Virus record (IMG/VR): IMGVR_UViG_3300028840_007197
Coordinates: 30,907 to 94,906 of that record
DNA length: 64,000 bases
Direction: 5' to 3' (one strand)
From: a virus
Shown here: piece by piece, positions 1-64,000 of the stretch
How the letters are laid out: every line of letters begins with the position of its first letter
Numbering within the stretch: the stretch's first letter is position 1
Notes under the pieces: model-generated
The model's database searches: none
The model's input: only the letters and a program-made list of their open reading frames with translations
Told to the model about the DNA's origin: nothing
Program-made: the position numbers and the translations under genes

Positions 1-134
1 TCATCCTTCTCCGACGTTACCTTACCGGCACTATGGCCAAGGTCTGAAAGCTTGTGGCACTGTTCGCTATGCTCCAAACCTACTATTTTCGAGTCCCCAT
101 TCGGATAGATGGTAATCTCTGAATTTGGCAACAT
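1..134 (-). CDS. small DUF2997-like protein, 3' part beyond the window
   Basis: An open frame starts at the ATG at 134-132 and runs off the left edge after 44 codons. An AGGGGG Shine-Dalgarno lies 6 nt upstream, so the start is convincing. The product begins MLPNSEITIYPNG and continues with a GLEHSEQCHKLSDLG stretch. The arrangement (short beta strand with 'PNG' turn, a conserved-position Cys, then a helix ending in LG) resembles the small DUF2997 family, whose function is unknown. It follows the glycosyltransferase by 12 nt and is probably co-transcribed with it. The family assignment is by pattern only and the C-terminus is not visible. Confidence 0.5.
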   Translation of the reverse strand, partial: MLPNSEITIYPNGDSKIVGLEHSEQCHKLSDLGHSAGKVTSEKD

Positions 135-146
135 CGAAGCCCCCTT

Positions 147-863
147 TTATGGATGGATATTCAGTTTTTGAAAGAGTCGATGCGAGGTAAACTGACCATT
201 CTGCTCTAGAGATATGCCCCATTTATCCATGAACGCCTGCATATCCTTCTGATGCCACTCAGATACATTCTTTGAGGCGTTCAATCGATGGAGAACCTTC
301 GATTCAGGCTCATACCATACTTCCCAGCCTCGATATCTAGCCCAGAAGCAGTAATCGGAGTCCGAATAGACGAGATACATGTTCTCATCTAGGACCCCGA
401 TACGCTTAACCATCTCTCGGCGCAGCATCACACTGGCAAAGTTGACCCAGATAGACTTTTCCGGTATCCTGCAATGACCCATAGAGACTCTGCCACCCTT
501 ATGGACTCCTGATGGAAAAGCTCTCATGGTTCCGCCATGCCGGATAAGGTCCCTATCCTCGGGATCTAACTGCATGGACCCAGCAATTCCAACTTTCTCA
601 TGAGACTCTATCCTTCTTATAAGGGCATCCTGAGCTCCAGGGAGGACCACAGCGTCCTGATTTAGAAGCCAGATATAGGGGGAAGAGCTAGATAGTATGC
701 CCTCATTGACGGCCTTTGTGAATCCCCTATTCGTTTCATTATTATCAATAATAATGAGATTGTAGCTAGACTCCTCACAGTGGTCCTTGATTGAGCCTAT
801 GAGACGGTGCATGTCCCCAGGATCGCCATAGAGGACCACAATGATATCGGTGGTAATAGGCAT
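147..863 (-). CDS. family 2 (GT-A) glycosyltransferase
   Basis: The 238-aa product reads as a rhamnosyltransferase-like GT2 enzyme. It has an N-terminal nucleotide-binding strand (TTDIIVVLYGD), IIIDNNETNRGF with the usual NxGF turn, and LLNQDA in the place of the 'LNPD' metal-binding motif. A later DSDYCFWARYRGW segment carries acidic residues typical of the catalytic end of the domain. An in-frame TTG at 875 would add four codons, but GAGG lies 6 nt before the ATG at 863, so I use the ATG. It follows the sigma-like gene by 74 nt. Phage enzymes of this family can modify virion proteins, DNA or host surface glycans; the sequence does not say which. There is no membrane segment. Confidence 0.85.
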   Translation of the reverse strand: MPITTDIIVVLYGDPGDMHRLIGSIKDHCEESSYNLIIIDNNETNRGFTKAVNEGILSSSSPYIWLLNQDAVVLPGAQDALIRRIESHEKVGIAGSMQLDPEDRDLIRHGGTMRAFPSGVHKGGRVSMGHCRIPEKSIWVNFASVMLRREMVKRIGVLDENMYLVYSDSDYCFWARYRGWEVWYEPESKVLHRLNASKNVSEWHQKDMQAFMDKWGISLEQNGQFTSHRLFQKLNIHP

Positions 864-937
864 TAAATACCTCAAGAGAATGAGCCGGAATCGAATTATC
901 CCGGCCTTACAAAATGATACCGAATCTGGAAGATATA

Positions 938-1630
938 TTAAAGTTTGCGGCGGATACGCTTTTTTCTTGGCTTCCTGGGAAAATCGAAGCCATACTCACG
1001 AAGAGCCTGTTCTATCTCCTTTTTAAGGAGACATATGAACATATCCGTGACACCGTACATCTTTGCTATCTCGCTGTTCTTGTATCCCTCTTTAATGTAG
1101 CAGTAGACATCATAGCGGGTGCAACGTTTGACCTGAACGTCCTTGAAGGACCGTTTCTTGAGAGGGATACGTTTAGATCCATACCCCTTCACGAATTTTC
1201 TCTCGAAGTCGCTCAGCTCAAGAGGAAGGCCCTCTGGGTCATCAGAAACTGCGTTTCGCCTGAGCATATCACGATACTCGTTGGCGATACGGTTGTAGCG
1301 TAGTATGAAATCGATATCTTCACTCGATTCCTGTCCTGAGAGGGCTTGAAAGGAAACAGTCTGCTTGTTTCTCCAGGTGCGGTTTTCCCTGGAGAAGACC
1401 TGATTGCAGATCATGTTTCTTACGATGCGGAAAAGATACGTCGAGACCTTAGAGCGTTGAGGATCGTAATGATCCTCCATAAGTCTACCGGAAATAATTC
1501 GCACACATAAATCATTGGTGACATCTCCTGCCGTATCGACCCCAAAAGCATGGCAGAGGGATGTTACCATGTGGCGAATCTCCTCATGATTCTGTCGAAC
1601 GAACTCCTTTGAATTGTTGATGTACACCAT
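938..1630 (-). CDS. sigma70-family-like transcription factor (late sigma candidate)
   Basis: This 230-aa protein has the look of a minimal sigma factor. Residues about 20-80 match sigma region 2, with YDPQRSKVSTYLFRIVRN (55-72) in the place of the typical 'FDP.RG.FSTWL.RIARN' of ECF-like factors. Residues about 181-212 (GYKNSEIAKMYGV...) form a helix-turn-helix like region 4, and the last 13 residues are strongly basic. By analogy with T4 gp55 it would redirect host RNA polymerase to phage promoters. The ATG at 1630 is preceded by GAGGGGG about 10 nt upstream. The gene has its own sigma70-type promoter and a long leader, and lies just after the replication genes, consistent with a middle-to-late switch. 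Recognition of the TCTMTTAATA element is an inference. Confidence 0.75.
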   Translation of the reverse strand: MVYINNSKEFVRQNHEEIRHMVTSLCHAFGVDTAGDVTNDLCVRIISGRLMEDHYDPQRSKVSTYLFRIVRNMICNQVFSRENRTWRNKQTVSFQALSGQESSEDIDFILRYNRIANEYRDMLRRNAVSDDPEGLPLELSDFERKFVKGYGSKRIPLKKRSFKDVQVKRCTRYDVYCYIKEGYKNSEIAKMYGVTDMFICLLKKEIEQALREYGFDFPRKPRKKRIRRKL

Positions 1631-1700
1631 TCAAGGGCCCCCTCGGAAACGTGGTATGATTGTTGCTGCTGATACTTTGTGTGTTTTTCTTCATTTTAGA

Positions 1701-1720
1701 ACCCCATTGATAAATGGGGT
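1701..1720 (-). other. hairpin in the leader of the sigma-factor gene
   Basis: A perfect inverted repeat has arms ACCCCATT and AATGGGGT with a 4-nt loop. It lies 71 nt upstream of the sigma-factor start, inside the predicted leader. It is not followed by a T-run on either strand, so it is not a classical intrinsic terminator. On the minus strand its 3' arm contains GGGGT just before an in-frame ATG, so it could mask a ribosome binding site. Its function is unproven. Confidence 0.5.
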
Positions 1721-1900
1721 GGTATTTATGTATTGTATCATGGACTTATCAAAAGGAGCTACAGTAAAGAGAAAGGTTAGACTATCTTATGCCTTAAAAG
1801 ACAAAGGATAATCTAATGACGGCTATGACCGGAGCTCGATTTGATTTCATAAGTAAAGGGGATACAAAGAGTTATACGACCAAAAACCGCCTGAAATAAG

Positions 1901-1929
1901 AATATAAACCATAACCAAATGTAAGTCAA
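1901..1929 (-). promoter_or_regulatory. sigma70-type promoter for the sigma-like gene
   Basis: On the minus strand, -35 TTGACT (1929-1924) and -10 TATATT (1906-1901) are separated by exactly 17 nt. Each hexamer differs from consensus (TTGACA, TATAAT) by one or two positions. The site lies in a non-coding gap and points at the sigma-factor gene, giving a predicted start near 1894. This is the best host-type promoter I found in the window, and it suggests that host RNA polymerase alone starts expression of the phage factor. Confidence 0.7.
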
Positions 1930-2002
1930 GGCGAAAAAACTAACTATAACACTAATAAATTCAAGTGGTTATAAATATGCAGAAAAATAAAAAGTCTGGT
2001 GG

Positions 2003-2206
2003 TCATACGGGTCCCTTCAAAACATAATTCTTATGTATTAAGGCATCCATCCTTATAACCTTCTTACCCATTGCCACTAGTAACCGGGCCTGCTCCTCCA
2101 TCTGTTCTTTATACCCCTCCAACTTCTGAACTTTTCTTCTCAAAATTGTGACCTGCTTCTTCAGGTCATCTATTTCCTTCTCCAGGTCTCTCTGCTGCTT
2201 GTTCAT
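2003..2206 (-). CDS. small coiled-coil protein of unknown function
   Basis: The 67-aa product is almost entirely heptad-like (DLEKEIDDLKKQVTILRRKV, then QKLEG and a second helix), so a coiled-coil dimer is likely. It has no catalytic motif. The ATG is preceded by AGGAGAGGT at good spacing. It begins 8 nt after the polymerase stop and is the last gene of the replication operon. A role as an accessory or interaction protein for replication or transcription would fit the position, but nothing in the sequence proves it. Confidence 0.75.
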   Translation of the reverse strand: MNKQQRDLEKEIDDLKKQVTILRRKVQKLEGYKEQMEEQARLLVAMGKKVIRMDALIHKNYVLKGPV

Positions 2207-2214
2207 TACCTCTC

Positions 2215-4686
2215 CTAAAGGCCGAAAAAGCGTGCTAGAGCCAAAAAGCCATCTCTACTAACCTTCAAATCTGATACCATAAGATGATTACCCTTATTGT
2301 CCTTGATTCGAAGGACAGCCTTTTTACCGTTATAGACAGGCTTTTTCTGATCCTCAACTAGAAACGGTATGATTGTATTCAACATCCTCAAGGAACTCAT
2401 ATTGGTTCGCTTTATCGTATAGACGAGTTCCTCCTCTAAATTGGTATTTGTTTCACCCGAATTCAAGGAGAAATCGCTTTCAGGATTATTTTCAGCAGGA
2501 GACTCAGGAAGTTGAACTTCCTCTTTTTTAAGAATTTCAGGGGCGATATTCTCAGGAACGATTTCCGAAATCTTTAAATCATTCTCTTTATTTTGAGAAT
2601 CCGATTCTCGCTCTTGAGAGTTTTCAGCCGGGTTTTCAGTGCGGCCTTTACTCTCATCTACTACATCTGCAGCCTTATGAAAAGTCAGCGTTTCTATGTT
2701 TTCTAACTCAGGATGCTCCTCAAAGAAATTACTCGTAGCATACCATGAGTCACCGTACTTAGCCTCAATTACAAGAGGGACTGGCCACTTAAGGATACCC
2801 TGCAAAATATCCCTGAGCTTCATAATCTCGTTTAGCTTTGGAACATATTCCAACAGTTTCTCAGTCTTTATCTCGAAGACGAGCTCGTCATGCATCGTTA
2901 TCAAAACCCTGATCTCGTCCTGGAGATTATTGGACCGGATCCAGTTACTAACCCTTACCATGGCAGTCTTCATGATATCCGCTGACGTACCCTGAACAAG
3001 GGTGTTAACCGAACAGCGGTCTCCACGAGCCTGCATGACTCTATTATCAGAGTCATAGAAGATATTCAGGGGACGTACACGACCCATTGCCGTTTTTACG
3101 TGCTTTAGTTTCCTGGCTTTAGCTTTCTCAACCTCCATCCATCTCTTGAGTCTAGGCAGAGAAGCAAAAAAGGATACCAGTATCCTGCGAGCCTCCGGCT
3201 CGGATATTTTAGCCTGTTGTGCTATACCTACAGAACCAGCCCCGTACAGAGATTGGAAATTAACGGTTTTCCCCACTTGACGCTCGGCCTTCGATATCTC
3301 CTGCCTATTGAAGATAGACTGACCGGTCTGACGGTGAAGATCAGCTCCGTTAAGAAAAGCATTGACCCATTTGGGCTCCTGTGACAGATTAGCAGCTACC
3401 CGCAACTCCTCTCCGGAATAATCCATAGCCACCATGGTATAACCAGGGCGAGCTACTAGAGCCTTTCTGAGGTTCGGGTCATCTGGGGAATAGTTTTTAG
3501 GGAGACTCTGGATATTCATACCACAGTAGCCGTCTATATCTATTCCCTTACCACCTGGGGATGAAAAGCGGCCGGTATCCGTGCCCGACTGATTGAACTG
3601 GAGTTTTATACATCCGTCTTCATCTTTATTCTTGAGAAGATTCACTATATACGTAGAAAGGCATTTCTCAAGGCCCCTGTACTGGACTATCTTCTTAATG
3701 ACTGGATACTCATCCTGAATTTTTTCAAGGGTAGCATTATCTGTGGAGTATTGACCGGAGGCCAGTCTCTCCTTTTCAGGATAGCGATACTTCAAGAAAT
3801 CAAACAGTATCCGACCTAATTGCTGGGGACTCCCGAGATTGAACTTAGTACCGACCAGACCATAAATATCATCCTCTATGGACTTGATTTTCTGTTCTAT
3901 TTCAATCTTTAAATTTTCAAGGTATTCTACATCTATCTTAACGAGATTGGCCTCCATATCCATCACAACACTCGTGACACGCTTCTCAAGATTATAAATG
4001 GCCATCTGCTGTTTAATAATATCCTGGCTCATAAAAAAGTTATAGAGGTCCAGGGTACAGACAGCGTCCGATCCACCATAAATGTAGTTTATCTTCGGAG
4101 ACGTTAGGTCGAAGCGCTTATTCTTCGAGACATCGTCAAACTCCAGCATGGGCTGGTTCAAGAGTTTATTAGAGAGTACTTTTAATCCTATCTCCTTACT
4201 CCCTGCATCATATAATCTGGCTAGAATAAGGGTATCCTCAAACCGGTCATATTCCCGTATATCTAAGCCATAGTTCTTCAGAATAGCCCGGTCATATTTA
4301 GAATTATGATAGATAGTAACACAATGAGTGCAGAGCCTTTTTATCTCAGAAAAAACCTCATCCTCAGGGAGATTATACTCAGCTCCTTCTATATGTTTTA
4401 CCGGGACATAGATACCTACTTTAGGGTTATAGGAGAGACAGAAACCAACCAGCTTGGAAGCTGATTCTGTCTTATCTCCCACTCTCTTCGATCGTGTGTT
4501 TAAGCCGGTAGTTTCTAAGTCTAGGGCGCATTTCCCAAATTCTATCGCTTCATCAATAAACTGTCGAAGTTCATCAACAGATGAAATCAGCCGGAACTCC
4601 CTGTCCTTCATCCATGGCATCTTGGATGTGAGCTCTTTTACACTATCCTCAAGAAACTCCGAGAATGTAGCCCCGACTATTTTCAT
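2215..4686 (-). CDS. family A DNA polymerase with 3'-5' exonuclease domain
   Basis: This 823-aa replicative polymerase shows a DnaQ-like proofreading domain: Exo I ALDLETTGL (D56, E58), Exo II NSKYD (D132) and Exo III YGGSDAV (about 203-209). The polymerase domain has motif A DYSGEELR (D422), motif B R469-K473-F477-Y481 and motif C MHDELVFE (599-601). Motif A has G and E where many relatives have Q and I. The O-helix residue is Phe, not Tyr. No 5'-nuclease domain is present. After about residue 655 there is an unusual extension of some 165 residues: an acidic, low-complexity linker and a small beta-rich end domain (about 750-823). The start overlaps the primase-like gene by 4 nt. Confidence 0.95.
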   Translation of the reverse strand: MKIVGATFSEFLEDSVKELTSKMPWMKDREFRLISSVDELRQFIDEAIEFGKCALDLETTGLNTRSKRVGDKTESASKLVGFCLSYNPKVGIYVPVKHIEGAEYNLPEDEVFSEIKRLCTHCVTIYHNSKYDRAILKNYGLDIREYDRFEDTLILARLYDAGSKEIGLKVLSNKLLNQPMLEFDDVSKNKRFDLTSPKINYIYGGSDAVCTLDLYNFFMSQDIIKQQMAIYNLEKRVTSVVMDMEANLVKIDVEYLENLKIEIEQKIKSIEDDIYGLVGTKFNLGSPQQLGRILFDFLKYRYPEKERLASGQYSTDNATLEKIQDEYPVIKKIVQYRGLEKCLSTYIVNLLKNKDEDGCIKLQFNQSGTDTGRFSSPGGKGIDIDGYCGMNIQSLPKNYSPDDPNLRKALVARPGYTMVAMDYSGEELRVAANLSQEPKWVNAFLNGADLHRQTGQSIFNRQEISKAERQVGKTVNFQSLYGAGSVGIAQQAKISEPEARRILVSFFASLPRLKRWMEVEKAKARKLKHVKTAMGRVRPLNIFYDSDNRVMQARGDRCSVNTLVQGTSADIMKTAMVRVSNWIRSNNLQDEIRVLITMHDELVFEIKTEKLLEYVPKLNEIMKLRDILQGILKWPVPLVIEAKYGDSWYATSNFFEEHPELENIETLTFHKAADVVDESKGRTENPAENSQERESDSQNKENDLKISEIVPENIAPEILKKEEVQLPESPAENNPESDFSLNSGETNTNLEEELVYTIKRTNMSSLRMLNTIIPFLVEDQKKPVYNGKKAVLRIKDNKGNHLMVSDLKVSRDGFLALARFFGL

Positions 4687-5219
4687 ATAGCTATCTCCGA
4701 CAGCTTAGCTTTCATTGCATCGATATTCTTGCCCACATCATCACCCTTTGAATGTGAAAAAAGAGTCATGTAGTAGGCAGTACACAAGGCAGCATACTTA
4801 TTGAGGGGGAGTTTACCCCTGAAGTCCAAAATCTTGTTTCTGATAATTTTAAGATCCATCTCAGTAAAATCGACGGTCTGCTTTTTTATTGTGAAATCAG
4901 GACCATCAGGAACGCTTGAGACATCGACTTTATATTTATTTACGATAAAATTTATAGCTCTGACATATCCGAGCTTTTCTTTATCCATGATGAAATCTGT
5001 GACATCCCACCTCTTCTTACAAACCCAGCAATAGCAGGAGTTAGTGCCACGATAGAAACGGGAGCTCGGTTTGTTGTCTGCTCCATGGAATGGGCACCGA
5101 TATTGAACCTCATCAGCCAGCAATGGATCGAACGTGAACTGGACTCCATAATCCAGCATCACCTTAGCCAGGTCTATTTTTTCCTCTATTACTTCTCTGA
5201 CCTTATTTGGGTCTTTCAT
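4683..5219 (-). CDS. CHC2-type primase zinc-finger protein without catalytic domain
   Basis: The 178-aa protein carries the zinc-binding domain of DnaG-type primases. C42 and H45 (RCPFHGADNKPSSRF) and C64 and C67 (CYCWVC) form the CHC2-like ligand set, and Arg and Lys residues line the strand that contacts template DNA in known primases. The rest is short and helical. It has no TOPRIM or RNA polymerase domain, so it cannot prime alone if it works like DnaG. It sits between helicase and polymerase with ATGA-type overlaps on both sides, which ties it to the replisome. It may act with a separately encoded catalytic primase subunit outside the window, or as a helicase- or DNA-binding factor. Confidence 0.8.
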   Translation of the reverse strand: MKDPNKVREVIEEKIDLAKVMLDYGVQFTFDPLLADEVQYRCPFHGADNKPSSRFYRGTNSCYCWVCKKRWDVTDFIMDKEKLGYVRAINFIVNKYKVDVSSVPDGPDFTIKKQTVDFTEMDLKIIRNKILDFRGKLPLNKYAALCTAYYMTLFSHSKGDDVGKNIDAMKAKLSEIAI

Positions 5220-6700
5220 GCATCAAGGGGTATTTCACTGATCAGGTTATCGTCATCCTGTGGCTTCTCAATGATATTACGCCAGTGCCTCGAAATAAAA
5301 TCCAGACGGGACTCAAATGCCTGGAAGCCCCCGCCACGACGATGTTTCAAGCATCCTATTTTCACGGTCCCGTTCCGCTTCATCTCATCGTTGAAATAAA
5401 TGGTAAACACAAGGTCTGATGTTCGCTCTGCCTCATTAGCACTAGAAAGAGCGGTCAGCTTGTAGATGCCATCATTCTTTTCGGCCTCTCGCCAGCCATC
5501 ACGGTTTACCTGAAACGGTGTAATGGTAATAAGTCTTCTACCGCCATCGAATGTCATGGCAGTATTCTTAAGCCTCTTAATAATGTTATTCAGATCTACA
5601 TTGAAATCCCCGTACTTATCATCCTTATCAGCTACCATAAGGCCTATGTAATCGACCACCACGAAATCGAGATTAAGACCGAGACTATCCTGAAGGGTAG
5701 AATTGTACTCTTCAAGCTTAGTATCAAGTGCAGAGGGAGTCAGCTTTTCATCTGGCTGCCATACGTAGAGATGACCATAATCAGGATTATTACAGAAATC
5801 ATGAGCAGCAGCCTTAAAAAACTCCTCTTCTATTTCCGAAAGCTCCCCATAAAGGATCTTCTCGAAAGAGATCTTTCCAACAAGATTCTTGAACTTCGGG
5901 TGAGAGAGCCACATCGGATTAGACGTATGAAGACAGTAAAAGATATTGGTCATGTCCTCATAGTTCATCTCCATGGCCACAAAAACACCGTTAAGCCCCT
6001 GCATAATCCCGTTGTACGCCAGATTCGAGCTTAAAGTCGTTTTTCCCTGCCCAACAAATCCCGCTACCATCACGAGGTCACCGGGTTTGAAACCTCTTAC
6101 TGAGTCATCAATTTTATCTATGAACGTATATAGGCCCTTAGTCGTGGATGGGTCCCTTTTAACCTTATCATAAGCCTCTGTGACCTCCATGCCGACTTCC
6201 GTGGACCGGATATCAGCCTCAGTTTTTGTCATAGATGCCCTGAACCTGAATTTCCTGGACTCAGATAGAAAGAAATCTATTGCTGAGGTCATTCCCTGAA
6301 TAGTCTTCTTTTTGACCTTTAACCCGGAGGAGACGACCTGCCACGTCTTAGTAAGAAGTGATTGAAATTTATCGCGGTTCTGCTCCTCGAACTTCTCCTT
6401 TATTATTGCCTGATAGTCAGAACCTATATAAGGAGTTTCTATGGCTATCTCTTTAAGAGAAGCCATTACATTTTCATCACCGTTTTTCTGGGCCCTCTCA
6501 AAGAGGAGCTCTATTGACGGTATCTCTTCATAGTCCCTGTAGTGGGCTTCTATCCACTGATAGATTTTTATGTGGGATGGATCTTCGGGTTCTATTTTAC
6601 TGGTCAGGAAAGACCGATAATTCTTCTTTAACTCGGAAGCCTCGATTGTGGGCGTTCCACTCTTACGAACATTTATGATAGACCTGAATACGCGTTTCAT
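5216..6700 (-). CDS. DnaB-family replicative DNA helicase
   Basis: This 494-aa protein is a RecA-fold SF4 helicase. Walker A is GFVGQGKTT (214-222), Walker B is VVVDYIG (347-353), TPFQVNR (394-400) matches the sensor region and KHRRGGG (452-458) matches the arginine-finger loop. The first roughly 150 residues are helical and would form the N-terminal ring and linker. It unwinds the fork ahead of the family A polymerase. Its stop overlaps the primase zinc-domain start by 4 nt, and its own ATG abuts the DnaC-like gene directly upstream. No intein or frameshift is seen. Confidence 0.93.
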   Translation of the reverse strand: MKRVFRSIINVRKSGTPTIEASELKKNYRSFLTSKIEPEDPSHIKIYQWIEAHYRDYEEIPSIELLFERAQKNGDENVMASLKEIAIETPYIGSDYQAIIKEKFEEQNRDKFQSLLTKTWQVVSSGLKVKKKTIQGMTSAIDFFLSESRKFRFRASMTKTEADIRSTEVGMEVTEAYDKVKRDPSTTKGLYTFIDKIDDSVRGFKPGDLVMVAGFVGQGKTTLSSNLAYNGIMQGLNGVFVAMEMNYEDMTNIFYCLHTSNPMWLSHPKFKNLVGKISFEKILYGELSEIEEEFFKAAAHDFCNNPDYGHLYVWQPDEKLTPSALDTKLEEYNSTLQDSLGLNLDFVVVDYIGLMVADKDDKYGDFNVDLNNIIKRLKNTAMTFDGGRRLITITPFQVNRDGWREAEKNDGIYKLTALSSANEAERTSDLVFTIYFNDEMKRNGTVKIGCLKHRRGGGFQAFESRLDFISRHWRNIIEKPQDDDNLISEIPLDA

Positions 6701-7375
6701 TTATGGTCTCCCGAAATTAGCCGAATCCATCTGCTGCTTATTCGGGCCTTTTTCTCCGGAATTCTTATAACCCACATTTATCTGTGTGTAATGTTTTGAG
6801 ATAAGGTCTTCAAGCTCCGGGGAATAATCATAACGGCACTCGGACAGGTTTGCCTCAGGCAGGTAAATCCACGTGGGCCTGTAATTCTTACGAATATTTA
6901 CCACCTGAGCTATGCACGTCTTCAGAACGTCATTCTTCTCTTTGGTATCCAGTGTGAACACCAATAGGTCATATTTTTGTGTCTCTGAAAGATTAGGTGT
7001 ATGCCCATCGGGTTGTTTCACATAGAACTTCTGGAGCAGATCTATGGCCCTACAGCAATGAAACGATAGTGAAGGATACTCATACCTATAGAGCATAATA
7101 GTGGATTTAACGTTTAACAGAAAATCCCTTTCCGACCCTCTTATAAGTATGTTTGGGCTTCGCTCTAGATTATCGGGGTCGAACTTCAGGCCATCATAAA
7201 TTTTATCAAAGGGCAGATACTGGTCACCTAATTGTCGTAGAAGGTCGAAGCTCCTTGATATGAACTCGGATTTCTTACACAGGCAGTATTCACTGACAAT
7301 GACCCTTTGGCCCGTATACTTGTGCGTCCTTATATAAAGGCGCTCCCCCAGGCCATTACAAAGAGGGCAGGTCAT
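6701..7375 (-). CDS. DnaC-like helicase loader with degenerate nucleotide-binding site
   Basis: The 224-aa product starts with a zinc-knuckle pair (CPLCNGLG near residue 3, YCLC near 30), as in many phage DnaC/DnaI-type loaders. The following pattern mirrors DnaC: SPNILIRGS where the P-loop should be, YDLLVFTLD in the place of Walker B 'DLLIIDD', then PTWIYLPEANL in the place of 'PTIITSNL'. The GxxGxGKT loop itself is missing and the Walker B acids are changed, so it probably does not hydrolyse ATP. It lies directly upstream of the helicase with no gap and overlaps the SNF2 gene by 4 nt. The loader role is inferred from order and pattern. Confidence 0.6.
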   Translation of the reverse strand: MTCPLCNGLGERLYIRTHKYTGQRVIVSEYCLCKKSEFISRSFDLLRQLGDQYLPFDKIYDGLKFDPDNLERSPNILIRGSERDFLLNVKSTIMLYRYEYPSLSFHCCRAIDLLQKFYVKQPDGHTPNLSETQKYDLLVFTLDTKEKNDVLKTCIAQVVNIRKNYRPTWIYLPEANLSECRYDYSPELEDLISKHYTQINVGYKNSGEKGPNKQQMDSANFGRP

Positions 7376-9048
7376 TCTATATTCTCCGCGTCTTCCATGA
7401 GCTGAGTGAACAGGTCATCTATGACCCCGCTCTCCTGAGCCGTGAAGTCCAAGGCTCCTTCAGCTGTATCTCCAATAACTTCATCACTTAGTTCTTTCTT
7501 TCCTGAAACTTTATTAATGACCCTCACATCTATCGTGCCCTTATTTATCATGTGCAAAACGAGAATGTGCTCTTTAAGGCTACCAATTCGCTGGGCCCGG
7601 CCTATAGTCTGCACAAGGTCTCCGTAGCTCCAGGGTGTGTCATAAAAAATTATTACGCCAGCCGATTGAAGATTCAAAGAAGCCGAACCTGCGGTGGTAA
7701 TGAAAATAACCTTACACGTGGGGTCATTCTGGAACTTAAGACGGGCACTCTGGCGTTCCGAATCATTGAGGTCACCCGTTATTTTCGTGTAACTGATATG
7801 ATTACGCTCACAGGCTATTTCAAGAGCAGGTATACCCGTTTTAAAACGAGTGAAGAGAATTACTTTCTCTTCAACGAGTTCCTCGGTCATAAGACGAATA
7901 AACTCGTTTTCCTTACTCGACTCACCGGACTGACCTATTAAAGAGGGGCCATTGCTGATCATCTGACAGTAAGTCAGAGCCGCAAGCTTACCGCGCTTAC
8001 GGCCGTCCTCTGTCATGAATTTCTCGTATTTATCCTTACGCTCTTCATATAATTTCAGAAGCTTTTCATCACTGGCCCCATTACGTACCTTATCAGATAT
8101 CTCATAGTATTCTCTTTTTATCTTCTCCTCATACATGATACCGGAAAGAGCCTCTTTATATAGGCGCTTCTGATCCGGTTCCATCTCAAGGATGACCTTA
8201 CGAGAAATGAGTTTTGGAAGCTCCGATGCGACTTCCTCTTTTCGGCGGATTAGGAAATATGGATCTATGGCCTGTTTAAACTGCTGCAGGTTTTTATACC
8301 CGACTGTCTTAGGTATCCTGCGCTCTTTACCACCAATGCGGAGTTTCATGAGCTCTTGTTTGCAGTAATTTTTCCTGAACCTTGTTATGTTACCAAAGAG
8401 GCCAGGAACTACAACGGAATAGATGCAGTATACCTCTTCAAGACTGTTTTTTATAATGGTTGCTGATAGACCATATACCCGGTCAGCCATCTCTGAAATT
8501 AAGGTACACGCTAGATGTACCCTCGTTTTTCTATTCTTAAAGGTCTGGCACTCATCATAGATGACCATATAGTTGGGGCTCAAGGCCTGCCTAATAAACT
8601 CATACTCCTCTATCAGGGGGGCATAGTTTATGACCATTACGTGTTCTTTGAAACCGCTGTATTGCATTTTCCGTGCTTGTATTCCGGTAAAGCCCTGATA
8701 TTCGTTAGTGATGACTCTCACATCGATACCGGTAGTGAATTTATCAAACTCCTCAGCCCATTGGTACATGGCACTCTTTGGGCATACTACGAGCAGTTTA
8801 AGGTTAGGGTTATTTATAAGACTCCATGTATAAGCTGCGATAGTCTCAACGGTTTTTCCAAGGCCGGTCCCATCTCCCAGAACCATTCTCTGCAGCAGCA
8901 TCATATGAAGAGCACCAACAACCTGATAATACCGCAATACGGTGCTCTCTTTGAGATACTTATTAGGTTTGAAAGCCGCTGTAGTCGATTTCCTTAACTC
9001 TAAAAGTTTTGGATAAATCGAGGGTATTTCCACAAATTTCTGTGGCAT
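7372..9048 (-). CDS. SNF2-family (SF2) helicase/ATPase
   Basis: The 558-aa protein has a complete SF2 motor of the SNF2 type. Motif I is GDGTGLGKT (near residue 60), motif II is YDECQTFKN (DECQ instead of DEAH/DEGH), motif III is LSAT, motif V lies in TTAGSASLNLQSAG and motif VI is QTIGRAQRIG. Such phage enzymes remodel DNA during replication, recombination or origin melting, a job done by UvsW in T4. Two ATGs lie close together. AAGGAG is only 2 nt from the first (9054) but 8 nt from the second (9048), so I prefer the second. It is the first gene of the replication block, after a 74-nt gap. Confidence 0.9.
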   Translation of the reverse strand: MPQKFVEIPSIYPKLLELRKSTTAAFKPNKYLKESTVLRYYQVVGALHMMLLQRMVLGDGTGLGKTVETIAAYTWSLINNPNLKLLVVCPKSAMYQWAEEFDKFTTGIDVRVITNEYQGFTGIQARKMQYSGFKEHVMVINYAPLIEEYEFIRQALSPNYMVIYDECQTFKNRKTRVHLACTLISEMADRVYGLSATIIKNSLEEVYCIYSVVVPGLFGNITRFRKNYCKQELMKLRIGGKERRIPKTVGYKNLQQFKQAIDPYFLIRRKEEVASELPKLISRKVILEMEPDQKRLYKEALSGIMYEEKIKREYYEISDKVRNGASDEKLLKLYEERKDKYEKFMTEDGRKRGKLAALTYCQMISNGPSLIGQSGESSKENEFIRLMTEELVEEKVILFTRFKTGIPALEIACERNHISYTKITGDLNDSERQSARLKFQNDPTCKVIFITTAGSASLNLQSAGVIIFYDTPWSYGDLVQTIGRAQRIGSLKEHILVLHMINKGTIDVRVINKVSGKKELSDEVIGDTAEGALDFTAQESGVIDDLFTQLMEDAENIE

Positions 9049-9128
9049 GCACATAGCTCCTTATGAAATGATAGCGAATTGAGGCGCAGACTTAAAGAAG
9101 GCTGCGTATATGGCGGGAATCAAAAGAT

Positions 9129-10040
9129 TTAGCCCTTGAAATGGGGCTTAAACCTCACCTGCATGGCATCAAAACCGTCAGATTCGGAGGAGGGCTGACC
9201 TTTTTGCCATCTTTGGAGAATATTAAAACCGCCGCTGTATCCCGTGTCTGATTTATGGCCCGTCTGAGATTCCTGAAACTTCTTCATTATATCGAAACCA
9301 CCAGAAAAGGGCTCAGAGAGGCTTCGTTCCTTAGCCATACGGACTATCTGTCGGTAGCGGAAAACACTATCATCCATAGCCCATTGATGCCCGTTAGAGC
9401 ATATCATACCATAATAAACACTCGACCACTTTGAGGCTATCTTCGATTTATCACAGCCACAGACAGGGCATCGTGTATCCGGAAGGGGTTCCCCTGCTAT
9501 AGAGGCGTACATCGTTCGACCCTGTTTTTCAGTCTCTTCAGCGGGAACACCTTTTTTTCCGACCATCTTTCCAAAAGGATTTTTCATCTGGCCCTTTTTC
9601 GAGACCACGACATAGAAATCTTTATCGAATATCTGCTTGAACTTCTCACTGGAATATGTGTTCCCTAGGTCAGATTTATAGGTGTTCCGATAGATTGTGG
9701 GTGCCTTGTGGCCAGGTGTAAGGTCAGGACGGTCACCGGTCTTAAACAGTTTTGGGAGGAACCTGTGGACGTCCTCAGGTATAATATCGATGTCTTTATC
9801 CTTGTACAGAACCCCCTCAGAATCTGATACCACCACCATCTCGGGTTCCTGTATCAAGCCATCAGAGCTCAAGTGGGCATTATAGGCGTAATACTCTTCT
9901 TCCCCCTTTTTTTTGAAGAGGATACCATACTCTACCCACTGAAAATTACCCTGACCTAACTCCTCGGTATTCAGTGTCTTATGGTCAGGATTGGCCCAGA
10001 AAGATATGGATACCTTAACGGGATCGTATTTCTCAGCCAC
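9129..10040 (-). CDS. zinc-ribbon protein with three C-terminal GGFDI-type motifs
   Basis: I do not recognise this 303-aa protein. It has a zinc ribbon (CPVCGCDKSK and later CSNGHQW, near residues 190-225). Its last 59 residues repeat a short motif three times: GGFDIMKKFQ (about 247), GGFNILQRWQ (about 270) and DGFDAMQVRF (about 288). Such repeats often act as peptide docking sites. The start is GTG, preceded by GAGGAG, and overlaps the stop of the upstream tail gene by 1 nt (TAGTG). It therefore belongs to the tail operon by transcription although it borders the replication genes. It could be a minor virion protein or an assembly factor. Confidence 0.75.
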   Translation of the reverse strand: MAEKYDPVKVSISFWANPDHKTLNTEELGQGNFQWVEYGILFKKKGEEEYYAYNAHLSSDGLIQEPEMVVVSDSEGVLYKDKDIDIIPEDVHRFLPKLFKTGDRPDLTPGHKAPTIYRNTYKSDLGNTYSSEKFKQIFDKDFYVVVSKKGQMKNPFGKMVGKKGVPAEETEKQGRTMYASIAGEPLPDTRCPVCGCDKSKIASKWSSVYYGMICSNGHQWAMDDSVFRYRQIVRMAKERSLSEPFSGGFDIMKKFQESQTGHKSDTGYSGGFNILQRWQKGQPSSESDGFDAMQVRFKPHFKG

Positions 10041-13000
10041 TAGGACAGTCTCCTCATAGTTATAGGAATTCCAGGGAGCTCGAAAATATCTACAACATCG
10101 TTATTAGACCTGTGATCAAAATAATTGTGGAGAGAGGTGTTATCCACCTCGCTACCGGCAACCATCAGATACAGGCGTCCATCATTGTCCTTATCCAGAA
10201 TATACGATTGGAACGTCTTCTGATACTGGCCAGAGGAGTCAAGCTTCTCATATTTCAGGCCGAGGTTACCGCGACCCAGAGGTGCATCAGGAATATGAAT
10301 AGTAGACCGACCCCGGTCTGCAACATTCTGTCCAAGGATAACCGTATTCGCCGTCGTATCAGAAATATCCTGGACTCTATTCACGATGCGGGTCTCCAGA
10401 ACAGGATACTTGTCGGTAACAGCCGTAGATATTTCTTCATTCATCCCACTGGCATCAGCGGCGCTGTTGAGTGCCGGAAGCCTATCCAGAATATTAGCGG
10501 GTGAGAAGAACGGCTGGTCCTTAGCAACGATAGTATAAGCTGCATAAACAGTGGAATCTTTAGGTTTTTGCGAGAGAAACAGGGTACTATCATCATATAC
10601 TTCACTGATAACATATTCAGTCTCAGAATCCGAATTAAGCTTAATCAGATACCCACTCTTAACATTAGAAGCCCACTCAGTGTTTTGACCAAGGACTGAA
10701 GTGGTATCCTCGTCGAAAAGAGCCAGACCCTGAGCATAGGTATAATCGGTGATAGTACCGCTACCAGACGTGGTTACCAGAGCCGGTCCTATGGCCTCTA
10801 TACGACCGGTAACTGTAGAATCGAGCCAGCCCTGATAGGGCGTAGTCTCATAGAAGCAGGTATATCCTTCAGAATCACTTATAGCGCTTTTTCTTAATAC
10901 AGGGACTGATATGGCATTCCCTGCTGATGGCGCTGATGAGAACTCTATGACGAGCTCTGTTTTATGTGATGCATCAGAAAGTTTAAGATTATTGGTAACG
11001 AGGGGTTCTCTTGCTGACCCATTATAAGCGTAGCATGTACCATTCTCATTACTGTAGCTCGCTATTGCAATGAATCGCCCCGTGGTATCAACTTTAAACA
11101 CAGTACGGCCACTACCAGCGGGCTCACGGGGTGTCAGCTCAATCATCTCGTAAGTTTCAGTAATTGCTCTGCCCTGTTTATTTGTTTCAAAGAACTTAGT
11201 TCCGAGATACAAATCGAATTCAACATGCTGACTTGAGGAAGCTGTCGTATCAAGGGCCACGTTATACTGACTCGCAGTTCTGGTAATAGTACCAAGACTC
11301 CTTGTTGTTGAGTCTATCTTGGCGTCAGCTATCCCGAGCACACTATAGTCCTCAATGGACCGAGGAATGATATAGTTAGTAGACCCTGACCCCGGTACAT
11401 GATAAGTCATCCTATGGCCAAAATCATACAGCTCATCAAATCTTGCTCCTCTGTTCGAGAGCGTATTGAAATGAGTTGTATCACCAATAATAACGGGGGC
11501 AGCCGTTCTTACACGGATGTCACTATCCACAGAAGCTATAGGAGTTGTAGAGTCCTCTTTTCTGAACTCTAGAATCCTATTCGGAACATGAGTCAGCCCG
11601 TTTGGCCCTGCAGGCATACTAATCGTATACTCAACAGTAATGGGCAACGATGTTCCAATAATTGTTCCTGAGTTTATTGTAAATATGACGTCATCTGCGG
11701 GTAGTGCAGTATAAGAAATATTACCGGTCAGGCTCCCATGACTTGAGGTATATATAGCATCAACAGACGTTACCTGAGAACCTTCAGGGTAAGAGTCGGA
11801 GGGTAAATCTATCTCGAACTGATTCGTAGCAGCCCAGGCTGCTCCAGGAGTTCCCGTAATCTTGTCATTGACTGTTTTAGCTATAAGAGAGTCGGGCTGT
11901 GTGATTTCTGCATTGGAGAATATTCTGCGGACTCCATCACCCTCAGCAATCTTAGTTGACCCGACTTTATCTACGTTGCTCACTGCATCCGCTTGAACAA
12001 GGACCTTTCCATAATGGTCCTCACCAAGGGTAGACTTACCCATTTTTGTCTGAAGCTTACCGCTGATGAGCTTTTTAAACCCATCCTCACACAGCTCCTT
12101 ATAGTTATCCTGAACGGATACCCTACGACGAAGATCCAGAATGTCACTGGCCACAATCCAGTCATTATAGAGATTATCAGGCCTATCTGAAGCGTATCCT
12201 TCCAAATAATTCGCCAGGGTCTTTGCGGATCCGTTAGAACGGGTTTCAGGATTATAAATGCCCGTATTACGACGATGAATAGCAAACATAGGTATGGCAT
12301 AGGTATATCCATCTGCCGTCCCCAAGGTTTCCTGAGCAGCTGCATCACCGGAACCGGCTCTCCACAGACCAATATCTCCAGGAACTGGAGAGAAATAAGC
12401 CTGGACGCAGGTACTGAGAGGAGAGCTGAGGGGCCCTTGAACAAAAACCCTATTCGGATCAAAGCCGTCGGGGTAAGTTTCCAGGTCCGTATAAGCGACT
12501 CGAATCCTATACTGTATCTGTACTCTTAAAGAGGTCTCAATATTGATAGCTGGGTCGATAAGGTCATTGGACGGATTGATACCACCATAGAGAATATTGC
12601 CGTACTTATATACGGTATCTGAGGGCTCTAGTACCTTTTTCCATACCTCAAGGAATACGAAATCTATTCTTGAACCGATAGTAGGAGGTTCATCGAGAAT
12701 AATAACGTTATTCTCATCTGTTGAATTTGTCCCCTGAACTAGAATTCTCCAGCCGTTAACCCATGCCACAAGGGCCTGTGTCTCGACACCCTTATCGAGG
12801 GCTATGAGCTTGAATGTATTATGAACATACCCTGATGAAGAGAGTGTATCGCCAGCCCGGCATTGAGACTCTGTTACGCCCCCCTTTATCGAGCCGACAA
12901 GAGACCAGCCGCTCGGATTCAAGAAACGACTCATCAATCGGTCGTTCTCAGCAGAGACCATCCCGGTTAGATTGAGCTCTGAGGAGAGGGGCGGTTTTCT

Positions 13001-13081
13001 CTTCTGATAAACCACCTGCTCAAAACCACGGTTTGTCGGGTCCAGAACTCTGGTCTGGTTGGGACCTAGATAATCTGACAT
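10040..13081 (-). CDS. large modular tail/baseplate protein, paralogue of the propeller protein
   Basis: This is a 1013-aa virion protein. Its N-terminal half is clearly paralogous to the 1337-aa gene at 19266. Shared segments include VVYQKRKPPLSSELNL versus VVFQKGKPPLDSELNL, FLEVWKKVL versus FLEVWRALL, RVQIQYRIRV versus RVQVQYRIRV, YAIPMFAIHRRNTGIYN versus YAIPMFFVARRNSGIYN, and DILDLRR versus DILDVRR. Near residues 783-850 it carries a 'GLALFDEDTTSVLGQNTEW' type module also found in the 1781-aa protein. An upstream in-frame GTG exists at 13111, but AGGAGA lies 7 nt before the ATG at 13081, so I use that start. The reading frame overlaps the preceding gene by 16 nt. A fibre or baseplate-rim role is inferred. 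Confidence 0.8.
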   Translation of the reverse strand: MSDYLGPNQTRVLDPTNRGFEQVVYQKRKPPLSSELNLTGMVSAENDRLMSRFLNPSGWSLVGSIKGGVTESQCRAGDTLSSSGYVHNTFKLIALDKGVETQALVAWVNGWRILVQGTNSTDENNVIILDEPPTIGSRIDFVFLEVWKKVLEPSDTVYKYGNILYGGINPSNDLIDPAINIETSLRVQIQYRIRVAYTDLETYPDGFDPNRVFVQGPLSSPLSTCVQAYFSPVPGDIGLWRAGSGDAAAQETLGTADGYTYAIPMFAIHRRNTGIYNPETRSNGSAKTLANYLEGYASDRPDNLYNDWIVASDILDLRRRVSVQDNYKELCEDGFKKLISGKLQTKMGKSTLGEDHYGKVLVQADAVSNVDKVGSTKIAEGDGVRRIFSNAEITQPDSLIAKTVNDKITGTPGAAWAATNQFEIDLPSDSYPEGSQVTSVDAIYTSSHGSLTGNISYTALPADDVIFTINSGTIIGTSLPITVEYTISMPAGPNGLTHVPNRILEFRKEDSTTPIASVDSDIRVRTAAPVIIGDTTHFNTLSNRGARFDELYDFGHRMTYHVPGSGSTNYIIPRSIEDYSVLGIADAKIDSTTRSLGTITRTASQYNVALDTTASSSQHVEFDLYLGTKFFETNKQGRAITETYEMIELTPREPAGSGRTVFKVDTTGRFIAIASYSNENGTCYAYNGSAREPLVTNNLKLSDASHKTELVIEFSSAPSAGNAISVPVLRKSAISDSEGYTCFYETTPYQGWLDSTVTGRIEAIGPALVTTSGSGTITDYTYAQGLALFDEDTTSVLGQNTEWASNVKSGYLIKLNSDSETEYVISEVYDDSTLFLSQKPKDSTVYAAYTIVAKDQPFFSPANILDRLPALNSAADASGMNEEISTAVTDKYPVLETRIVNRVQDISDTTANTVILGQNVADRGRSTIHIPDAPLGRGNLGLKYEKLDSSGQYQKTFQSYILDKDNDGRLYLMVAGSEVDNTSLHNYFDHRSNNDVVDIFELPGIPITMRRLS

Positions 13082-14043
13082 TTCGGATCTCCTATTGTTC
13101 TCACTTTCCACACAATCAGCGGCTCAATAACGTGCGGCTCAATGCGCGAACAGAGCATCAAATTTTTTATCAGTGTCTCGTAAGCATAGGTAAAATCGTA
13201 AAAAACGCTCGAATTAAAAAACCACGTTGTTGGGAAACCCGTACACTTCCTGAACATCCTGTCTATATCATAAAGTGGGTAAAGTTTAACAGAAAGGTCA
13301 GATAGTGCTGTTTTAATTTTATTATAGTCTTTAATGAATTCAGTAGGAACAGAGGAAGCTACTTCCTCAGGAAATATCTTAGGGTCCTTAATGATCTTTG
13401 CAATATGTCTGACCTTCTGAGGGACCCGCTCTAAAGACCCCTCCATATCTTCGATCGTATCAGCTGACCGGTCTAGGTCCGCTATTATTGATGATAGTAT
13501 AGACTTTATAGTCTTACTTCCACACATGGTATCAGGAAACACAGTTCTCAAGAGGCTACTCGACAGCGAACAAACTTCGTCCGTATTAGCTGAAAACGAC
13601 CTCATCAATTTATCATAATCGCTAAGGGTCGTCATGAATTCAGACTTCTTAGACCCGTTTACCTCTCTAGGAGTGTTCTCAGTCTGCTCGTCGGGCTTCA
13701 ATTCCAGCATCAATATTTCGACATCTTTATGGTTATCCCTGATAACCTTAAGAATTTCATCTACGGCACTATCTGAAGCTAGATGAGCATTAACCCCTTT
13801 GTTCTTCTTGGTCAGATTCCCTAGAATATGACTTATTACTGGCACTGCCCTGATGTATTCCTTATTGGTCATTGGACCGGCCAAAATTATTCCATTGAGA
13901 GAAGCAAATAGATATCTTCCCTCTTTCGTGACCGACAAAGAGTTCTTACCTACCTTAAAATCAGCGAGGAGCTTACCTTTTTTAGCAAACATCCCGGCCA
14001 TTTTTATATCATTCTTCGGATATTCCTTTGACACGCTCGTCAT
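13066..14043 (-). CDS. hypothetical tail-module protein, 325 aa
   Basis: No family is recognised. The first half looks mixed alpha/beta. The second half is helical with charged stretches and two Cys (CGSK, MLCSR) that do not form an obvious zinc site. The ATG at 14043 lies inside the end of the preceding gene (35-nt overlap), and its own end overlaps the next gene. This close packing argues for translational coupling and a real gene. It sits in a run of four small genes between two groups of large baseplate/fibre proteins, so an assembly chaperone or small structural subunit is plausible. Confidence 0.7.
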   Translation of the reverse strand: MTSVSKEYPKNDIKMAGMFAKKGKLLADFKVGKNSLSVTKEGRYLFASLNGIILAGPMTNKEYIRAVPVISHILGNLTKKNKGVNAHLASDSAVDEILKVIRDNHKDVEILMLELKPDEQTENTPREVNGSKKSEFMTTLSDYDKLMRSFSANTDEVCSLSSSLLRTVFPDTMCGSKTIKSILSSIIADLDRSADTIEDMEGSLERVPQKVRHIAKIIKDPKIFPEEVASSVPTEFIKDYNKIKTALSDLSVKLYPLYDIDRMFRKCTGFPTTWFFNSSVFYDFTYAYETLIKNLMLCSRIEPHVIEPLIVWKVRTIGDPKCQII

Positions 14044-14359
14044 GTTTCTCTCTTAATCTATCTATATATTTACTTATGTGGACAATAAAAACATCAACAC
14101 TCTCTGCATCAGAAACTATTACGGTATTACCCGACCCCTTAAATTCGAGATCTGAAACGGATGTGCCACGAATCGACAGAGTAAATATTTCATTTCCTAG
14201 AGATATCAGCACAGAATGATTGTTTAAAAAATCGTTTTTACCCCACGTTTTTACATCAAATCCCGACTCGGATAGATAACTACGCAACTCTTTCCATAAT
14301 CTCTTATCGAGATTACGCAACGAGGATTTTCTGTGAGGATCATTGTGATAGTGGACCAT
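14009..14359 (-). CDS. hypothetical small protein, 116 aa
   Basis: The product is basic at the N-terminus (HYHNDPHRKSSLRNLDKRLW) and then predicted alpha/beta, with a short helical tail. No family is recognised. A GTG one codon upstream is possible, but the ATG at 14359 overlaps the preceding stop as TGATG, the usual sign of coupled re-initiation, so I prefer it. The 3' end overlaps the next gene by 35 nt. The function is unknown and probably linked to tail assembly. Confidence 0.65.
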   Translation of the reverse strand: MVHYHNDPHRKSSLRNLDKRLWKELRSYLSESGFDVKTWGKNDFLNNHSVLISLGNEIFTLSIRGTSVSDLEFKGSGNTVIVSDAESVDVFIVHISKYIDRLREKHDERVKGISEE

Positions 14360-14679
14360 CACAATTTCTCTAAGAAAATCCTCTTTTTCAATACATCTAT
14401 ATAATTTTTACCTACTGAACAGATTCTATTATATATGTCATCAGCTACCTCTTTATAAATTTCCTGATTGTATTTAAGAAAGGTAGCCATATTGAAACAC
14501 CAGTCTCCAACATCTTTTGACGCTTTTTCAAACTCTTCCGGTTCTTCCGGAAACATCTCAAAGGGTCCATATGAGTGATTAGACTTCCTCCAAACCCCCA
14601 TCAACTCATTAGCGGCTTTTACCCTATTAGAAAAAGCATTGAGTCGCCTATTAAATCCAATCCATGAATCGTGAACCAT
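14359..14679 (-). CDS. hypothetical helical protein, 106 aa
   Basis: A mostly helical 106-aa protein with aromatic and acidic stretches (GPFEMFPEEPEEF) and no recognised domain. The start codon overlaps the stop of the 195-aa gene by 1 nt and the stop overlaps the next start, so it is embedded in a coupled cluster. Size and position suit a small chaperone or adaptor for the neighbouring fibre proteins. This is inference only. Confidence 0.65.
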   Translation of the reverse strand: MVHDSWIGFNRRLNAFSNRVKAANELMGVWRKSNHSYGPFEMFPEEPEEFEKASKDVGDWCFNMATFLKYNQEIYKEVADDIYNRICSVGKNYIDVLKKRIFLEKL

Positions 14680-15266
14680 TAAGCTGTAATTCTAAATATT
14701 ATACTCATAGTCATGGAATTAGTCTTGTTAATAACAGGAAAAGTCCTGAAATTAACCATGGTCCCACTATCAGCAAGATCCGTAGCGTCTCCCCCGAACA
14801 TACCCATCTCAACCAGGGGTCCTACCGCCTCGGTTTCAGCGAACGTAGCCGTAAAATCTACCACGTTTGTGGGTACAGTCGTTGGGTCACCCGTATCGGG
14901 GTCAATGAAACTTACATCATTCGTTGTATAAGCCTTACGGGCAATTTCATTATTGAGCTCAGTCTGAGTAGCTACGGGCTGTGGAGGGTTCTGTAGGTTC
15001 CATCCAGATGCACCAGTCCCAACAGCCAAATATGAGATTCCTGCATCAGGCTCATGATTATCCTTGAGGAGTCGGGCAATAAGAATGGAAGCAGTATTTA
15101 CGATCAGGTTGTGATTATGGCGCTCTTCAATAATCTCACCCGTTGCCGAGTCTCTCAGAATAATCCAGTACTGACCATGAAGGGGCCGGGTCTTCTCCTC
15201 ATACTTTGCGCGGTATCCACCCATAAAGCCTTCATAGGCCCTCTTCAGATTCTCAATGAAGATCAT
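14679..15266 (-). CDS. putative tail-fibre/baseplate structural protein, 195 aa
   Basis: The pattern is common in phage tail proteins: an N-terminal helix, then a beta-rich body with HNLIVNTASILIARLL followed by ISYLAVGTG, and an end rich in Thr, Phe and Val strands with MFGGDA. Proteins of this type often lie next to fibres or receptor-binding parts. The ATG at 15266 has GGAGC 6 nt upstream. The gene is the first of a transcription unit and follows a candidate late promoter at 15314-15323. The exact place in the virion is not known. Confidence 0.65.
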   Translation of the reverse strand: MIFIENLKRAYEGFMGGYRAKYEEKTRPLHGQYWIILRDSATGEIIEERHNHNLIVNTASILIARLLKDNHEPDAGISYLAVGTGASGWNLQNPPQPVATQTELNNEIARKAYTTNDVSFIDPDTGDPTTVPTNVVDFTATFAETEAVGPLVEMGMFGGDATDLADSGTMVNFRTFPVINKTNSMTMSIIFRITA

Positions 15267-15313
15267 AAAAAAGCTCCATATTGAATAAGTACAATACCCT
15301 TAAATGTCATTTG

Positions 15314-15323
15314 TATTAAGAGA
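15314..15323 (-). promoter_or_regulatory. candidate phage late promoter (TCTCTTAATA)
   Basis: The minus-strand decamer TCTCTTAATA lies in an 89-nt gap, 47 nt before the ATG of the 195-aa gene. The flanking GATAA upstream is shared with the site at 56006. Similar elements precede three other structural genes. Its identity as a promoter is inferred from recurrence and position. Confidence 0.5.
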
Positions 15324-15355
15324 TTATCGATGCTTATGAATCAACGACTTACGCA

Positions 15356-18300
15356 CTATAAAGGCATCATTTCCGTGACCTTTAGGACACGGTAACTCCT
15401 ATCCGGGAGCAACTCCTTAAATGTCTTTTTCCGGTAACGAACTACTTCATCATTCATGAATGAGTAATCTACCATGTACTTCAGAGGGTCCTTAGAATGA
15501 GAAGAGTTTAGAACCTTTACCAGAGCATTAGGGAACGTATCAGGTGAACTCAATTCATCTTGAGATGCTTCATAAGTCTCGAAAACAGGGCCAGAGAATA
15601 TATGCTCCTCAATCTGATAAGTCGTCTTATTGAAATAGACTATCTTTGTTCCCAACCCATAATCATCAAGATTATTCACGTACTCATTATACTGAGCATC
15701 GATTCTAATCTTAATTGGGTCCGGACAAGCAGATGCAAAGACATAGTCATCGTCCAATATTCTTGAATAATAAGGGTCTATCAGTTCTATTGTGGTGGTA
15801 TTAATGACTTTATAACTAAAAGTTACAGGGGGACTAATCTCATATATGAGCTCTATCTCATCCCCGGCATTAAGAAGTCCGTTTAGACTACTACCTCTCC
15901 AGATTAATTCGTTTCCATACACATAGAAATCATAACCATCCTGCTGAGAGGTTCCATTCACAATATTAAGAACTACATTTGTTTTCCTTCTCAGGTAATT
16001 TGAGAGGAAAACACCCCCGTTATCAGCCTGCTCCTGAGTCAGTATTATATGCTCAAAAACCAGATAAGATGGCATGTTCAACTGAATGACACCATTTACG
16101 GGATCAATCGATGAAATAATGCCCTCTAAGACCGTACCGCCTATTTTTACCACCACATCACCGGCATCTGCATAGGTGGTCTCATTTTTCATGAGCGGAA
16201 GAGTCGGAAAATCAATTATCCCCTGGTCTGAGGACATTTTCATAGTAGCTGGCAGATAATATGTCGGAGTATCCGTCTCAAGTTCAGATGCAGCCTCATA
16301 GGAAATGAGAGCCAGACCAGTACTCTCTGTTTCTCTTAGGATGAAATTATCCCTGAGCTTCTTTGAGGGCACTCTAAGATTAGGCGATCCAATTAATGAA
16401 CCTGGAATGGATGCGGTTACCTCATCATATTTAACAGTATCTGTAACTAGCCACGGGTCGCATTCTTTGAGCTTGGGAATATCTTCCTGATATCTAAACT
16501 GGAAAATCGGTGTCGCTGAATCACATAGGGAACTTAAATGGACACTCTCTCCATTATCCCTGAATTCCTTCAGAAGCAGGTCCGAATAGAGAAGAGGATG
16601 ACGATGCTGCCTGATATCCTGAAGTTTTCTCTGATATACGAGTCCCGGTTGATACGCGAAAGTCTTCTGGAATGGAGGCGTACCTTCTCTTAGCTTCAGG
16701 ACAGGATCCAGGCCATTATCCAGGTATTGGTCATCCAGAACGATGTTAGAACTAGTATCGTACAGAAACTCTGGGCTGAAGAAAAGATTAAGATGATTAA
16801 GAGAATCCTGTTGATTCGCTATAGAAGCCCTTGTAGCAGGCTTCTGATAATTATTGAGCCTGAGAGTATCGGGAGAGTTCAGAACGGACGTATGATGCAG
16901 GAGATATGTCCTGAACCGATATCCTATCTCAACCGGATTAGCTCTTGGTATGGACGCTGTACCTGAGGAATCATTTAGGGCATCATCAAGTAGGAAATTC
17001 TCGTAATCAAGATACCTTTCAATATCATCGAGAAGTGCAGGATACTGATAGTTCAAACCGGCATAATAACCAAATTCGAGACTATCACCTATGGCAGGAA
17101 CTCTACCCAGTTCGGAATCTACCCAGAATTGAGTAGTGTCATAAAGGGTTATATGACCAAAGAGGGGCCTTATTGACCTTACCGCATCTATGACCTGAGT
17201 ACCATCGACATAGATGCTTACATCAGATGTTCCTGCGAGAGTTCCGGACCCATCACCCGTGACCAAAGGCGTATGGGACATCTGCCAATGGGCTAATCCG
17301 AAGAGCAAATCTGTTGAAGAGCTATAGACCGTACCATCGGATAAATAGTTATAATCGAATCCAATTTCATCACAGATAGCGGGAGAATGACCTACTGTTG
17401 AGTCCCAGTATGTTGTGCTATCAGTCAGAGTAACGTTAGCATTACTAGCATCTACAGAAATAACGGAGTCACTAAGAGAGGTACCGTCAAAATTAACGAG
17501 TACATCAGAGATTGTTGCAGGATTACCAGAACTATCCGTAAGGGGAGCATGCGGCAGAGTTAATACATAACTATCCCCGTACCAGAAGGAGTCAAAGACT
17601 TCATCTCTTCCCCATGGAAGGCTTAACCTAGGTGAATCTAATCTCTGACCTATTTGGAAGGAAGTAGATGTAGTCTTTTCGCTGGTAGCATCACAATCCT
17701 TACGAAGGTCCTCATAATAAGGCTGTAAAAGGTCCTGCACCCATCTATCACAGATGGTAGTAGGGGTAGTTTTTATTTGAAGGGGGAATCGCCCATTCGG
17801 GTCCATCACCTTCTTCACGAACTCCTGGAAGGCCGGTTTCCTTATAGTATCGAGATAGAACCTGGAAACCGATGAAGGCAGGACCCCAGGAGGCATATAC
17901 CAGAACTGAAAATCGCCAGGAATCTGAATCCAGGATATCCTAACCCACTGACCAATCCTGAGTTGATCGAACCTTATTCTTTTTCCGAGGGAATTAAATA
18001 TTACAGTCCCATTTACACCTGGCTCTGTAATGACCCTCGTCCCATCAGTGAGAAACAGGGTCAGATAGTCATTATGGAGAGAATCAATCCTCCCCGTGGC
18101 CCCCTGTGAAGTAGTAAGTACTGATATTTGTCTTGCCAGATATGTTGGTTCACCTAAAGGGCTGTAATCGTATACAGGTACACATCCACCACCAGTATCA
18201 CCATAAATGAGGTCGTGTATTTTATTAACATCTATCTGCTCGGTCCAAATAAGCCTGGTATCATAAAGGACGTGAGCAGGCCTGATTAGATTTATAAAGA

Positions 18301-18883
18301 AATCAAGATTAGTAAGGATATCATTGATATTCTTACCTGAATTAAGGAGGTCGTCGACAAAAACGTCAACGACCATTTTATTAGTATCTATCACTGAATA
18401 AGCACTATTAGGCTTTCGTGCCTCAAGATAAAGCTCACGTATATTTATATCAATACCCGTGAACTTTTCAGCAGTGCTTTCGATATTATCTTTTTTACTT
18501 CCAATGAGATAGGCGTCTTTCAGAGATATCAGATAATCCCTGAAAGACTCATCATTGTAGTTTTGTGGTGCGATCTGTTCTTTAAGAAATAGACGGTCAC
18601 CAAGTATCTGCTGGAGATATTCTATACGAGTCTGGGTATAAACCTTATCATTATTTATTGCATCATTGCTATAATGCATCCTTGCAAATTCACGGGCAAG
18701 GACATTAAAAAGTATGGATACATTAGTATTGGTATCTTTCGGATAGTTACTTGGAAGGAGACCTATAAGCGCGGTTAGGATCTCAGAAGCCCGACCATAG
18801 AGGTCTGCCCTGTAAGACTGATTGTCCGGAAAGCGCTTTCTGCCCAGTTCTTCCGGATCAGGAATATAGGGTCCTATAGCCAC
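15356..18883 (-). CDS. very large baseplate wedge-type protein, 1175 aa
   Basis: The first roughly 230 residues resemble tail protein I / gp7-type baseplate proteins: a helical N-terminus (LTALIGLLPSNYP, REFARMH), a block describing repeats of ELYLEAR and DVFVDD, and FINLIRPAHVLYDTRLIW, where 'RPAH' is typical. The remainder is a chain of beta modules. Near residues 940-1015 it has one copy of the ILTQEQ...GDEIELIYE module that occurs four times in the 1423-aa fibre at 58861. The start is GTG with AGGAGA about 5 nt upstream. It follows the 126-aa gene by 8 nt and lies two genes after baseplate J, as expected for a wedge component. Confidence 0.7.
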   Translation of the reverse strand: MAIGPYIPDPEELGRKRFPDNQSYRADLYGRASEILTALIGLLPSNYPKDTNTNVSILFNVLAREFARMHYSNDAINNDKVYTQTRIEYLQQILGDRLFLKEQIAPQNYNDESFRDYLISLKDAYLIGSKKDNIESTAEKFTGIDINIRELYLEARKPNSAYSVIDTNKMVVDVFVDDLLNSGKNINDILTNLDFFINLIRPAHVLYDTRLIWTEQIDVNKIHDLIYGDTGGGCVPVYDYSPLGEPTYLARQISVLTTSQGATGRIDSLHNDYLTLFLTDGTRVITEPGVNGTVIFNSLGKRIRFDQLRIGQWVRISWIQIPGDFQFWYMPPGVLPSSVSRFYLDTIRKPAFQEFVKKVMDPNGRFPLQIKTTPTTICDRWVQDLLQPYYEDLRKDCDATSEKTTSTSFQIGQRLDSPRLSLPWGRDEVFDSFWYGDSYVLTLPHAPLTDSSGNPATISDVLVNFDGTSLSDSVISVDASNANVTLTDSTTYWDSTVGHSPAICDEIGFDYNYLSDGTVYSSSTDLLFGLAHWQMSHTPLVTGDGSGTLAGTSDVSIYVDGTQVIDAVRSIRPLFGHITLYDTTQFWVDSELGRVPAIGDSLEFGYYAGLNYQYPALLDDIERYLDYENFLLDDALNDSSGTASIPRANPVEIGYRFRTYLLHHTSVLNSPDTLRLNNYQKPATRASIANQQDSLNHLNLFFSPEFLYDTSSNIVLDDQYLDNGLDPVLKLREGTPPFQKTFAYQPGLVYQRKLQDIRQHRHPLLYSDLLLKEFRDNGESVHLSSLCDSATPIFQFRYQEDIPKLKECDPWLVTDTVKYDEVTASIPGSLIGSPNLRVPSKKLRDNFILRETESTGLALISYEAASELETDTPTYYLPATMKMSSDQGIIDFPTLPLMKNETTYADAGDVVVKIGGTVLEGIISSIDPVNGVIQLNMPSYLVFEHIILTQEQADNGGVFLSNYLRRKTNVVLNIVNGTSQQDGYDFYVYGNELIWRGSSLNGLLNAGDEIELIYEISPPVTFSYKVINTTTIELIDPYYSRILDDDYVFASACPDPIKIRIDAQYNEYVNNLDDYGLGTKIVYFNKTTYQIEEHIFSGPVFETYEASQDELSSPDTFPNALVKVLNSSHSKDPLKYMVDYSFMNDEVVRYRKKTFKELLPDRSYRVLKVTEMMPL

Positions 18884-18891
18884 GGGCTCTC

Positions 18892-19272
18892 CTATTTAGA
18901 AGGGCTCATTGAGATCAGGTTTATTCCAGTTGCGTCTGGCGTATAGAACGTGAACAATCCTAGTTCATGCACGGGAGAGTAAGGATTTGTTGAATCAGTT
19001 GGAAACGTCGGATAATCAAGCTCTCTTACCGAACTTGCCGTAGCTGATGTTACGGCGGTTGCATCAGCAGCTCCATTGAAATTCTGCAGAAACAACATAG
19101 AGTACTGATATTTGCTGGAGTCTCCAGAAAAATCAGTCATCTGGGAGAACTGTATCTGACCGCCATTATACGGTATAAGCGTATTACCCAACCGCGCCAG
19201 ACCAGGCATGATGGATACAGTAGAATCAGATACTTCAAGCTGAAACTGTATATGATCTGATGTGGTCAGCAT
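18892..19272 (-). CDS. small virion protein, 126 aa
   Basis: A beta-rich protein with no recognised family. It has short strands separated by Ser/Thr/Asp turns and a small Ala/Thr-rich stretch in the middle. It overlaps the end of the 1337-aa gene by 7 nt and is separated from the 1175-aa gene by 8 nt. It is likely a minor baseplate subunit or a clamp for the flanking large proteins. Confidence 0.65.
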   Translation of the reverse strand: MLTTSDHIQFQLEVSDSTVSIMPGLARLGNTLIPYNGGQIQFSQMTDFSGDSSKYQYSMLFLQNFNGAADATAVTSATASSVRELDYPTFPTDSTNPYSPVHELGLFTFYTPDATGINLISMSPSK

Positions 19273-22200
19273 AGTGTAATCCTGCTTAAGGGTTTATTCT
19301 GAATACGATACACCGCTAGGGCATCGGTCGAGCCCACTTGATACCCTACGGAATTATTCTTTTCAGTGATATATGTACGTGAGAAAATAACCATTAGATA
19401 TTCGCCGTTTTTGAAGATGTTATTGTTCTCATCACAGACTCTGGCAAGGACGGGCATATAAACTTTCCTAGGAACAGACAGCCCCATGCCCTCAGTAGAG
19501 AACTCGAATTCCCTTGAACAGATGCTATAGAATGTTCTTCCTAGGCTATCTACTGAGGGAGCCGAAAGAGTAAAAGATTCTCCAAAACTTCCGGGCACAT
19601 ACACGGGGAGAGAGACCATGCCCGTATCCACCGAGAGGTTATTAAAGCGTAGGGACTCATTGTTATATAGAAGATTTTCTTCCAACAAAATATCATTGAT
19701 AGGAATCTGCTCTATTGGTGTCGTGTAGGGTTGACCAGCCACCCCACCTGTAGAGCCATTGTTCGATACGTATATCCTGTCCCCACCATCAACAGTTGTG
19801 AGGGTAACAGTCGTAGGAAGAGATTGGACAGTTTGATAGGGAAGGAAATTATATGCTATCAGAAGAGCATCATTATTTGAATCGATCGGATAGGGTAGGA
19901 TAAGGTCTTGAACAAGAACCTGTATCCAGACTGTTCCGGGTGATGTCGCCGGATAAGTAACCGTGATGGTATCAGTACCAAAACCAGTTACGGTACATTG
20001 GGTCATTACGGCGTTACTTATATCTGACCCTATCCAGCAAACAGGACTATTCAAGGACTGCGTTGTTTCAACACTCGAAATTCCAAGAATAACCTTGTTA
20101 GGCATGTTTATTTGTGCTGATGTAGTAGAAACAGTAGTATCATCTTTAAAGATAGAACTGCAGAAAGTATTTATGCCCTTTGTGGAGGCAACAAAATTTA
20201 CCGATGCTCCGTTTCTGACGTTTATAACTATATCCTTGGTTACATAAGTAATTATTTCTATAGACTGGCCCTCAAGGAAAGAGAACCCGGTAGCCGGTGT
20301 TATCTTTATACCTGTCACATCAGAGCCGGATGTCGTAAACGATACTGAGCTTATTTTGTATGAGAACGATGAAATAACATTATTAATCTTAGACACAGTT
20401 AGGATATTGTATTTGGTGTCATCAGTATAGGGGCCTATTTCAGGGCTTAGAACAAGAGCAGTCCCATCCAAATCAGAGCTTGTTATTTTCATGAAATAAT
20501 GAAGCTCTACATTAGACGCTCTCGACTGCTGAGCTGTATCAGTATAAGCTTTTGCTGGATACACCAAAGCATAGTTGTTATACCCTGAAACTTCAGAGGC
20601 CCAGGACTCTATGACTCTCGATGTCTCTGAGCTCAGGACACCCTGATAGTAATAGGGAGCAGACCCTGACCCACTCACATTTTTTACCAGTTTCGGTGAA
20701 GACGGTATGTAACTCAGAGACACCGAACTCCCCGCCACATATTTTCCAGATAACAGATATCCGTTTACCGGTGAATCCGTTTTCACATCACTATCAAAAA
20801 CAAATGTAACCGTATCTGTTCCAAGACCTTCCCAGTATCCCGGAACAGGTTTCCCACTATATGAGGCATCCCCACTTACATAAGTGGCAGAATAATGGAC
20901 GGGATTGGTAGAGAAAATACCTGTAACAGGACCTAAAGACTGCTGAGTAGGTACCGGACTCGTTGAAAGAGATATTGACGATGTATTGAAAGATGCCTCG
21001 GAAGTAATAAGACCTGAAACGGCCCCCGTGAGGTCCGTATTTAACTCAGTACCACCCTCAGAACCAGAACCCGAAACTCTGTCTATATGCAGCAATTCGG
21101 TTCCATACCGGTCGCCACCATCAGATAGGCGTCCCATAACCGTTTTGAGTTCATTTTTCGACATCTTGTCGAAGGTTGAACTCAGGAGCTCTTTTGTAGA
21201 AGGAATAGTTATTATTCTTCTAACATCGAGGATATCCGAATCGACGACCTCTGTAGCAGTGAGAAGGTCGGGCCTGATAAAAGAAGTGTTCCTTTGGTTA
21301 GAGCCATTAGGATTAGTTGAGGCGTTATAGATCCCTGAATTTCTTCTGGCTACAAAAAACATGGGTATAGCATAACAGTACCCATCAACAGTATTTTCGC
21401 ATTTAGCTCTCCAGAGTCCGTAGTCACCATTTATCGGACCCATATTCTCGTAGGAGAATTTTGCCGTCGTATTCGGGCCCAAACCATATACCGTTGAGGA
21501 TAATCCCGCCTCAGGATTAAAATTGGGATCTGCCCCGCTTATTACTCTAATTCTGTACTGAACCTGTACCCTTTTTGTGGTCTCAATACGAGCATCAGGA
21601 TGTATAGAATTATCTTCTAGGAATACATCACTCTCGACATTCCCCTCGTAAAAAACCCTTTGAACCTGACGGATGAAGGTTTCAGTTTGCTGTTCCTCCC
21701 ATGTGATACCACTATCTTCGGTGTTCCGTATTACTGAATTAGCACCAACAAGCCAACCTTTATACTGGTCGAAGAAAGAAATGCCATATATGTCATATGC
21801 TGTTTGTGGGTCCTGAGGAACCCATTTAGCCCCTATATCATCGGTATAAAGTACTCGGCCTGAATCACCAACCGCCCATGCTTTTCCATTGAAGACGGCG
21901 CAGTCTCTCTTATACCAGTATGAAATTTTAACCGTATCATTTACCTTCGGAGCTAATGCAAGTACCACCGCTCCCGTTGTACCATTAATGCTATCAACAG
22001 CCACCTGGACATTATTTACCGTAACCGTTACCATACTCGGGTCATTGGTAACAGTTCCCCTTCCGTCTCCAACAGTTATAGGGGTATTCGCAACCGTGAA
22101 ATTCTTATTAGTTCCATCAAGCTGTGAGCTGACTTCCTCATTTAATACATGGGCATCAAGAGTAGGAGCCATTGAGACGGATCTGAGATTATCAGTAATG

Positions 22201-23279
22201 GAAGTATAAGTCGAATTTATGTATACATTACCGGACTGTGACACCCATGAAGCGCCACCATCTGAGGTCCTCAGAATAGTTCCATTATCTCCAACAGCAA
22301 ACCCATAACTGAGGTCATACATATGGATGCCATTGAGATTCTGGGTCGTATTACTAACCTGTGCAACCCAATGGTCACCACCATCAGTGGTCCTTATAAT
22401 TGTCCCTGAGTCTCCAACAGCCCACCCAACCTGATTATCATAAAAAAAGACCTTATTGAGATTAGCAGTAACCCCGCTAGTCTTCTCTACCCATGATACG
22501 CCGTTGCTGGTTTTTACGATAGTACCGGCATTACCAACGGCCCATGCCAGAAGCTGGCTGTAGGCGCATATTGAATTAAGATCTTCAGACACAACACTTG
22601 TAAGAGTGGTCCATTTCTGACCTCCAGAAGAGGACCGTGCAATGAAACCATCCTCCCCGACAACCCACCCTATGGATGCAGTAATAAAGTATATGCCTTT
22701 AAGTACTTTAGTAGTATCGATGAGCTGCGTTGACCATACCTGACCAGCATTCTCCGTTTTTAAAACGAGCCCGTTCTGACCACAAACCCACCCTATTGAG
22801 TCACTGTACATGTAGATGTCATAGAGCGAATCAATCACCGTGGCCGGATCAGGTTTGTTTGTACTCGTATCAGGATCAAGAAGAGCTCTCCAAACTTCAA
22901 GGAACACCCCATTAAGAATATTACCGCTCGATGGAGGAGTTTTGAGATCGATAAGATTAAGATTAGTGGCAGTCGTACCGGTATTGGTAACATGAACCAC
23001 CATCCCATTAACGTTGGCTATTTCAGGCTTTGGGTTAGTTGTACTCTGGGTATAGAATTTATTGGCCAAGGACCTATCCGTGTGGATAGGATACATTGAT
23101 ATCCACCCGGAGGGAAGAAATGATGCCTGTCTCCTATTGATGATTCCTTGAAGCTGTTGAACAAGATTCAGCTCGGAATCAAGAGGGGGCTTGCCCTTCT
23201 GGAAGACCACCGTATCATAGTTGTAGCCCTGGTCCTCATAAACGTAGGAGACATCAGGTCCCAAATTATCATGAGACAT
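19266..23279 (-). CDS. giant tail protein with inserted seven-bladed YCF48-type beta-propeller
   Basis: The 1337-aa protein shares its scaffold (residues 1-148 and about 540-760) with the paralogue at 10040. Between these parts lies a propeller (about 150-535) of seven YCF48/BNR-like blades, each with a 'GWAVGDSGTIIRTTDGG..W' pattern (for example GWVVGEDG near 204, GWAVGDSG near 285, GFAVGDNG near 326, AWAVGDSG near 467). Blade 6 is itself split by a module of about 79 residues (379-457, NEEVSSQLDGTNKNF...VKISYWYK) that also occurs in the sheath and neck proteins. The C-terminal 570 residues are beta-rich. AGGAGTGATAG precedes the ATG. Such propellers bind proteins or glycans, so a host-contact role is plausible. 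Confidence 0.85.
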   Translation of the reverse strand: MSHDNLGPDVSYVYEDQGYNYDTVVFQKGKPPLDSELNLVQQLQGIINRRQASFLPSGWISMYPIHTDRSLANKFYTQSTTNPKPEIANVNGMVVHVTNTGTTATNLNLIDLKTPPSSGNILNGVFLEVWRALLDPDTSTNKPDPATVIDSLYDIYMYSDSIGWVCGQNGLVLKTENAGQVWSTQLIDTTKVLKGIYFITASIGWVVGEDGFIARSSSGGQKWTTLTSVVSEDLNSICAYSQLLAWAVGNAGTIVKTSNGVSWVEKTSGVTANLNKVFFYDNQVGWAVGDSGTIIRTTDGGDHWVAQVSNTTQNLNGIHMYDLSYGFAVGDNGTILRTSDGGASWVSQSGNVYINSTYTSITDNLRSVSMAPTLDAHVLNEEVSSQLDGTNKNFTVANTPITVGDGRGTVTNDPSMVTVTVNNVQVAVDSINGTTGAVVLALAPKVNDTVKISYWYKRDCAVFNGKAWAVGDSGRVLYTDDIGAKWVPQDPQTAYDIYGISFFDQYKGWLVGANSVIRNTEDSGITWEEQQTETFIRQVQRVFYEGNVESDVFLEDNSIHPDARIETTKRVQVQYRIRVISGADPNFNPEAGLSSTVYGLGPNTTAKFSYENMGPINGDYGLWRAKCENTVDGYCYAIPMFFVARRNSGIYNASTNPNGSNQRNTSFIRPDLLTATEVVDSDILDVRRIITIPSTKELLSSTFDKMSKNELKTVMGRLSDGGDRYGTELLHIDRVSGSGSEGGTELNTDLTGAVSGLITSEASFNTSSISLSTSPVPTQQSLGPVTGIFSTNPVHYSATYVSGDASYSGKPVPGYWEGLGTDTVTFVFDSDVKTDSPVNGYLLSGKYVAGSSVSLSYIPSSPKLVKNVSGSGSAPYYYQGVLSSETSRVIESWASEVSGYNNYALVYPAKAYTDTAQQSRASNVELHYFMKITSSDLDGTALVLSPEIGPYTDDTKYNILTVSKINNVISSFSYKISSVSFTTSGSDVTGIKITPATGFSFLEGQSIEIITYVTKDIVINVRNGASVNFVASTKGINTFCSSIFKDDTTVSTTSAQINMPNKVILGISSVETTQSLNSPVCWIGSDISNAVMTQCTVTGFGTDTITVTYPATSPGTVWIQVLVQDLILPYPIDSNNDALLIAYNFLPYQTVQSLPTTVTLTTVDGGDRIYVSNNGSTGGVAGQPYTTPIEQIPINDILLEENLLYNNESLRFNNLSVDTGMVSLPVYVPGSFGESFTLSAPSVDSLGRTFYSICSREFEFSTEGMGLSVPRKVYMPVLARVCDENNNIFKNGEYLMVIFSRTYITEKNNSVGYQVGSTDALAVYRIQNKPLSRITLC

Positions 23280-23289
23280 CTATCACTCC

Positions 23290-26200
23290 TTAGAATGCTT
23301 GTCTGCTAAGGTCTCTCGGAGTATCATAGCTTATCGAGAAGGACCCGACATTGAGATACTCTATGGAATTAACGTTGATGTCGTTGGATCCGGTCTCTCC
23401 ATACACGTAGTATGCTACTGAGTATTCCTTTTTCTCCGGTATATCACCGTCTTTGGTACTCACTATGATTTTACCATCTGACTGTATATAAGCACGTCCG
23501 GGCCCGTCTGATACTTCAAGGGGATCATCCTGAAGGACCAGAGGAAGATTATCTTCGAATACTCCCCTAAACATGTTCTCAGGACCGCCCTTATCAACGG
23601 TCTTATAGCTAAGGACGGAAACAGTAGATATATATGCCGTACTTGATCCTTCATTATAGATATCGAACTGTGTTTTTCCTACATCATCCCGTATTATCAT
23701 CGACCCATCTGCCTTGGTCATTCTCAAGAACGGAAGAACCACATAATCAACATCATCTATTCCCTTTATCACATGGTCTATATCACTCTGCGTAAGGGAC
23801 ACGCCTATTCCTAGCTGAGTGACAAAATTAGAGACTGCCGTTCGGATTTTAGAAGTAAGAAGGTTATAATTCGTCACCCCTGATTTAGGAACGACCGTTA
23901 TCACGAAGTCTACATCATTCTCGATAGCCTGTTTCACAATAGTATCAGCACAGGCATGCTTCATCTTATCTACTTGTTCTTGAACCGTTGAGAGCAGATA
24001 ATTGGTTGTATAAACCACAGCGAAGTTCTCTATGGCCGTATAGCTAATAAGTACGGTCTGACCATTCAGTATACTACCGCTCTCGATTAACCTAATATTT
24101 GTAGCCGATGTATCGGTTCCGGCAATGACCTGATAATCGACATTCTCTATAAATGTGACTGTCTTGGTACTATTCTTTATGACTATCGAAGTCGTATCTA
24201 CCCCATAATATGCGAGGGGTTCATCAGTCCCTATTATCATAACGTGGGACTCGTCAGTTATTTCCTGGAACTCGGTTAAGGGTAGATTATTAGCGAACTT
24301 AATCCTTATCCCATCCTGAGCTATAGTAGAGTTCCCATCTTCAAGAGGATCCTGTAACCTGACCAATTCATAGTTATCGGTTGTCAGAGGACCAGAAAGC
24401 TGACCTGTTACGGATACGATCTCCAGAACGGGCTGATTACTCAGTATGAATACATCTGAGCTCCTGTATTTATAATCGACTGTAATAATATCATTGGTGG
24501 CCAAACCTATTGAAACATTCACGGGTCTGGTTTCATCAAGGTCTATAACCTTTCCGTCACCAATTATCTGCAGATTCGTGAGGTCATAATCCGCCAACCG
24601 GGTAGCATTATGAACCTTTGATACCTCGAAAATTGGCGTATGCGCTGTCACTCTGGTATTCTGGGTCTGAAATTGGAATGATACTGCGTTTATGACCGTA
24701 AATCTCTCATCCTGCTGTGTGCCGCCATTGGCCTGAACGCTCTCAAAAGAAAAAGCTATCTGGTCGGTAATCTGTTTACTCCTGCTTCCCTCAACATATA
24801 CATCCACTTTTCCACCAACATGAGTCAGACGAAGGGGGTCCCAATCCCGCCTCATTAAAGGATCACCAGCCTTCTCTATTCTGACATTTCTGACGCCAGA
24901 TACGCCTATAGACGTTTTCGCATAGCCGCCTTCGGTACCAGTATCGGTGAAAAACGCCAGCTGTATTCTGCTGGCCATGTCATGGTTGGATTCTTCATCT
25001 GACCCAAAACTGATCGGATTACCGTTTTCAACAGAAAAATCTGAGTCTGCACCGCTTACTATGGTCCTAATAGTTTGAGAATCAGTATTACCACTTTCAC
25101 CCGCATCTTCAGATTCTACATCTAGTATCAACTCATATCTTTGAAGAGCTGCGTTATAGTAGATATCCCGATTAGAAAACTCAAGGATCCTGGATGTTGT
25201 TGTTCTATATGACTGTGCCGGGATTCCAGAATCCAGGTCACCTATAGTAGAGACAATACATCCTTCATAAACGTACATATCCCGGATAGGAGGAGTCTCA
25301 ACATAGAACGTAACCTGACCCGTAGCCCTCTCTGCATCTCTCCTGACTATGTTTACGTTAGATCCAAGTTTATCGAACTGTTCATCAATAAGGGTCTGTA
25401 CATCGTTAGGGTCACTAATATTCAGAGCTACTTGAAGGGCCCTCTTCTGTGTAGAAGATGTAACAGGGTCACTGATACCATCTCCGTCGGCGTCATCAAA
25501 ATCGAGCAGGGAGGTAACACCAAGAGACCGAGACATGAAATCCTGGATAACGTAGACCCTCGCTTGTTCTTCGGATATTGGGTCTAGTATGTCCCTCAAC
25601 GCCGTTCCGGGCTTGGTGTCTGCCCCAGCATTCCCGGTAAGGATTTCCCTTGAATAGGTCAGAATGATGTCAGTTTGAGTTCTGGAAGGAAGGTCCCTTA
25701 TTCCCGTTGTGATGGTAATAGGCGACCCCTCAAGCTCTGCGGAATACGAGCTCTCGGTCTGAACCCCCAATACCGAATCATATACAATGGCAGTAGCTAC
25801 GAAAAAGAAACTGTTGTCTTCGGTAAAAGGGACATTCTCGATAAGTCCCTCGGACACCAGTCGGTTATACGCTGTTTCATCAAAAAAAGTAGAATAGTAA
25901 TCTGTTACATTAACTTCCTCTATGGTTGTCGTAGTCCTTATATTTCCAACGGTATCAACACTTGTGCTTAACTGCCTTGTGTTTTCTTCTTGAGAGCTAG
26001 GTTCAGTCACGAGCTCAGTATTAATTTTTGCATAGGTTCTATTTATGCCGCCACTTTGTGTAGATACATAGAAGTTGTAACCAATAACCTGTTGTTCAGT
26101 ACTACCTGAACAGAGTATCTCGACTTTATCCTGGTATTGTTTTAGTTTAATACCGGTGGGCTGAGAAACAGTAGTAGATACCTGTGAATCTATAAGAGTT

Positions 26201-26460
26201 ACGACTATTATAGCGGGATTACTCGCTAAACCTGTCGTTTTATCGATAGCAGTAACCTGTAAGATATTCTGGCCAACTGTAAGAGTTCCAGTCCAAGCCC
26301 AGGCAATCTCCCCGGAAGTATAAGATACTCCAGATACAGACCCGTTCACCTTTATCTGGGCCGTGTCAGCAGAGGTGGTCCCTGAAATAGTCTGGACCTC
26401 TGTATCGGTCGTATAATCTACTCCACCCGAAGGCAGAAGTATAACGGGTGCTGGTATCAC
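23290..26460 (-). CDS. baseplate J-like wedge protein with N-terminal Ig-like domains
   Basis: This 1056-aa protein has the core of the baseplate J (Mu gp47/T4 gp6-like) family from about residue 250: a helical lead-in with PGTALRDIL, RRDAERATGQVTFYV, an ISFGSDEESNHDMASRI segment and GVSGVRNVRIEKAGDP. It forms the wedge ring that starts sheath contraction. In front are an Ig-like domain (about 10-95) and an FN3-like strand set. Near residues 608-670 it carries an 'NATRLADYDL...DIITVDYKY' module shared with the 1781-aa protein. The start is GTG with GGAGG 8 nt upstream and lies 3 nt after the previous stop. It is about twice the size of typical relatives because of the added modules. Confidence 0.85.
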   Translation of the reverse strand: MIPAPVILLPSGGVDYTTDTEVQTISGTTSADTAQIKVNGSVSGVSYTSGEIAWAWTGTLTVGQNILQVTAIDKTTGLASNPAIIVVTLIDSQVSTTVSQPTGIKLKQYQDKVEILCSGSTEQQVIGYNFYVSTQSGGINRTYAKINTELVTEPSSQEENTRQLSTSVDTVGNIRTTTTIEEVNVTDYYSTFFDETAYNRLVSEGLIENVPFTEDNSFFFVATAIVYDSVLGVQTESSYSAELEGSPITITTGIRDLPSRTQTDIILTYSREILTGNAGADTKPGTALRDILDPISEEQARVYVIQDFMSRSLGVTSLLDFDDADGDGISDPVTSSTQKRALQVALNISDPNDVQTLIDEQFDKLGSNVNIVRRDAERATGQVTFYVETPPIRDMYVYEGCIVSTIGDLDSGIPAQSYRTTTSRILEFSNRDIYYNAALQRYELILDVESEDAGESGNTDSQTIRTIVSGADSDFSVENGNPISFGSDEESNHDMASRIQLAFFTDTGTEGGYAKTSIGVSGVRNVRIEKAGDPLMRRDWDPLRLTHVGGKVDVYVEGSRSKQITDQIAFSFESVQANGGTQQDERFTVINAVSFQFQTQNTRVTAHTPIFEVSKVHNATRLADYDLTNLQIIGDGKVIDLDETRPVNVSIGLATNDIITVDYKYRSSDVFILSNQPVLEIVSVTGQLSGPLTTDNYELVRLQDPLEDGNSTIAQDGIRIKFANNLPLTEFQEITDESHVMIIGTDEPLAYYGVDTTSIVIKNSTKTVTFIENVDYQVIAGTDTSATNIRLIESGSILNGQTVLISYTAIENFAVVYTTNYLLSTVQEQVDKMKHACADTIVKQAIENDVDFVITVVPKSGVTNYNLLTSKIRTAVSNFVTQLGIGVSLTQSDIDHVIKGIDDVDYVVLPFLRMTKADGSMIIRDDVGKTQFDIYNEGSSTAYISTVSVLSYKTVDKGGPENMFRGVFEDNLPLVLQDDPLEVSDGPGRAYIQSDGKIIVSTKDGDIPEKKEYSVAYYVYGETGSNDINVNSIEYLNVGSFSISYDTPRDLSRQAF

Positions 26461-26463
26461 TGA

Positions 26464-27192
26464 CTAGGCCTCCGGTGTTTTCAAATACTGTTCGTACACT
26501 ATGGACTTACCCGACTTTGCCGTACATGAGACGGTACATCTTAAAATCGTCGGATCAGTCTCATCAGGCAGCACTTCGATGTTATCTACCGATGCCAGTA
26601 TCTCACCGTTAGTAAGAGCTCTTCCTGACTGCCTATGCTGGTCTTGCATGTCGGAGAATTTAGTAAGAGCACTACTGATTTCTTGTGTTATTTTAGTAGT
26701 CAGATAATCTAAATCAGCTATCTTTTCACCTAGAAGAGATACCAGTGATGTCCCTACAAATTGATGGAACACATTACTGAGAATCTCAGTAACCGTCCAT
26801 TTTTCAAGATTCTGAAGCAGAAGCTTCTCATCTCGTGCCAATACCAACTGACCCTTTATGTTATAGCTGTAATCATCTAAGACTTCCAATCCCACACACT
26901 TAGGGCAGAAACTCCTTAGGGTCACGTAGCTAATCTGGAAAAAATCCCTTGGTTGTTTCCATCTCTTATTGAGATAAACCATCCTCGGCTGATTCACATT
27001 CAACGTATTAGGGTCATAAATGACCGAATACATAGTCTTCGGTACAAGGTCGTCAGATGCGTATACCTGTATATCAACAGATGAGGCAAGAGGCTGCGCC
27101 ATTCTCAAGGATCTTAAGTCGCTCCCGATGGAGACTAACTCCTTGAAAATCTTATGATTACATACAGTAGGGAGACTGACGTCATAGGACAT
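26464..27192 (-). CDS. putative baseplate wedge protein before baseplate J (gp25 position)
   Basis: The 242-aa product has a long-range CPKC pair near residue 95, a helical centre and a C-terminal half with GRALTNGEILASVDNIEV followed by alternating strands. The end loosely resembles gp25-like wedge proteins, which usually precede gp6/J genes, but the match is weak. It lies directly before the baseplate J gene with a 3-nt gap. No Shine-Dalgarno is visible before the ATG at 27192, unlike most genes here. A structural role is likely; the exact family is not certain. Confidence 0.55.
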   Translation of the reverse strand: MSYDVSLPTVCNHKIFKELVSIGSDLRSLRMAQPLASSVDIQVYASDDLVPKTMYSVIYDPNTLNVNQPRMVYLNKRWKQPRDFFQISYVTLRSFCPKCVGLEVLDDYSYNIKGQLVLARDEKLLLQNLEKWTVTEILSNVFHQFVGTSLVSLLGEKIADLDYLTTKITQEISSALTKFSDMQDQHRQSGRALTNGEILASVDNIEVLPDETDPTILRCTVSCTAKSGKSIVYEQYLKTPEA

Positions 27193-27222
27193 ATAAAGGG
27201 TCAGCCATTAGAAGATTATTAT

Positions 27223-27240
27223 TCCATTAAAATTAATGGA
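27223..27240 (-). other. AT-rich inverted repeat between two baseplate genes
   Basis: The arms TCCATTAA and TTAATGGA flank AA, giving an almost perfect palindrome in the 52-nt gap after the 500-aa gene. It lacks a T-run on either side, so it is at best a weak terminator or a protein-binding site. Confidence 0.35.
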
Positions 27241-27244
27241 GTTA

Positions 27245-28747
27245 TCACAATCTATTTGACCAAACCTCATAATCTGTGATAATTTGGGAGGTGTAATCAT
27301 CATATTCTTGCTGATTAATTGAGCTTTGAAATAGGAGGATCAGCAGATAGCCAACATATTCATTAATGACAGATAGTATCTCATACGACTGACTATTCTT
27401 GAAACCAGATAGAGTCTTCAGCTCAGTAGACCCCTGGAGACTGCTATCAATTTTGACGCTGAAAACATATTCCTGAGCCGCAGGATCATACTGAAGTTGT
27501 AAAACGCTATCAGGAACAGCATATAGTTTTTTAAGAGTCTCGTCGTAAGTTGCTATTCTATCAGTAGGAGAGGTAGCAACAGCCTCAGAGGCCTTTCTCT
27601 GAAACTCTTCCTGAGCCTTTGCTTCTGCCGCCTTCTGCTGATTTATTGCAGCTTCACGAGCTTGTTCTTCATCTGTCTTAGAAGGATTATTACAATAGCT
27701 CTTATTCCCGTTAAGGAATGATATTTGTTTTTTAAACCATCTATTCTCGGCTTCTGCCGCTGATTTAAGAGCATTTGTCGTCCACCAGTTCGCCGCATTT
27801 CTGGTTCTATCCAAAAAACGAGATAAGGAACTTGTAGATCTTGCTGCGGAATCCTCTAACGATGGCTCGTCCTTTGGAGTCTTCTTCGAGCTTAATCTTA
27901 GTGATATATAGGGGTCGTTGATGTTCTTACTCATTTCCTCAACATACTTGGTTATAGAGGCTGGAAGCTTCGTATTGACCCCAAGGGACCTCAGACCTGA
28001 CATGAAACTCAGAAGAGCTGTAGAGTTAGTATCTGAACCGGGATTAGTCAGGTCCAGCACCAGGTCACCGTTAACCACATAGGGATTTCTCTCAGCAAAA
28101 GCAGTAAACTTAACGCTCAGCTTACTGAGCATATTAACTATTTTTGCATCTTCAGTATAAGCCTCATTTCCGCGCAAATCCCTAGAATTAGCCTTATAGA
28201 GACTGTGTAGTTCCCACAGCATATAGATATCAGCTACTTGTCTTTTTACTATGTTGTCTCTCTCAAGGTCTGCCTGCTCAGGGGCCCCCTTCTCTTGAAG
28301 CTGATTATTTATTTTATCTAGCTCATTTGAGTATGAAGTAATCCTACTTTGAACATCCTTTATCTGATATGCTATTTTGTTCTGCTCTTTTATAAGCTCT
28401 ATGGCATTAGGTGAAAGAAAAAGCAGCTTATTCTTGGTATACGTTACTCTTTCATGAGGGTCTGGAGTCCCAGAATCATAATAAGAATAGGACTGTATCG
28501 GATTTATCTTCTTGAAATGGTCAGCACTGTATTTTGCCTCTATCTCTGCCATCTCAAGGTCTCTATAAATACGCTGATTCAAAGCAGCTTCAGATGCCTT
28601 TAATTTCATCAAACGGCGTTCTAAGCTCATCAGAGCCTGTGTATAATACTCTTTTACAGAACGAAGACCATCAAGGGTGTTTTGAGTGACGATCTTCTCT
28701 ATGGATTTAAGGTCTTCTTTTCTAGTCTCGGTAGGATTAAGATTCAT
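27245..28747 (-). CDS. coiled-coil virion protein, 500 aa
   Basis: No family is recognised. Residues 1-60 and 120-170 have heptad character, and 365-395 (KAAEAKAQEEFQRKASEAV) is an Ala/Glu/Lys-rich helix. The C-terminus is a mixed fold with LLILLFQSS as its only strongly hydrophobic stretch. The ATG overlaps the preceding stop as ATGA. It stands in the baseplate block between the 574-aa protein and the wedge genes. A structural or scaffolding role in the baseplate is the best guess. Confidence 0.65.
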   Translation of the reverse strand: MNLNPTETRKEDLKSIEKIVTQNTLDGLRSVKEYYTQALMSLERRLMKLKASEAALNQRIYRDLEMAEIEAKYSADHFKKINPIQSYSYYDSGTPDPHERVTYTKNKLLFLSPNAIELIKEQNKIAYQIKDVQSRITSYSNELDKINNQLQEKGAPEQADLERDNIVKRQVADIYMLWELHSLYKANSRDLRGNEAYTEDAKIVNMLSKLSVKFTAFAERNPYVVNGDLVLDLTNPGSDTNSTALLSFMSGLRSLGVNTKLPASITKYVEEMSKNINDPYISLRLSSKKTPKDEPSLEDSAARSTSSLSRFLDRTRNAANWWTTNALKSAAEAENRWFKKQISFLNGNKSYCNNPSKTDEEQAREAAINQQKAAEAKAQEEFQRKASEAVATSPTDRIATYDETLKKLYAVPDSVLQLQYDPAAQEYVFSVKIDSSLQGSTELKTLSGFKNSQSYEILSVINEYVGYLLILLFQSSINQQEYDDYTSQIITDYEVWSNRL

Positions 28748-30468
28748 GAGCTTCCTCCAGTAAGGAGCGATACCAGGGTGCTGAACGCCTTACTGATTGC
28801 CTTTGACTGCTCAGCTATGGCCTTCTCATCAGTGTTTCCAAATGTGTCGAACCTTACCGCACCGTAGATAAAGACCAAGCCTCCCGTCATACCATTCTGA
28901 CCACTGAAACCGTCATCGGGTACTTTTGCCGATCGGACTCTCTGCATAAATCCGCTGATACCACCCTTTTCAGGAGGAACAACAAGAAAAGCTGCCGAAG
29001 GGCCCAGAATCATCTTCTGGACCTGTTCAACTATTGAAGTAAGCAAATCTATCATAAAGATATAGGTGTCTATCTTATCTTTTATACCCTTGATAAAGTC
29101 ACTGAAAGAGTCGCTATTGTTTTTCACCATACCCTTAAGCGTATCTAGAACCTTATTCATCTGCTCTATCAATAAGGGCATGAACGGAATGAGAAACTTC
29201 GTCTGGATAGATGACCACTGCCCGAGACCACCCCACCCAGCCGATATATACTCCTTATACCCCTTTGCATGCGTTACCACCGCCACCGAGTCCGGATCGA
29301 CACACTTTTTTTGAACGGTGACAGAAATCTCTCTAGAAGGAGGACCCCACAACCCTGGGAACCCGGACTCAACGGTATAATAGAATTGGTCGAACAGGGG
29401 TTCACCTGCTTCTAAGGGTATATCACGGTCCAGATATGATCCACTACCGTTTACTACATTGGCCTTTACGATGTGAGGCCCATTAAAGGTGGGGTCATCA
29501 TAGGCATAAACTGTCTTCGTAGGCCATGAACCTGCCGGACTTTTACCAGCTCTCTTATCTGAGAAATAAGTACTAAGCCGAGTTTTTATGGCACGAATAA
29601 ACCCATCCTTACCGCCAAGTTTGGTAGGTATATCATTTACTTCTTTTGGTATACCGCCCGGTACCACACTTCTGGATATACGATAGAATCCATTAGTGAA
29701 GGGTATTCCTGGGGCGTCCCATTTTAAATGTATCCCATAGCCATCCTCATCAGTATATACCGGATAACTTCTTATCGTTTTGGGTGGAGGAGGGCTAAGA
29801 TTTATAGGAACTAAATTAAGAATATCGAACAGGTTAGCCAGCTGGTTAAGTGTAGAGAAAAAGTCATCAGCACTTTCAGAATCTACCATTATAATAAGGC
29901 CCCCAACCTGTGCATCTCTACTGAAGCGGGGCCTATGATCATCAGCAGTGTTTCTAAGTGATACATCCAAGCGGCTTAAAAAGCCATCGAAACCTCCTGT
30001 CGATAGCTTCTGCCAGTTATTATTGTTTATCATGTTCTTATTCAGAGCTGGCGGGAATAACGGATTAAAGAAAATTCCCGCTCCAGCCAGGTCCTCAGAC
30101 CACTCATTCACTTCCTTCTGGACCCTGTCCAACAAAGACCCTATAAGGCTGGAAAAAGAATTGAATGAGCTCAAGAAAAACTCTAAAAAATTCAATATAG
30201 GAGTGAGGGCGTCAGTAACCTTTCCAAGAGTAGTTATAGCCTTATCAAACTTCTCTATGATATCTTCTGGGATCATTGAGGTATCGGGGCCGAAAACCTT
30301 CCATTTACCGGCATTAGCAGAGAGATTTTGTTGTGCTTCTTGAGCGGCCTCCTCTGACCTCTGGGCCTCTTCCTGTGCAGCCACAGCAGCAGCTTCGCCG
30401 GGAGGAGCGTAGGGTTCCGAAGACGAGACAGCAACGATTTTAGCTTTGATATCTATTGAATTAGACAT
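28744..30468 (-). CDS. virion protein with Ala/Glu helix and FN3-like domain, 574 aa
   Basis: The order is a low-complexity Ala/Glu/Gln helix (about 20-50), an amphipathic helical region (80-130), a mixed region and an FN3-like strand set near 235-285 (IHLKWDAPGIPF, YRISRS), then helices that include MPLLIEQMNKVLDTLKG. No enzyme motif is seen. It overlaps the 76-aa gene by 8 nt and the 500-aa gene by 4 nt, so all three are translated together. Likely part of the baseplate or its fibre attachment; the family is unknown. Confidence 0.65.
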   Translation of the reverse strand: MSNSIDIKAKIVAVSSSEPYAPPGEAAAVAAQEEAQRSEEAAQEAQQNLSANAGKWKVFGPDTSMIPEDIIEKFDKAITTLGKVTDALTPILNFLEFFLSSFNSFSSLIGSLLDRVQKEVNEWSEDLAGAGIFFNPLFPPALNKNMINNNNWQKLSTGGFDGFLSRLDVSLRNTADDHRPRFSRDAQVGGLIIMVDSESADDFFSTLNQLANLFDILNLVPINLSPPPPKTIRSYPVYTDEDGYGIHLKWDAPGIPFTNGFYRISRSVVPGGIPKEVNDIPTKLGGKDGFIRAIKTRLSTYFSDKRAGKSPAGSWPTKTVYAYDDPTFNGPHIVKANVVNGSGSYLDRDIPLEAGEPLFDQFYYTVESGFPGLWGPPSREISVTVQKKCVDPDSVAVVTHAKGYKEYISAGWGGLGQWSSIQTKFLIPFMPLLIEQMNKVLDTLKGMVKNNSDSFSDFIKGIKDKIDTYIFMIDLLTSIVEQVQKMILGPSAAFLVVPPEKGGISGFMQRVRSAKVPDDGFSGQNGMTGGLVFIYGAVRFDTFGNTDEKAIAEQSKAISKAFSTLVSLLTGGSS

Positions 30469-30691
30469 TTCGTATCTTCTTTGCTTCGATTACCTGCTTC
30501 TGGATATTCTTTATGTCTTTTCTTATAATCCCGGCAGTCAAAGACACCATACGCTCAAGATTCTTTATTACAGCCGGATTAGGACTGGCCCGTCTCCATT
30601 CAAGCTGAGTTACAACAGCCTCTTGTTTATCTTCAGATTTTCCTGTTTTAGGGCTATTTGCTTCTCTATCTGAGCCAGTCTCGCTTCGCAT
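30461..30691 (-). CDS. small basic protein overlapping the 1781-aa gene
   Basis: A 76-aa charged protein with a disordered start (Ser, Glu, Lys rich) and a C-terminal amphipathic helix (IIRKDIKNIQKQVIEAKKI). It begins inside the last 82 nt of the 1781-aa gene in another frame and runs 8 nt into the next gene. AGGAG lies 6 nt before its ATG, which argues that this is a real gene and not a shadow. The function is unknown; a chaperone or linker for the neighbouring baseplate proteins is possible. Confidence 0.7.
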   Translation of the reverse strand: MRSETGSDREANSPKTGKSEDKQEAVVTQLEWRRASPNPAVIKNLERMVSLTAGIIRKDIKNIQKQVIEAKKIRNV

Positions 30692-33600
30692 CCTATACTC
30701 CTGTTGAATCTGTTATCTGCCCAATTATACAGATTTCCGTCCGCTCCATCACTGGATCGTAGCAGTTCCTCAGATTTTATATGCTGTATAATCTGCTCGT
30801 CACGTGTCCCATCAAGATACAGATACCTGTCATTGACCTCAGAGCTCCTATCAGACACAAACGCAGTTCTGTCTGAAAGGATTTGGTCCGATATAGTCTG
30901 ATATGAGACATAATTAGACCGCAATCCAGGATAAACAGTAGCGTCAGGTACGATAGAACCAGATGCCAGCTTAAAGGAACATTTTGATGAATCATACAAG
31001 GAACTGCCGATAACTGCCAACTTCGGAACGGCATCTATGGCCGTCTTCATAGTACCTATAGTCGTGTAGGTACTATAGGGCAAATAAACGTTCTGTGTGG
31101 TGGTTCCATCATTATACTCTATGCTCAGTGCAGTCCCATCAATAGAATATTGATAGGTAAGGTTATATGGAGTAGAGTCCTGATATATTGAGAAATATGG
31201 CGTAGCGTCATTAAGATAAAACTGAATGATATTAGTCGAGCTATATTGGTCGGAAACAGAACCAAGCCACCCAGTCCATGACCCGTCAACAAGGGAGTTA
31301 TCGTCCTCGTTTCTAACTATTGGAGTCCTAAACGTTCCATCTACTGATGAAGTGTTCAATAACCTTGTATCATAACCGCCGTCATCCCTCATCTTGAAAG
31401 TGGTGAGCCCATTTATAGCCGTTATTCCGACTCCAGATGACGAAGGTACGCCGACTCCCGTGGAATCCACACCTCTGATATATTGAGTGTGACTCTCATA
31501 GTCGAGCACCCATTTTGTGGCATCTCCCTTACCCTGCCAGTTAGTCAGGATAGAATTACTGTAGGCAAGAGCAGTCTGTGTCTCTATACGATAGTCGGTT
31601 GCGTCACCATAAGCTATTAGGGTTTGGTTATAAGAAGGGAGTTCTGGTTCCTGAAGAATATCAGCCATGGCTGATATCTCGTCATCCAGCTTCTCAATCT
31701 CACCAGTCTGGTCTGCTGCCTGCTGTGTTATTTCATCATAAGCCAGATAAGCGTTGGTAATATTTGCAGGGCTGATTCTATTGAGCTTATTAGAGATACC
31801 GGCCGTTATGAGCGTAGATAGGTATCCGTACTCTAATCCAAGGTGATATCCCTCATCGATATCATAGTAGATTTCGGCACTTGAATCTGACCTATCAAGA
31901 TTTCCAATGGCACTATCTCCTGGGGTGAATCCGAGTTTTGTAACGGCACTCCCCGACCCAAGGATCATGGAATTATAGGTTTCATCTGTCCTGAGCACTA
32001 GAACGTCTTTAAACCCATATGATGCACTGCTGTCAAATGCCCATTCAGATGTTACATTCAAGCCCTCTATCTCTGAGGTGAGTATTCTTGCAATATCATC
32101 CCTGGTAAATCTGCTGACTCTAAACATCAGGTAAATAATCAGCGGTATAGGAGCTGGATCTTCGAAAGTATAAGACGAATAACTTCCGTCTATATAAATA
32201 TCGAATACGTCCCCGTCCTCAAGGTCAAAATTACCGCTTTTTGTCCCAACAATCTTAGCACCCATATGCCCGTCATCATCATACGGGGGGTACGACGAAG
32301 TTATAATGAATTCTTCTCCGGATGTTGGCGAGTCTGGGCCACCAAAAACTTGAGATAGAATAACCGTAGAATCGCTAACCACTGATGAAATCATATAATC
32401 ATCAGTACTGTCTGAAGGTCGAATATAATCACCTATAAGTAACTGTTGTGACCATATGGTACCACTGATGCCGGTTACGGTCTTATCTCCATTCTCGAAT
32501 ATGGCCGATCCGGGCCCCCTTGTCTGACCAGTCAGGGGAGTTATATGGTATGGCTCCAGATTAGTATAATCTGCATAGGGCCACATCCTATTAAAAGATT
32601 TAGTAGCCATGCTCTCGTCGTATTTTGAAAGCAGGCCATCATTATTGCATATTTTGACCCCCAGAGCAGCATATCTTTCATCCGCGAATGATTGAAGACG
32701 GTTATTGAAGAAATCAAAAATATTCTCAAAAATACGACACTCTATCTCGGTATCTTTCCTAGTATATTCATCATCTACGAGTCCGCCCTCTGAGTTACCT
32801 TGGGCGTCATCCCCCTGTATCTCTCCGCCCTGACCGACATTACCGGAATTTTGACGAGCCTCTTCAGCCATTCTGGGTTCAGTAACATTCTCAAGGAAAT
32901 ATCTCTGGCTCATTACCTGGAGATAGAACTGATCCAGATTATCGTATTCAAATGATGCGGAAATCTTCGATTTTGCCGGTAAATCTGTGAAATAACTTAC
33001 TGAGTATTCGACCTGTTGTTCAGGAATGAATCTACGACCCTGATAATTAAGGACATACCTCTGCCCCTCTACTAGACCGCTATCTAGAGTTATATATCCA
33101 GATGTTACTTCAAAAGATGTTGAGTCAGTCCCATCCAACTTGAGCTCGGGAGAGAGCCCCAGAATGACAGGGGACTCAGAACTTAAAGATGAACCTGATA
33201 ATGCAATGAATTTAGAACTCGACCAGGAACTTACAACTGCTTCAGCTGAAAAGCCCGGAAGACTCGAAACGGCGCTAGACATATCAGCAACAGTAGGATA
33301 GACCGAATAATAGAGCTGATAACTACTACTATCAGCATCAAGGGTTATTTTTGATGAATCGGCGTATACTACTACCTCTCCAGCATTTGAATATTGAAGT
33401 ATCAAACCGGGCTGTGCCGGGTCATCAACTATATACGATGAGGCACTTATGACTGTACCCCCCTCCGGATAAACGGGGCAATCTGATAGACCTATGCTAG
33501 ATAGTATCGAAGATGACGTGTAGTCCTTTAAGGACTCTGGCATTATTGATACATATGTCTTACTTGAGTCATAAGAGGAGCTTTGAACAGAATAGATATC

Positions 33601-35955
33601 TGCTTCTATCTTTAATAGTGACCCGGATCTGAATAGGTCAGATATATTACTTCCATCAAACACAACTTCATTAGAACCAGTCACGATTCCTGACGCGGAT
33701 AAACTAAGGACATTAAAACTTATGGATGAATCGCTGACCAGAATACCGGGATTCACGAGGTCTTCAATTATAGTTCCACCGAAAGTTACCTCAGTGTTCT
33801 CATTGGCATACGTAGAGGATTGAACAACAAAATAAAAGCTTTTCGTCGCGTTTGAGGGCGTAAGACTTACAACAGAGCCAGAAACGAAAGTAGAAGTACA
33901 ATCGATCCCAGAGATATAGAGTTTATCCGATCCCTGTGGCAGCGTTAAATTTATAGTAGATACAGGATAATATTCAGTGTTCTCACTCGCGAACTTATAA
34001 TCTATCAGAACTATATCTGTTTCTGAAAGACCTATGGCCTGATTCGTTGCGTTATTTTGGATTTTTATATAATTGGTCCCCTGATCGATCCCAGCCAGGT
34101 CATAATCTGCATTTCGGGTACTGTTATTTATTCTCAGAACCTCAAGGTCAGGAATAGAGAGAGTATAGTTAGAGATAGAGAATTCAAACCCTGATACATT
34201 AGTTATCCTAGCTCTAGACCCATATGATGTGCAATAAGATTGACCGTCATAACTAATGCCATTCCTCTGTTTAGATAGAGGCGTGTAACTAACCTCTATA
34301 CTCTCAGTACCGACCAGCGCCTCAGATAGTGTTATTATTCCAGTATGATAATCCACCCGATAATCGTCATATTCATCGAGTATGGCCCCACTCTTAACCA
34401 GGATTATCGAATCGTTCTTAACCGGATATTTTGATAACCTAAACGTTTGTAATGATGGAGAAACCGCGATCTCCTCAGTCACCGCAGCAGAATCTACGTA
34501 ATAATCAATTATATACTCCTCACCAGGACCGGGATGGTCCTTGCTCATCGGTTTCATCTTCCCAGTTGGAAGCACAAACCGAACATCATCGGTATCCCTC
34601 GGAGGTATGGAATATCTAAGGGCTTCTCCGCCTAAAGAAAAGGATATGCCGTAATCTATCAGAGAACTCTTATTAACGAGGACATATTTTACTATAGCCT
34701 CATCTGAGACAGGACTCGTTACGTTTGCAGTCCCCGTATCGCCGTCTACTACATAGTCGTAATAGGGTTGAAGAGCCGTACCATCGAGTGATATTACATC
34801 AGATCCGGGCATCACGCCAGGTATGTTATTACCCTGTGTATCGGTAAAAGTAATAAGTCCGGTTTCAGTATCAGAAATAGATGGAACCTGATTGCTTATA
34901 CGGCTCAGGAACATCAAATTAGCCACTTGTCTCAGTGACACCGGAGGCGGGGGTAAATAAACAGGGTCCTGATGATAACTTATCACATAATCCATGTTAC
35001 CATAAGGAAATCTGTCCTTTTTTATATCATTTATCCTCAGCTCGAATGAGCTTTCAGGATTCGGAACGACCGGTAAAGAGAACTGAGATAGGTCCCTTGG
35101 TGTCTCAAGAGACAGCACCTTATTAACGACAGCATTGCTGTCCATAATATCAGGGTCTGTGTCTTTGAGGGTAATAGTGAATTTTGCTTCGATACCGTCA
35201 GCGAGTGATGAAAATGTTGAAGTAGCTAAAATATTACTATCGGTTGTACTATCATCTACTTTCCAGAATCCGCCATCTTTTTCGTAAGAGAACAGGTCTT
35301 TAGTATATCGAACAGACATCCTATCGAGTTTTCTACGTTTTGCTATATATGTGCATGTCGTAGTATCACTGACATAAGGGGATGATAGTTCCAGATGCGT
35401 GTTATCATAGACCGTTTCTATTCTTAAATAACTCTGATAAGAATCTGACTTTATGAAATCACTGGTAGAGAGCTGACCTACCCAACTGGTCCCAACGCCA
35501 TAAACATCAGATGACCCTGATGTGAAAATAGCGGTACCATAAAACGTATTGTTTCCAACATCTGGTTCTACTAAATAATCTCTCGGTATGAGAGTGAGTT
35601 CTACTGTTTTAGTACCATCTATTCCGCTGTCTCGGTCTATATAAAAGCTATCAGCGCTTGCGAGTTCAGAAACAGTGAAAGCTGTCGTATCGTAGGTAAT
35701 TGTATCTGATACCTTCAACGATGATGCATCGAGGCCACTATAAGGGGCAGAAAAAGAAAAGTTTGTTACCAGGCTACTATCAGAGTCGAAGAATACAGTT
35801 GCATCCAGAAAATTACGCTCTGGTATATATGTCCCTTGAGCGTAGGCTGGACCTGTAGTGGATGCGTTGTTGATGCCGTATTTGAAACCCCTGATCTCAA
35901 AAGCCTCAAGGTCAACCGTATTAAGAGTCTTGATCGTCGAAAGTTCCATAGCCAT
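30610..35955 (-). CDS. giant multi-domain baseplate/tail protein, 1781 aa
   Basis: The largest gene of the window. It is a chain of beta-rich modules. Two copies of a 'GTAIF...GVGTSWVGQL..SDFI' module lie at about 139-210 and 1145-1220; a 'DYRVDYHTGIITLSEAL' strand pair lies near 530-550. An 'NSTRNADYDL...DIVLIDYKF' module (604-660) is also found in baseplate J. The last 40 residues are a coiled coil (ARLAQIEKQIALKQENLK). There is no catalytic motif. The start at 35955 has GAGGT about 10 nt upstream. It comes directly after the spike-tip gene, so it may be a central baseplate or wedge-connecting component, but no known family is recognised. Confidence 0.7.
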   Translation of the reverse strand: MAMELSTIKTLNTVDLEAFEIRGFKYGINNASTTGPAYAQGTYIPERNFLDATVFFDSDSSLVTNFSFSAPYSGLDASSLKVSDTITYDTTAFTVSELASADSFYIDRDSGIDGTKTVELTLIPRDYLVEPDVGNNTFYGTAIFTSGSSDVYGVGTSWVGQLSTSDFIKSDSYQSYLRIETVYDNTHLELSSPYVSDTTTCTYIAKRRKLDRMSVRYTKDLFSYEKDGGFWKVDDSTTDSNILATSTFSSLADGIEAKFTITLKDTDPDIMDSNAVVNKVLSLETPRDLSQFSLPVVPNPESSFELRINDIKKDRFPYGNMDYVISYHQDPVYLPPPPVSLRQVANLMFLSRISNQVPSISDTETGLITFTDTQGNNIPGVMPGSDVISLDGTALQPYYDYVVDGDTGTANVTSPVSDEAIVKYVLVNKSSLIDYGISFSLGGEALRYSIPPRDTDDVRFVLPTGKMKPMSKDHPGPGEEYIIDYYVDSAAVTEEIAVSPSLQTFRLSKYPVKNDSIILVKSGAILDEYDDYRVDYHTGIITLSEALVGTESIEVSYTPLSKQRNGISYDGQSYCTSYGSRARITNVSGFEFSISNYTLSIPDLEVLRINNSTRNADYDLAGIDQGTNYIKIQNNATNQAIGLSETDIVLIDYKFASENTEYYPVSTINLTLPQGSDKLYISGIDCTSTFVSGSVVSLTPSNATKSFYFVVQSSTYANENTEVTFGGTIIEDLVNPGILVSDSSISFNVLSLSASGIVTGSNEVVFDGSNISDLFRSGSLLKIEADIYSVQSSSYDSSKTYVSIMPESLKDYTSSSILSSIGLSDCPVYPEGGTVISASSYIVDDPAQPGLILQYSNAGEVVVYADSSKITLDADSSSYQLYYSVYPTVADMSSAVSSLPGFSAEAVVSSWSSSKFIALSGSSLSSESPVILGLSPELKLDGTDSTSFEVTSGYITLDSGLVEGQRYVLNYQGRRFIPEQQVEYSVSYFTDLPAKSKISASFEYDNLDQFYLQVMSQRYFLENVTEPRMAEEARQNSGNVGQGGEIQGDDAQGNSEGGLVDDEYTRKDTEIECRIFENIFDFFNNRLQSFADERYAALGVKICNNDGLLSKYDESMATKSFNRMWPYADYTNLEPYHITPLTGQTRGPGSAIFENGDKTVTGISGTIWSQQLLIGDYIRPSDSTDDYMISSVVSDSTVILSQVFGGPDSPTSGEEFIITSSYPPYDDDGHMGAKIVGTKSGNFDLEDGDVFDIYIDGSYSSYTFEDPAPIPLIIYLMFRVSRFTRDDIARILTSEIEGLNVTSEWAFDSSASYGFKDVLVLRTDETYNSMILGSGSAVTKLGFTPGDSAIGNLDRSDSSAEIYYDIDEGYHLGLEYGYLSTLITAGISNKLNRISPANITNAYLAYDEITQQAADQTGEIEKLDDEISAMADILQEPELPSYNQTLIAYGDATDYRIETQTALAYSNSILTNWQGKGDATKWVLDYESHTQYIRGVDSTGVGVPSSSGVGITAINGLTTFKMRDDGGYDTRLLNTSSVDGTFRTPIVRNEDDNSLVDGSWTGWLGSVSDQYSSTNIIQFYLNDATPYFSIYQDSTPYNLTYQYSIDGTALSIEYNDGTTTQNVYLPYSTYTTIGTMKTAIDAVPKLAVIGSSLYDSSKCSFKLASGSIVPDATVYPGLRSNYVSYQTISDQILSDRTAFVSDRSSEVNDRYLYLDGTRDEQIIQHIKSEELLRSSDGADGNLYNWADNRFNRSIGCEARLAQIEKQIALKQENLKINKRLL

Positions 35956-35967
35956 GAGATGAGTACC

Positions 35968-36576
35968 TCAAATAAGCTTACCGTTTCCGGGTGCCGTGGG
36001 AATGGTAACGGGACCTACTGGAGGGCCCGCAGCGGCTCCTATGCAGGTCGTAGTTATCCTTCCCGATGTCATTATATGATTACATATTCCAGTAGCCATA
36101 GCAGAAGCAAGAGACTTGAGCTTTGTCCCACTTATGACTCTAGCTGATAACTGGGCCATTATTATAGCTTCAAGAGCCTTAGGAACAAGATTTAGTATTT
36201 TCCCATTTCCTGATCCGGGACCTGCGCCTATTACAACCCCCTGAGCTATCGCCGTTTTCAGGGCCTGAACCACGCCAAATGAAACAGAATTGAATAATTT
36301 TGAAAGGTCCCTCCCTGAGAGGCCTAAAGCGGAAGCTTTCAAAACCATCAGCTTACTCATGGTTGATGGGTTAAGTCCTGATATCCTCCCGGTAAATGTT
36401 CCGGAGCCGGGACCGAGAGCATTGTTTATAGACGTGATGAATGAAGCCGATAGGACATAAGACGCAACGGCGGACGATATTCCAGAAGTAAGAGAGTTTA
36501 GTTTCGTCCCACTCAGGGTGAGACTGGCTCCCTTAGCCATCATTAGCCCCGACATTGCCGTTGGAACTATAGGCAT
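35968..36576 (-). CDS. three-repeat protein next to the spike gene, putative spike tip
   Basis: The 202-aa protein consists of three degenerate repeats of about 62 residues. Each has a P..M..LM helix, an LSGxxLxxL helix, a hydrophobic helix and a glycine-rich end: LGPGSGTFTGRI, AGPGSGNGKIL and AGPPVGPVTIP. It is not a canonical PAAR sequence. It does sit exactly where PAAR-like tips are found, 1 nt from the end of the gp5/VgrG-like spike gene (TGATG overlap). A single chain with three repeats could cap a trimeric spike with pseudo-threefold symmetry, as PAAR proteins do. That role is inference. Confidence 0.6.
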   Translation of the reverse strand: MPIVPTAMSGLMMAKGASLTLSGTKLNSLTSGISSAVASYVLSASFITSINNALGPGSGTFTGRISGLNPSTMSKLMVLKASALGLSGRDLSKLFNSVSFGVVQALKTAIAQGVVIGAGPGSGNGKILNLVPKALEAIIMAQLSARVISGTKLKSLASAMATGICNHIMTSGRITTTCIGAAAGPPVGPVTIPTAPGNGKLI

Positions 36577-38522
36577 CAGGCACCTGCTTTAACCGTTATA
36601 CATCCCTTGAGAGGAGCACCTGTAACATAATCGTTATGCGACGGTGTTCCGGGAAGACCTGTAACTATACCGCCTCTCGGACCATTACCAATATCGACTT
36701 TAATAGCTTTCAATGAAGCTGATGCTGTGCCCTTAAGGTCTAGGGTTGTACCATTCACTTCCACGGACCCTGCACTCGTTTTTATAGTTATTTGACCGGC
36801 ACTGATCTTTAATTCATAGTTTCCTGCCGTTATAGATATCTTTTTATTACCGGCTGTAATGGTTTCCTCTATACTTCCACTGCCTTGAATAGATGTCTTT
36901 TTATTTCCAAAGACCTGTATGGTCTGAATAAGGTCACCTTTTGTTATCGTAAGTTCGTCATCTCCACTGATAGATGTTTTTCTTTTACCGAACTGGCACT
37001 GTTTTTCTTTGGTTACTTGTTCATTATAGATACCTAAGACGTTCACCGATTTATCTACGGAAATGACCTCACTAGCAGACCCGGCAATTGTTTCAGTTTT
37101 TATACCTGTGATGACGGCATTGTAACCCCCAGAAATTTCTATAAATTTAGTACCGCCGACGTATTCAAGGGTATCCCCAAACGACTTATCCTGTCTTGCA
37201 TATCCGTCATCATCTTCATCACCGGCCTCTATATATACTCCGCTATCCGTCCTTATATCGATGCTTCTATTTTTCTCAATATTGTTATGAGACCCGACAT
37301 CCCACCGCAGGCCACCTTTTAGAGTAAGGTCCCAGGAATTTCCATCGTCGGAAGATCGCCCCCAGATCTCTTTTTTATTCCCGTCTGCAAGAACAGACAT
37401 GGATCTACCGGCACCGAGGGGGTTATTAGTGGATGCCGGTAAATAGAGGTGATAATGCCCCTGTTTATCGAACCCCATGAAGGCACCGGATTTGAGGAAA
37501 TGAAGGGCATAGGCCAAACCTAGATTGCTTACTTCATCTACCCCTTTTAACTGGGAGCATTGAATAAGGTCAAAGCTACCGTCTTTATCTAACCTTGATG
37601 AAAACATTACTGGTCTTAATATTAGACCGTACCTGCTATCTGAATCATTTGCCCCGACATAGTTTCCCATTGCCATTGTAACAATGGGGTCTCTCGTTGA
37701 GGTTGATGTATAACCGGTAATATCATTTTCATCGATTACTCTATCACATATTTCATCTACATCTACACGATATTCACTATAAAATTTTGTGTCATATTCT
37801 ATGGGATTCCCAAAGGGTACTATAAAAATTGCATCCCTTCCCTCAGGAAAAGACATTTCTCTTCCATTGGTATTTTCGAGTCTCTTACCATCCTGGTCAA
37901 ATATAGAAAGCTGATTTCTTATAATAGGACCAGCACATACTGAGGCTCCATCCGCGAAAAGGAAGTTATTAAGGGAGTTTTGGATTATAGACTGGTCTGA
38001 ACTCCTCAAGAGGATATAATCCTGGGAATTATCTGTTATCTCTATATGCTTATTTACGAACAGCTGGCCACCGAGAGGTGAGGCCATTATCATGTCACCA
38101 GCTAGGAGAGGTCTGAATCTAAAGTTGAGTATATTATCATCTTCATTAGAGACAGAATCGGGGTCTATTTTTACGCTGTTGAATTCAAGACCGGCCGATA
38201 ATGATGCGGGCAGAAAAGCACATGCCAGGGGGGAACCTTTTCCATCACCTTCATCATAAAATGAAAAAATTCCGATAGCACCTTCCTCTGGGATCATTCC
38301 CAGGCACCCACCAGGACCGGCATATGCAAAGGATATAGGCATCCACGCGGGTGACCCTGAACCCTGAGTCCATTCTATTCTCATGCGATATCGGTCGTAG
38401 TCGAGCTCTAAAACTCTACCTATTCTGACATAGAAATACCTGTTGAACTTGTTAGGGCCATGATACTGGCTAAAGACATTATGAGGTTTTTCACCCCTGT
38501 TGTATATCCTTCCGGTATTCAT
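36576..38522 (-). CDS. gp5/VgrG-like central spike protein
   Basis: The 648-aa protein begins with an OB-fold-like domain (RYFYVRIGRVLELDYDRYRM, then AWMPISFAYAGPGG and IPEEGAIGIFSF), typical of gp5/VgrG N-termini. The middle is a poorly conserved insert. From about residue 440 there is a repetitive strand pattern (ISGGYNAVI, TETIAGSASEVI, NKKTSIQGSGSIEETI, NKKISITAGNYELKI) that suits the triple-stranded beta-helix of the membrane-piercing needle. The end GGIVTGLPGTPSHNDY...LKGCITVKAGA is typical of such spikes. No lysozyme domain is seen. GGGAG lies 6 nt before the ATG. It follows the gp27-like hub, its expected partner. Confidence 0.85.
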   Translation of the reverse strand: MNTGRIYNRGEKPHNVFSQYHGPNKFNRYFYVRIGRVLELDYDRYRMRIEWTQGSGSPAWMPISFAYAGPGGCLGMIPEEGAIGIFSFYDEGDGKGSPLACAFLPASLSAGLEFNSVKIDPDSVSNEDDNILNFRFRPLLAGDMIMASPLGGQLFVNKHIEITDNSQDYILLRSSDQSIIQNSLNNFLFADGASVCAGPIIRNQLSIFDQDGKRLENTNGREMSFPEGRDAIFIVPFGNPIEYDTKFYSEYRVDVDEICDRVIDENDITGYTSTSTRDPIVTMAMGNYVGANDSDSRYGLILRPVMFSSRLDKDGSFDLIQCSQLKGVDEVSNLGLAYALHFLKSGAFMGFDKQGHYHLYLPASTNNPLGAGRSMSVLADGNKKEIWGRSSDDGNSWDLTLKGGLRWDVGSHNNIEKNRSIDIRTDSGVYIEAGDEDDDGYARQDKSFGDTLEYVGGTKFIEISGGYNAVITGIKTETIAGSASEVISVDKSVNVLGIYNEQVTKEKQCQFGKRKTSISGDDELTITKGDLIQTIQVFGNKKTSIQGSGSIEETITAGNKKISITAGNYELKISAGQITIKTSAGSVEVNGTTLDLKGTASASLKAIKVDIGNGPRGGIVTGLPGTPSHNDYVTGAPLKGCITVKAGA

Positions 38523-38524
38523 GA

Positions 38525-40741
38525 CTACTCCCTATAATTCACCAGTTTTGACGATGGCTCATTGATATATCCAGAAGGAATTATGAAGGTGGTCTGAGCA
38601 GGATTTTCGAGATTACCCATCTCTTCGTTATAAGATAATCTGAAATTTTTAGTGTCCAAATAACTTGGAACAATGTTTTCTTCATTGCTTTTTATCTGAT
38701 TAAAGAATGCCCCCATTTTCTGTGACTCTTCAGCAGCAGACCTGGGGGCCTCAAATGTTAGTTCCTGATATTTTTGCTGAGTTAATGATGCCGAGCTGTC
38801 CGATATTGTTCCAATAATCTCTGTTAGAGATCTTGAACCTGACATAGCAATACCGCGTCCGTATTTAAAAGATCCTATTAATCTATACCCATCTGCGTCT
38901 GTAAAAGGTACTGTCGAACTCGTAACTGTAGTTTCTATGTCTTGTAACTGATCATGAATTACCCCTTTACCTGCTCTGTCTGATACCTCATATCTGCCCT
39001 GTTTTATAGAACTGATATCTCCCGTGCTCTGTTTTAGTTTTCTTTTTCTTTCATCGTTTTCAGTTAGCTCAACAGAAGTCGGGTCAATTTCACCTTTAAA
39101 CCTATAAACTTTATCTTTCAAGACTTCACCTGTATCAAAATCAATAACCTTCTTTCTTTCTGCCTCAAGAGAAAGACTCGTAGTAAAACTTCCGCCATAA
39201 TCGAAAGAATGGTTTATTGATTTAACATAATAAAAAGCATCTTTATAATCTATATATACTGGATAGCCAAGCCTTAATTCCGGCCTTCCCGGTAATGATA
39301 CTGATCCCGTATAACATTTTGCATTTATAACGCTTAAATGGCCCAGGGCTAGTTGATTGCCTAAATCAGCCCTTGTTGTTATATACTCTACATGTAATTC
39401 TTTTTGCCTAATGCCGTATCTTTTAGCAAGGTCTATATCCATATGATATCCACGAGCTGGCACAGTTTTAGGGTCTCTTATAGCACCATGGAATGGTGTA
39501 GTAATTTGAAGTACTGTAACAATACCTTCTGAGTCTAATTGAAACGAGGAATTTATAATATCATACGATCTGATATTATAGGGTTCAACGCCTTTGGTAT
39601 TCATATTAAAGAAGGGTGGTTTGAATATGAAATTACCATCGACATCCTGAAAAAATTCATACTCTATTCTATTTTTTATTTCAGTAGCTATCTCCAACTT
39701 ACTTAGATATTCAGCCTCACTGAACTCGCCCATCTTATCAAACTCAAAGAAAACAGCGAATTTATTAAGGTCCTTATTCACATCGAATTCATCAACAATC
39801 TGTGAATGGGAGGCCCTTTTTTTTCTAGATGTATCAGGAACATCTACCTTTCTTGTAGTGTTCGGTCTAAGTATATCTACTTTATTACCAGCTGAATTTA
39901 TTGTTAATCTTTTACTATCGTTAGCCCCATACATTTTAAGAAGAGAACCTAAGCTCTCAAATCTTTGTTTCCAATAAGACATAATGCCTATAGCTGCAGA
40001 CCTTAGAACATTAGACGGTATTATCTGAGAACGAGGCGTTTTTTGAGCAACCCAAGTAGGGCTTATAAATCTATGAGCAGCCGCTTGCTCTATCTGTTCA
40101 TTTTGTGTACTTTTTGGTACATACATATCTGTCGCCAGCCGCCACATAATAGTAAATGGATTAGCGTCCCTAAATATTGTTTTAAAAGCGGTCATAGTTT
40201 GACCGCCACCAAAAGCAATATTAGATTCTGGCACTGGATGAATATTAACCTGACTGTAAGCCCACCAATGAAGCATGTCTACGCATTGGATATTTATTTT
40301 ATAAACTCCACCAGAATAGTTCTCTTCAACACTAGATATAAATCCCCAAAAGGACGGATAGTACTTTGGTTCTCCATTAACAAGATATCTACCTTTAAAG
40401 AAAATTTTAACTTCCATCATTGGAACAAAAACTGGAGCACGAATGATCTTTCCATCTACCTTGTAAGGTAGCCAGTATTTAGAATGTTCTCCATAGATAG
40501 GAGTTGTAACTTCGATAGATGCGGATGACGAACCCGGTGGATCAACGTTATTTTGAACACTTACTGCTGTTATGCCATCATTGAAATCAACTTTCTGATC
40601 CTTACCACTAGCGGGGGACACGACAACGGAACCGACATCCCCTGCTATATAAACAAGGACATCAGGGGCGAGTTTTATTATACCCCTGTTTCTGAACTCG
40701 GGTATCGTGAATAATCCTGAGTCTCTATTTAATCGTGCCAT
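38525..40741 (-). CDS. gp27-like baseplate hub protein
   Basis: The 738-aa protein matches the tail hub pattern. An early FTIPEFRNRG and a 'SASIEVTTPIYGEHSKYW' strand set lead into FKGRYLVNG...WGFISSVEEN; a later LGYPVYIDYKDAFYYVKSIN followed by HSFDYGGSFTTSLSLEAERK is highly typical of gp27/VgrG hub domains. The hub forms the trimeric cylinder between tail tube and spike. The last 200 residues are charged and partly disordered. It ends 2 nt before the spike start, the usual order in contractile injection systems. Confidence 0.8.
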   Translation of the reverse strand: MARLNRDSGLFTIPEFRNRGIIKLAPDVLVYIAGDVGSVVVSPASGKDQKVDFNDGITAVSVQNNVDPPGSSSASIEVTTPIYGEHSKYWLPYKVDGKIIRAPVFVPMMEVKIFFKGRYLVNGEPKYYPSFWGFISSVEENYSGGVYKINIQCVDMLHWWAYSQVNIHPVPESNIAFGGGQTMTAFKTIFRDANPFTIMWRLATDMYVPKSTQNEQIEQAAAHRFISPTWVAQKTPRSQIIPSNVLRSAAIGIMSYWKQRFESLGSLLKMYGANDSKRLTINSAGNKVDILRPNTTRKVDVPDTSRKKRASHSQIVDEFDVNKDLNKFAVFFEFDKMGEFSEAEYLSKLEIATEIKNRIEYEFFQDVDGNFIFKPPFFNMNTKGVEPYNIRSYDIINSSFQLDSEGIVTVLQITTPFHGAIRDPKTVPARGYHMDIDLAKRYGIRQKELHVEYITTRADLGNQLALGHLSVINAKCYTGSVSLPGRPELRLGYPVYIDYKDAFYYVKSINHSFDYGGSFTTSLSLEAERKKVIDFDTGEVLKDKVYRFKGEIDPTSVELTENDERKRKLKQSTGDISSIKQGRYEVSDRAGKGVIHDQLQDIETTVTSSTVPFTDADGYRLIGSFKYGRGIAMSGSRSLTEIIGTISDSSASLTQQKYQELTFEAPRSAAEESQKMGAFFNQIKSNEENIVPSYLDTKNFRLSYNEEMGNLENPAQTTFIIPSGYINEPSSKLVNYRE

Positions 40742-40751
40742 TATCCAGACC

Positions 40752-41705
40752 TCACGGTGAGAATGGCCATGTTTCAGAAATGAGTCTACGTTTCAATTTC
40801 ATATTTCCCCTAGTGCTCCCATCCGTATACCCCTCCGTGAAAGCACTAGACCATAGCTGACCAGTTATACTTTGCCATAGGACATAAAGGGAAGATTCAT
40901 CGATTGCCGTGAGTTCTTGCAACGGTGTATCTGGACCCATACTCTGCACATCTGAAACAACCCTTATACTTTTTCCGGAGGCTATGGAGTCCTGATCCGA
41001 GAGTGGCTCTTGGTTACTGTACACATTGGTGACTTGTCGGTTTTCCGGTATTGGTATAAAATGTCCCCGTATCTCATCATATCGGGCACTGTTAGAACTG
41101 ATAACAAACTCAAAATTGTAACTAAGAATAAAAGGATTATCAGCGGTCTCATCCATGGTAAAAGTATTAAAATGACCTAGATATATCTGACCGTCATAAT
41201 AGATCTCTACGCCCTGTATGACACTTATTACTCGTATTTCGTCTATAAGAGGATTCGATGGGTCAATGAGTCTGTATCCGTTATTCCTATAGGCATTAAA
41301 AAGGGCCATGAAATTAAGGAACCCAAAAGACTTTTTAGCATAAATAGTGGCTAAGCCCTCTTCAGGAGACAGGAACATCGCCGTTTTACCCGTCGCTGTA
41401 AGTGTATCCTGTCCCGGTCCCCATAACTGTGTTACATACCCTCTTCTGGTATAGGAGAAATTAGCCGTGTTAGTCTTCCCATGGTTCATACTCTCTGGAT
41501 TTATAAGCATGGTGAATTCAATACGATCACCATCTTTTCCAGCCATAGCGATTACCATTGGAAGGTATGACTCACCGGCTGTAGTCAATTTTAGATGATC
41601 TGTTGTTCCTACTTCCTCTGATTCAAACCTATAAGATGAGCTTTGAGAGCTGTTATTGAGAAAGTCATCTGTTTGAGTTCTTATGAGTTCTCTAGATGAC
41701 ATCAT
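40752..41705 (-). CDS. baseplate/tube-adaptor protein, paralogue of the next gene upstream
   Basis: The 317-aa product has a core of FTMLINPESMNHGKTNTANF, RRGYVTQLWGPGQDTLTATG and, near the end, YLGHFNTFTMDETADNPF then LSYNFEFVIS. The same layout ('NP..L', 'W..G.D...L.G', 'Y.GYF...I.ED...PF.F.Y...F') is seen in the 266-aa product at 41702. In contractile tails a protein of this kind, sometimes LysM-tagged, links hub and tube. No LysM repeat is evident here. It overlaps the neighbour by 4 nt. Of two adjacent ATGs, the second is better spaced from GAGG. Confidence 0.65.
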   Translation of the reverse strand: MMSSRELIRTQTDDFLNNSSQSSSYRFESEEVGTTDHLKLTTAGESYLPMVIAMAGKDGDRIEFTMLINPESMNHGKTNTANFSYTRRGYVTQLWGPGQDTLTATGKTAMFLSPEEGLATIYAKKSFGFLNFMALFNAYRNNGYRLIDPSNPLIDEIRVISVIQGVEIYYDGQIYLGHFNTFTMDETADNPFILSYNFEFVISSNSARYDEIRGHFIPIPENRQVTNVYSNQEPLSDQDSIASGKSIRVVSDVQSMGPDTPLQELTAIDESSLYVLWQSITGQLWSSAFTEGYTDGSTRGNMKLKRRLISETWPFSP

Positions 41706-42502
41706 GACCTCACGACATTTTTACGATTCGTGAATCTATAGAGAGTCTTCTCTGACTTGAAAGTTATTGTATAGTTGAATCTAAAGGGAGTTGTAGCATC
41801 TTCAATAATATCTATACTTTCGAAATACCCGATATATGATGAATAATCATAAGTAATCCTGATAAATTTCCGGTCAGAAACGAAGCCATTATCATCGAAA
41901 ATGCACCCATTTGTACTAAACATCTGGACTATCTTCTTCATCTCTTTATAGGATACGCAATCTCTCCTGTTACTAACGGTTAGGCCAAAATTACTCAGGT
42001 TTCTAGTTACTGATTGTGTCTGAACGGAATAGTCTCCTAATCCAAGATACGAATAATAATCTGCTATGGCTGCCTCTTTATTAGCAGATTCGTTTACCAT
42101 TGGGCTATAAATACTTCTTACTGATGTATCACCAACAACGAATGCTTTTGTATTACCCGATAGTGTTATGGTGTCTATTTCTTCTCCCCAATGTTCTTCC
42201 ACCCACCCAACCATTGTCTGAGTCCTATTTATTATCTTAGCCATATTTAGGCTTAAGGTTGATGGATTTACCATCATTTTAATACCTAAGATCCTTCTTG
42301 AACTCACCGTTGTAGTAGATATAGGCGGCCATGGAATACTAACAGGTTTCTGATTACCGTCTACAATTTCTATAATAAGGGGTTTCAGCTCATTATTTCT
42401 GCTTATTACTCTATAACCTTGAAGGTAATCAGAATAATTCAGCAAATACTGATCATTCTCAGCGGCATATTGCTCTCTTGCTTCGTCTCGATAGAGGGCC
42501 AT
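41702..42502 (-). CDS. baseplate/tube-adaptor protein (paralogue pair)
   Basis: The 266-aa protein shares its architecture with the 317-aa neighbour: GIKMMVNPSTLSLNMAKI, VGWVEEHWGEEIDTITLSGN, then YIGYFESIDIIEDATTPF and a final RFNYTITFKSEK. Two such genes lie between tape measure and hub, as in other myophages where tube-initiation or hub-adaptor proteins occur there. No cysteine cluster, membrane segment or LysM repeat is seen. The start lies 3 nt after the tape-measure stop with only a weak ribosome binding site, so coupling is likely. Confidence 0.65.
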   Translation of the reverse strand: MALYRDEAREQYAAENDQYLLNYSDYLQGYRVISRNNELKPLIIEIVDGNQKPVSIPWPPISTTTVSSRRILGIKMMVNPSTLSLNMAKIINRTQTMVGWVEEHWGEEIDTITLSGNTKAFVVGDTSVRSIYSPMVNESANKEAAIADYYSYLGLGDYSVQTQSVTRNLSNFGLTVSNRRDCVSYKEMKKIVQMFSTNGCIFDDNGFVSDRKFIRITYDYSSYIGYFESIDIIEDATTPFRFNYTITFKSEKTLYRFTNRKNVVRS

Positions 42503-42505
42503 ATT

Positions 42506-45500
42506 TTATGACATCCCCGTGAGTTGTTCCTGATACATTGCAGACCTTATCTGATTAGCTATTTTTTGAGCTAAATCCTTCTCAGTAGCATTAACATTTA
42601 TATTTATAGTTTTGCTGGAAGAAATTGGTCCTTCTCCAACTCCGCCTTTTATTGTAGGTATTGTTGGAACGGCGTCACTTCCTGCTCCACCGGCCATTGT
42701 AGGTATTGTTGGAACAACATCAAATCCTGATACGGGCAGTACTTTTTCTCCCTTGTGCGCCAAAATCATTTCAGACGGGTCAGTAATCTCATAAGGGCTT
42801 TTCAGGCCCTGCATAACTTTAACATATTTTATTTTATTAGATTCTACATCTTTAAGCATTTCATATAACTGTTTTGAGTCTATTCCATAATCTTCCATCA
42901 CTTTTTGTGCGTCCTCTTCAGAATTAATCATCTCTGCAAAACTTCTAGCCGCCTCACCTCGGGCATCCTTATTACCCATGAGAAGGCCCTTCATATAGAA
43001 AGCCATGATTTCATTTGATTTATTTAATTCTCCAAGATTAGTTAAATTATTTTCTAAAATGGTTGTTTGACCCTCTGCCTCTTTGACCATATTATGAGCA
43101 TCTTTTTTAGCTTGGTCTGTACCTTTTTTTGTCGCTTTTTCTAATAGTTTATATCTTTGTAATATCAATATTATACCAGACATATCTTTCTCTGAGGACC
43201 CAATTAGCTTTTCATACTTATCCATTAGCTCTTTAACGGTATTTTTCTGAGCATCTATAACTTCTTGACTATTATTAGTACCTGATGCAGTTAGTGCAGA
43301 AAGGCTATTTTTCTCTTCATCAAGTTTTTTACTTATTTCAATAAGAGCTCTAGTATTTTCATCTGAAAATTTAGAAAGATTCTCAATACGCTTCTTATCA
43401 GCTTCTGCCATAGCGGCCAGGTCTTTACCCTCTTTAGCCGCACCTGTGAATTGTTCCGCTGCTTTTATCGAAGCATTTAAGGCGTCTAGCCTTTTTACTG
43501 TTTGTTTAGTTATATATTTTTGTTCTTTTTCTGTTATGTTCCCACCAAGATTTATTCCTAATTTTGAAGAAGCAAAAGTCTTAATTTTTTCTTGAGACTC
43601 TTTTTGAGAAGTAGAAAGATAACCGGGCTTATCTTTAACAAGCCATCCATATATATCTAATACCTTCTTATTTAATATAGTGGCCGCTTTCAGACTACTT
43701 AATCTCCATTTCCATTCATCTTTTGCTATTTTAATCATTTCTTCAAATGAGAGGGTCTGATCACGAATCTCCTGAAAGGTATCTTCAGCCTGTTTTTCTT
43801 GATTATCACTTGATACTTTGGATGCTCTCTCGGTTTTAGCTACCATTTTATCAGCTGCTTTTTGATCTTTAATGAGTTTTAAAAAATTATTGACTTCCTC
43901 CTCTGACGTATTTTCATTTGTTCTGATTAAATCATAGATAGATTTTGCTATTTTAGGATCAACACTTGAAATATCAGCTAAAAATTTTGATGTTTGTTCA
44001 GAAAATTTTAAATCCTTTTGAAAATGGTCAGCCAAGTTCTGCTGAGCATCAGCAATCTTTTTAGGATCTTGACTTTTATACGCATCTATCAAATTATCAA
44101 ATTTTGTTTTTTGAAGTTGCTTTGTATTTATATTGGCAATTTGACCAAGAAAAGATATTTTTTTCTGTTCGGCTGAACCAGTAATACCGACCTCTTTTTC
44201 TATCATATTATTTTGATGTGTAGCTAGTTGTTTTAATTGCATAGCAAAATCTGTACTAAGACCCATGGTTTCAAGTATTTTCTTTGAAGTCCAAATCTCT
44301 TCTCCGCTCATATCAACTAATGATTTATTAGTACCTCTCAATTGTAATAAACGCGTAATAAGTTCCGCTGCTCTATCAGCAATAAGGGGGAGATAGGGCG
44401 CTTGTTCTATTTCATTTTTTCCTTGAGCATCAGTTGCCATTTTAATTTTACCTAAAATATTAGACTGTTCGTTCAACAGCCGGTTATATTCGGCATTTGT
44501 ATCTTCATCTCTGTCCTTTATACTAAGATTAGCTTCAATCTGTGAATTTATATCTGAAAGTTTACCTCTCCATTCGGATTCAAAACTCTTGAAAGCAGCA
44601 TTCACTGCCTCCCTTCCCCCTTGTGTAGCTTTTACCAATCCCAAAAAAGATGCTCGTTGAGTATCCGACATATTCTTGAACGATTGAGTCAGGTCTTCTA
44701 CTGTCTTTGAAGTCTCTTCAACCCCCATTACACCAGTTTTAGAAAACTTTTCTAATTGTTTTGTGGCCTGTTCAACATATATACCATAAAAAGCAAGTGA
44801 GGCACTCGCGTTCTGAACAGCATTCCAAAACCTATCAGAGCTCATACCAGACTTTTTAGCACTGAAAGCAACTTGAATGAATGACTTGTCTATAGTCCGC
44901 ATATCCATTCTAAAATTATTCATTAGATCTGAAATAATGCTTCCGACCTGTGGCATGTCCATTGCAAGAACTTTACTCGCTCTAGCCGCTATATGTATAG
45001 AATCCCTATAACCCAAAAGCCCCTCATTTAATCTTCCAATATTAGTCCCAGCCTGATATACTGAATTCATGAACTCACGTATCTGATCAGCATTTAGTCC
45101 AACCTCTAAATTCTTACCAGCATCATATACCATCTTGTTAAATGACTTAAACTGGCCCTTAATGTCTTTTGTAATGATGTCTGGACCTCTAATCTCTGCG
45201 AACCTCTTATTAGCATCTTTCACAAATGAATCTGCCGCCATTCCCATGTCCCAAATCTTCTTACCCACAACCGCCAGAACACCCACCCACCCACCAAACA
45301 GCTTTCCTATGCCACCAACCGCAGACCCAACCTTTTTAGTCACTGATCCTAACACCCCCATCTTTTTACCAGCGGCCCCTAAAGATCCTGACCATCCAGT
45401 GATATAATCACCTAGTTGCTTTGCAGAGGAAGATTGATGCCTTAAACCCTTCAGACTCCCAAATGACTTGAATACATTTACTACCTGACCTAAACCTTCA

Positions 45501-45919
45501 CCCATATCTTCAAAAGCGTCGATCCGGCTTTTAGAAGATGCAACGATTTGATTAGTAAGGCTTGTTACTTCCTTCTTATACTCATTTATGAGATTTACCT
45601 GTTCCTCAAGACCCTCTACCCCATCCTTAAAGTCCATCTTCTTAAGGTCTTTGAGTTTATTCGACAGCTGGTCTATCCTATTTATATAATCAGATGCTTG
45701 TTTCAAATTAAAAGTATCAGCTACAGCTAAGCTTTTGACCTCTTTCATCGTCTTTCGTAACGACGATCCAAGGTCTTCAACCTCATCCTCAAAATTATGG
45801 ATGGACTTGCTCCACTCCTCAATAGCTTTTTTAGATTTTTTACTGGCTTCCTCAGTAGTATCCCCGAGACTTTTCATTTTTTTATTTATACTATCAAGGT
45901 TCTGATCAGTCTGATTCAT
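42506..45919 (-). CDS. tail tape measure protein
   Basis: The 1137-aa protein is largely helical and coiled coil. It has a glycine-rich hydrophobic segment at about 178-228 (GVLGSVTKKVGSAVGGIGK, WVGVLAVVG), long charged helices up to residue 1000, and a typical end with DPSEMILAHKGEKVLPVSGF and a final ININVNATEKDLAQKIANQI helix. Near the C-terminus VPTIPTMAGG and VPTIPTIKGG form a small direct repeat. At about 0.15 nm per residue the length predicts a tail near 170 nm (inference). AGGAG lies about 10 nt before the ATG. It follows the two chaperone-position genes and precedes the hub genes, as expected. Confidence 0.88.
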   Translation of the reverse strand: MNQTDQNLDSINKKMKSLGDTTEEASKKSKKAIEEWSKSIHNFEDEVEDLGSSLRKTMKEVKSLAVADTFNLKQASDYINRIDQLSNKLKDLKKMDFKDGVEGLEEQVNLINEYKKEVTSLTNQIVASSKSRIDAFEDMGEGLGQVVNVFKSFGSLKGLRHQSSSAKQLGDYITGWSGSLGAAGKKMGVLGSVTKKVGSAVGGIGKLFGGWVGVLAVVGKKIWDMGMAADSFVKDANKRFAEIRGPDIITKDIKGQFKSFNKMVYDAGKNLEVGLNADQIREFMNSVYQAGTNIGRLNEGLLGYRDSIHIAARASKVLAMDMPQVGSIISDLMNNFRMDMRTIDKSFIQVAFSAKKSGMSSDRFWNAVQNASASLAFYGIYVEQATKQLEKFSKTGVMGVEETSKTVEDLTQSFKNMSDTQRASFLGLVKATQGGREAVNAAFKSFESEWRGKLSDINSQIEANLSIKDRDEDTNAEYNRLLNEQSNILGKIKMATDAQGKNEIEQAPYLPLIADRAAELITRLLQLRGTNKSLVDMSGEEIWTSKKILETMGLSTDFAMQLKQLATHQNNMIEKEVGITGSAEQKKISFLGQIANINTKQLQKTKFDNLIDAYKSQDPKKIADAQQNLADHFQKDLKFSEQTSKFLADISSVDPKIAKSIYDLIRTNENTSEEEVNNFLKLIKDQKAADKMVAKTERASKVSSDNQEKQAEDTFQEIRDQTLSFEEMIKIAKDEWKWRLSSLKAATILNKKVLDIYGWLVKDKPGYLSTSQKESQEKIKTFASSKLGINLGGNITEKEQKYITKQTVKRLDALNASIKAAEQFTGAAKEGKDLAAMAEADKKRIENLSKFSDENTRALIEISKKLDEEKNSLSALTASGTNNSQEVIDAQKNTVKELMDKYEKLIGSSEKDMSGIILILQRYKLLEKATKKGTDQAKKDAHNMVKEAEGQTTILENNLTNLGELNKSNEIMAFYMKGLLMGNKDARGEAARSFAEMINSEEDAQKVMEDYGIDSKQLYEMLKDVESNKIKYVKVMQGLKSPYEITDPSEMILAHKGEKVLPVSGFDVVPTIPTMAGGAGSDAVPTIPTIKGGVGEGPISSSKTININVNATEKDLAQKIANQIRSAMYQEQLTGMS

Positions 45920-45925
45920 CAGTCT

Positions 45926-46981
45926 CTATCTCCTGGAAGTAAGAACCCTGTTACCAACCTTTTTTATGAATTTATCCTTCGCCTCTCGACCCTCAGCTTC
46001 ATCAGACCGAACCATTATGGTCTTCGGAGACGTCTTTTTAATAAACTTTTCGGTCTCTTCAGAAGTCAGAGGTCTCGAAATACCAGAGAAGAGTTCATTC
46101 TCAGTGCCACTCTCCTCTCGTACCTTTCGTATCCTCTTTTTCGCATCTTCTGCCTTCTTCTCTGCATTTTCTCTTATCTTTTTCATATACTCTTCTATAA
46201 AGAGATCATGCCTATCTTTGAATCCCTTCATTTGCCGGTCGAGCTCGGCTACAATTCCCTCAACCGTATCTACAGGTGCTGCCCATCTCTCTGGAGACCA
46301 TTTATCTACATCTACATACCCCACTTCAGCAAGCTTATTTCTTCTTTCCTCAGTATTACTAATATTTGTATCATGTTGTCCTTTTACTCTCTTAGACCCT
46401 TTAGGATTTGAAGCGGAAGAAATCATAAGCGCCATAGAGAATCTCTGATTATAGCGCTCCTCTTCATCCAGCATTCTATTTATTGTTATCCACACCTCTT
46501 GATGAACATTAAGTCCAATAGTTCCAGTACCTTGTATTCCTGTGAACTCATCACAACTGGGAAATTTATCCCCCAATACCTTCCATTTTTTCCTTGAACC
46601 TGAGGTATAACTGAAACCCTCAAGGTATTTTACTGTCTCATATGATAAAGTCCTCAACGAATTTAGCTCAGTAATAATGCTTTTGAATAAATTCTCAGGA
46701 ATTTTCTTGAAAAAATCACATAGCTCATTAAATCGGTCTGACCGCCTTGTAAGGTAATTATAACCGTCTACTGATAAAAGGCTCATTGCCAAATAATTAA
46801 CATTGAAGCGGGCATTATGATCGGCCCTATCCGGACTTCCAGAGAGCATCTTTGCCATCTCGAATTCGCGCTCATTTATAGTCTTGAATATGAATAGGTT
46901 ATCTCCAAACTCCAATTCCATAAGGAGGAATCCCTTATAGATTAGGTCTGAGAGCAAATTATAGGCTTCGTCCCGTTCCAT
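45926..46981 (-). CDS. second tail-chaperone-position protein, 351 aa
   Basis: The product is helical and charged; residues about 240-290 form a Lys/Glu/Arg-rich coiled coil (KKIRENAEKKAEDAKKRIRK). It lies between the 186-aa gene and the tape measure, where many tailed phages encode the longer tail assembly chaperone. Its ATG follows the preceding TAG stop by 1 nt (TAGTATG) and has no Shine-Dalgarno, so it probably depends on re-initiation. Its own frame is closed by a TAG just upstream, leaving little room for a programmed frameshift fusion. The family is not recognised with certainty. Confidence 0.65.
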   Translation of the reverse strand: MERDEAYNLLSDLIYKGFLLMELEFGDNLFIFKTINEREFEMAKMLSGSPDRADHNARFNVNYLAMSLLSVDGYNYLTRRSDRFNELCDFFKKIPENLFKSIITELNSLRTLSYETVKYLEGFSYTSGSRKKWKVLGDKFPSCDEFTGIQGTGTIGLNVHQEVWITINRMLDEEERYNQRFSMALMISSASNPKGSKRVKGQHDTNISNTEERRNKLAEVGYVDVDKWSPERWAAPVDTVEGIVAELDRQMKGFKDRHDLFIEEYMKKIRENAEKKAEDAKKRIRKVREESGTENELFSGISRPLTSEETEKFIKKTSPKTIMVRSDEAEGREAKDKFIKKVGNRVLTSRR

Positions 46982-46982
46982 A

Positions 46983-47543
46983 CTATTTATTAAGGTCTAC
47001 TTCAGCCTGTTCTAATTCTTTCTCTACCTGCTTGTTCAATTTATCCGTCTCAGTAAGACCTTCCTCATCTTCTTGGTTCTCTATTCTTTTATAGGTATTT
47101 TTAACGTTCTTTTCAGGTTTTGTAACAACAAACCTCTTGAATTTAGCCATACCCTTAACCTTATCATCCATCTCATCCTGCATATTGGTGAATGCTTCAA
47201 ATAGAGTATCCCTTATCGGTGGAGGCCAGCTTCCGACCATTTTCTTAAGATAAAGATATTTCGATAGTTTCGATTTATCCCCATTATCATCCGTGTATTC
47301 ATATTCTTTATTATCTTCCAGCTTGAACTCGTTTATGGATTTTATTGCATATGCAAGAGAACAAACCTTGATACCATTGATGTATTCATGACCTTCAAGG
47401 TCCACACAACCACTTAAAATTTTAATTTCTTCATCAGATGTTGGTGGTTCTAGTCTAATTCTTATTCCTATTTCTGAAAATTCCACATCCCTAAAAATGT
47501 TAAGGTCATTACTCATCTTTTTACACAGACTGTTCAAGTCCAT
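46983..47543 (-). CDS. tail assembly chaperone candidate, 186 aa
   Basis: The protein has an N-terminal strand-rich part (VEFSEIGIRIRLEPPTSDEE), a central segment (GCVDLEGHEYINGIKVCSLA) that resembles small tail chaperones encoded after tube genes, and an acidic, disordered C-terminus. Such proteins coat the tape measure while the tube polymerises. AGGAGG lies 8 nt before the ATG. The 185-nt gap after the tube gene precedes it, with a weak late-promoter-like element at 47580-47589. The chaperone role is based on position and shape. Confidence 0.65.
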   Translation of the reverse strand: MDLNSLCKKMSNDLNIFRDVEFSEIGIRIRLEPPTSDEEIKILSGCVDLEGHEYINGIKVCSLAYAIKSINEFKLEDNKEYEYTDDNGDKSKLSKYLYLKKMVGSWPPPIRDTLFEAFTNMQDEMDDKVKGMAKFKRFVVTKPEKNVKNTYKRIENQEDEEGLTETDKLNKQVEKELEQAEVDLNK

Positions 47544-47579
47544 ACGGAAAGCCTCCTATGCGGATTTTGATCTGAAAAA

Positions 47580-47589
47580 TTATAATAGA
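47580..47589 (-). promoter_or_regulatory. weaker late-promoter-like element
   Basis: The minus-strand TCTATTATAA matches the TCTMTTAATA consensus at 8 of 10 positions and lies 36 nt before the chaperone ATG. It also contains TATAAT one base further on, but no matching -35 lies 17 nt upstream. Listed as a weaker member of the set. Confidence 0.35.
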
Positions 47590-47654
47590 GACAGGGGAAA
47601 ACCCGAAGGTAATCGTAGCAGATAGGATATTTGAATCTTATTTTTATTTTTATT

Positions 47655-47723
47655 TCGCCAGAAGGCGAGAATATTATGTGTTATTTGAAATTTTATTTTA
47701 TTTAACTTCGAGGTAAACCCCGA
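47655..47723 (-). other. two hairpins in the gap after the tube gene
   Basis: The first (47708-47723) lies 6 nt after the tube stop: minus-strand arms TCGGGG and CCTCGA, loop TTTA, with one G-U pair that would be an A-C mismatch on the other strand. The second (47655-47668) has arms TCGCC and GGCGA around a 4-nt loop. On the minus strand both are followed by A-rich tracts (AAATAAAATAAAA type), not by T-runs, so neither is a classical intrinsic terminator. They may protect or process the 3' end of the highly expressed tube mRNA. Confidence 0.45.
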
Positions 47724-47728
47724 GAAAC

Positions 47729-48415
47729 TTATTCAGGTGTCGAAAGTCTATTCGACAGGAAAGCCAGTGACGAATAAGGCTCTGCCTCTGAATATTCATC
47801 ATCACCAAGAGCAGGACCGGCCATGATATCAGATACCTGAATCGTAACGGTTTCCTGCACCAGCGCGGTATCAGAAGCAAAAGACACCGAGAAATCAGAA
47901 ATCCAGCAAGCTTCGTAGAACGTCAGAAGAGCCTGATAGTTCTCCAGGTTCCCGCTACCGTCCCTGACGAGCTCAGTTGCACTGGTGCTCAGTGTCGTCT
48001 CAGTGTTATCAGTACCACCATACTGCGAGGCAGCAAGGGCACTGAAAACGATTTCCTGACGGATATCAAACGGCCACCTGTGCTGCTTCAGTGACCGTAC
48101 AATTCCATCAATGCCGGACTTGTACCCGAACACCTGATAGATATTCGAAAGGTACAGGGCCGTTCTCGTCACCGAGATGGACATAGGATCTGTGACACCA
48201 GGTACCAACTCAGCTATATGATCCCCAAAACCGATCCCTCGAATGGGCTCTATAGTCCTTGCTTCAGAGGGGTCGAACGTCGCGATAACGCCAATCTGTT
48301 TGAGGTCCCCATTAGCGTTCGTGGCGTAAATACGGTTTTTGGAGCTAATAACTGAGAGGGTATTAGGCGAGACACCACGCCGAAAGATATAACTGTCGTG
48401 ATCTCTGGTTGCCAT
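47729..48415 (-). CDS. tail tube protein
   Basis: The 228-aa product has the size and strand pattern of myophage tube proteins: an N-terminal SYIFRRGVSPNTLSVISS, a DPSEARTIEPIRGIGFGD loop, MSISVTRTALYLSNIYQVFG and, near the end, YEACWISDFSVSFASD followed by VTIQVSDIMAG. Hexameric rings stack to form the inner tube through which DNA passes. AGGAGG lies 7 nt before the ATG, one of the strongest ribosome sites here, fitting high expression. It lies between a sheath-linked gene and the chaperones, the standard order. Confidence 0.85.
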   Translation of the reverse strand: MATRDHDSYIFRRGVSPNTLSVISSKNRIYATNANGDLKQIGVIATFDPSEARTIEPIRGIGFGDHIAELVPGVTDPMSISVTRTALYLSNIYQVFGYKSGIDGIVRSLKQHRWPFDIRQEIVFSALAASQYGGTDNTETTLSTSATELVRDGSGNLENYQALLTFYEACWISDFSVSFASDTALVQETVTIQVSDIMAGPALGDDEYSEAEPYSSLAFLSNRLSTPE

Positions 48416-48444
48416 TATAACCCTCCTGTTTTCAACTCATTTAT

Positions 48445-49500
48445 TTAGATAGACAGATTGAGCTTTTCAAGATCATCCTTCGAGAGTCCATCGAACTCCG
48501 AAGCCCTAAAGAGCTGAGCCAAAACCTGCTGCTCAGACTCGGACATCTCGGGCATGTCCACGGAAGATATCGAACCGGTAAGCTCGATTTCACCACTTTC
48601 ATTAGCCAGAATTTCGGTGTCAACAATGTTAGCTTCCTCAGCATTTTTCTCCGTATCTTTTTCTTCCGGCTGCTGAGCCTCTGCTGCCTTAGCAGGCTTC
48701 TCAGCAGGCTTCTCAGCAGGCTTCTCAGCAGGCTTCTCAGCAGGCTTCTCAGCAGGCTTCTCAGGCTTCTCAGCAGGCTTCTCAGCAGGCTTCTCTTCAG
48801 CCTTTTTACCCTTGTTATAAGGACACGAGGGGTCATCCTTCATACGACCCGTGCCAGGTCCTAGAATCTTACCAGCAGTTCTATTATCATCGTCATCATC
48901 ATCGTCATCATCGTCATCATCGTCATCATCGTCATCATCATCGTCATCATCTGAACCGATGACATCGCTGATGAGATTACGAGCGATCAACGAAGAGGCC
49001 TCTTTAGACCAGAAATCTGACACTTCTTCAGAGGCATTAACCCCATCGTCTTTCTCTTCCTCTGCAGCATCTACCGGCTTCTTATCTTCGTCTTCTGGGC
49101 ATGGCAAAGTCTTCGCCTTTGCTTCTACGGTCTCCTGAGCGAGTATCCTTTTCGCAAACTCATCATCACTCATCTTTGAAATCACGTACGCCATGGTCCT
49201 GAGGTCCTTGGCCATGGGGTCGCTTTCATCATGAAAAGACTGCGAAAGAATATCGAAACTGGCTATAAGTGTTCTCCGGTCCATCCCGAAAACCTCCGTT
49301 TTAGGTTTAGCTCTCTCTGGATACATATCCGAATTATGCCCCTGCGTCCCGTACATCTGGTCCGCTTGAGCCCTCGCCACCTCGTACGACCTATTATCAA
49401 GATTCTCCTCGGACCTGAAATACAAACGATCCTTCGGAGGTACGACCGTTGGATCGACCAGGAACTCAAGGATGTTATTGGCTACTTTCTTTATATCCAT
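48445..49500 (-). CDS. poly-Asp and KPAE-repeat protein between sheath and tube
   Basis: The 351-aa protein is unusual. Residues 1-175 are helical with acidic patches. Then come 22 consecutive Asp codons, a small linker with GPGTGRMKDDPSCPY, about nine copies of a KPAE-type repeat and an acidic C-terminal part ending in two helices (SEQQVLAQLFRA, LSKDDLEKL). The Asp run alternates GAT and GAC, so it was probably extended by repeat slippage. AAGGATAAG precedes the ATG. Its place between sheath and tube genes suggests a virion or assembly role, perhaps a metal-binding or electrostatic spacer. No family is recognised. Confidence 0.7.
   Translation of the reverse strand: MDIKKVANNILEFLVDPTVVPPKDRLYFRSEENLDNRSYEVARAQADQMYGTQGHNSDMYPERAKPKTEVFGMDRRTLIASFDILSQSFHDESDPMAKDLRTMAYVISKMSDDEFAKRILAQETVEAKAKTLPCPEDEDKKPVDAAEEEKDDGVNASEEVSDFWSKEASSLIARNLISDVIGSDDDDDDDDDDDDDDDDDDDDDDNRTAGKILGPGTGRMKDDPSCPYNKGKKAEEKPAEKPAEKPEKPAEKPAEKPAEKPAEKPAEKPAKAAEAQQPEEKDTEKNAEEANIVDTEILANESGEIELTGSISSVDMPEMSESEQQVLAQLFRASEFDGLSKDDLEKLNLSI
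48691..48795 (-). repeat. 12-bp tandem repeat coding for KPAE units
   Basis: On the plus strand the unit agcaggcttctc occurs six times in tandem, then once shortened to 9 bp, then twice more. All copies keep the reading frame of the minus-strand gene, so unit gain or loss would change protein length without a frameshift. Confidence 0.95.
48886..48951 (-). repeat. trinucleotide tract coding for 22 Asp residues
   Basis: Twenty-two consecutive GAT/GAC codons on the minus strand, mostly in GAT-GAT-GAC order. The tract is likely length-variable, but always in frame. Confidence 0.95.
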
Positions 49501-49518
49501 AACTTATCCTTATTGAGG

Positions 49519-49542
49519 TGGGGTCCTCTTTCGAGGACCCCA
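49519..49542 (-). other. strong hairpin with GAAA loop after the sheath gene
   Basis: A perfect 10-bp stem (TGGGGTCCTC / GAGGACCCCA) closes a GAAA tetraloop on the minus strand. It lies in the 52-nt gap between the sheath stop and the start of the poly-Asp gene. No T-run follows, so it is more likely an mRNA-stability or processing element, or a partial terminator, than a classical intrinsic terminator. Confidence 0.7.
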
Positions 49543-49552
49543 TCCCATCCCC

Positions 49553-52336
49553 TTACAGAGAGGACCTCAGATTATAGGTGATAATAATCCAGAGCAGAGG
49601 CAGAACAGGACTGTAGAATCCCTGGACATTGACCGTGGTCGGATCATTGGGATCTACGGTAGCCTTTATACCCTGGTACGCCTTGATAATCTGAGCCTGT
49701 TTCAGCGCCCTCATATAAGAACCAAGCGTGGTCTCTATCTCAGACAGGCGCTCATTGAGGAACTTCGAGCCAATATAAGGCTGAAGAACCGCACGAGAAC
49801 CCTTCTGAACAAAGTCCTTAATTCTGATAACGCTCGGGGTCCTAGTCAGAACAGAACTGGTATCCGTTGTGAGTGCAATCTTCACATAGATACCGGCAGC
49901 CTGTTCCTCAAGGAGCGTGAGACCCGAGTTGGCAGTCTGAGCGGCTGTAACAGAATCCAACCTGCGATACAGTCTCGTGAATCCAACGATGGGCTTCCTG
50001 GTAAGAGGCGTAGCCACGTCGAACGCTGGAGATGTATCTCTACCAGAGATAGCGGCACCCAACACTGACCCATCCATCAGATACTCAATGTCATTTCCGA
50101 GCTCGTCGGAAATAGTCATTATAGCACCATCAGGATAGATACCTATCATACGCTCAGAGTTCATGGAACGAGCATATGTCTGGGCAGTCGTAGGACTGGT
50201 GTTGAGCGGGAATCCGAAGTAGGTCATACGCTCGTTTCCGTAGCGTATACCAGCCTGGATAATGTTAGAGGTTTTCAGATAATTCAGGACACCCGTCGAA
50301 GTAGACATGGGCTGCAAGAGAGACGGGCGAACGCCACCCTCCATAGGCTCATCGAAATAGTTGATAGCACTTATATAAGAGCTATCCGGAGCATCCTCGG
50401 AGCCAGTAGACTTCTGGATCTGAAGAAGTGCTATGGCTGGGGCACCATTCAAGAATGCTAGATGAGCGGCGACTCCCAGCTTATTAGTGATAGAAAGAGG
50501 ACCGGTCCAATCCAGTGCATCCTGTTCTTCAGTGAAGAACCGAGCATTGTTGAAGTCAGTTTTGGACTCTTCAAACGTCACATAGTAGAAGTCCCCGATG
50601 TTAGGCTCATTACCGCTCTTGTTATAGGTCTTCACGGTAGCCGTATCATTTACGGCTATATCAACCGTGTCGGTTACAGTGGTCCTGATACCAGGTATCG
50701 CCCTTGTGGGCTGAGCAGCTGTAACCAGAGTCGGAGATACCGTGTAACCGATTACGTCTCCAAGAGTGTAAAGTACTAGATTACCAGCGAGGACTGTAAC
50801 TCTGAACCCTGTCTTCGCATCGATGTAGGTCTGGTTCAGATAACCCGTGTTATCACCCCCAGTACCAGTACCCGATGAGTCACTGGATGTCACTACATAA
50901 CTGCTACTGTCCTGGAACGTAAGAGATACGGTCTCAGCAACGGCATAACCAGGAAGAACCTGGGCGTCACTGTTACCAGCTCCAGTACCCGCAGGATAAG
51001 TAACATTCTCAGTGGAGAAATCAGAGTCACTCACCGTAGTATCAGCAGCAGACCAAGTCACTCCCATAGCATCCCCAGAATTAGTTCCGGAGATGGTATA
51101 GGTACCAACACCCGATGCCCCAGCAAGGGTATTGGTCAGCGTCCATGTGTCATCAGGAAGGTTGTTGTAGTACTGCGTGATAAAGACGGTAGCATCAGAG
51201 GCAGGAGCAGTCTGAAGAGTTACCGTCTTTGCAGAGGCACTCATCGAAGCAATCGTTACCGAAGTGGCATCTACCGGTGACGTACCGACATAGGCCACAA
51301 CCTTAGAAATGTCATCGGTAGACTTTCCAAGGCCCTGACCCGTCATGGGGGTCGCTTCCATGGTAAACGTCTTATTGGTACCATCAGTCGTCCCAGTAGT
51401 GGCCCTCTTGTAGGAGCGATTATCATAGAGCGTGGCCGAAATCTGGGAATCATCGAAATACTCGGTACCAATGGTGTGCTGACCAGACGCTATCTTATAG
51501 GAATGACCCCAATTCAGTGTGTGGAAGCTACCAGTACTATCAAGAACAAAATCAGTATCAATAATGAAATCTGATGTACCGGGACTGTATCCAACCTTAG
51601 TCACACTTGTCACATTGGGTGAGGGAAGGATATCCATCGTATCCTGGAGCTCGTTCGAATAGTAGGTAACCGTTACAGTTGCTCCAAGAGCAGGGGCGGA
51701 AGCCAGGGTAATAATACCCGTGTCTCCATCAACTGCTGACACCGTGGCAGCGCTTCCATTAACCAGCACTGAAACCTTAGTGGTGTCAGTGGTCGTTATA
51801 CCACCATTATCTCCCTGTACTATAGGAACATGCTGGACTTTGAAATTGGTGTTCGAACCGGTAGCCTGGACACTCAGATCCTCATTCGTATAAAGAGTGT
51901 CAGTCTTCTTGAAATAATACGTAACCAAAATGGTATCGGTTGAAGCTGGTATCGATACCAGATATATCTCACCAGTAGTGCCATTAACCGATGCTACGGG
52001 CACCCGGCTATTGTTGACTGTAACGGTGACATTGTTCGGGTTGTTCGTTACCGTACCGGTACCATTACCACTCACGATGGGGTAATAGGAAACGGTAAAG
52101 TTACGATTTGCACCGGTCAACTGGCTGGATACATCCTCTTTGGATATGAGGTTGTCAGCCATCGAACTCGACCCGCGAATCATTTCATAGTTGTTGACGG
52201 GAATAGTCTCGTCAGCAACACCGATGAAAGCCGGGAAACGAAGAGCACCCGCAGCCGTTACACGGGGGGCCTCATTCAAAGTCTTAGTGTAGACACCTGG
52301 GAAGGAGAATGATTCGAATGGCCCGATACTAGCCAT
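49553..52336 (-). CDS. tail sheath protein with three inserted Ig-like modules
   Basis: The 927-aa protein has the typical sheath N-terminus (SFPGVYTKTLNEAPRV, FPAFIGVADETIP) and C-terminus (LGSYMRALKQAQIIKAYQG, then NVQGFYSPVLPLLWI). It is much longer than T4 gp18 (659 aa). The extra length includes three modules of about 80 residues (66-143, 150-228, 309-392), each with an 'EDVSSQLTGANRNF...VTVTVNN...GEIYL...VTYYFK' pattern; the third is more diverged. Sheath inserts of this kind decorate the outer surface. GGAGGT lies 6 nt before the ATG. The sheath contracts to drive the tube into the host. Confidence 0.9.
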   Translation of the reverse strand: MASIGPFESFSFPGVYTKTLNEAPRVTAAGALRFPAFIGVADETIPVNNYEMIRGSSSMADNLISKEDVSSQLTGANRNFTVSYYPIVSGNGTGTVTNNPNNVTVTVNNSRVPVASVNGTTGEIYLVSIPASTDTILVTYYFKKTDTLYTNEDLSVQATGSNTNFKVQHVPIVQGDNGGITTTDTTKVSVLVNGSAATVSAVDGDTGIITLASAPALGATVTVTYYSNELQDTMDILPSPNVTSVTKVGYSPGTSDFIIDTDFVLDSTGSFHTLNWGHSYKIASGQHTIGTEYFDDSQISATLYDNRSYKRATTGTTDGTNKTFTMEATPMTGQGLGKSTDDISKVVAYVGTSPVDATSVTIASMSASAKTVTLQTAPASDATVFITQYYNNLPDDTWTLTNTLAGASGVGTYTISGTNSGDAMGVTWSAADTTVSDSDFSTENVTYPAGTGAGNSDAQVLPGYAVAETVSLTFQDSSSYVVTSSDSSGTGTGGDNTGYLNQTYIDAKTGFRVTVLAGNLVLYTLGDVIGYTVSPTLVTAAQPTRAIPGIRTTVTDTVDIAVNDTATVKTYNKSGNEPNIGDFYYVTFEESKTDFNNARFFTEEQDALDWTGPLSITNKLGVAAHLAFLNGAPAIALLQIQKSTGSEDAPDSSYISAINYFDEPMEGGVRPSLLQPMSTSTGVLNYLKTSNIIQAGIRYGNERMTYFGFPLNTSPTTAQTYARSMNSERMIGIYPDGAIMTISDELGNDIEYLMDGSVLGAAISGRDTSPAFDVATPLTRKPIVGFTRLYRRLDSVTAAQTANSGLTLLEEQAAGIYVKIALTTDTSSVLTRTPSVIRIKDFVQKGSRAVLQPYIGSKFLNERLSEIETTLGSYMRALKQAQIIKAYQGIKATVDPNDPTTVNVQGFYSPVLPLLWIIITYNLRSSL

Positions 52337-52337
52337 T

Positions 52338-52454
52338 TTAGACCTCCATAGGTAGTTGATGACAAAGATTTTTGATCGGTGATGTCATCTGGATCTTTTT
52401 AGTCTTATCTATTATCTCATATTTGATGTCAGACCATAAATGGTCACTACCCAT
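52338..52454 (-). CDS. possible 38-aa small protein before the sheath
   Basis: A 38-codon frame (begins MGSDHLWSDIKYEIIDK) starts 4 nt after the FmdB-like stop and ends 1 nt before the sheath ATG. It fills an otherwise empty 122-nt gap. GGTGAG lies about 10 nt upstream of its ATG. Its last codons (MEV stop) contain the sheath's Shine-Dalgarno, so translation through it could influence sheath expression. The frame extends further upstream within the FmdB gene, but a start there would overlap by over 100 nt. There is no known family. Confidence 0.4.
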   Translation of the reverse strand: MGSDHLWSDIKYEIIDKTKKIQMTSPIKNLCHQLPMEV

Positions 52455-52458
52455 AAGG

Positions 52459-52884
52459 TCAAAACTCACCAGGACCGCTGAACTGAGGGATACCTTTTTC
52501 TTCCCTCTTTTTACGATGGTCCTGAAGCGCACTGACGTACTCAGTCCTTTTTTCCCTATCAGTTTTGCTTCCAAGTCCCATCACAGGCATGTACTTTCCA
52601 TCTTTTGTCTTTGGAAGAGATATGGTATTTATGTTTTTTCCTGAACGCCTTTTATTCTGTCTATCGTTAATATGCTGCCATCTCTTCTCCGCTTCCCTTC
52701 CGATGGTCATGTCTATCGTCTCGTTTGGACTCCCACCGGAAACTACCGAGGAAAAAACACTCATTTTCCTCTCAGAGGCATCACCACACTTCTTACAGGC
52801 CATCGTCTGAGGAGTCGATTTGCTGCTCATTAACTCCTCAAAAATGTACCCACAACTTCTGCACTTGTACTCATATAACGGCAT
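52459..52884 (-). CDS. FmdB-type zinc-ribbon protein
   Basis: The 141-aa protein starts MPLYEYKCRSCGYIFEELM and has a second CKKCG near residue 31, the classic FmdB/CxxC zinc ribbon. After that it is charged and helical (REAEKRWQHINDRQNKRRSG), with a basic C-terminus. FmdB-like ribbons occur in many large phages, often as small regulators or assembly factors; the actual function is not known. AAGGATAAG precedes the ATG. It is the first gene after a candidate late promoter and directly precedes the sheath genes. Confidence 0.8.
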   Translation of the reverse strand: MPLYEYKCRSCGYIFEELMSSKSTPQTMACKKCGDASERKMSVFSSVVSGGSPNETIDMTIGREAEKRWQHINDRQNKRRSGKNINTISLPKTKDGKYMPVMGLGSKTDREKRTEYVSALQDHRKKREEKGIPQFSGPGEF

Positions 52885-52923
52885 AGCTTATCCTTATCTA
52901 GATCTTGCCTTATTAGGGCTTTG

Positions 52924-52933
52924 TATTAATAGA
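52924..52933 (-). promoter_or_regulatory. candidate phage late promoter (TCTATTAATA)
   Basis: The minus-strand decamer TCTATTAATA lies in the 65-nt gap before the FmdB-like gene, 39 nt from its ATG. It would drive the sheath operon. It shares the exact decamer with the site at 56563. Confidence 0.5.
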
Positions 52934-52949
52934 TAATTATTTCAATATG

Positions 52950-54365
52950 TTAGGACACTCTCTCGTAACCTATTGAGGAATATTTAATAACATGCCTGTC
53001 ATCCGGTTGAATACTTGACTCTACCAAAGACCCATTAATTAATTCATATACCACGGCATCACCGGCCACCCTTACTCTAGGGCTGACCAACAGATGCTTA
53101 ATCGTAATGAGGTACGGAACAAACTCCTGCCATTCCGTCATCACATTAACATCTACCGAGCTCTCATAATAAAGGTCACCCGTCGTATCAATATAGGTCT
53201 CTTCAGTCTCCCCCGTAGGCTCTACCGAATTAAGAGTTATACCCTCGAATTCAAGAACGTTCTTCCTTATACCCCAAAGCTCATTCACCAAATGGTCCGT
53301 CATCTCTTCCATCTGAATGGGGTCTTTTGCTATTACTCCAAGGTTTAACCCCATTTGCCAGTGACCACCATAAATACGTGCCTGGGGCTCCCTGTGTTTG
53401 GATATTATCACGACCTGTCGGTCATCTTTTTTTGCCCTTCTACCAATACAGATTATTGCCCCAGGTATAGCCTCATGAATCTCCTGATAAGGGACAAAGG
53501 TGTATGGCCCTCTAGAGATACCATTTTGATAGCGATAATCGGCATACAACACCCAACCACTTGGAAGAGCATTAAGAAAGGTTATCTCTCCTGTGTTGTA
53601 ATCGATGCTATAATCAGTATCCCTCGTTAATATATTTGGAAGACCCCCATTTTTTGATTTAAGGTATACCGTATCCGTTGACGGGTATACTGTCCCGTGA
53701 TCAAGATTGGCACTGGTCTCAAGACCAGTCGTGCTCTCTATTACTACCTCTCCATCTATGATAAATATGGGAGCTACTAAGAGCTGGTTATCCTCAATGA
53801 AATCAATAACATATATGCCAGGATCATCAATTACGCGATAGTAATACGAGATAAGTACGGTGGAAGCGGCATCGGGAGCATTTTGCAGCATTACAATTCC
53901 GTGCTCACCATTCACATACTCAGGAATAACTTCTGTACCATCAACCGTTACAATTACCTGTCCGGGATTATCAGAATAGTCTGTCTCACCGCGTCCCTTA
54001 GTGATAGGATGCAATGTAGTGAACTGGCGTTGAGTAGGACCGAGCTGCGATGAAACATCCTCATTCATCGCGTATTTGGTGATATAATTGGAGTTTTCTC
54101 GAACCCACTCGATAGACAGACCGGGATAATTCGAATCCCTGGCAAGTCTTACATGAGATATGTAGTCACCGAGATAATTATCAGCAGACATGCGTGTCTG
54201 AGAACCAGAGGCGTTTCTTAGAACGACACCATATTGAATGCGCTGTTCATAAGGGAACTTATTATAAATATCGACCTTTGCGGAGTACGCAGGATGCTTG
54301 TTGAATGCATCACGTACCTCATCAAGAATCCTGCGTTTTACCCCGAAAAGTAGGTTGTTGAACAT
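52950..54365 (-). CDS. neck/tail-completion candidate with one sheath-type module
   Basis: The 471-aa protein has a helical N-terminus, then the shared module at about 100-178 (NEDVSSQLGPTQRQF...VIVTVDG...VLISYYYR). A second strand set follows, with DYSIDYNTGEITFLNALP. The C-terminal part (RNVLEF-like KNVLEFEGITLNSV, DLYYESSVDVNVMTEWQEFV) resembles tail terminator or neck proteins. It lies between the actin-like gene and the sheath group, where neck genes are expected. The start has no strong Shine-Dalgarno and follows the actin gene stop by 9 nt, so coupling is likely. Confidence 0.6.
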   Translation of the reverse strand: MFNNLLFGVKRRILDEVRDAFNKHPAYSAKVDIYNKFPYEQRIQYGVVLRNASGSQTRMSADNYLGDYISHVRLARDSNYPGLSIEWVRENSNYITKYAMNEDVSSQLGPTQRQFTTLHPITKGRGETDYSDNPGQVIVTVDGTEVIPEYVNGEHGIVMLQNAPDAASTVLISYYYRVIDDPGIYVIDFIEDNQLLVAPIFIIDGEVVIESTTGLETSANLDHGTVYPSTDTVYLKSKNGGLPNILTRDTDYSIDYNTGEITFLNALPSGWVLYADYRYQNGISRGPYTFVPYQEIHEAIPGAIICIGRRAKKDDRQVVIISKHREPQARIYGGHWQMGLNLGVIAKDPIQMEEMTDHLVNELWGIRKNVLEFEGITLNSVEPTGETEETYIDTTGDLYYESSVDVNVMTEWQEFVPYLITIKHLLVSPRVRVAGDAVVYELINGSLVESSIQPDDRHVIKYSSIGYERVS

Positions 54366-54374
54366 GACAGTTTC

Positions 54375-55385
54375 TCAACCCTCATCATAGTTCATGGCCG
54401 CAACCAATAGACCCTCAGCAACAGCATTCAAGGGGTCATTCGCCATCCGGATCTCTGAAACCGGTATAGGGAACTTTTCCTTAGTGGAATTGAAAGCAGT
54501 CTCAAAGAACTCCCTGAAATTAGTGGCCTTAGACGTACCACCGGACAGAATAATAGGAACCGAAGAAGGTAGGTCAATAGACCCCTGTTTCTTAAGGAAT
54601 TCGTTTTTGACCGTATCCAAGGCATACATGATAAGACTCTTGTAATAAACCTGAATGGCTTCTCGCTCACGAAGGAGCTTGGGGTCACCCTTCTCAGCAT
54701 CCATCAGGTCCACGCCCTTTTCCTTAATAGCCATAATCCTACTGGCAGTGGTACCCGTAACCCTGGCCGCACTCTCATCGATCCAGTCGCCCGATCTGGA
54801 AATGGAAAATGCCATTCCTATCATGGTCTGAAACATGAGGCAAACGTTGACCATACCAGCCCCGAACGACAGCGCTAGAGCAGAAAAGTTCTCTTTTGCT
54901 GCGTTACTGTATACGATTGCCGCCGCCTCATTCAAAGGCACAGCCTTATAGCCCATATTGGAAATAATCTTGGAGAACATGGCCTGGTGATAGATAACGT
55001 CCATGGTCTTATCTACAGCTGCAGCAGGAACTGAAAAGAAACAGGTCTCTCCAGGCACTGTCGCCTTTCCAAGTACATTATCCAGAAGAACAGCTAGAAC
55101 TCTTTCAGCCTCAAGTTCTCCAGGAGATATAACACCTTGGGAAAGAGGCCTTCTAACCTCCCTCCTGAATATATTGGCCAGGACTAAGGCCGGGTCGCCA
55201 ATGATATAGATCTTCTCTCCGGACTCGATAAAATCAGTCTTAGAGAGCTTAAGCATGTTTTTAACCTGGGCCTCGTTATCAAGGTCCAGGAAGCTATCAC
55301 GAATACTTTTTATCTGAATCTGACCATTATCATCACGCCTTGAAGAAACCAAAAAACAGGTACCAATATCGATTGATGCACTCAC
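54375..55385 (-). CDS. actin/ParM-like ATPase
   Basis: The 336-aa protein shows the actin-fold signatures: phosphate-1 SIDIGTCFLVS at the N-terminus, connect-1 LNEAAAIVYSNA, phosphate-2 LSFGAGMVNVCLMF and adenosine motif PIILSGGTSKATNFREFF. In phosphate-2 the usual Asp is replaced by Ser (SFGAG instead of DxGGG). An in-frame TTG at 55463 would give a longer basic N-terminus overlapping the previous gene. However, AAGGAGGT lies 5 nt before a GTG at 55385, giving MSASIDIGT, which I prefer. Phage relatives build filaments that move or position DNA or capsids. Its position among neck and tail genes is unusual. Confidence 0.8.
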   Translation of the reverse strand: MSASIDIGTCFLVSSRRDDNGQIQIKSIRDSFLDLDNEAQVKNMLKLSKTDFIESGEKIYIIGDPALVLANIFRREVRRPLSQGVISPGELEAERVLAVLLDNVLGKATVPGETCFFSVPAAAVDKTMDVIYHQAMFSKIISNMGYKAVPLNEAAAIVYSNAAKENFSALALSFGAGMVNVCLMFQTMIGMAFSISRSGDWIDESAARVTGTTASRIMAIKEKGVDLMDAEKGDPKLLREREAIQVYYKSLIMYALDTVKNEFLKKQGSIDLPSSVPIILSGGTSKATNFREFFETAFNSTKEKFPIPVSEIRMANDPLNAVAEGLLVAAMNYDEG

Positions 55386-55407
55386 AGAAACCTCCTTTTT
55401 AAGAATC

Positions 55408-55977
55408 TTATCCGATTTTATCGTTCTTTTTCTTGAGGCCCTTAAGAGCTTTAAGAGCCTCAAGATTAGAATTAACGTTATCCCCAGAAACTTCTCTAGC
55501 TTCAGTCTTAATATTGCTCACCATCCCCTGAGTAGATACCGTTGGTACATATGATTCATCTATAAAGTCAGAAGCCTGCTTCCTTTGGTATTCCGGTGCA
55601 GGGACACCTTGAATAACCCTGTCCGAAAGTATGCTCGATACTTCCTGCTTAATCGAATTAAGAAGGAGAGGAAGAAGGTCATTTATCGAGCTGCTATTAT
55701 TAGACTTAGGTTCAGAGTCCCTACTATTTCCACTCAACTCTTCCCTTACAGCTCTCTTAATATCCTCTATAGCGATCTGTGCCGAAGAAGCCTCAGTATT
55801 CCTTGAATTCACAAATCTTTCAAGGACCGTTATTGTGCCCTTTTTAACCTCTCTTTGTAGGTCTTGAGACCCCTCATATTCCTGATCGGTGTAAACCTTC
55901 TGCTGCTTATAGTAGATAGTGTCCTGTAAGTCGTTTATTTTCAGTCTCTCATATGAATTTCCCAACACTCGTACCAT
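55408..55977 (-). CDS. hypothetical protein upstream of the actin-like gene, 189 aa
   Basis: No family is recognised. The first 50 residues (SYERLKINDLQDTIYYKQQK, YTDQEYEGSQDLQREVKKGT) look like a folded domain. The middle is low complexity with Ser and Asn, and the end is helical and basic (LEALKALKGLKKKNDK). AGAGGT precedes the ATG, and a candidate late promoter lies 28 nt upstream. It precedes the actin-like gene by 22 nt and could be its partner (adaptor or nucleation factor), though ParR similarity is not evident. A virion role is equally possible. Confidence 0.65.
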   Translation of the reverse strand: MVRVLGNSYERLKINDLQDTIYYKQQKVYTDQEYEGSQDLQREVKKGTITVLERFVNSRNTEASSAQIAIEDIKRAVREELSGNSRDSEPKSNNSSSINDLLPLLLNSIKQEVSSILSDRVIQGVPAPEYQRKQASDFIDESYVPTVSTQGMVSNIKTEAREVSGDNVNSNLEALKALKGLKKKNDKIG

Positions 55978-56005
55978 TGGGTGTACCTCTACATATAGCC
56001 TTATT

Positions 56006-56015
56006 CATTAAGAGA
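56006..56015 (-). promoter_or_regulatory. candidate phage late promoter (TCTCTTAATG)
   Basis: The minus-strand decamer with upstream GATAA lies immediately after the intrinsic terminator and 28 nt before the ATG of the 189-aa gene. The terminator-then-promoter order supports a new transcription unit here. It matches the 15314 site at 15 contiguous positions except one. Confidence 0.5.
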
Positions 56016-56022
56016 TTATCAG

Positions 56023-56065
56023 AAATAAAAAGGGGGCGGTCTTTTTATGTTTCGACCGCCCCCTT
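56023..56065 (-). terminator. strong intrinsic terminator after the 131-aa gene
   Basis: On the minus strand a 12-bp perfect stem (AAGGGGGCGGTC / GACCGCCCCCTT) with a 12-nt loop is followed directly by TTTATTT, so the end of the stem and tail give a T-rich run. It lies 44 nt after the stop of the 131-aa gene and just before a candidate promoter. This is the clearest terminator in the window. Confidence 0.88.
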
Positions 56066-56108
56066 CCAAGGAGGACCCAATGGTATCAAACCAAAAGGGT
56101 TACCTGTA

Positions 56109-56504
56109 TTATTCGGCTGAGCTGTACCTCATGAGTGAATCATAATCAATGGGTTCGCTGGCAGCCCTATCCTCTTCATCATCTTTCTCATCGTCATCCT
56201 GAGCAGGGGCCTCTTCAGCAGCAGCCTTCTCGGGGTCGAAGTAGTAGGCTTCGCTCTCTTCGCTGGCTACATAGCTCATATTGTCACCGCAAGCTGGACA
56301 CAGGACCTTGTCATTAACGGTGATTCTGGCAACATGAACATTCTCACCGGCTTCCTTAGCAGCTGCATCACGACGATCATTGATGAGACTGAGCGTAGCC
56401 GTATGATTGCAGCCCTCACAAACGAATTTCGTGACGGCTTCGGCTTCCTTCTCAATCTCGTCAGCAATTTTCAGAAGCTCTTCGGCAGTCTTCTTCAGAG
56501 ACAT
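56109..56504 (-). CDS. small zinc-binding acidic protein, 131 aa
   Basis: An N-terminal amphipathic helix (KTAEELLKIADEIEKEAEAV) leads into a zinc ribbon (CEGC near 29, CPACG near 69). A disordered tail rich in Asp, Glu and Ala follows, with a short final helix. AGGAGGT lies about 5 nt before the ATG. A candidate late promoter lies 58 nt upstream and a strong terminator follows, so it may be made as a single-gene unit and be abundant. It could be a small head, neck or scaffold component; the family is unknown. Confidence 0.75.
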   Translation of the reverse strand: MSLKKTAEELLKIADEIEKEAEAVTKFVCEGCNHTATLSLINDRRDAAAKEAGENVHVARITVNDKVLCPACGDNMSYVASEESEAYYFDPEKAAAEEAPAQDDDEKDDEEDRAASEPIDYDSLMRYSSAE

Positions 56505-56562
56505 ATGGACCTCCTGCTACAGATTATTTCTAGTGATAAGGTGTAACACCTAACCACCACGT

Positions 56563-56572
56563 TATTAATAGA
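56563..56572 (-). promoter_or_regulatory. candidate phage late promoter (TCTATTAATA)
   Basis: The minus-strand decamer TCTATTAATA lies in the 79-nt gap before the 131-aa gene, 58 nt from its ATG. It is identical to the core at 52924. Confidence 0.5.
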
Positions 56573-56583
56573 ATATTAGTGTA

Positions 56584-57480
56584 TTACTCACTCTCAAGCA
56601 TCTTCTCAACCACACGCGCTGCCACCCTGGTAGCCATGATTTTTTTCTTCTTGAGCTCAGCCGGGTCCAGACCAACCTTTTTAAGGTCACTCTGAATATT
56701 AGGGGGCAAGTTGTGGAAGAGCTCCTGGTAATGGTTAGAGTCGAGGTGCTTGGTAAGATCTTCCATAGACCCCGGAGTCTGTTGTTCTTTTACCTCAATG
56801 ACCTCTTCTTCCTCAAGGTCCTGTTTCGGTTCTTCCTTAACAGGACCTTTTTCCTTTGCCGGGGCCTTCTTTTTAGCAGGACCTTTAGTTTTTTTGACAG
56901 ACTTCCATTCCAGTTTAGAACGCCTCTCCAACTCGTCACTCAAAGCTTTCACATGTGGCAGTATAGCCTTCGGTATATCCTTCTCGTGTTTGGTCATCCA
57001 TGATTTAAGAAACTTATCGAGTTCCTTCTCAGCCCCAGTCTGACTGTAGGCAAATTTGAACACATCTGCATCCATGTACTTCTTCAGAGTGCGATAGACA
57101 TTTTTAGGGAGCATTCTATCAGCGTTCTTGTTCTCATCAAGAAAACTCTTAAAAATCTTAGAGAGTGCCATTACTTTAGAGGCACTTCCAGGCTTACCCA
57201 TGAGCGTCTTGATCTCATCAGAAAGAGATGCCTTAATCATTTTAGAATACCTCTTTTCAAGTGACTCATACATCATCTCCGCCATGTCACCCTCGTCCTT
57301 TACGGATCGATGGGACGGCCCTGGCTTAAAATCAGAAGTAGAAAGAATACTATAGAGGTCTGACCACTGACCGCCATGGTAGTCATTAGCAAACCACCAA
57401 ATTGCAGCTTCTATATCAAAGTCGTCAGCCTCTCCTCTGAATTCTTTCTTGAGAAAATCCACCATTTCTTTCTTTTCCAC
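56584..57480 (-). CDS. helical charged protein, 298 aa
   Basis: No family is recognised. The product is helical, with an early WWFANDYHGGQWSDLYSIL segment, a Lys/Pro/Ala-rich linker near 205-230 (KKTKGPAKKKAPAKEKGP), an acidic stretch and a C-terminal helical part (YQELFHNLPPNIQSDLKKVG). A TTG at 57510 lies upstream in frame, but GGGAGG is well spaced before a GTG at 57480 (MEKKEMVDFL), which also avoids overlap with the previous stop at 57491. It is the last gene of the fibre operon and may be an assembly factor or a minor virion protein. Confidence 0.7.
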   Translation of the reverse strand: MEKKEMVDFLKKEFRGEADDFDIEAAIWWFANDYHGGQWSDLYSILSTSDFKPGPSHRSVKDEGDMAEMMYESLEKRYSKMIKASLSDEIKTLMGKPGSASKVMALSKIFKSFLDENKNADRMLPKNVYRTLKKYMDADVFKFAYSQTGAEKELDKFLKSWMTKHEKDIPKAILPHVKALSDELERRSKLEWKSVKKTKGPAKKKAPAKEKGPVKEEPKQDLEEEEVIEVKEQQTPGSMEDLTKHLDSNHYQELFHNLPPNIQSDLKKVGLDPAELKKKKIMATRVAARVVEKMLESE

Positions 57481-57490
57481 AGTATCCTCC

Positions 57491-58861
57491 CTACCACGTA
57501 ATGTTTTCAAAGGTGACTGTACGACCCCGTATAATCCTTGGCTCTGGTATCTCAGGCTTCGCGTTTATAACAGGACTGGCTGGAGACTTCAAAGCCTCTC
57601 TGTAAACATCGGATGAAGCAGGAACAGAAGTCTCACCACCCGTAATCGACAGTTTATATCTGATATCCTTCTCATCGATATGACTGATGGTGAAATGCTG
57701 CTGGTATATAGCTCCACGAGACCCCTGATAGTTTACCGGTCCGACAATATACCGCTCATTGTTCTGACGAACTATGACATCCCTCTCATTAAGAAGAGGA
57801 TAATCAGATGTCCATGTAAGCCAGTCATATCTTATATGAAGGCCCATGTCCGATAATTCTATAGACCGCTCAGTTTCTGGAGGAGCTATGACAATATCAT
57901 AAGGACCATCAAATCCGCCCTTATAATTAGTCCCCATACAATTTGGACAATCATGGTGACTCTGACCATACTGATACTCATAGGAGTCACATGTCTCACC
58001 CATCCACTTCCTTATAAACACCTTGACCCGCTCGCCACCCTGTTCAAGCATCCACCTGTTCCTGTTTATAGCCTCTCTCCAAATCCAATCCACCTCCTCA
58101 ATATCAAAAGTGCTTCTTGCAGACACCTCATCAAGAGGAGTCTCTATATAAGACCCCGGATTCGAGGGGTCATGAGCTACGGTCGTTACTTTATAGTATA
58201 TCCTTTGATTTAGAGCGGATACGACAGCATGTTTCAAATAACGATAAGACAATCGAATCTTACCATTTGGGGGCTTTGGTAACCGAGGGGGTATAGTTTG
58301 CTCCAGGGTATGATTATAGGTGAAACCACTTATAAGAGTTATTTCACCTGTCCTGCCATTAAGGGCGAATGCCGGTACCTGAAGCCACTGACCGTCCCCA
58401 TCATCTATCTCTACTAAAACATCTTGAGACCTGAACGAGCTATCGCCGTTTGATCCAGGCTTTACCACTGGTTTATATCTGGTCCAAACCACCCATTTAT
58501 TATCAGGTTCTTCATAGAACTTCAGCGTTGGAGTTGCATCTTCCCTCTCAACCAGATACTCCTGAGTCTGATCCCTGAAAAACAGTGCGGTCACTATGGT
58601 ATCATTGATCTTTTCGTAGGGCCCATAAGGGTTATCTGTTGACCTGTAGACATTCACTCCAGCGATGCATAAACCGTTATTCTCAGGAATAAGAGTAGGA
58701 TTATCCCAACGTATATCAGCAATCCCTATCAAATAGGGACTGGTCACCATAAGGTTCCGGGGAGCCATAGGAAGCGTAAGGTCCGGAGTCTGAGGACGCA
58801 GGGGATAATTATAATCCGGCCTCTGAGTCTGACTCAACCGACCAGAATGATAGACGGGCAT
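57491..58861 (-). CDS. virion protein with FN3-like N-terminus and zinc site, 456 aa
   Basis: The N-terminal part (APRNLMVTSPYLIGIADIRW, then VNVYRSTDNPYGPYEKI) is FN3-like. Mid-region strands (GRTGEITLISGF, GKIRLSYRYLKH) resemble those of the tail modules. Near residues 285-315 there is CDSYEYQYGQSHHDCPNC, a likely metal site. The C-terminal third is beta-rich with GPVNYQGSRGAIYQQHF. The start overlaps the fibre stop by 1 nt (TAATG). It may be a neck or whisker protein or a fibre adaptor. Confidence 0.65.
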   Translation of the reverse strand: MPVYHSGRLSQTQRPDYNYPLRPQTPDLTLPMAPRNLMVTSPYLIGIADIRWDNPTLIPENNGLCIAGVNVYRSTDNPYGPYEKINDTIVTALFFRDQTQEYLVEREDATPTLKFYEEPDNKWVVWTRYKPVVKPGSNGDSSFRSQDVLVEIDDGDGQWLQVPAFALNGRTGEITLISGFTYNHTLEQTIPPRLPKPPNGKIRLSYRYLKHAVVSALNQRIYYKVTTVAHDPSNPGSYIETPLDEVSARSTFDIEEVDWIWREAINRNRWMLEQGGERVKVFIRKWMGETCDSYEYQYGQSHHDCPNCMGTNYKGGFDGPYDIVIAPPETERSIELSDMGLHIRYDWLTWTSDYPLLNERDVIVRQNNERYIVGPVNYQGSRGAIYQQHFTISHIDEKDIRYKLSITGGETSVPASSDVYREALKSPASPVINAKPEIPEPRIIRGRTVTFENITW

Positions 58862-61800
58862 TACGGTGTCCCCTCTTTATACAGTATCAGCGGTTTCCTC
58901 TGAGTCATAATCTTATGTGACCTGGACTGACTAGTACCTTCAATACTATCCGCTATCATTGAATAATTAAAAGCATACCCCTTACCGACCTTACACCCAT
59001 GAGTCTCACCTGACGTGGCCTGGTTCATGTAGAATGCAGCTGACCAGGTCCCGTCCGTCGTGAAACTTCTCTTGTTTATCGTGTACCACGAATCGAAGTT
59101 ATAAGCCTTAACCTCAAACATTCCATTGGTTAAGCTCATCCTAAACCTTACAGGATCGGAGAGTCCAAGGCCTCTGTATATTACTCTCATCACATCCCCT
59201 ACCCCCACTTCACCATCCATTGCATAACCATCCCAGACAATCTTCTCTCCCAGTACCGTATAATCTACACCAAACTCCTGAGCTACACCTCCAATCGCAT
59301 TCAAAACAACGGTGCAGTCTTCTGCCATCATGCTCAGATGGGTATACTTGTGGCGCACATCATCCGAATCAATGCATATATACTCTGTGAGATACTGGTT
59401 CCTCGTAATCTCATTGACTGGAAGCACATAAGTACAGTTATAGTTCTTGCCATCCAAAAGGATACCACCGGAACAAGTACCATCATTATAACTGATAGTT
59501 GCGGTATTATCAGCATTTGTGATATTAAAAAATACGGGGTCTATTGCATTTCTGAAATCGACCTCAATACTGAAATCCCCAGAGAAAGTGAAAGTCGAGT
59601 CAGCTCTGGCCTCATTAATCCCATCATAGGTCATCTCAAGGAAACCACTGCCCGTCTCCACTGTGGAGTCCCCAGAATATGTCATATCCCATAACCCAGC
59701 ATCATACTCTACATGGTTCCAGGCTCTGAAATCCCTGGGAATGAAATAATCTTCCAGTATATACCTTCCAGTCGGAACCGATGTCCGGTCCTCGACCGGT
59801 ATGAGAACCTTACCACTGCTGCCGTCGAACATAGGATAGGCACCAGAAAGAACCACAATGTTCGAGGAAGTATCCTGAAGAGCTCTGGATATCGTATGGT
59901 AAGGATGATCCAGTGTTCCGTTACCCCACCCATACGTGCCATCACCGGTAATTTCTGTACCATCACTGCCACTCTCTGAAACGAACACGGCACTCCCGAA
60001 GTTGATGTCACTATAATGGGAATGCAGAGTAATGGTATCAAGAGGGCTCTTGTTGAGGTTACAGATAACCCTAAGAGTATCACCCTCGGAGAGGATACCA
60101 TCCATCCCGAGACCATCCCAGAGTACGGTGTACTTAGCCACCGTGAAATCAGTGCCTAAATATTGAGCAGGTCCATCCACTGGGTTTACGGCTATATCTG
60201 AATAATCTACCCCGAAGAAATCGGGTATTCCTACTGATTTCCGGGTCATATCACTATCGGTAAGTTTTATATATGATACGAAAGCCTCTCTAAAAGAGTC
60301 GTATACATAAAATCTGTTAAGCTCTACCGTCTGATCAGTAAGACCTAGATAGTATGAGTCGTAATGGCCACCATCAATAGAAATTGTTGAATCGGCCACC
60401 GACATGGCCTTATCCAATGTTCTGAAGGGATCTTGCTGACCCCCAAAGTTCACATAGTCATCACCAGCGCTAGAGACATACCATGTACCGCTATGAGAAC
60501 CTTCAATATATTCATGAGCTCCAATATCTATGGAACCAAGACTAGCACGGTTTTTACGGTCTATATCAAGATAGTACCGGTCGTAGTCTCCAGTGCCAGC
60601 TCCGATATCGGGTGACCCGGAGGTCAACGAGTAGTCTCTACCCGCCTCGTTAGCATAAAGAGGGTCAGATGTGATATTAGCTGCGTCTACATCAGGGGTT
60701 CCAACGGGGTAAACAGTTACTGTCCCGTAGAAATTATTATTCAGAGAATAAACAGGGGAAGAATCATTGGATATTACCAGGCCATAGGTGCTATTGGTAA
60801 TATTGTTGGAGGCTACAACGCCAGAAGAGCTGCTATCAAGAATAATACCCCCGATGTTATCATCAAGAGTATTGGAAGATATTTCAATACTGCTCGTATC
60901 AAGGCACCTGATAGCTTCAGACGTGTCGTATATAACTGTACTATATACATAAGGATTAAACGATGAAGAAAAATCAACACCTATCTGTACGCCATGGATA
61001 ACAGTACTTCTTATAACCTGGTCGGAGTCGGTTCCCAAGAACTTAATACCTGTCGTTGCATCTCTGATTATACACTCAAAAACTTCTACATTTCTAGTAT
61101 TATTCGCAAGTATGTCTGCTTCCGGGGCACTTAGGGTCAGATTATGTATGCGTGCCTGGCAAGACTCGAAGGAGAGAGCGTTTTTCTCCCACCCTGACCC
61201 AGTAGTATCCTGAACATTATCTGAAGAAATAAGGGGGCGGCAACCGTTTGCTCCCCTAATGGTAAGATCTTTTCCAATTATTTCGGAAGGATTATGGGTA
61301 CCATCATAAAGAACAATGGTCCCACCCCTCTTTGCCCATGCTGTTGCTACAAACAGATTCTGAAGAGGCGTTAGAACTCGACCATCATTCGAATCAGACC
61401 CATATGATGCATCAACGTATAATACGGGCTCTGAAGTTTCTATATCAAAGAGTATCCCATCAAAAACCTTGAAGGTGTCAAAGCCAAAAGATACCTCGTT
61501 ATCTGACGTATCTGTATAATACTCAGCCCGTACTATGTCCCCGCTTACAAGAATATTTTCTAGGGGGATCGATGTCCCATCACCAGATACAGAGCTCTGG
61601 TCCCATATAAGCCTTTCGTTCTGAACCACAAAATCGGAACCGATATACTGTGGGGTCCCCTGAATAACACTGAAAGATACAGAGCTCGAATCATTCGGTC
61701 TTGCTGAAAGTGTAATGTACTTATTGGCTATATCCTGATCGGTTAGTCTGAGTTGATCGATGAAAGGATCGGCCGATTCGAACTTATTAAGCCCTATCCT

Positions 61801-63132
61801 AATTTTGAAGCGCTTGTTGGAGAGACCAGGAACGAACTCGGTCAGAATGGTCTGTGGGGTGCTTGTAGCATCGTAATATTGGAATGAAAATGCCTCTTCA
61901 TCCTTATAGAGTCTCCACGTAACAGATGAATTATCAACAGTTACGGCAGTCTGACTCTTTATGCCATCTACAGAGAATACTCCAAACGTGTTACCGTGTT
62001 TCCTTGAAAGCCCTACCCAGTTTGATGCATCACTATAAAGGAGGAAATAAGCATCATAGACACTAGCATCTGTCCCATATGGAATGTAGTCAATATCTGT
62101 GATGATACTCTTACCAGAAAGGCTGAACAGAGATTGTACAGACGGATTCCTGAAGTCTCCCTGAGAGGAATCAAAACGAACGAGATTGTTTAGGGTAACC
62201 GGTTCCTGAAGAGTCTCCCACCATTTTGTATTCCAGATAGTGCCCGTGAATTTTTCCTGAAAGAATGGCTCTATCTTCTTTTTAAAGATGATACCATCCT
62301 CAGCTCCTTCCACGCCATCTGCTGAAAGAGACCCACTGAATGTATATCCTTTTTCATACCACTGAGATATATACCCGCCAGCACCGCCACCACCATAAGC
62401 ATAATCTGTAGTACCACCATCAACAGAAATAGATCCAGTACCGTCTATATTCCAGGCTAGTATCCACACACTCCCGCCGGAACCTCCACCTGTCTCGACG
62501 GAAGCATCACCTGATTCTCCATTCATGGAAATGGTACCGTTTATGGTAACAGTACCACTTCTGGCTTCTAATTTTATCCCAGAGCCCCCTGAAGTAGCAT
62601 ATGAACCGCTTCCCAGCGATATTGGGGCCTCATAACTACCATAGGGCTCTTTTGGAGCTGGTACTATCTCGGAAGATGAACCCTCATAAATTACACGTAT
62701 CTGGTCTCCAACACCTATAAGGCCCTCAAGGGGTGTCCCGGCCCAGTTGAGAAGGTTCTCAAACACCACATAATAATCATCTGGATAGTACTGTGCAGAT
62801 GCTCCTAAAATATTCAGAGCAACATCAGTAGGATCATCAGGTAAACCACTAAGGCGTACATATCTGTTATCGATGTCATCCTGAGTAAGCGTAAACTCGT
62901 CTACTATAACTCCTGTGACTCCTGGGTCCGGAGTCTTATACCCCCTACCGGCATGGGTTGCCCCATAACCTTTGGTATAGTGACCGAGCTGATTAGTAAG
63001 GGTGCTATTAGCTCCGGGTCCCAGATTTGGACCAAATCCGTAGTCACTCCCATTTATGGATCCATCAATGAGGATATCACCGGAGACCGATTTTATAAGT
63101 CTGCTCTTACCGCTGGCAAATTTATAAGTCAC
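58861..63132 (-). CDS. large beta-helix tail fibre/spike with four module repeats
   Basis: The 1423-aa protein has a right-handed beta-helix at about 570-870, opening with VLYVDASYGSDSNDG and running through coils such as NLTLSAPEADILANNTRNVE and SSIEISSNTLDDNIGGIIL. Two further 'YVSSAGDD' and 'FVSESGSDG' openings follow. Two concanavalin-like beta regions lie at about 290-455 and 1160-1240. A module of about 75 residues ('LTDQDI..KY..LS...GDxxRVIY') occurs four times (about 80-150, 460-540, 957-1034, 1247-1322). The start is GTG overlapping the preceding TGA. This is the best candidate for a receptor-binding or glycan-degrading spike; catalytic residues cannot be assigned. Confidence 0.8.
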   Translation of the reverse strand: MTYKFASGKSRLIKSVSGDILIDGSINGSDYGFGPNLGPGANSTLTNQLGHYTKGYGATHAGRGYKTPDPGVTGVIVDEFTLTQDDIDNRYVRLSGLPDDPTDVALNILGASAQYYPDDYYVVFENLLNWAGTPLEGLIGVGDQIRVIYEGSSSEIVPAPKEPYGSYEAPISLGSGSYATSGGSGIKLEARSGTVTINGTISMNGESGDASVETGGGSGGSVWILAWNIDGTGSISVDGGTTDYAYGGGGAGGYISQWYEKGYTFSGSLSADGVEGAEDGIIFKKKIEPFFQEKFTGTIWNTKWWETLQEPVTLNNLVRFDSSQGDFRNPSVQSLFSLSGKSIITDIDYIPYGTDASVYDAYFLLYSDASNWVGLSRKHGNTFGVFSVDGIKSQTAVTVDNSSVTWRLYKDEEAFSFQYYDATSTPQTILTEFVPGLSNKRFKIRIGLNKFESADPFIDQLRLTDQDIANKYITLSARPNDSSSVSFSVIQGTPQYIGSDFVVQNERLIWDQSSVSGDGTSIPLENILVSGDIVRAEYYTDTSDNEVSFGFDTFKVFDGILFDIETSEPVLYVDASYGSDSNDGRVLTPLQNLFVATAWAKRGGTIVLYDGTHNPSEIIGKDLTIRGANGCRPLISSDNVQDTTGSGWEKNALSFESCQARIHNLTLSAPEADILANNTRNVEVFECIIRDATTGIKFLGTDSDQVIRSTVIHGVQIGVDFSSSFNPYVYSTVIYDTSEAIRCLDTSSIEISSNTLDDNIGGIILDSSSSGVVASNNITNSTYGLVISNDSSPVYSLNNNFYGTVTVYPVGTPDVDAANITSDPLYANEAGRDYSLTSGSPDIGAGTGDYDRYYLDIDRKNRASLGSIDIGAHEYIEGSHSGTWYVSSAGDDYVNFGGQQDPFRTLDKAMSVADSTISIDGGHYDSYYLGLTDQTVELNRFYVYDSFREAFVSYIKLTDSDMTRKSVGIPDFFGVDYSDIAVNPVDGPAQYLGTDFTVAKYTVLWDGLGMDGILSEGDTLRVICNLNKSPLDTITLHSHYSDINFGSAVFVSESGSDGTEITGDGTYGWGNGTLDHPYHTISRALQDTSSNIVVLSGAYPMFDGSSGKVLIPVEDRTSVPTGRYILEDYFIPRDFRAWNHVEYDAGLWDMTYSGDSTVETGSGFLEMTYDGINEARADSTFTFSGDFSIEVDFRNAIDPVFFNITNADNTATISYNDGTCSGGILLDGKNYNCTYVLPVNEITRNQYLTEYICIDSDDVRHKYTHLSMMAEDCTVVLNAIGGVAQEFGVDYTVLGEKIVWDGYAMDGEVGVGDVMRVIYRGLGLSDPVRFRMSLTNGMFEVKAYNFDSWYTINKRSFTTDGTWSAAFYMNQATSGETHGCKVGKGYAFNYSMIADSIEGTSQSRSHKIMTQRKPLILYKEGTP

Positions 63133-63160
63133 TCTTCTTCATCCTCTGTGCGTTCGTTGT
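63129..63160 (-). repeat. 32-bp direct repeat, copy 1
   Basis: The last codons of the FISUMP gene (YNERTEDEEE and the stop) are repeated exactly at 63969-64000. The match stops at the stop codon on one side and reaches the window edge on the other, so its true length is unknown. Confidence 0.9.
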
Positions 63161-63902
63161 ATGATTCCATCAACTCATCTGGTACCGGTATTATTAAACC
63201 TTTGGAGGTTAAATTTATACCACCCTCACAGATAAGATTCCCATTAAGTATTAAAGTTCCCCCTATGGTGGCGCTAATGATGCCAGTTCCGGTGATGTCA
63301 GGTATAGCGTCTCGGACAAGACGGATCGAATAGCCGCATGTTTTGGGGTCATCATCACTGTCAACATCTTCGCCATTGTATCGCAAATAATGATAATAGG
63401 AACTGCTGGCGTCATATTCTGTCTGTGTCCACAACAAGCACCGCTTTGTGATGTTAGAAAACGCCCCAGCAACAGATCGGCCACCGCCGGGCAAAGCAGT
63501 AAAACCAGATGAATTCGTGGCTCCCGAGTTAGGATACAACCAGTGCGTCGTACCCGTTTCCTTTAGTGGCCCACCGCCAACGGATATGCCACCGAAAAAA
63601 TCTGCAAGGTCCAGCAATTCTTGATGTGATGGAATGTGCCATCCGTCTATCGCAAGTTTTCCAGTATTTACAGTGTGCCAATTGTAAAGGGCTCCGTAAA
63701 CGGCCCAGTATGTCGCATAGTCGTTGTTGTACCAGCAGCGCCCAGGAGTAGACAACGCCGCCCATTCTGAATTTCCAGTTACATCCGGGATTTCCGTCCC
63801 ATCGTTCAACTTCGTGCATCTGAAATTCTCGACAGTCCACTCCTGGGTGCCGATAATCACCGTGTTGTAGACGTTCCCGTCAATGTCGGTGCAGGTTCCC
63901 AT
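63129..63902 (-). CDS. FISUMP (Fibrobacter major paralogous) C-type-lectin-like protein
   Basis: Residues 1-200 match the FISUMP domain: MGTCTDIDGNVYNTVIIGTQ, WTVENFRCTKLNDG, YGALYNWHTVNTGKL, GWHIPSHQE, GFTALPGGGRS and the end LWTQTEYDASSSYYHYLR, then CGYSIRLVRD. This is a C-type-lectin-like fold used by cell-surface paralogues and, in some systems, as the variable domain of diversity-generating retroelements. A beta-rich tail (ISATIGGTLILNGN) may dock onto the fibre. The ATG follows GGAAGAG. The stop overlaps the GTG of the beta-helix fibre. It has more GCG, GGC and TGC codons than its own tail, hinting at transfer. Receptor binding is inferred. Confidence 0.88.
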   Translation of the reverse strand: MGTCTDIDGNVYNTVIIGTQEWTVENFRCTKLNDGTEIPDVTGNSEWAALSTPGRCWYNNDYATYWAVYGALYNWHTVNTGKLAIDGWHIPSHQELLDLADFFGGISVGGGPLKETGTTHWLYPNSGATNSSGFTALPGGGRSVAGAFSNITKRCLLWTQTEYDASSSYYHYLRYNGEDVDSDDDPKTCGYSIRLVRDAIPDITGTGIISATIGGTLILNGNLICEGGINLTSKGLIIPVPDELMESYNERTEDEEE

Positions 63903-63906
63903 TGCG

Positions 63907-63972
63907 TCACTCTTCCATCATCTGGTCATAGTACCGCTTAATCTTGTTCTCGCGGTTGCCCTTCCAATTCAC
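63907..63972 (-). CDS. 21-aa mini-ORF between FISUMP-type genes
   Basis: A GTG at 63972 overlaps the preceding TGA exactly as the real fibre gene does at 63132. It is followed by 21 codons (NWKGNRENKIKRYYDQMMEE) to a TGA at 63907. It fills the space between the cut gene at the edge and the FISUMP start. It may be a real small protein, a leader for coupling, or the remnant of a fibre gene whose N-terminus began VTYK-like. Evidence is thin. Confidence 0.3.
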   Translation of the reverse strand: MNWKGNRENKIKRYYDQMMEE

Positions 63973-64000
63973 TCTTCTTCATCCTCTGTGCGTTCGTTGT
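63969..64000 (-). CDS. 3' end of an upstream FISUMP-type gene, cut by the window edge
   Basis: The frame reads YNERTEDEEE and stop, identical in DNA to the end of the complete FISUMP gene at 63129. The remainder lies beyond position 64000. This is copy 2 of the 32-bp direct repeat. It implies a tandem paralogue or at least a shared C-terminal tail. Confidence 0.7.
   Translation of the reverse strand, partial: NERTEDEEE

Follow-up and report, generated by a model that had tools for sequence, protein, structure and literature searches.

Gene organization and tail-gene neighbourhood

The window, the whole 64,000-nucleotide stretch of DNA analysed here, comes from a 94.9 kb virus record. G001, a close relative, is a phage record of 470 kb, so the source of the window probably represents a fragment from a huge phage. 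The gene under study runs on the minus strand from 23279 to 19266 and encodes 1337 residues; the plus strand over 19266–23279 holds no comparable frame. Full-length orthologues are intact on many separate contigs (for example G001, G002, G004 and G005). The gene and its parts are as follows.

19266–23279, minus strand: whole gene, 1337 residues, comprising scaffold, propeller, nested module and C-terminal part
22854–23279, minus strand: N-terminal half of the scaffold, residues 1–142, with the FLEVW strand at its end (BLASTP to the paralogue, 2e-16; alignment A2)
21675–22838, minus strand: YCF48-like propeller, predicted seven-bladed, residues 148–535, nested module included (PF14870, 5e-24; blade profile; model; Foldseek)
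21900–22154, minus strand: nested module, residues 376–460, in blade 6 between strands A and B (phmmer to the proteins at 49553–52336 and 52950–54365; model strands)
21042–21674, minus strand: second half of the scaffold, residues 536–746, from RVQVQYRIRV to DILDVRR (BLASTP to the paralogue, 2e-31)
19269–21041, minus strand: C-terminal part, residues 747–1337 (absent from the paralogue; the most variable part among orthologues, 39% mean identity)

The gene is flanked by baseplate genes.

23290–26460, minus strand: upstream neighbour, probably a J/gp6-like baseplate wedge protein (putative name; conserved position)
15356–18883, minus strand: downstream neighbour, a gp48/gpI-like baseplate protein (phrog_1160 baseplate protein, 5e-8; conserved position)
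14679–15266, minus strand: BW3TFN baseplate wedge/fibre-network component (PF25691, 4e-8, above the cut-off; conserved position)

The position between the J-like and gpI-like genes is conserved across orthologous loci, and the J-like gene adjoins the propeller gene in nearly every orthologous locus that extends far enough upstream. A Pfam search of this J-like neighbour gave no match. Among the other tail genes of the window, the sheath-like protein (49553–52336) has a sub-threshold Pfam match only (6e-4), and the matches of the tape-measure-like (42506–45919) and spike-like (36576–38522) proteins are weak. Downstream of these tail genes, the minus strand at 2215–4686 encodes a DNA polymerase of family A that has a 3'-5' exonuclease domain. 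Three contigs binned as Altiarchaeales and KSB1 genomes (L090, L091 and L089) bear these phage tail genes; they may be phage contigs placed in the wrong bin, or they may hint at the hosts.

A scaffold shared with an insert-free paralogue

A second protein in the window carries the same scaffold with no insert.

10040–13111, minus strand: paralogue, same scaffold, insert-free (BLASTP; scaffold tree)
12560–12604, minus strand: unbroken link in the paralogue, residues 170–184, equivalent to the propeller insertion site (BLASTP; alignment A2)

The two proteins align by BLASTP in two blocks around the insert, which bears out the common scaffold proposed for them by the earlier sequence-only reading. 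Residues 4–142 of the propeller protein match residues 13–169 of the paralogue (32%, 2e-16), and residues 559–746 match residues 185–388 (39%, 2e-31). Between the blocks the paralogue has a link of about 16 residues, whereas the propeller protein has about 416. The hairpin is thus opened at this junction by about 390 residues of YCF48-like blades, as had been proposed. In the paralogue the propeller does not split the junction, but the FLEVW strand does not run directly on to RVQIQYRIRV as the same reading held, since about 25 shared residues intervene. The junction is sharper still in G009's insert-free relative ('SPGGTTSKPTAT/EIYKFGN' vs 'DPDTSTNKPDPAT/.../QRVFYEGN'). Only the first 390 residues or so are common to both proteins; the tails of about 600 residues have diverged.

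The propeller protein contains the gp211-like scaffold blocks KPP.L..ELN, FLEVW, ETT.RVQ.QYRIR, DGY.YAIPM, RRN and DI.D.RR (alignments A1, A2 and A4). An unbroken hairpin after FLEVW is a usual but non-defining trait of the scaffold, and the propeller protein lacks it, having the insert of about 390 residues instead. The scaffold gene is found on hundreds of viral contigs, and its usual place is after the BW3TFN gene. DUF4815 (PF16075) is matched by one of 18 scaffold members, at an E-value of only 0.14, and a scaffold profile search against the PDB found no solved relative.

The propeller domain

Residues 148–535 match Pfam PSII_BNR/YCF48 (PF14870) with 85.5 bits against a gathering cut-off of 27. 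A blade profile built from relatives only, with the window protein left out, finds exactly seven blades at residues 150–188, 193–228, 233–270, 273–311, 313–352, 466–489 and 495–533. The same profile gives one match in all over 200 shuffles, at 5.2 bits, and zero matches in 40 other proteins of the window. This count agrees with the seven blade motifs read earlier from the sequence, as do the Foldseek matches to seven-bladed propellers.

Structure prediction, which had been suggested as the check, was run on the propeller protein. With a single sequence, AlphaFold2 reaches a pLDDT of 33.5 for residues 1–593; with alignment A2 (24 sequences), the mean pLDDT is 81.5 and the predicted blades lie at about 90–97. 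The model is weak at residues 1–54 and at the end of the fragment. DSSP assigns about four strands per blade, and the strand 121–134 immediately precedes the insert. The overall pTM is 0.57, so the model leaves the relative orientation of propeller, module and scaffold unfixed. In Foldseek against the PDB, YCF48 is the top match (E 5e-13, target TM 0.70–0.72), and designed seven-bladed rings are also matched (7bie, target TM 0.82). The best match among viral models is a cyanophage baseplate wedge initiator. These fold matches support a closed seven-bladed ring for residues 148–535. The sequence, the alignment-based model and Foldseek together agree with the nested order put forward earlier, in which the scaffold holds a seven-bladed propeller and the propeller holds a module.

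Other YCF48-like blades were seen in related material. In the G001 relative (470 kb), a second propeller of six to seven blades lies in L132 (record positions 222000–234000, frame from 5038), near the N-terminus of a 2338-residue collagen-repeat protein resembling a tail fibre. At L168:4755–8699, about 13 BNR/YCF48-like blades are joined to a KAP-type P-loop NTPase, and L169 has blade matches at the same coordinates.

The module nested in blade 6

In the model, strand 365–371 is strand A of blade 6; the module follows, and strands B–D come after it at 466–489. The module recurs in other tail proteins of the window.

51905–52144, minus strand: module copy 1 in the sheath-like protein 49553–52336 (i-E 3.7e-24)
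51659–51889, minus strand: module copy 2 in the sheath-like protein (i-E 2.8e-14)
51164–51394, minus strand: module copy 3 in the sheath-like protein (i-E 5.8e-7)
53835–54074, minus strand: module copy in the protein 52950–54365 (i-E 3.6e-15)

A faint trace is also present in the 15356–18883 protein. The earlier observation of a recurrent module interrupting the sixth blade therefore stands, with the module at about 85 residues, three copies in the sheath-like protein and one in its neighbour, the 52950–54365 protein.

Relatives of the propeller protein were reached with alignment queries; the whole protein as query found no match in the viral contigs. Blade 6 is interrupted in all orthologues of the propeller clade, by two types of insert that a fully supported branch of the tree separates. 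The module subclade has 13 tree rows, the window included, and one relative, L147, has two module copies in blade 6. The sister subclade (9 rows) has a different insert of about 115–136 residues, which by sequence appears to occupy the same A–B loop. Decoration of the propeller by a phage module, as first proposed, is thus confirmed for blade 6, but across the clade the module is only one of two alternative inserts at that place. An hhalign comparison, a weak test with 4–8 sequences per group, shows no similarity among the module, its alternative in blade 6 and the other insert of the scaffold hairpin.

Probable insertion history

Insert lengths at the scaffold hairpin fall into three classes of about 0, 97–129 and 392–456 residues (124 rows, some of them overlapping copies). 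We calculated an unrooted tree of 94 rows from scaffold columns only. The 8 propeller rows form one branch (SH-aLRT 100), as do the 12 rows with a domain of about 100–130 residues (SH-aLRT 98), and the insert label changes twice in all. The latter domain is unrelated to the propeller and sits at the same hairpin in a second scaffold clade, which comprises L022, L026, L036, L054, L055, L068, L073, L076, L080 and L093–L095. Domains of this type are also present close to the C-terminus in other scaffold proteins, for example at residues 1473–1573 of the L059 protein. Between the RRN block and RPDGL the scaffold has a further loop, in which LR745208 and G009 (L005, L129) have an insert of about 100 residues.

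As the tree is unrooted, polarity is taken from gene order, for which there are four outgroup loci only. In these (L019, L032, L093 and L094), the J-like gene adjoins the gpI-like gene with a gap of up to about 400 bases; the scaffold gene is absent between them and is placed after BW3TFN. The propeller clade has an extra scaffold copy between J and gpI, propeller-bearing every time. Because this position is empty in the outgroup loci and filled by a propeller copy in the clade, the propeller-bearing copy is most likely the derived one, judging from sequence and synteny. Tree and gene order therefore favour the original proposal of a propeller dropped into a scaffold protein over loss from the paralogue. 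No scaffold copy lacking the propeller was found at the J–gpI position, so the gain of the copy and the insertion of the propeller are inseparable in time.

The reverse history, with an ancestral propeller lost in the paralogue and in all other scaffolds, is compatible with the number of changes on an unrooted tree taken alone. We consider it very unlikely, as the insert-free scaffolds are far more diverse (phage G gp211, Tunturi_5 gp247 and LR745208 are among them), another insert, unrelated to the propeller, arises at the same site among insert-free relatives, and the J–gpI position is empty in all four outgroup loci showing both genes. The source records are metagenomic, which might suggest that misassembly or a chimera produced the nested order. 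Over 20 distinct relatives, found on separate contigs, have this order in an open frame, and the explanation is hardly credible.

Insertion into the scaffold remains the preferred history, and it would have proceeded as follows. Gene order and the tree suggest that the scaffold gene, normally located after BW3TFN, acquired an additional copy that lies between the J-like and the gpI-like gene. A seven-bladed YCF48-like propeller would then have entered the loop behind the conserved FLEVW strand, as indicated by the alignment, the tree and the model; since a propeller begins and ends at adjacent points, the hairpin that received it need not have been disrupted. The A–B loop of blade 6 would later have captured another domain (alignment and tree), namely the small beta module of the sheath-like protein in one lineage and the unrelated domain of about 115–136 residues in the sister lineage. 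The 1337-residue product is, with high probability, a structural protein from the baseplate region of a huge myophage, made by such serial domain insertion.

Conservation and possible function

Within the module clade, the two scaffold halves have mean identities of 58% and 60%, blades 1–5 of 55%, the module of 52% and the C-terminal part of 39%. The propeller, at 55% vs 58–60% for the scaffold, is not the fast-changing part of the protein and gives no hint of the rapid evolution that a host-range determinant would be expected to show. Its fully conserved positions are Gly, Trp, a few hydrophobic residues and S349; the propeller alignment contains no conserved polar cluster and no invariant Asp/Glu pair. 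The least conserved parts are the loops between blades and between the A and B strands. The label of a receptor-type propeller, given to it earlier, is not sustained: the closest fold is the assembly factor YCF48, the conserved positions are structural ones, and the rate of change in the propeller is about as low as in the scaffold.

We infer that the propeller is most likely a rigid binding platform on the baseplate wedge, with the nested domain extending its surface, and that this putative platform most likely serves to contact the host surface or to dock another protein of the tail or fibres, with an enzymatic role less likely. An enzyme delivered by the baseplate (a glycan depolymerase or sialidase-like protein) might be suspected from the GH74 xyloglucanases lower in the Foldseek list and from Asp-box-like TxDGGxxW motifs in several blades. 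Asp boxes are structural, however, and the lack of an invariant Asp/Glu pair among the conserved positions argues against catalysis, so we regard this role as unlikely. YCF48 itself is not an enzyme. A stronger competitor, which we would place a little below even chances, is a platform for docking or assembly of baseplate or fibre proteins that does not face the host. YCF48, a platform for photosystem II subunits, is the best match in both fold and sequence, the propeller is about as conserved as the scaffold, and its gene stands beside wedge genes and BW3TFN. On the other hand, the inter-blade and A–B loops are the least conserved parts, and the A–B loop of blade 6 tolerates unrelated inserts, which fits an exposed surface.

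Comparison with known systems

YCF48/HCF136 (PF14870; PDB entries 2xbg and 5ojr) is also seven-bladed and is the best match by Pfam, PDB sequence search and Foldseek. It is a free-standing photosystem II assembly factor, whereas the propeller described here is a domain within a phage scaffold with an interrupted blade 6. A role in photosystem II assembly is not expected for a phage structural gene. Bacillus phage G gp211 and Tunturiibacter phage Tunturi_5 gp247 share the scaffold from residue 1 to about 390 and have the hairpin without a domain; their annotations are just gp211 or 'tail fiber protein'. The cyanophage baseplate wedge initiators of S-CAM9 and S-SSM7 have YCF48-like blades in a wedge protein with gp25 and wedge genes adjacent. 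Their scaffold is a different one (3884 residues in S-CAM9), the blades are near the C-terminus and our profile finds only about five.

Propellers are known in other phage baseplates. In the giant myophage phiKZ, gp131C (PDB entry 4GBF) is a propeller of seven blades and unproven function, placed at the periphery of the baseplate and described as a C-terminal domain rather than a loop insertion (PMC4901313). The sequence searches did not turn it up, and it is absent among the 50 Foldseek matches listed. The propeller of Staphylococcus phage phi11 is five-bladed and is part of a trimeric protein dedicated to receptor binding, which has a putative pocket for GlcNAc (PMC4901313). In integrins, which are eukaryotic, the alpha I domain is inserted in a seven-bladed propeller between blades 2 and 3, and a single domain type is involved (PMC12422189). 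Added beta domains are common in tail sheath proteins of large phages; there they are in the sheath, while here the module is nested within a propeller (PMC9230969). No paper treating YCF48 together with phage and baseplate was found in the open literature that was searched. Propellers in phage baseplates, insertions into propellers and sheath add-ons are thus already known, and what is new is this nested variant with unusually good evolutionary replicates.

Tentatively, and at clearly less than even odds, the scaffold hairpin and the blade-6 loop may be acceptor sites, one stacked on the other, that capture unrelated domains time and again. If so, giant phages would have on their baseplate a plug-in system of two levels by which the contacts of the baseplate can be changed. 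One family provides a natural insertion series, with the hairpin empty, with a domain of about 100–130 residues or with a propeller, and a second-level series in which the propeller loop has one module, two modules or an unrelated domain. Such series make it possible to study directly how insertion enlarges the tails of giant phages, and how a propeller that is closed can accommodate a domain within one of its blades.
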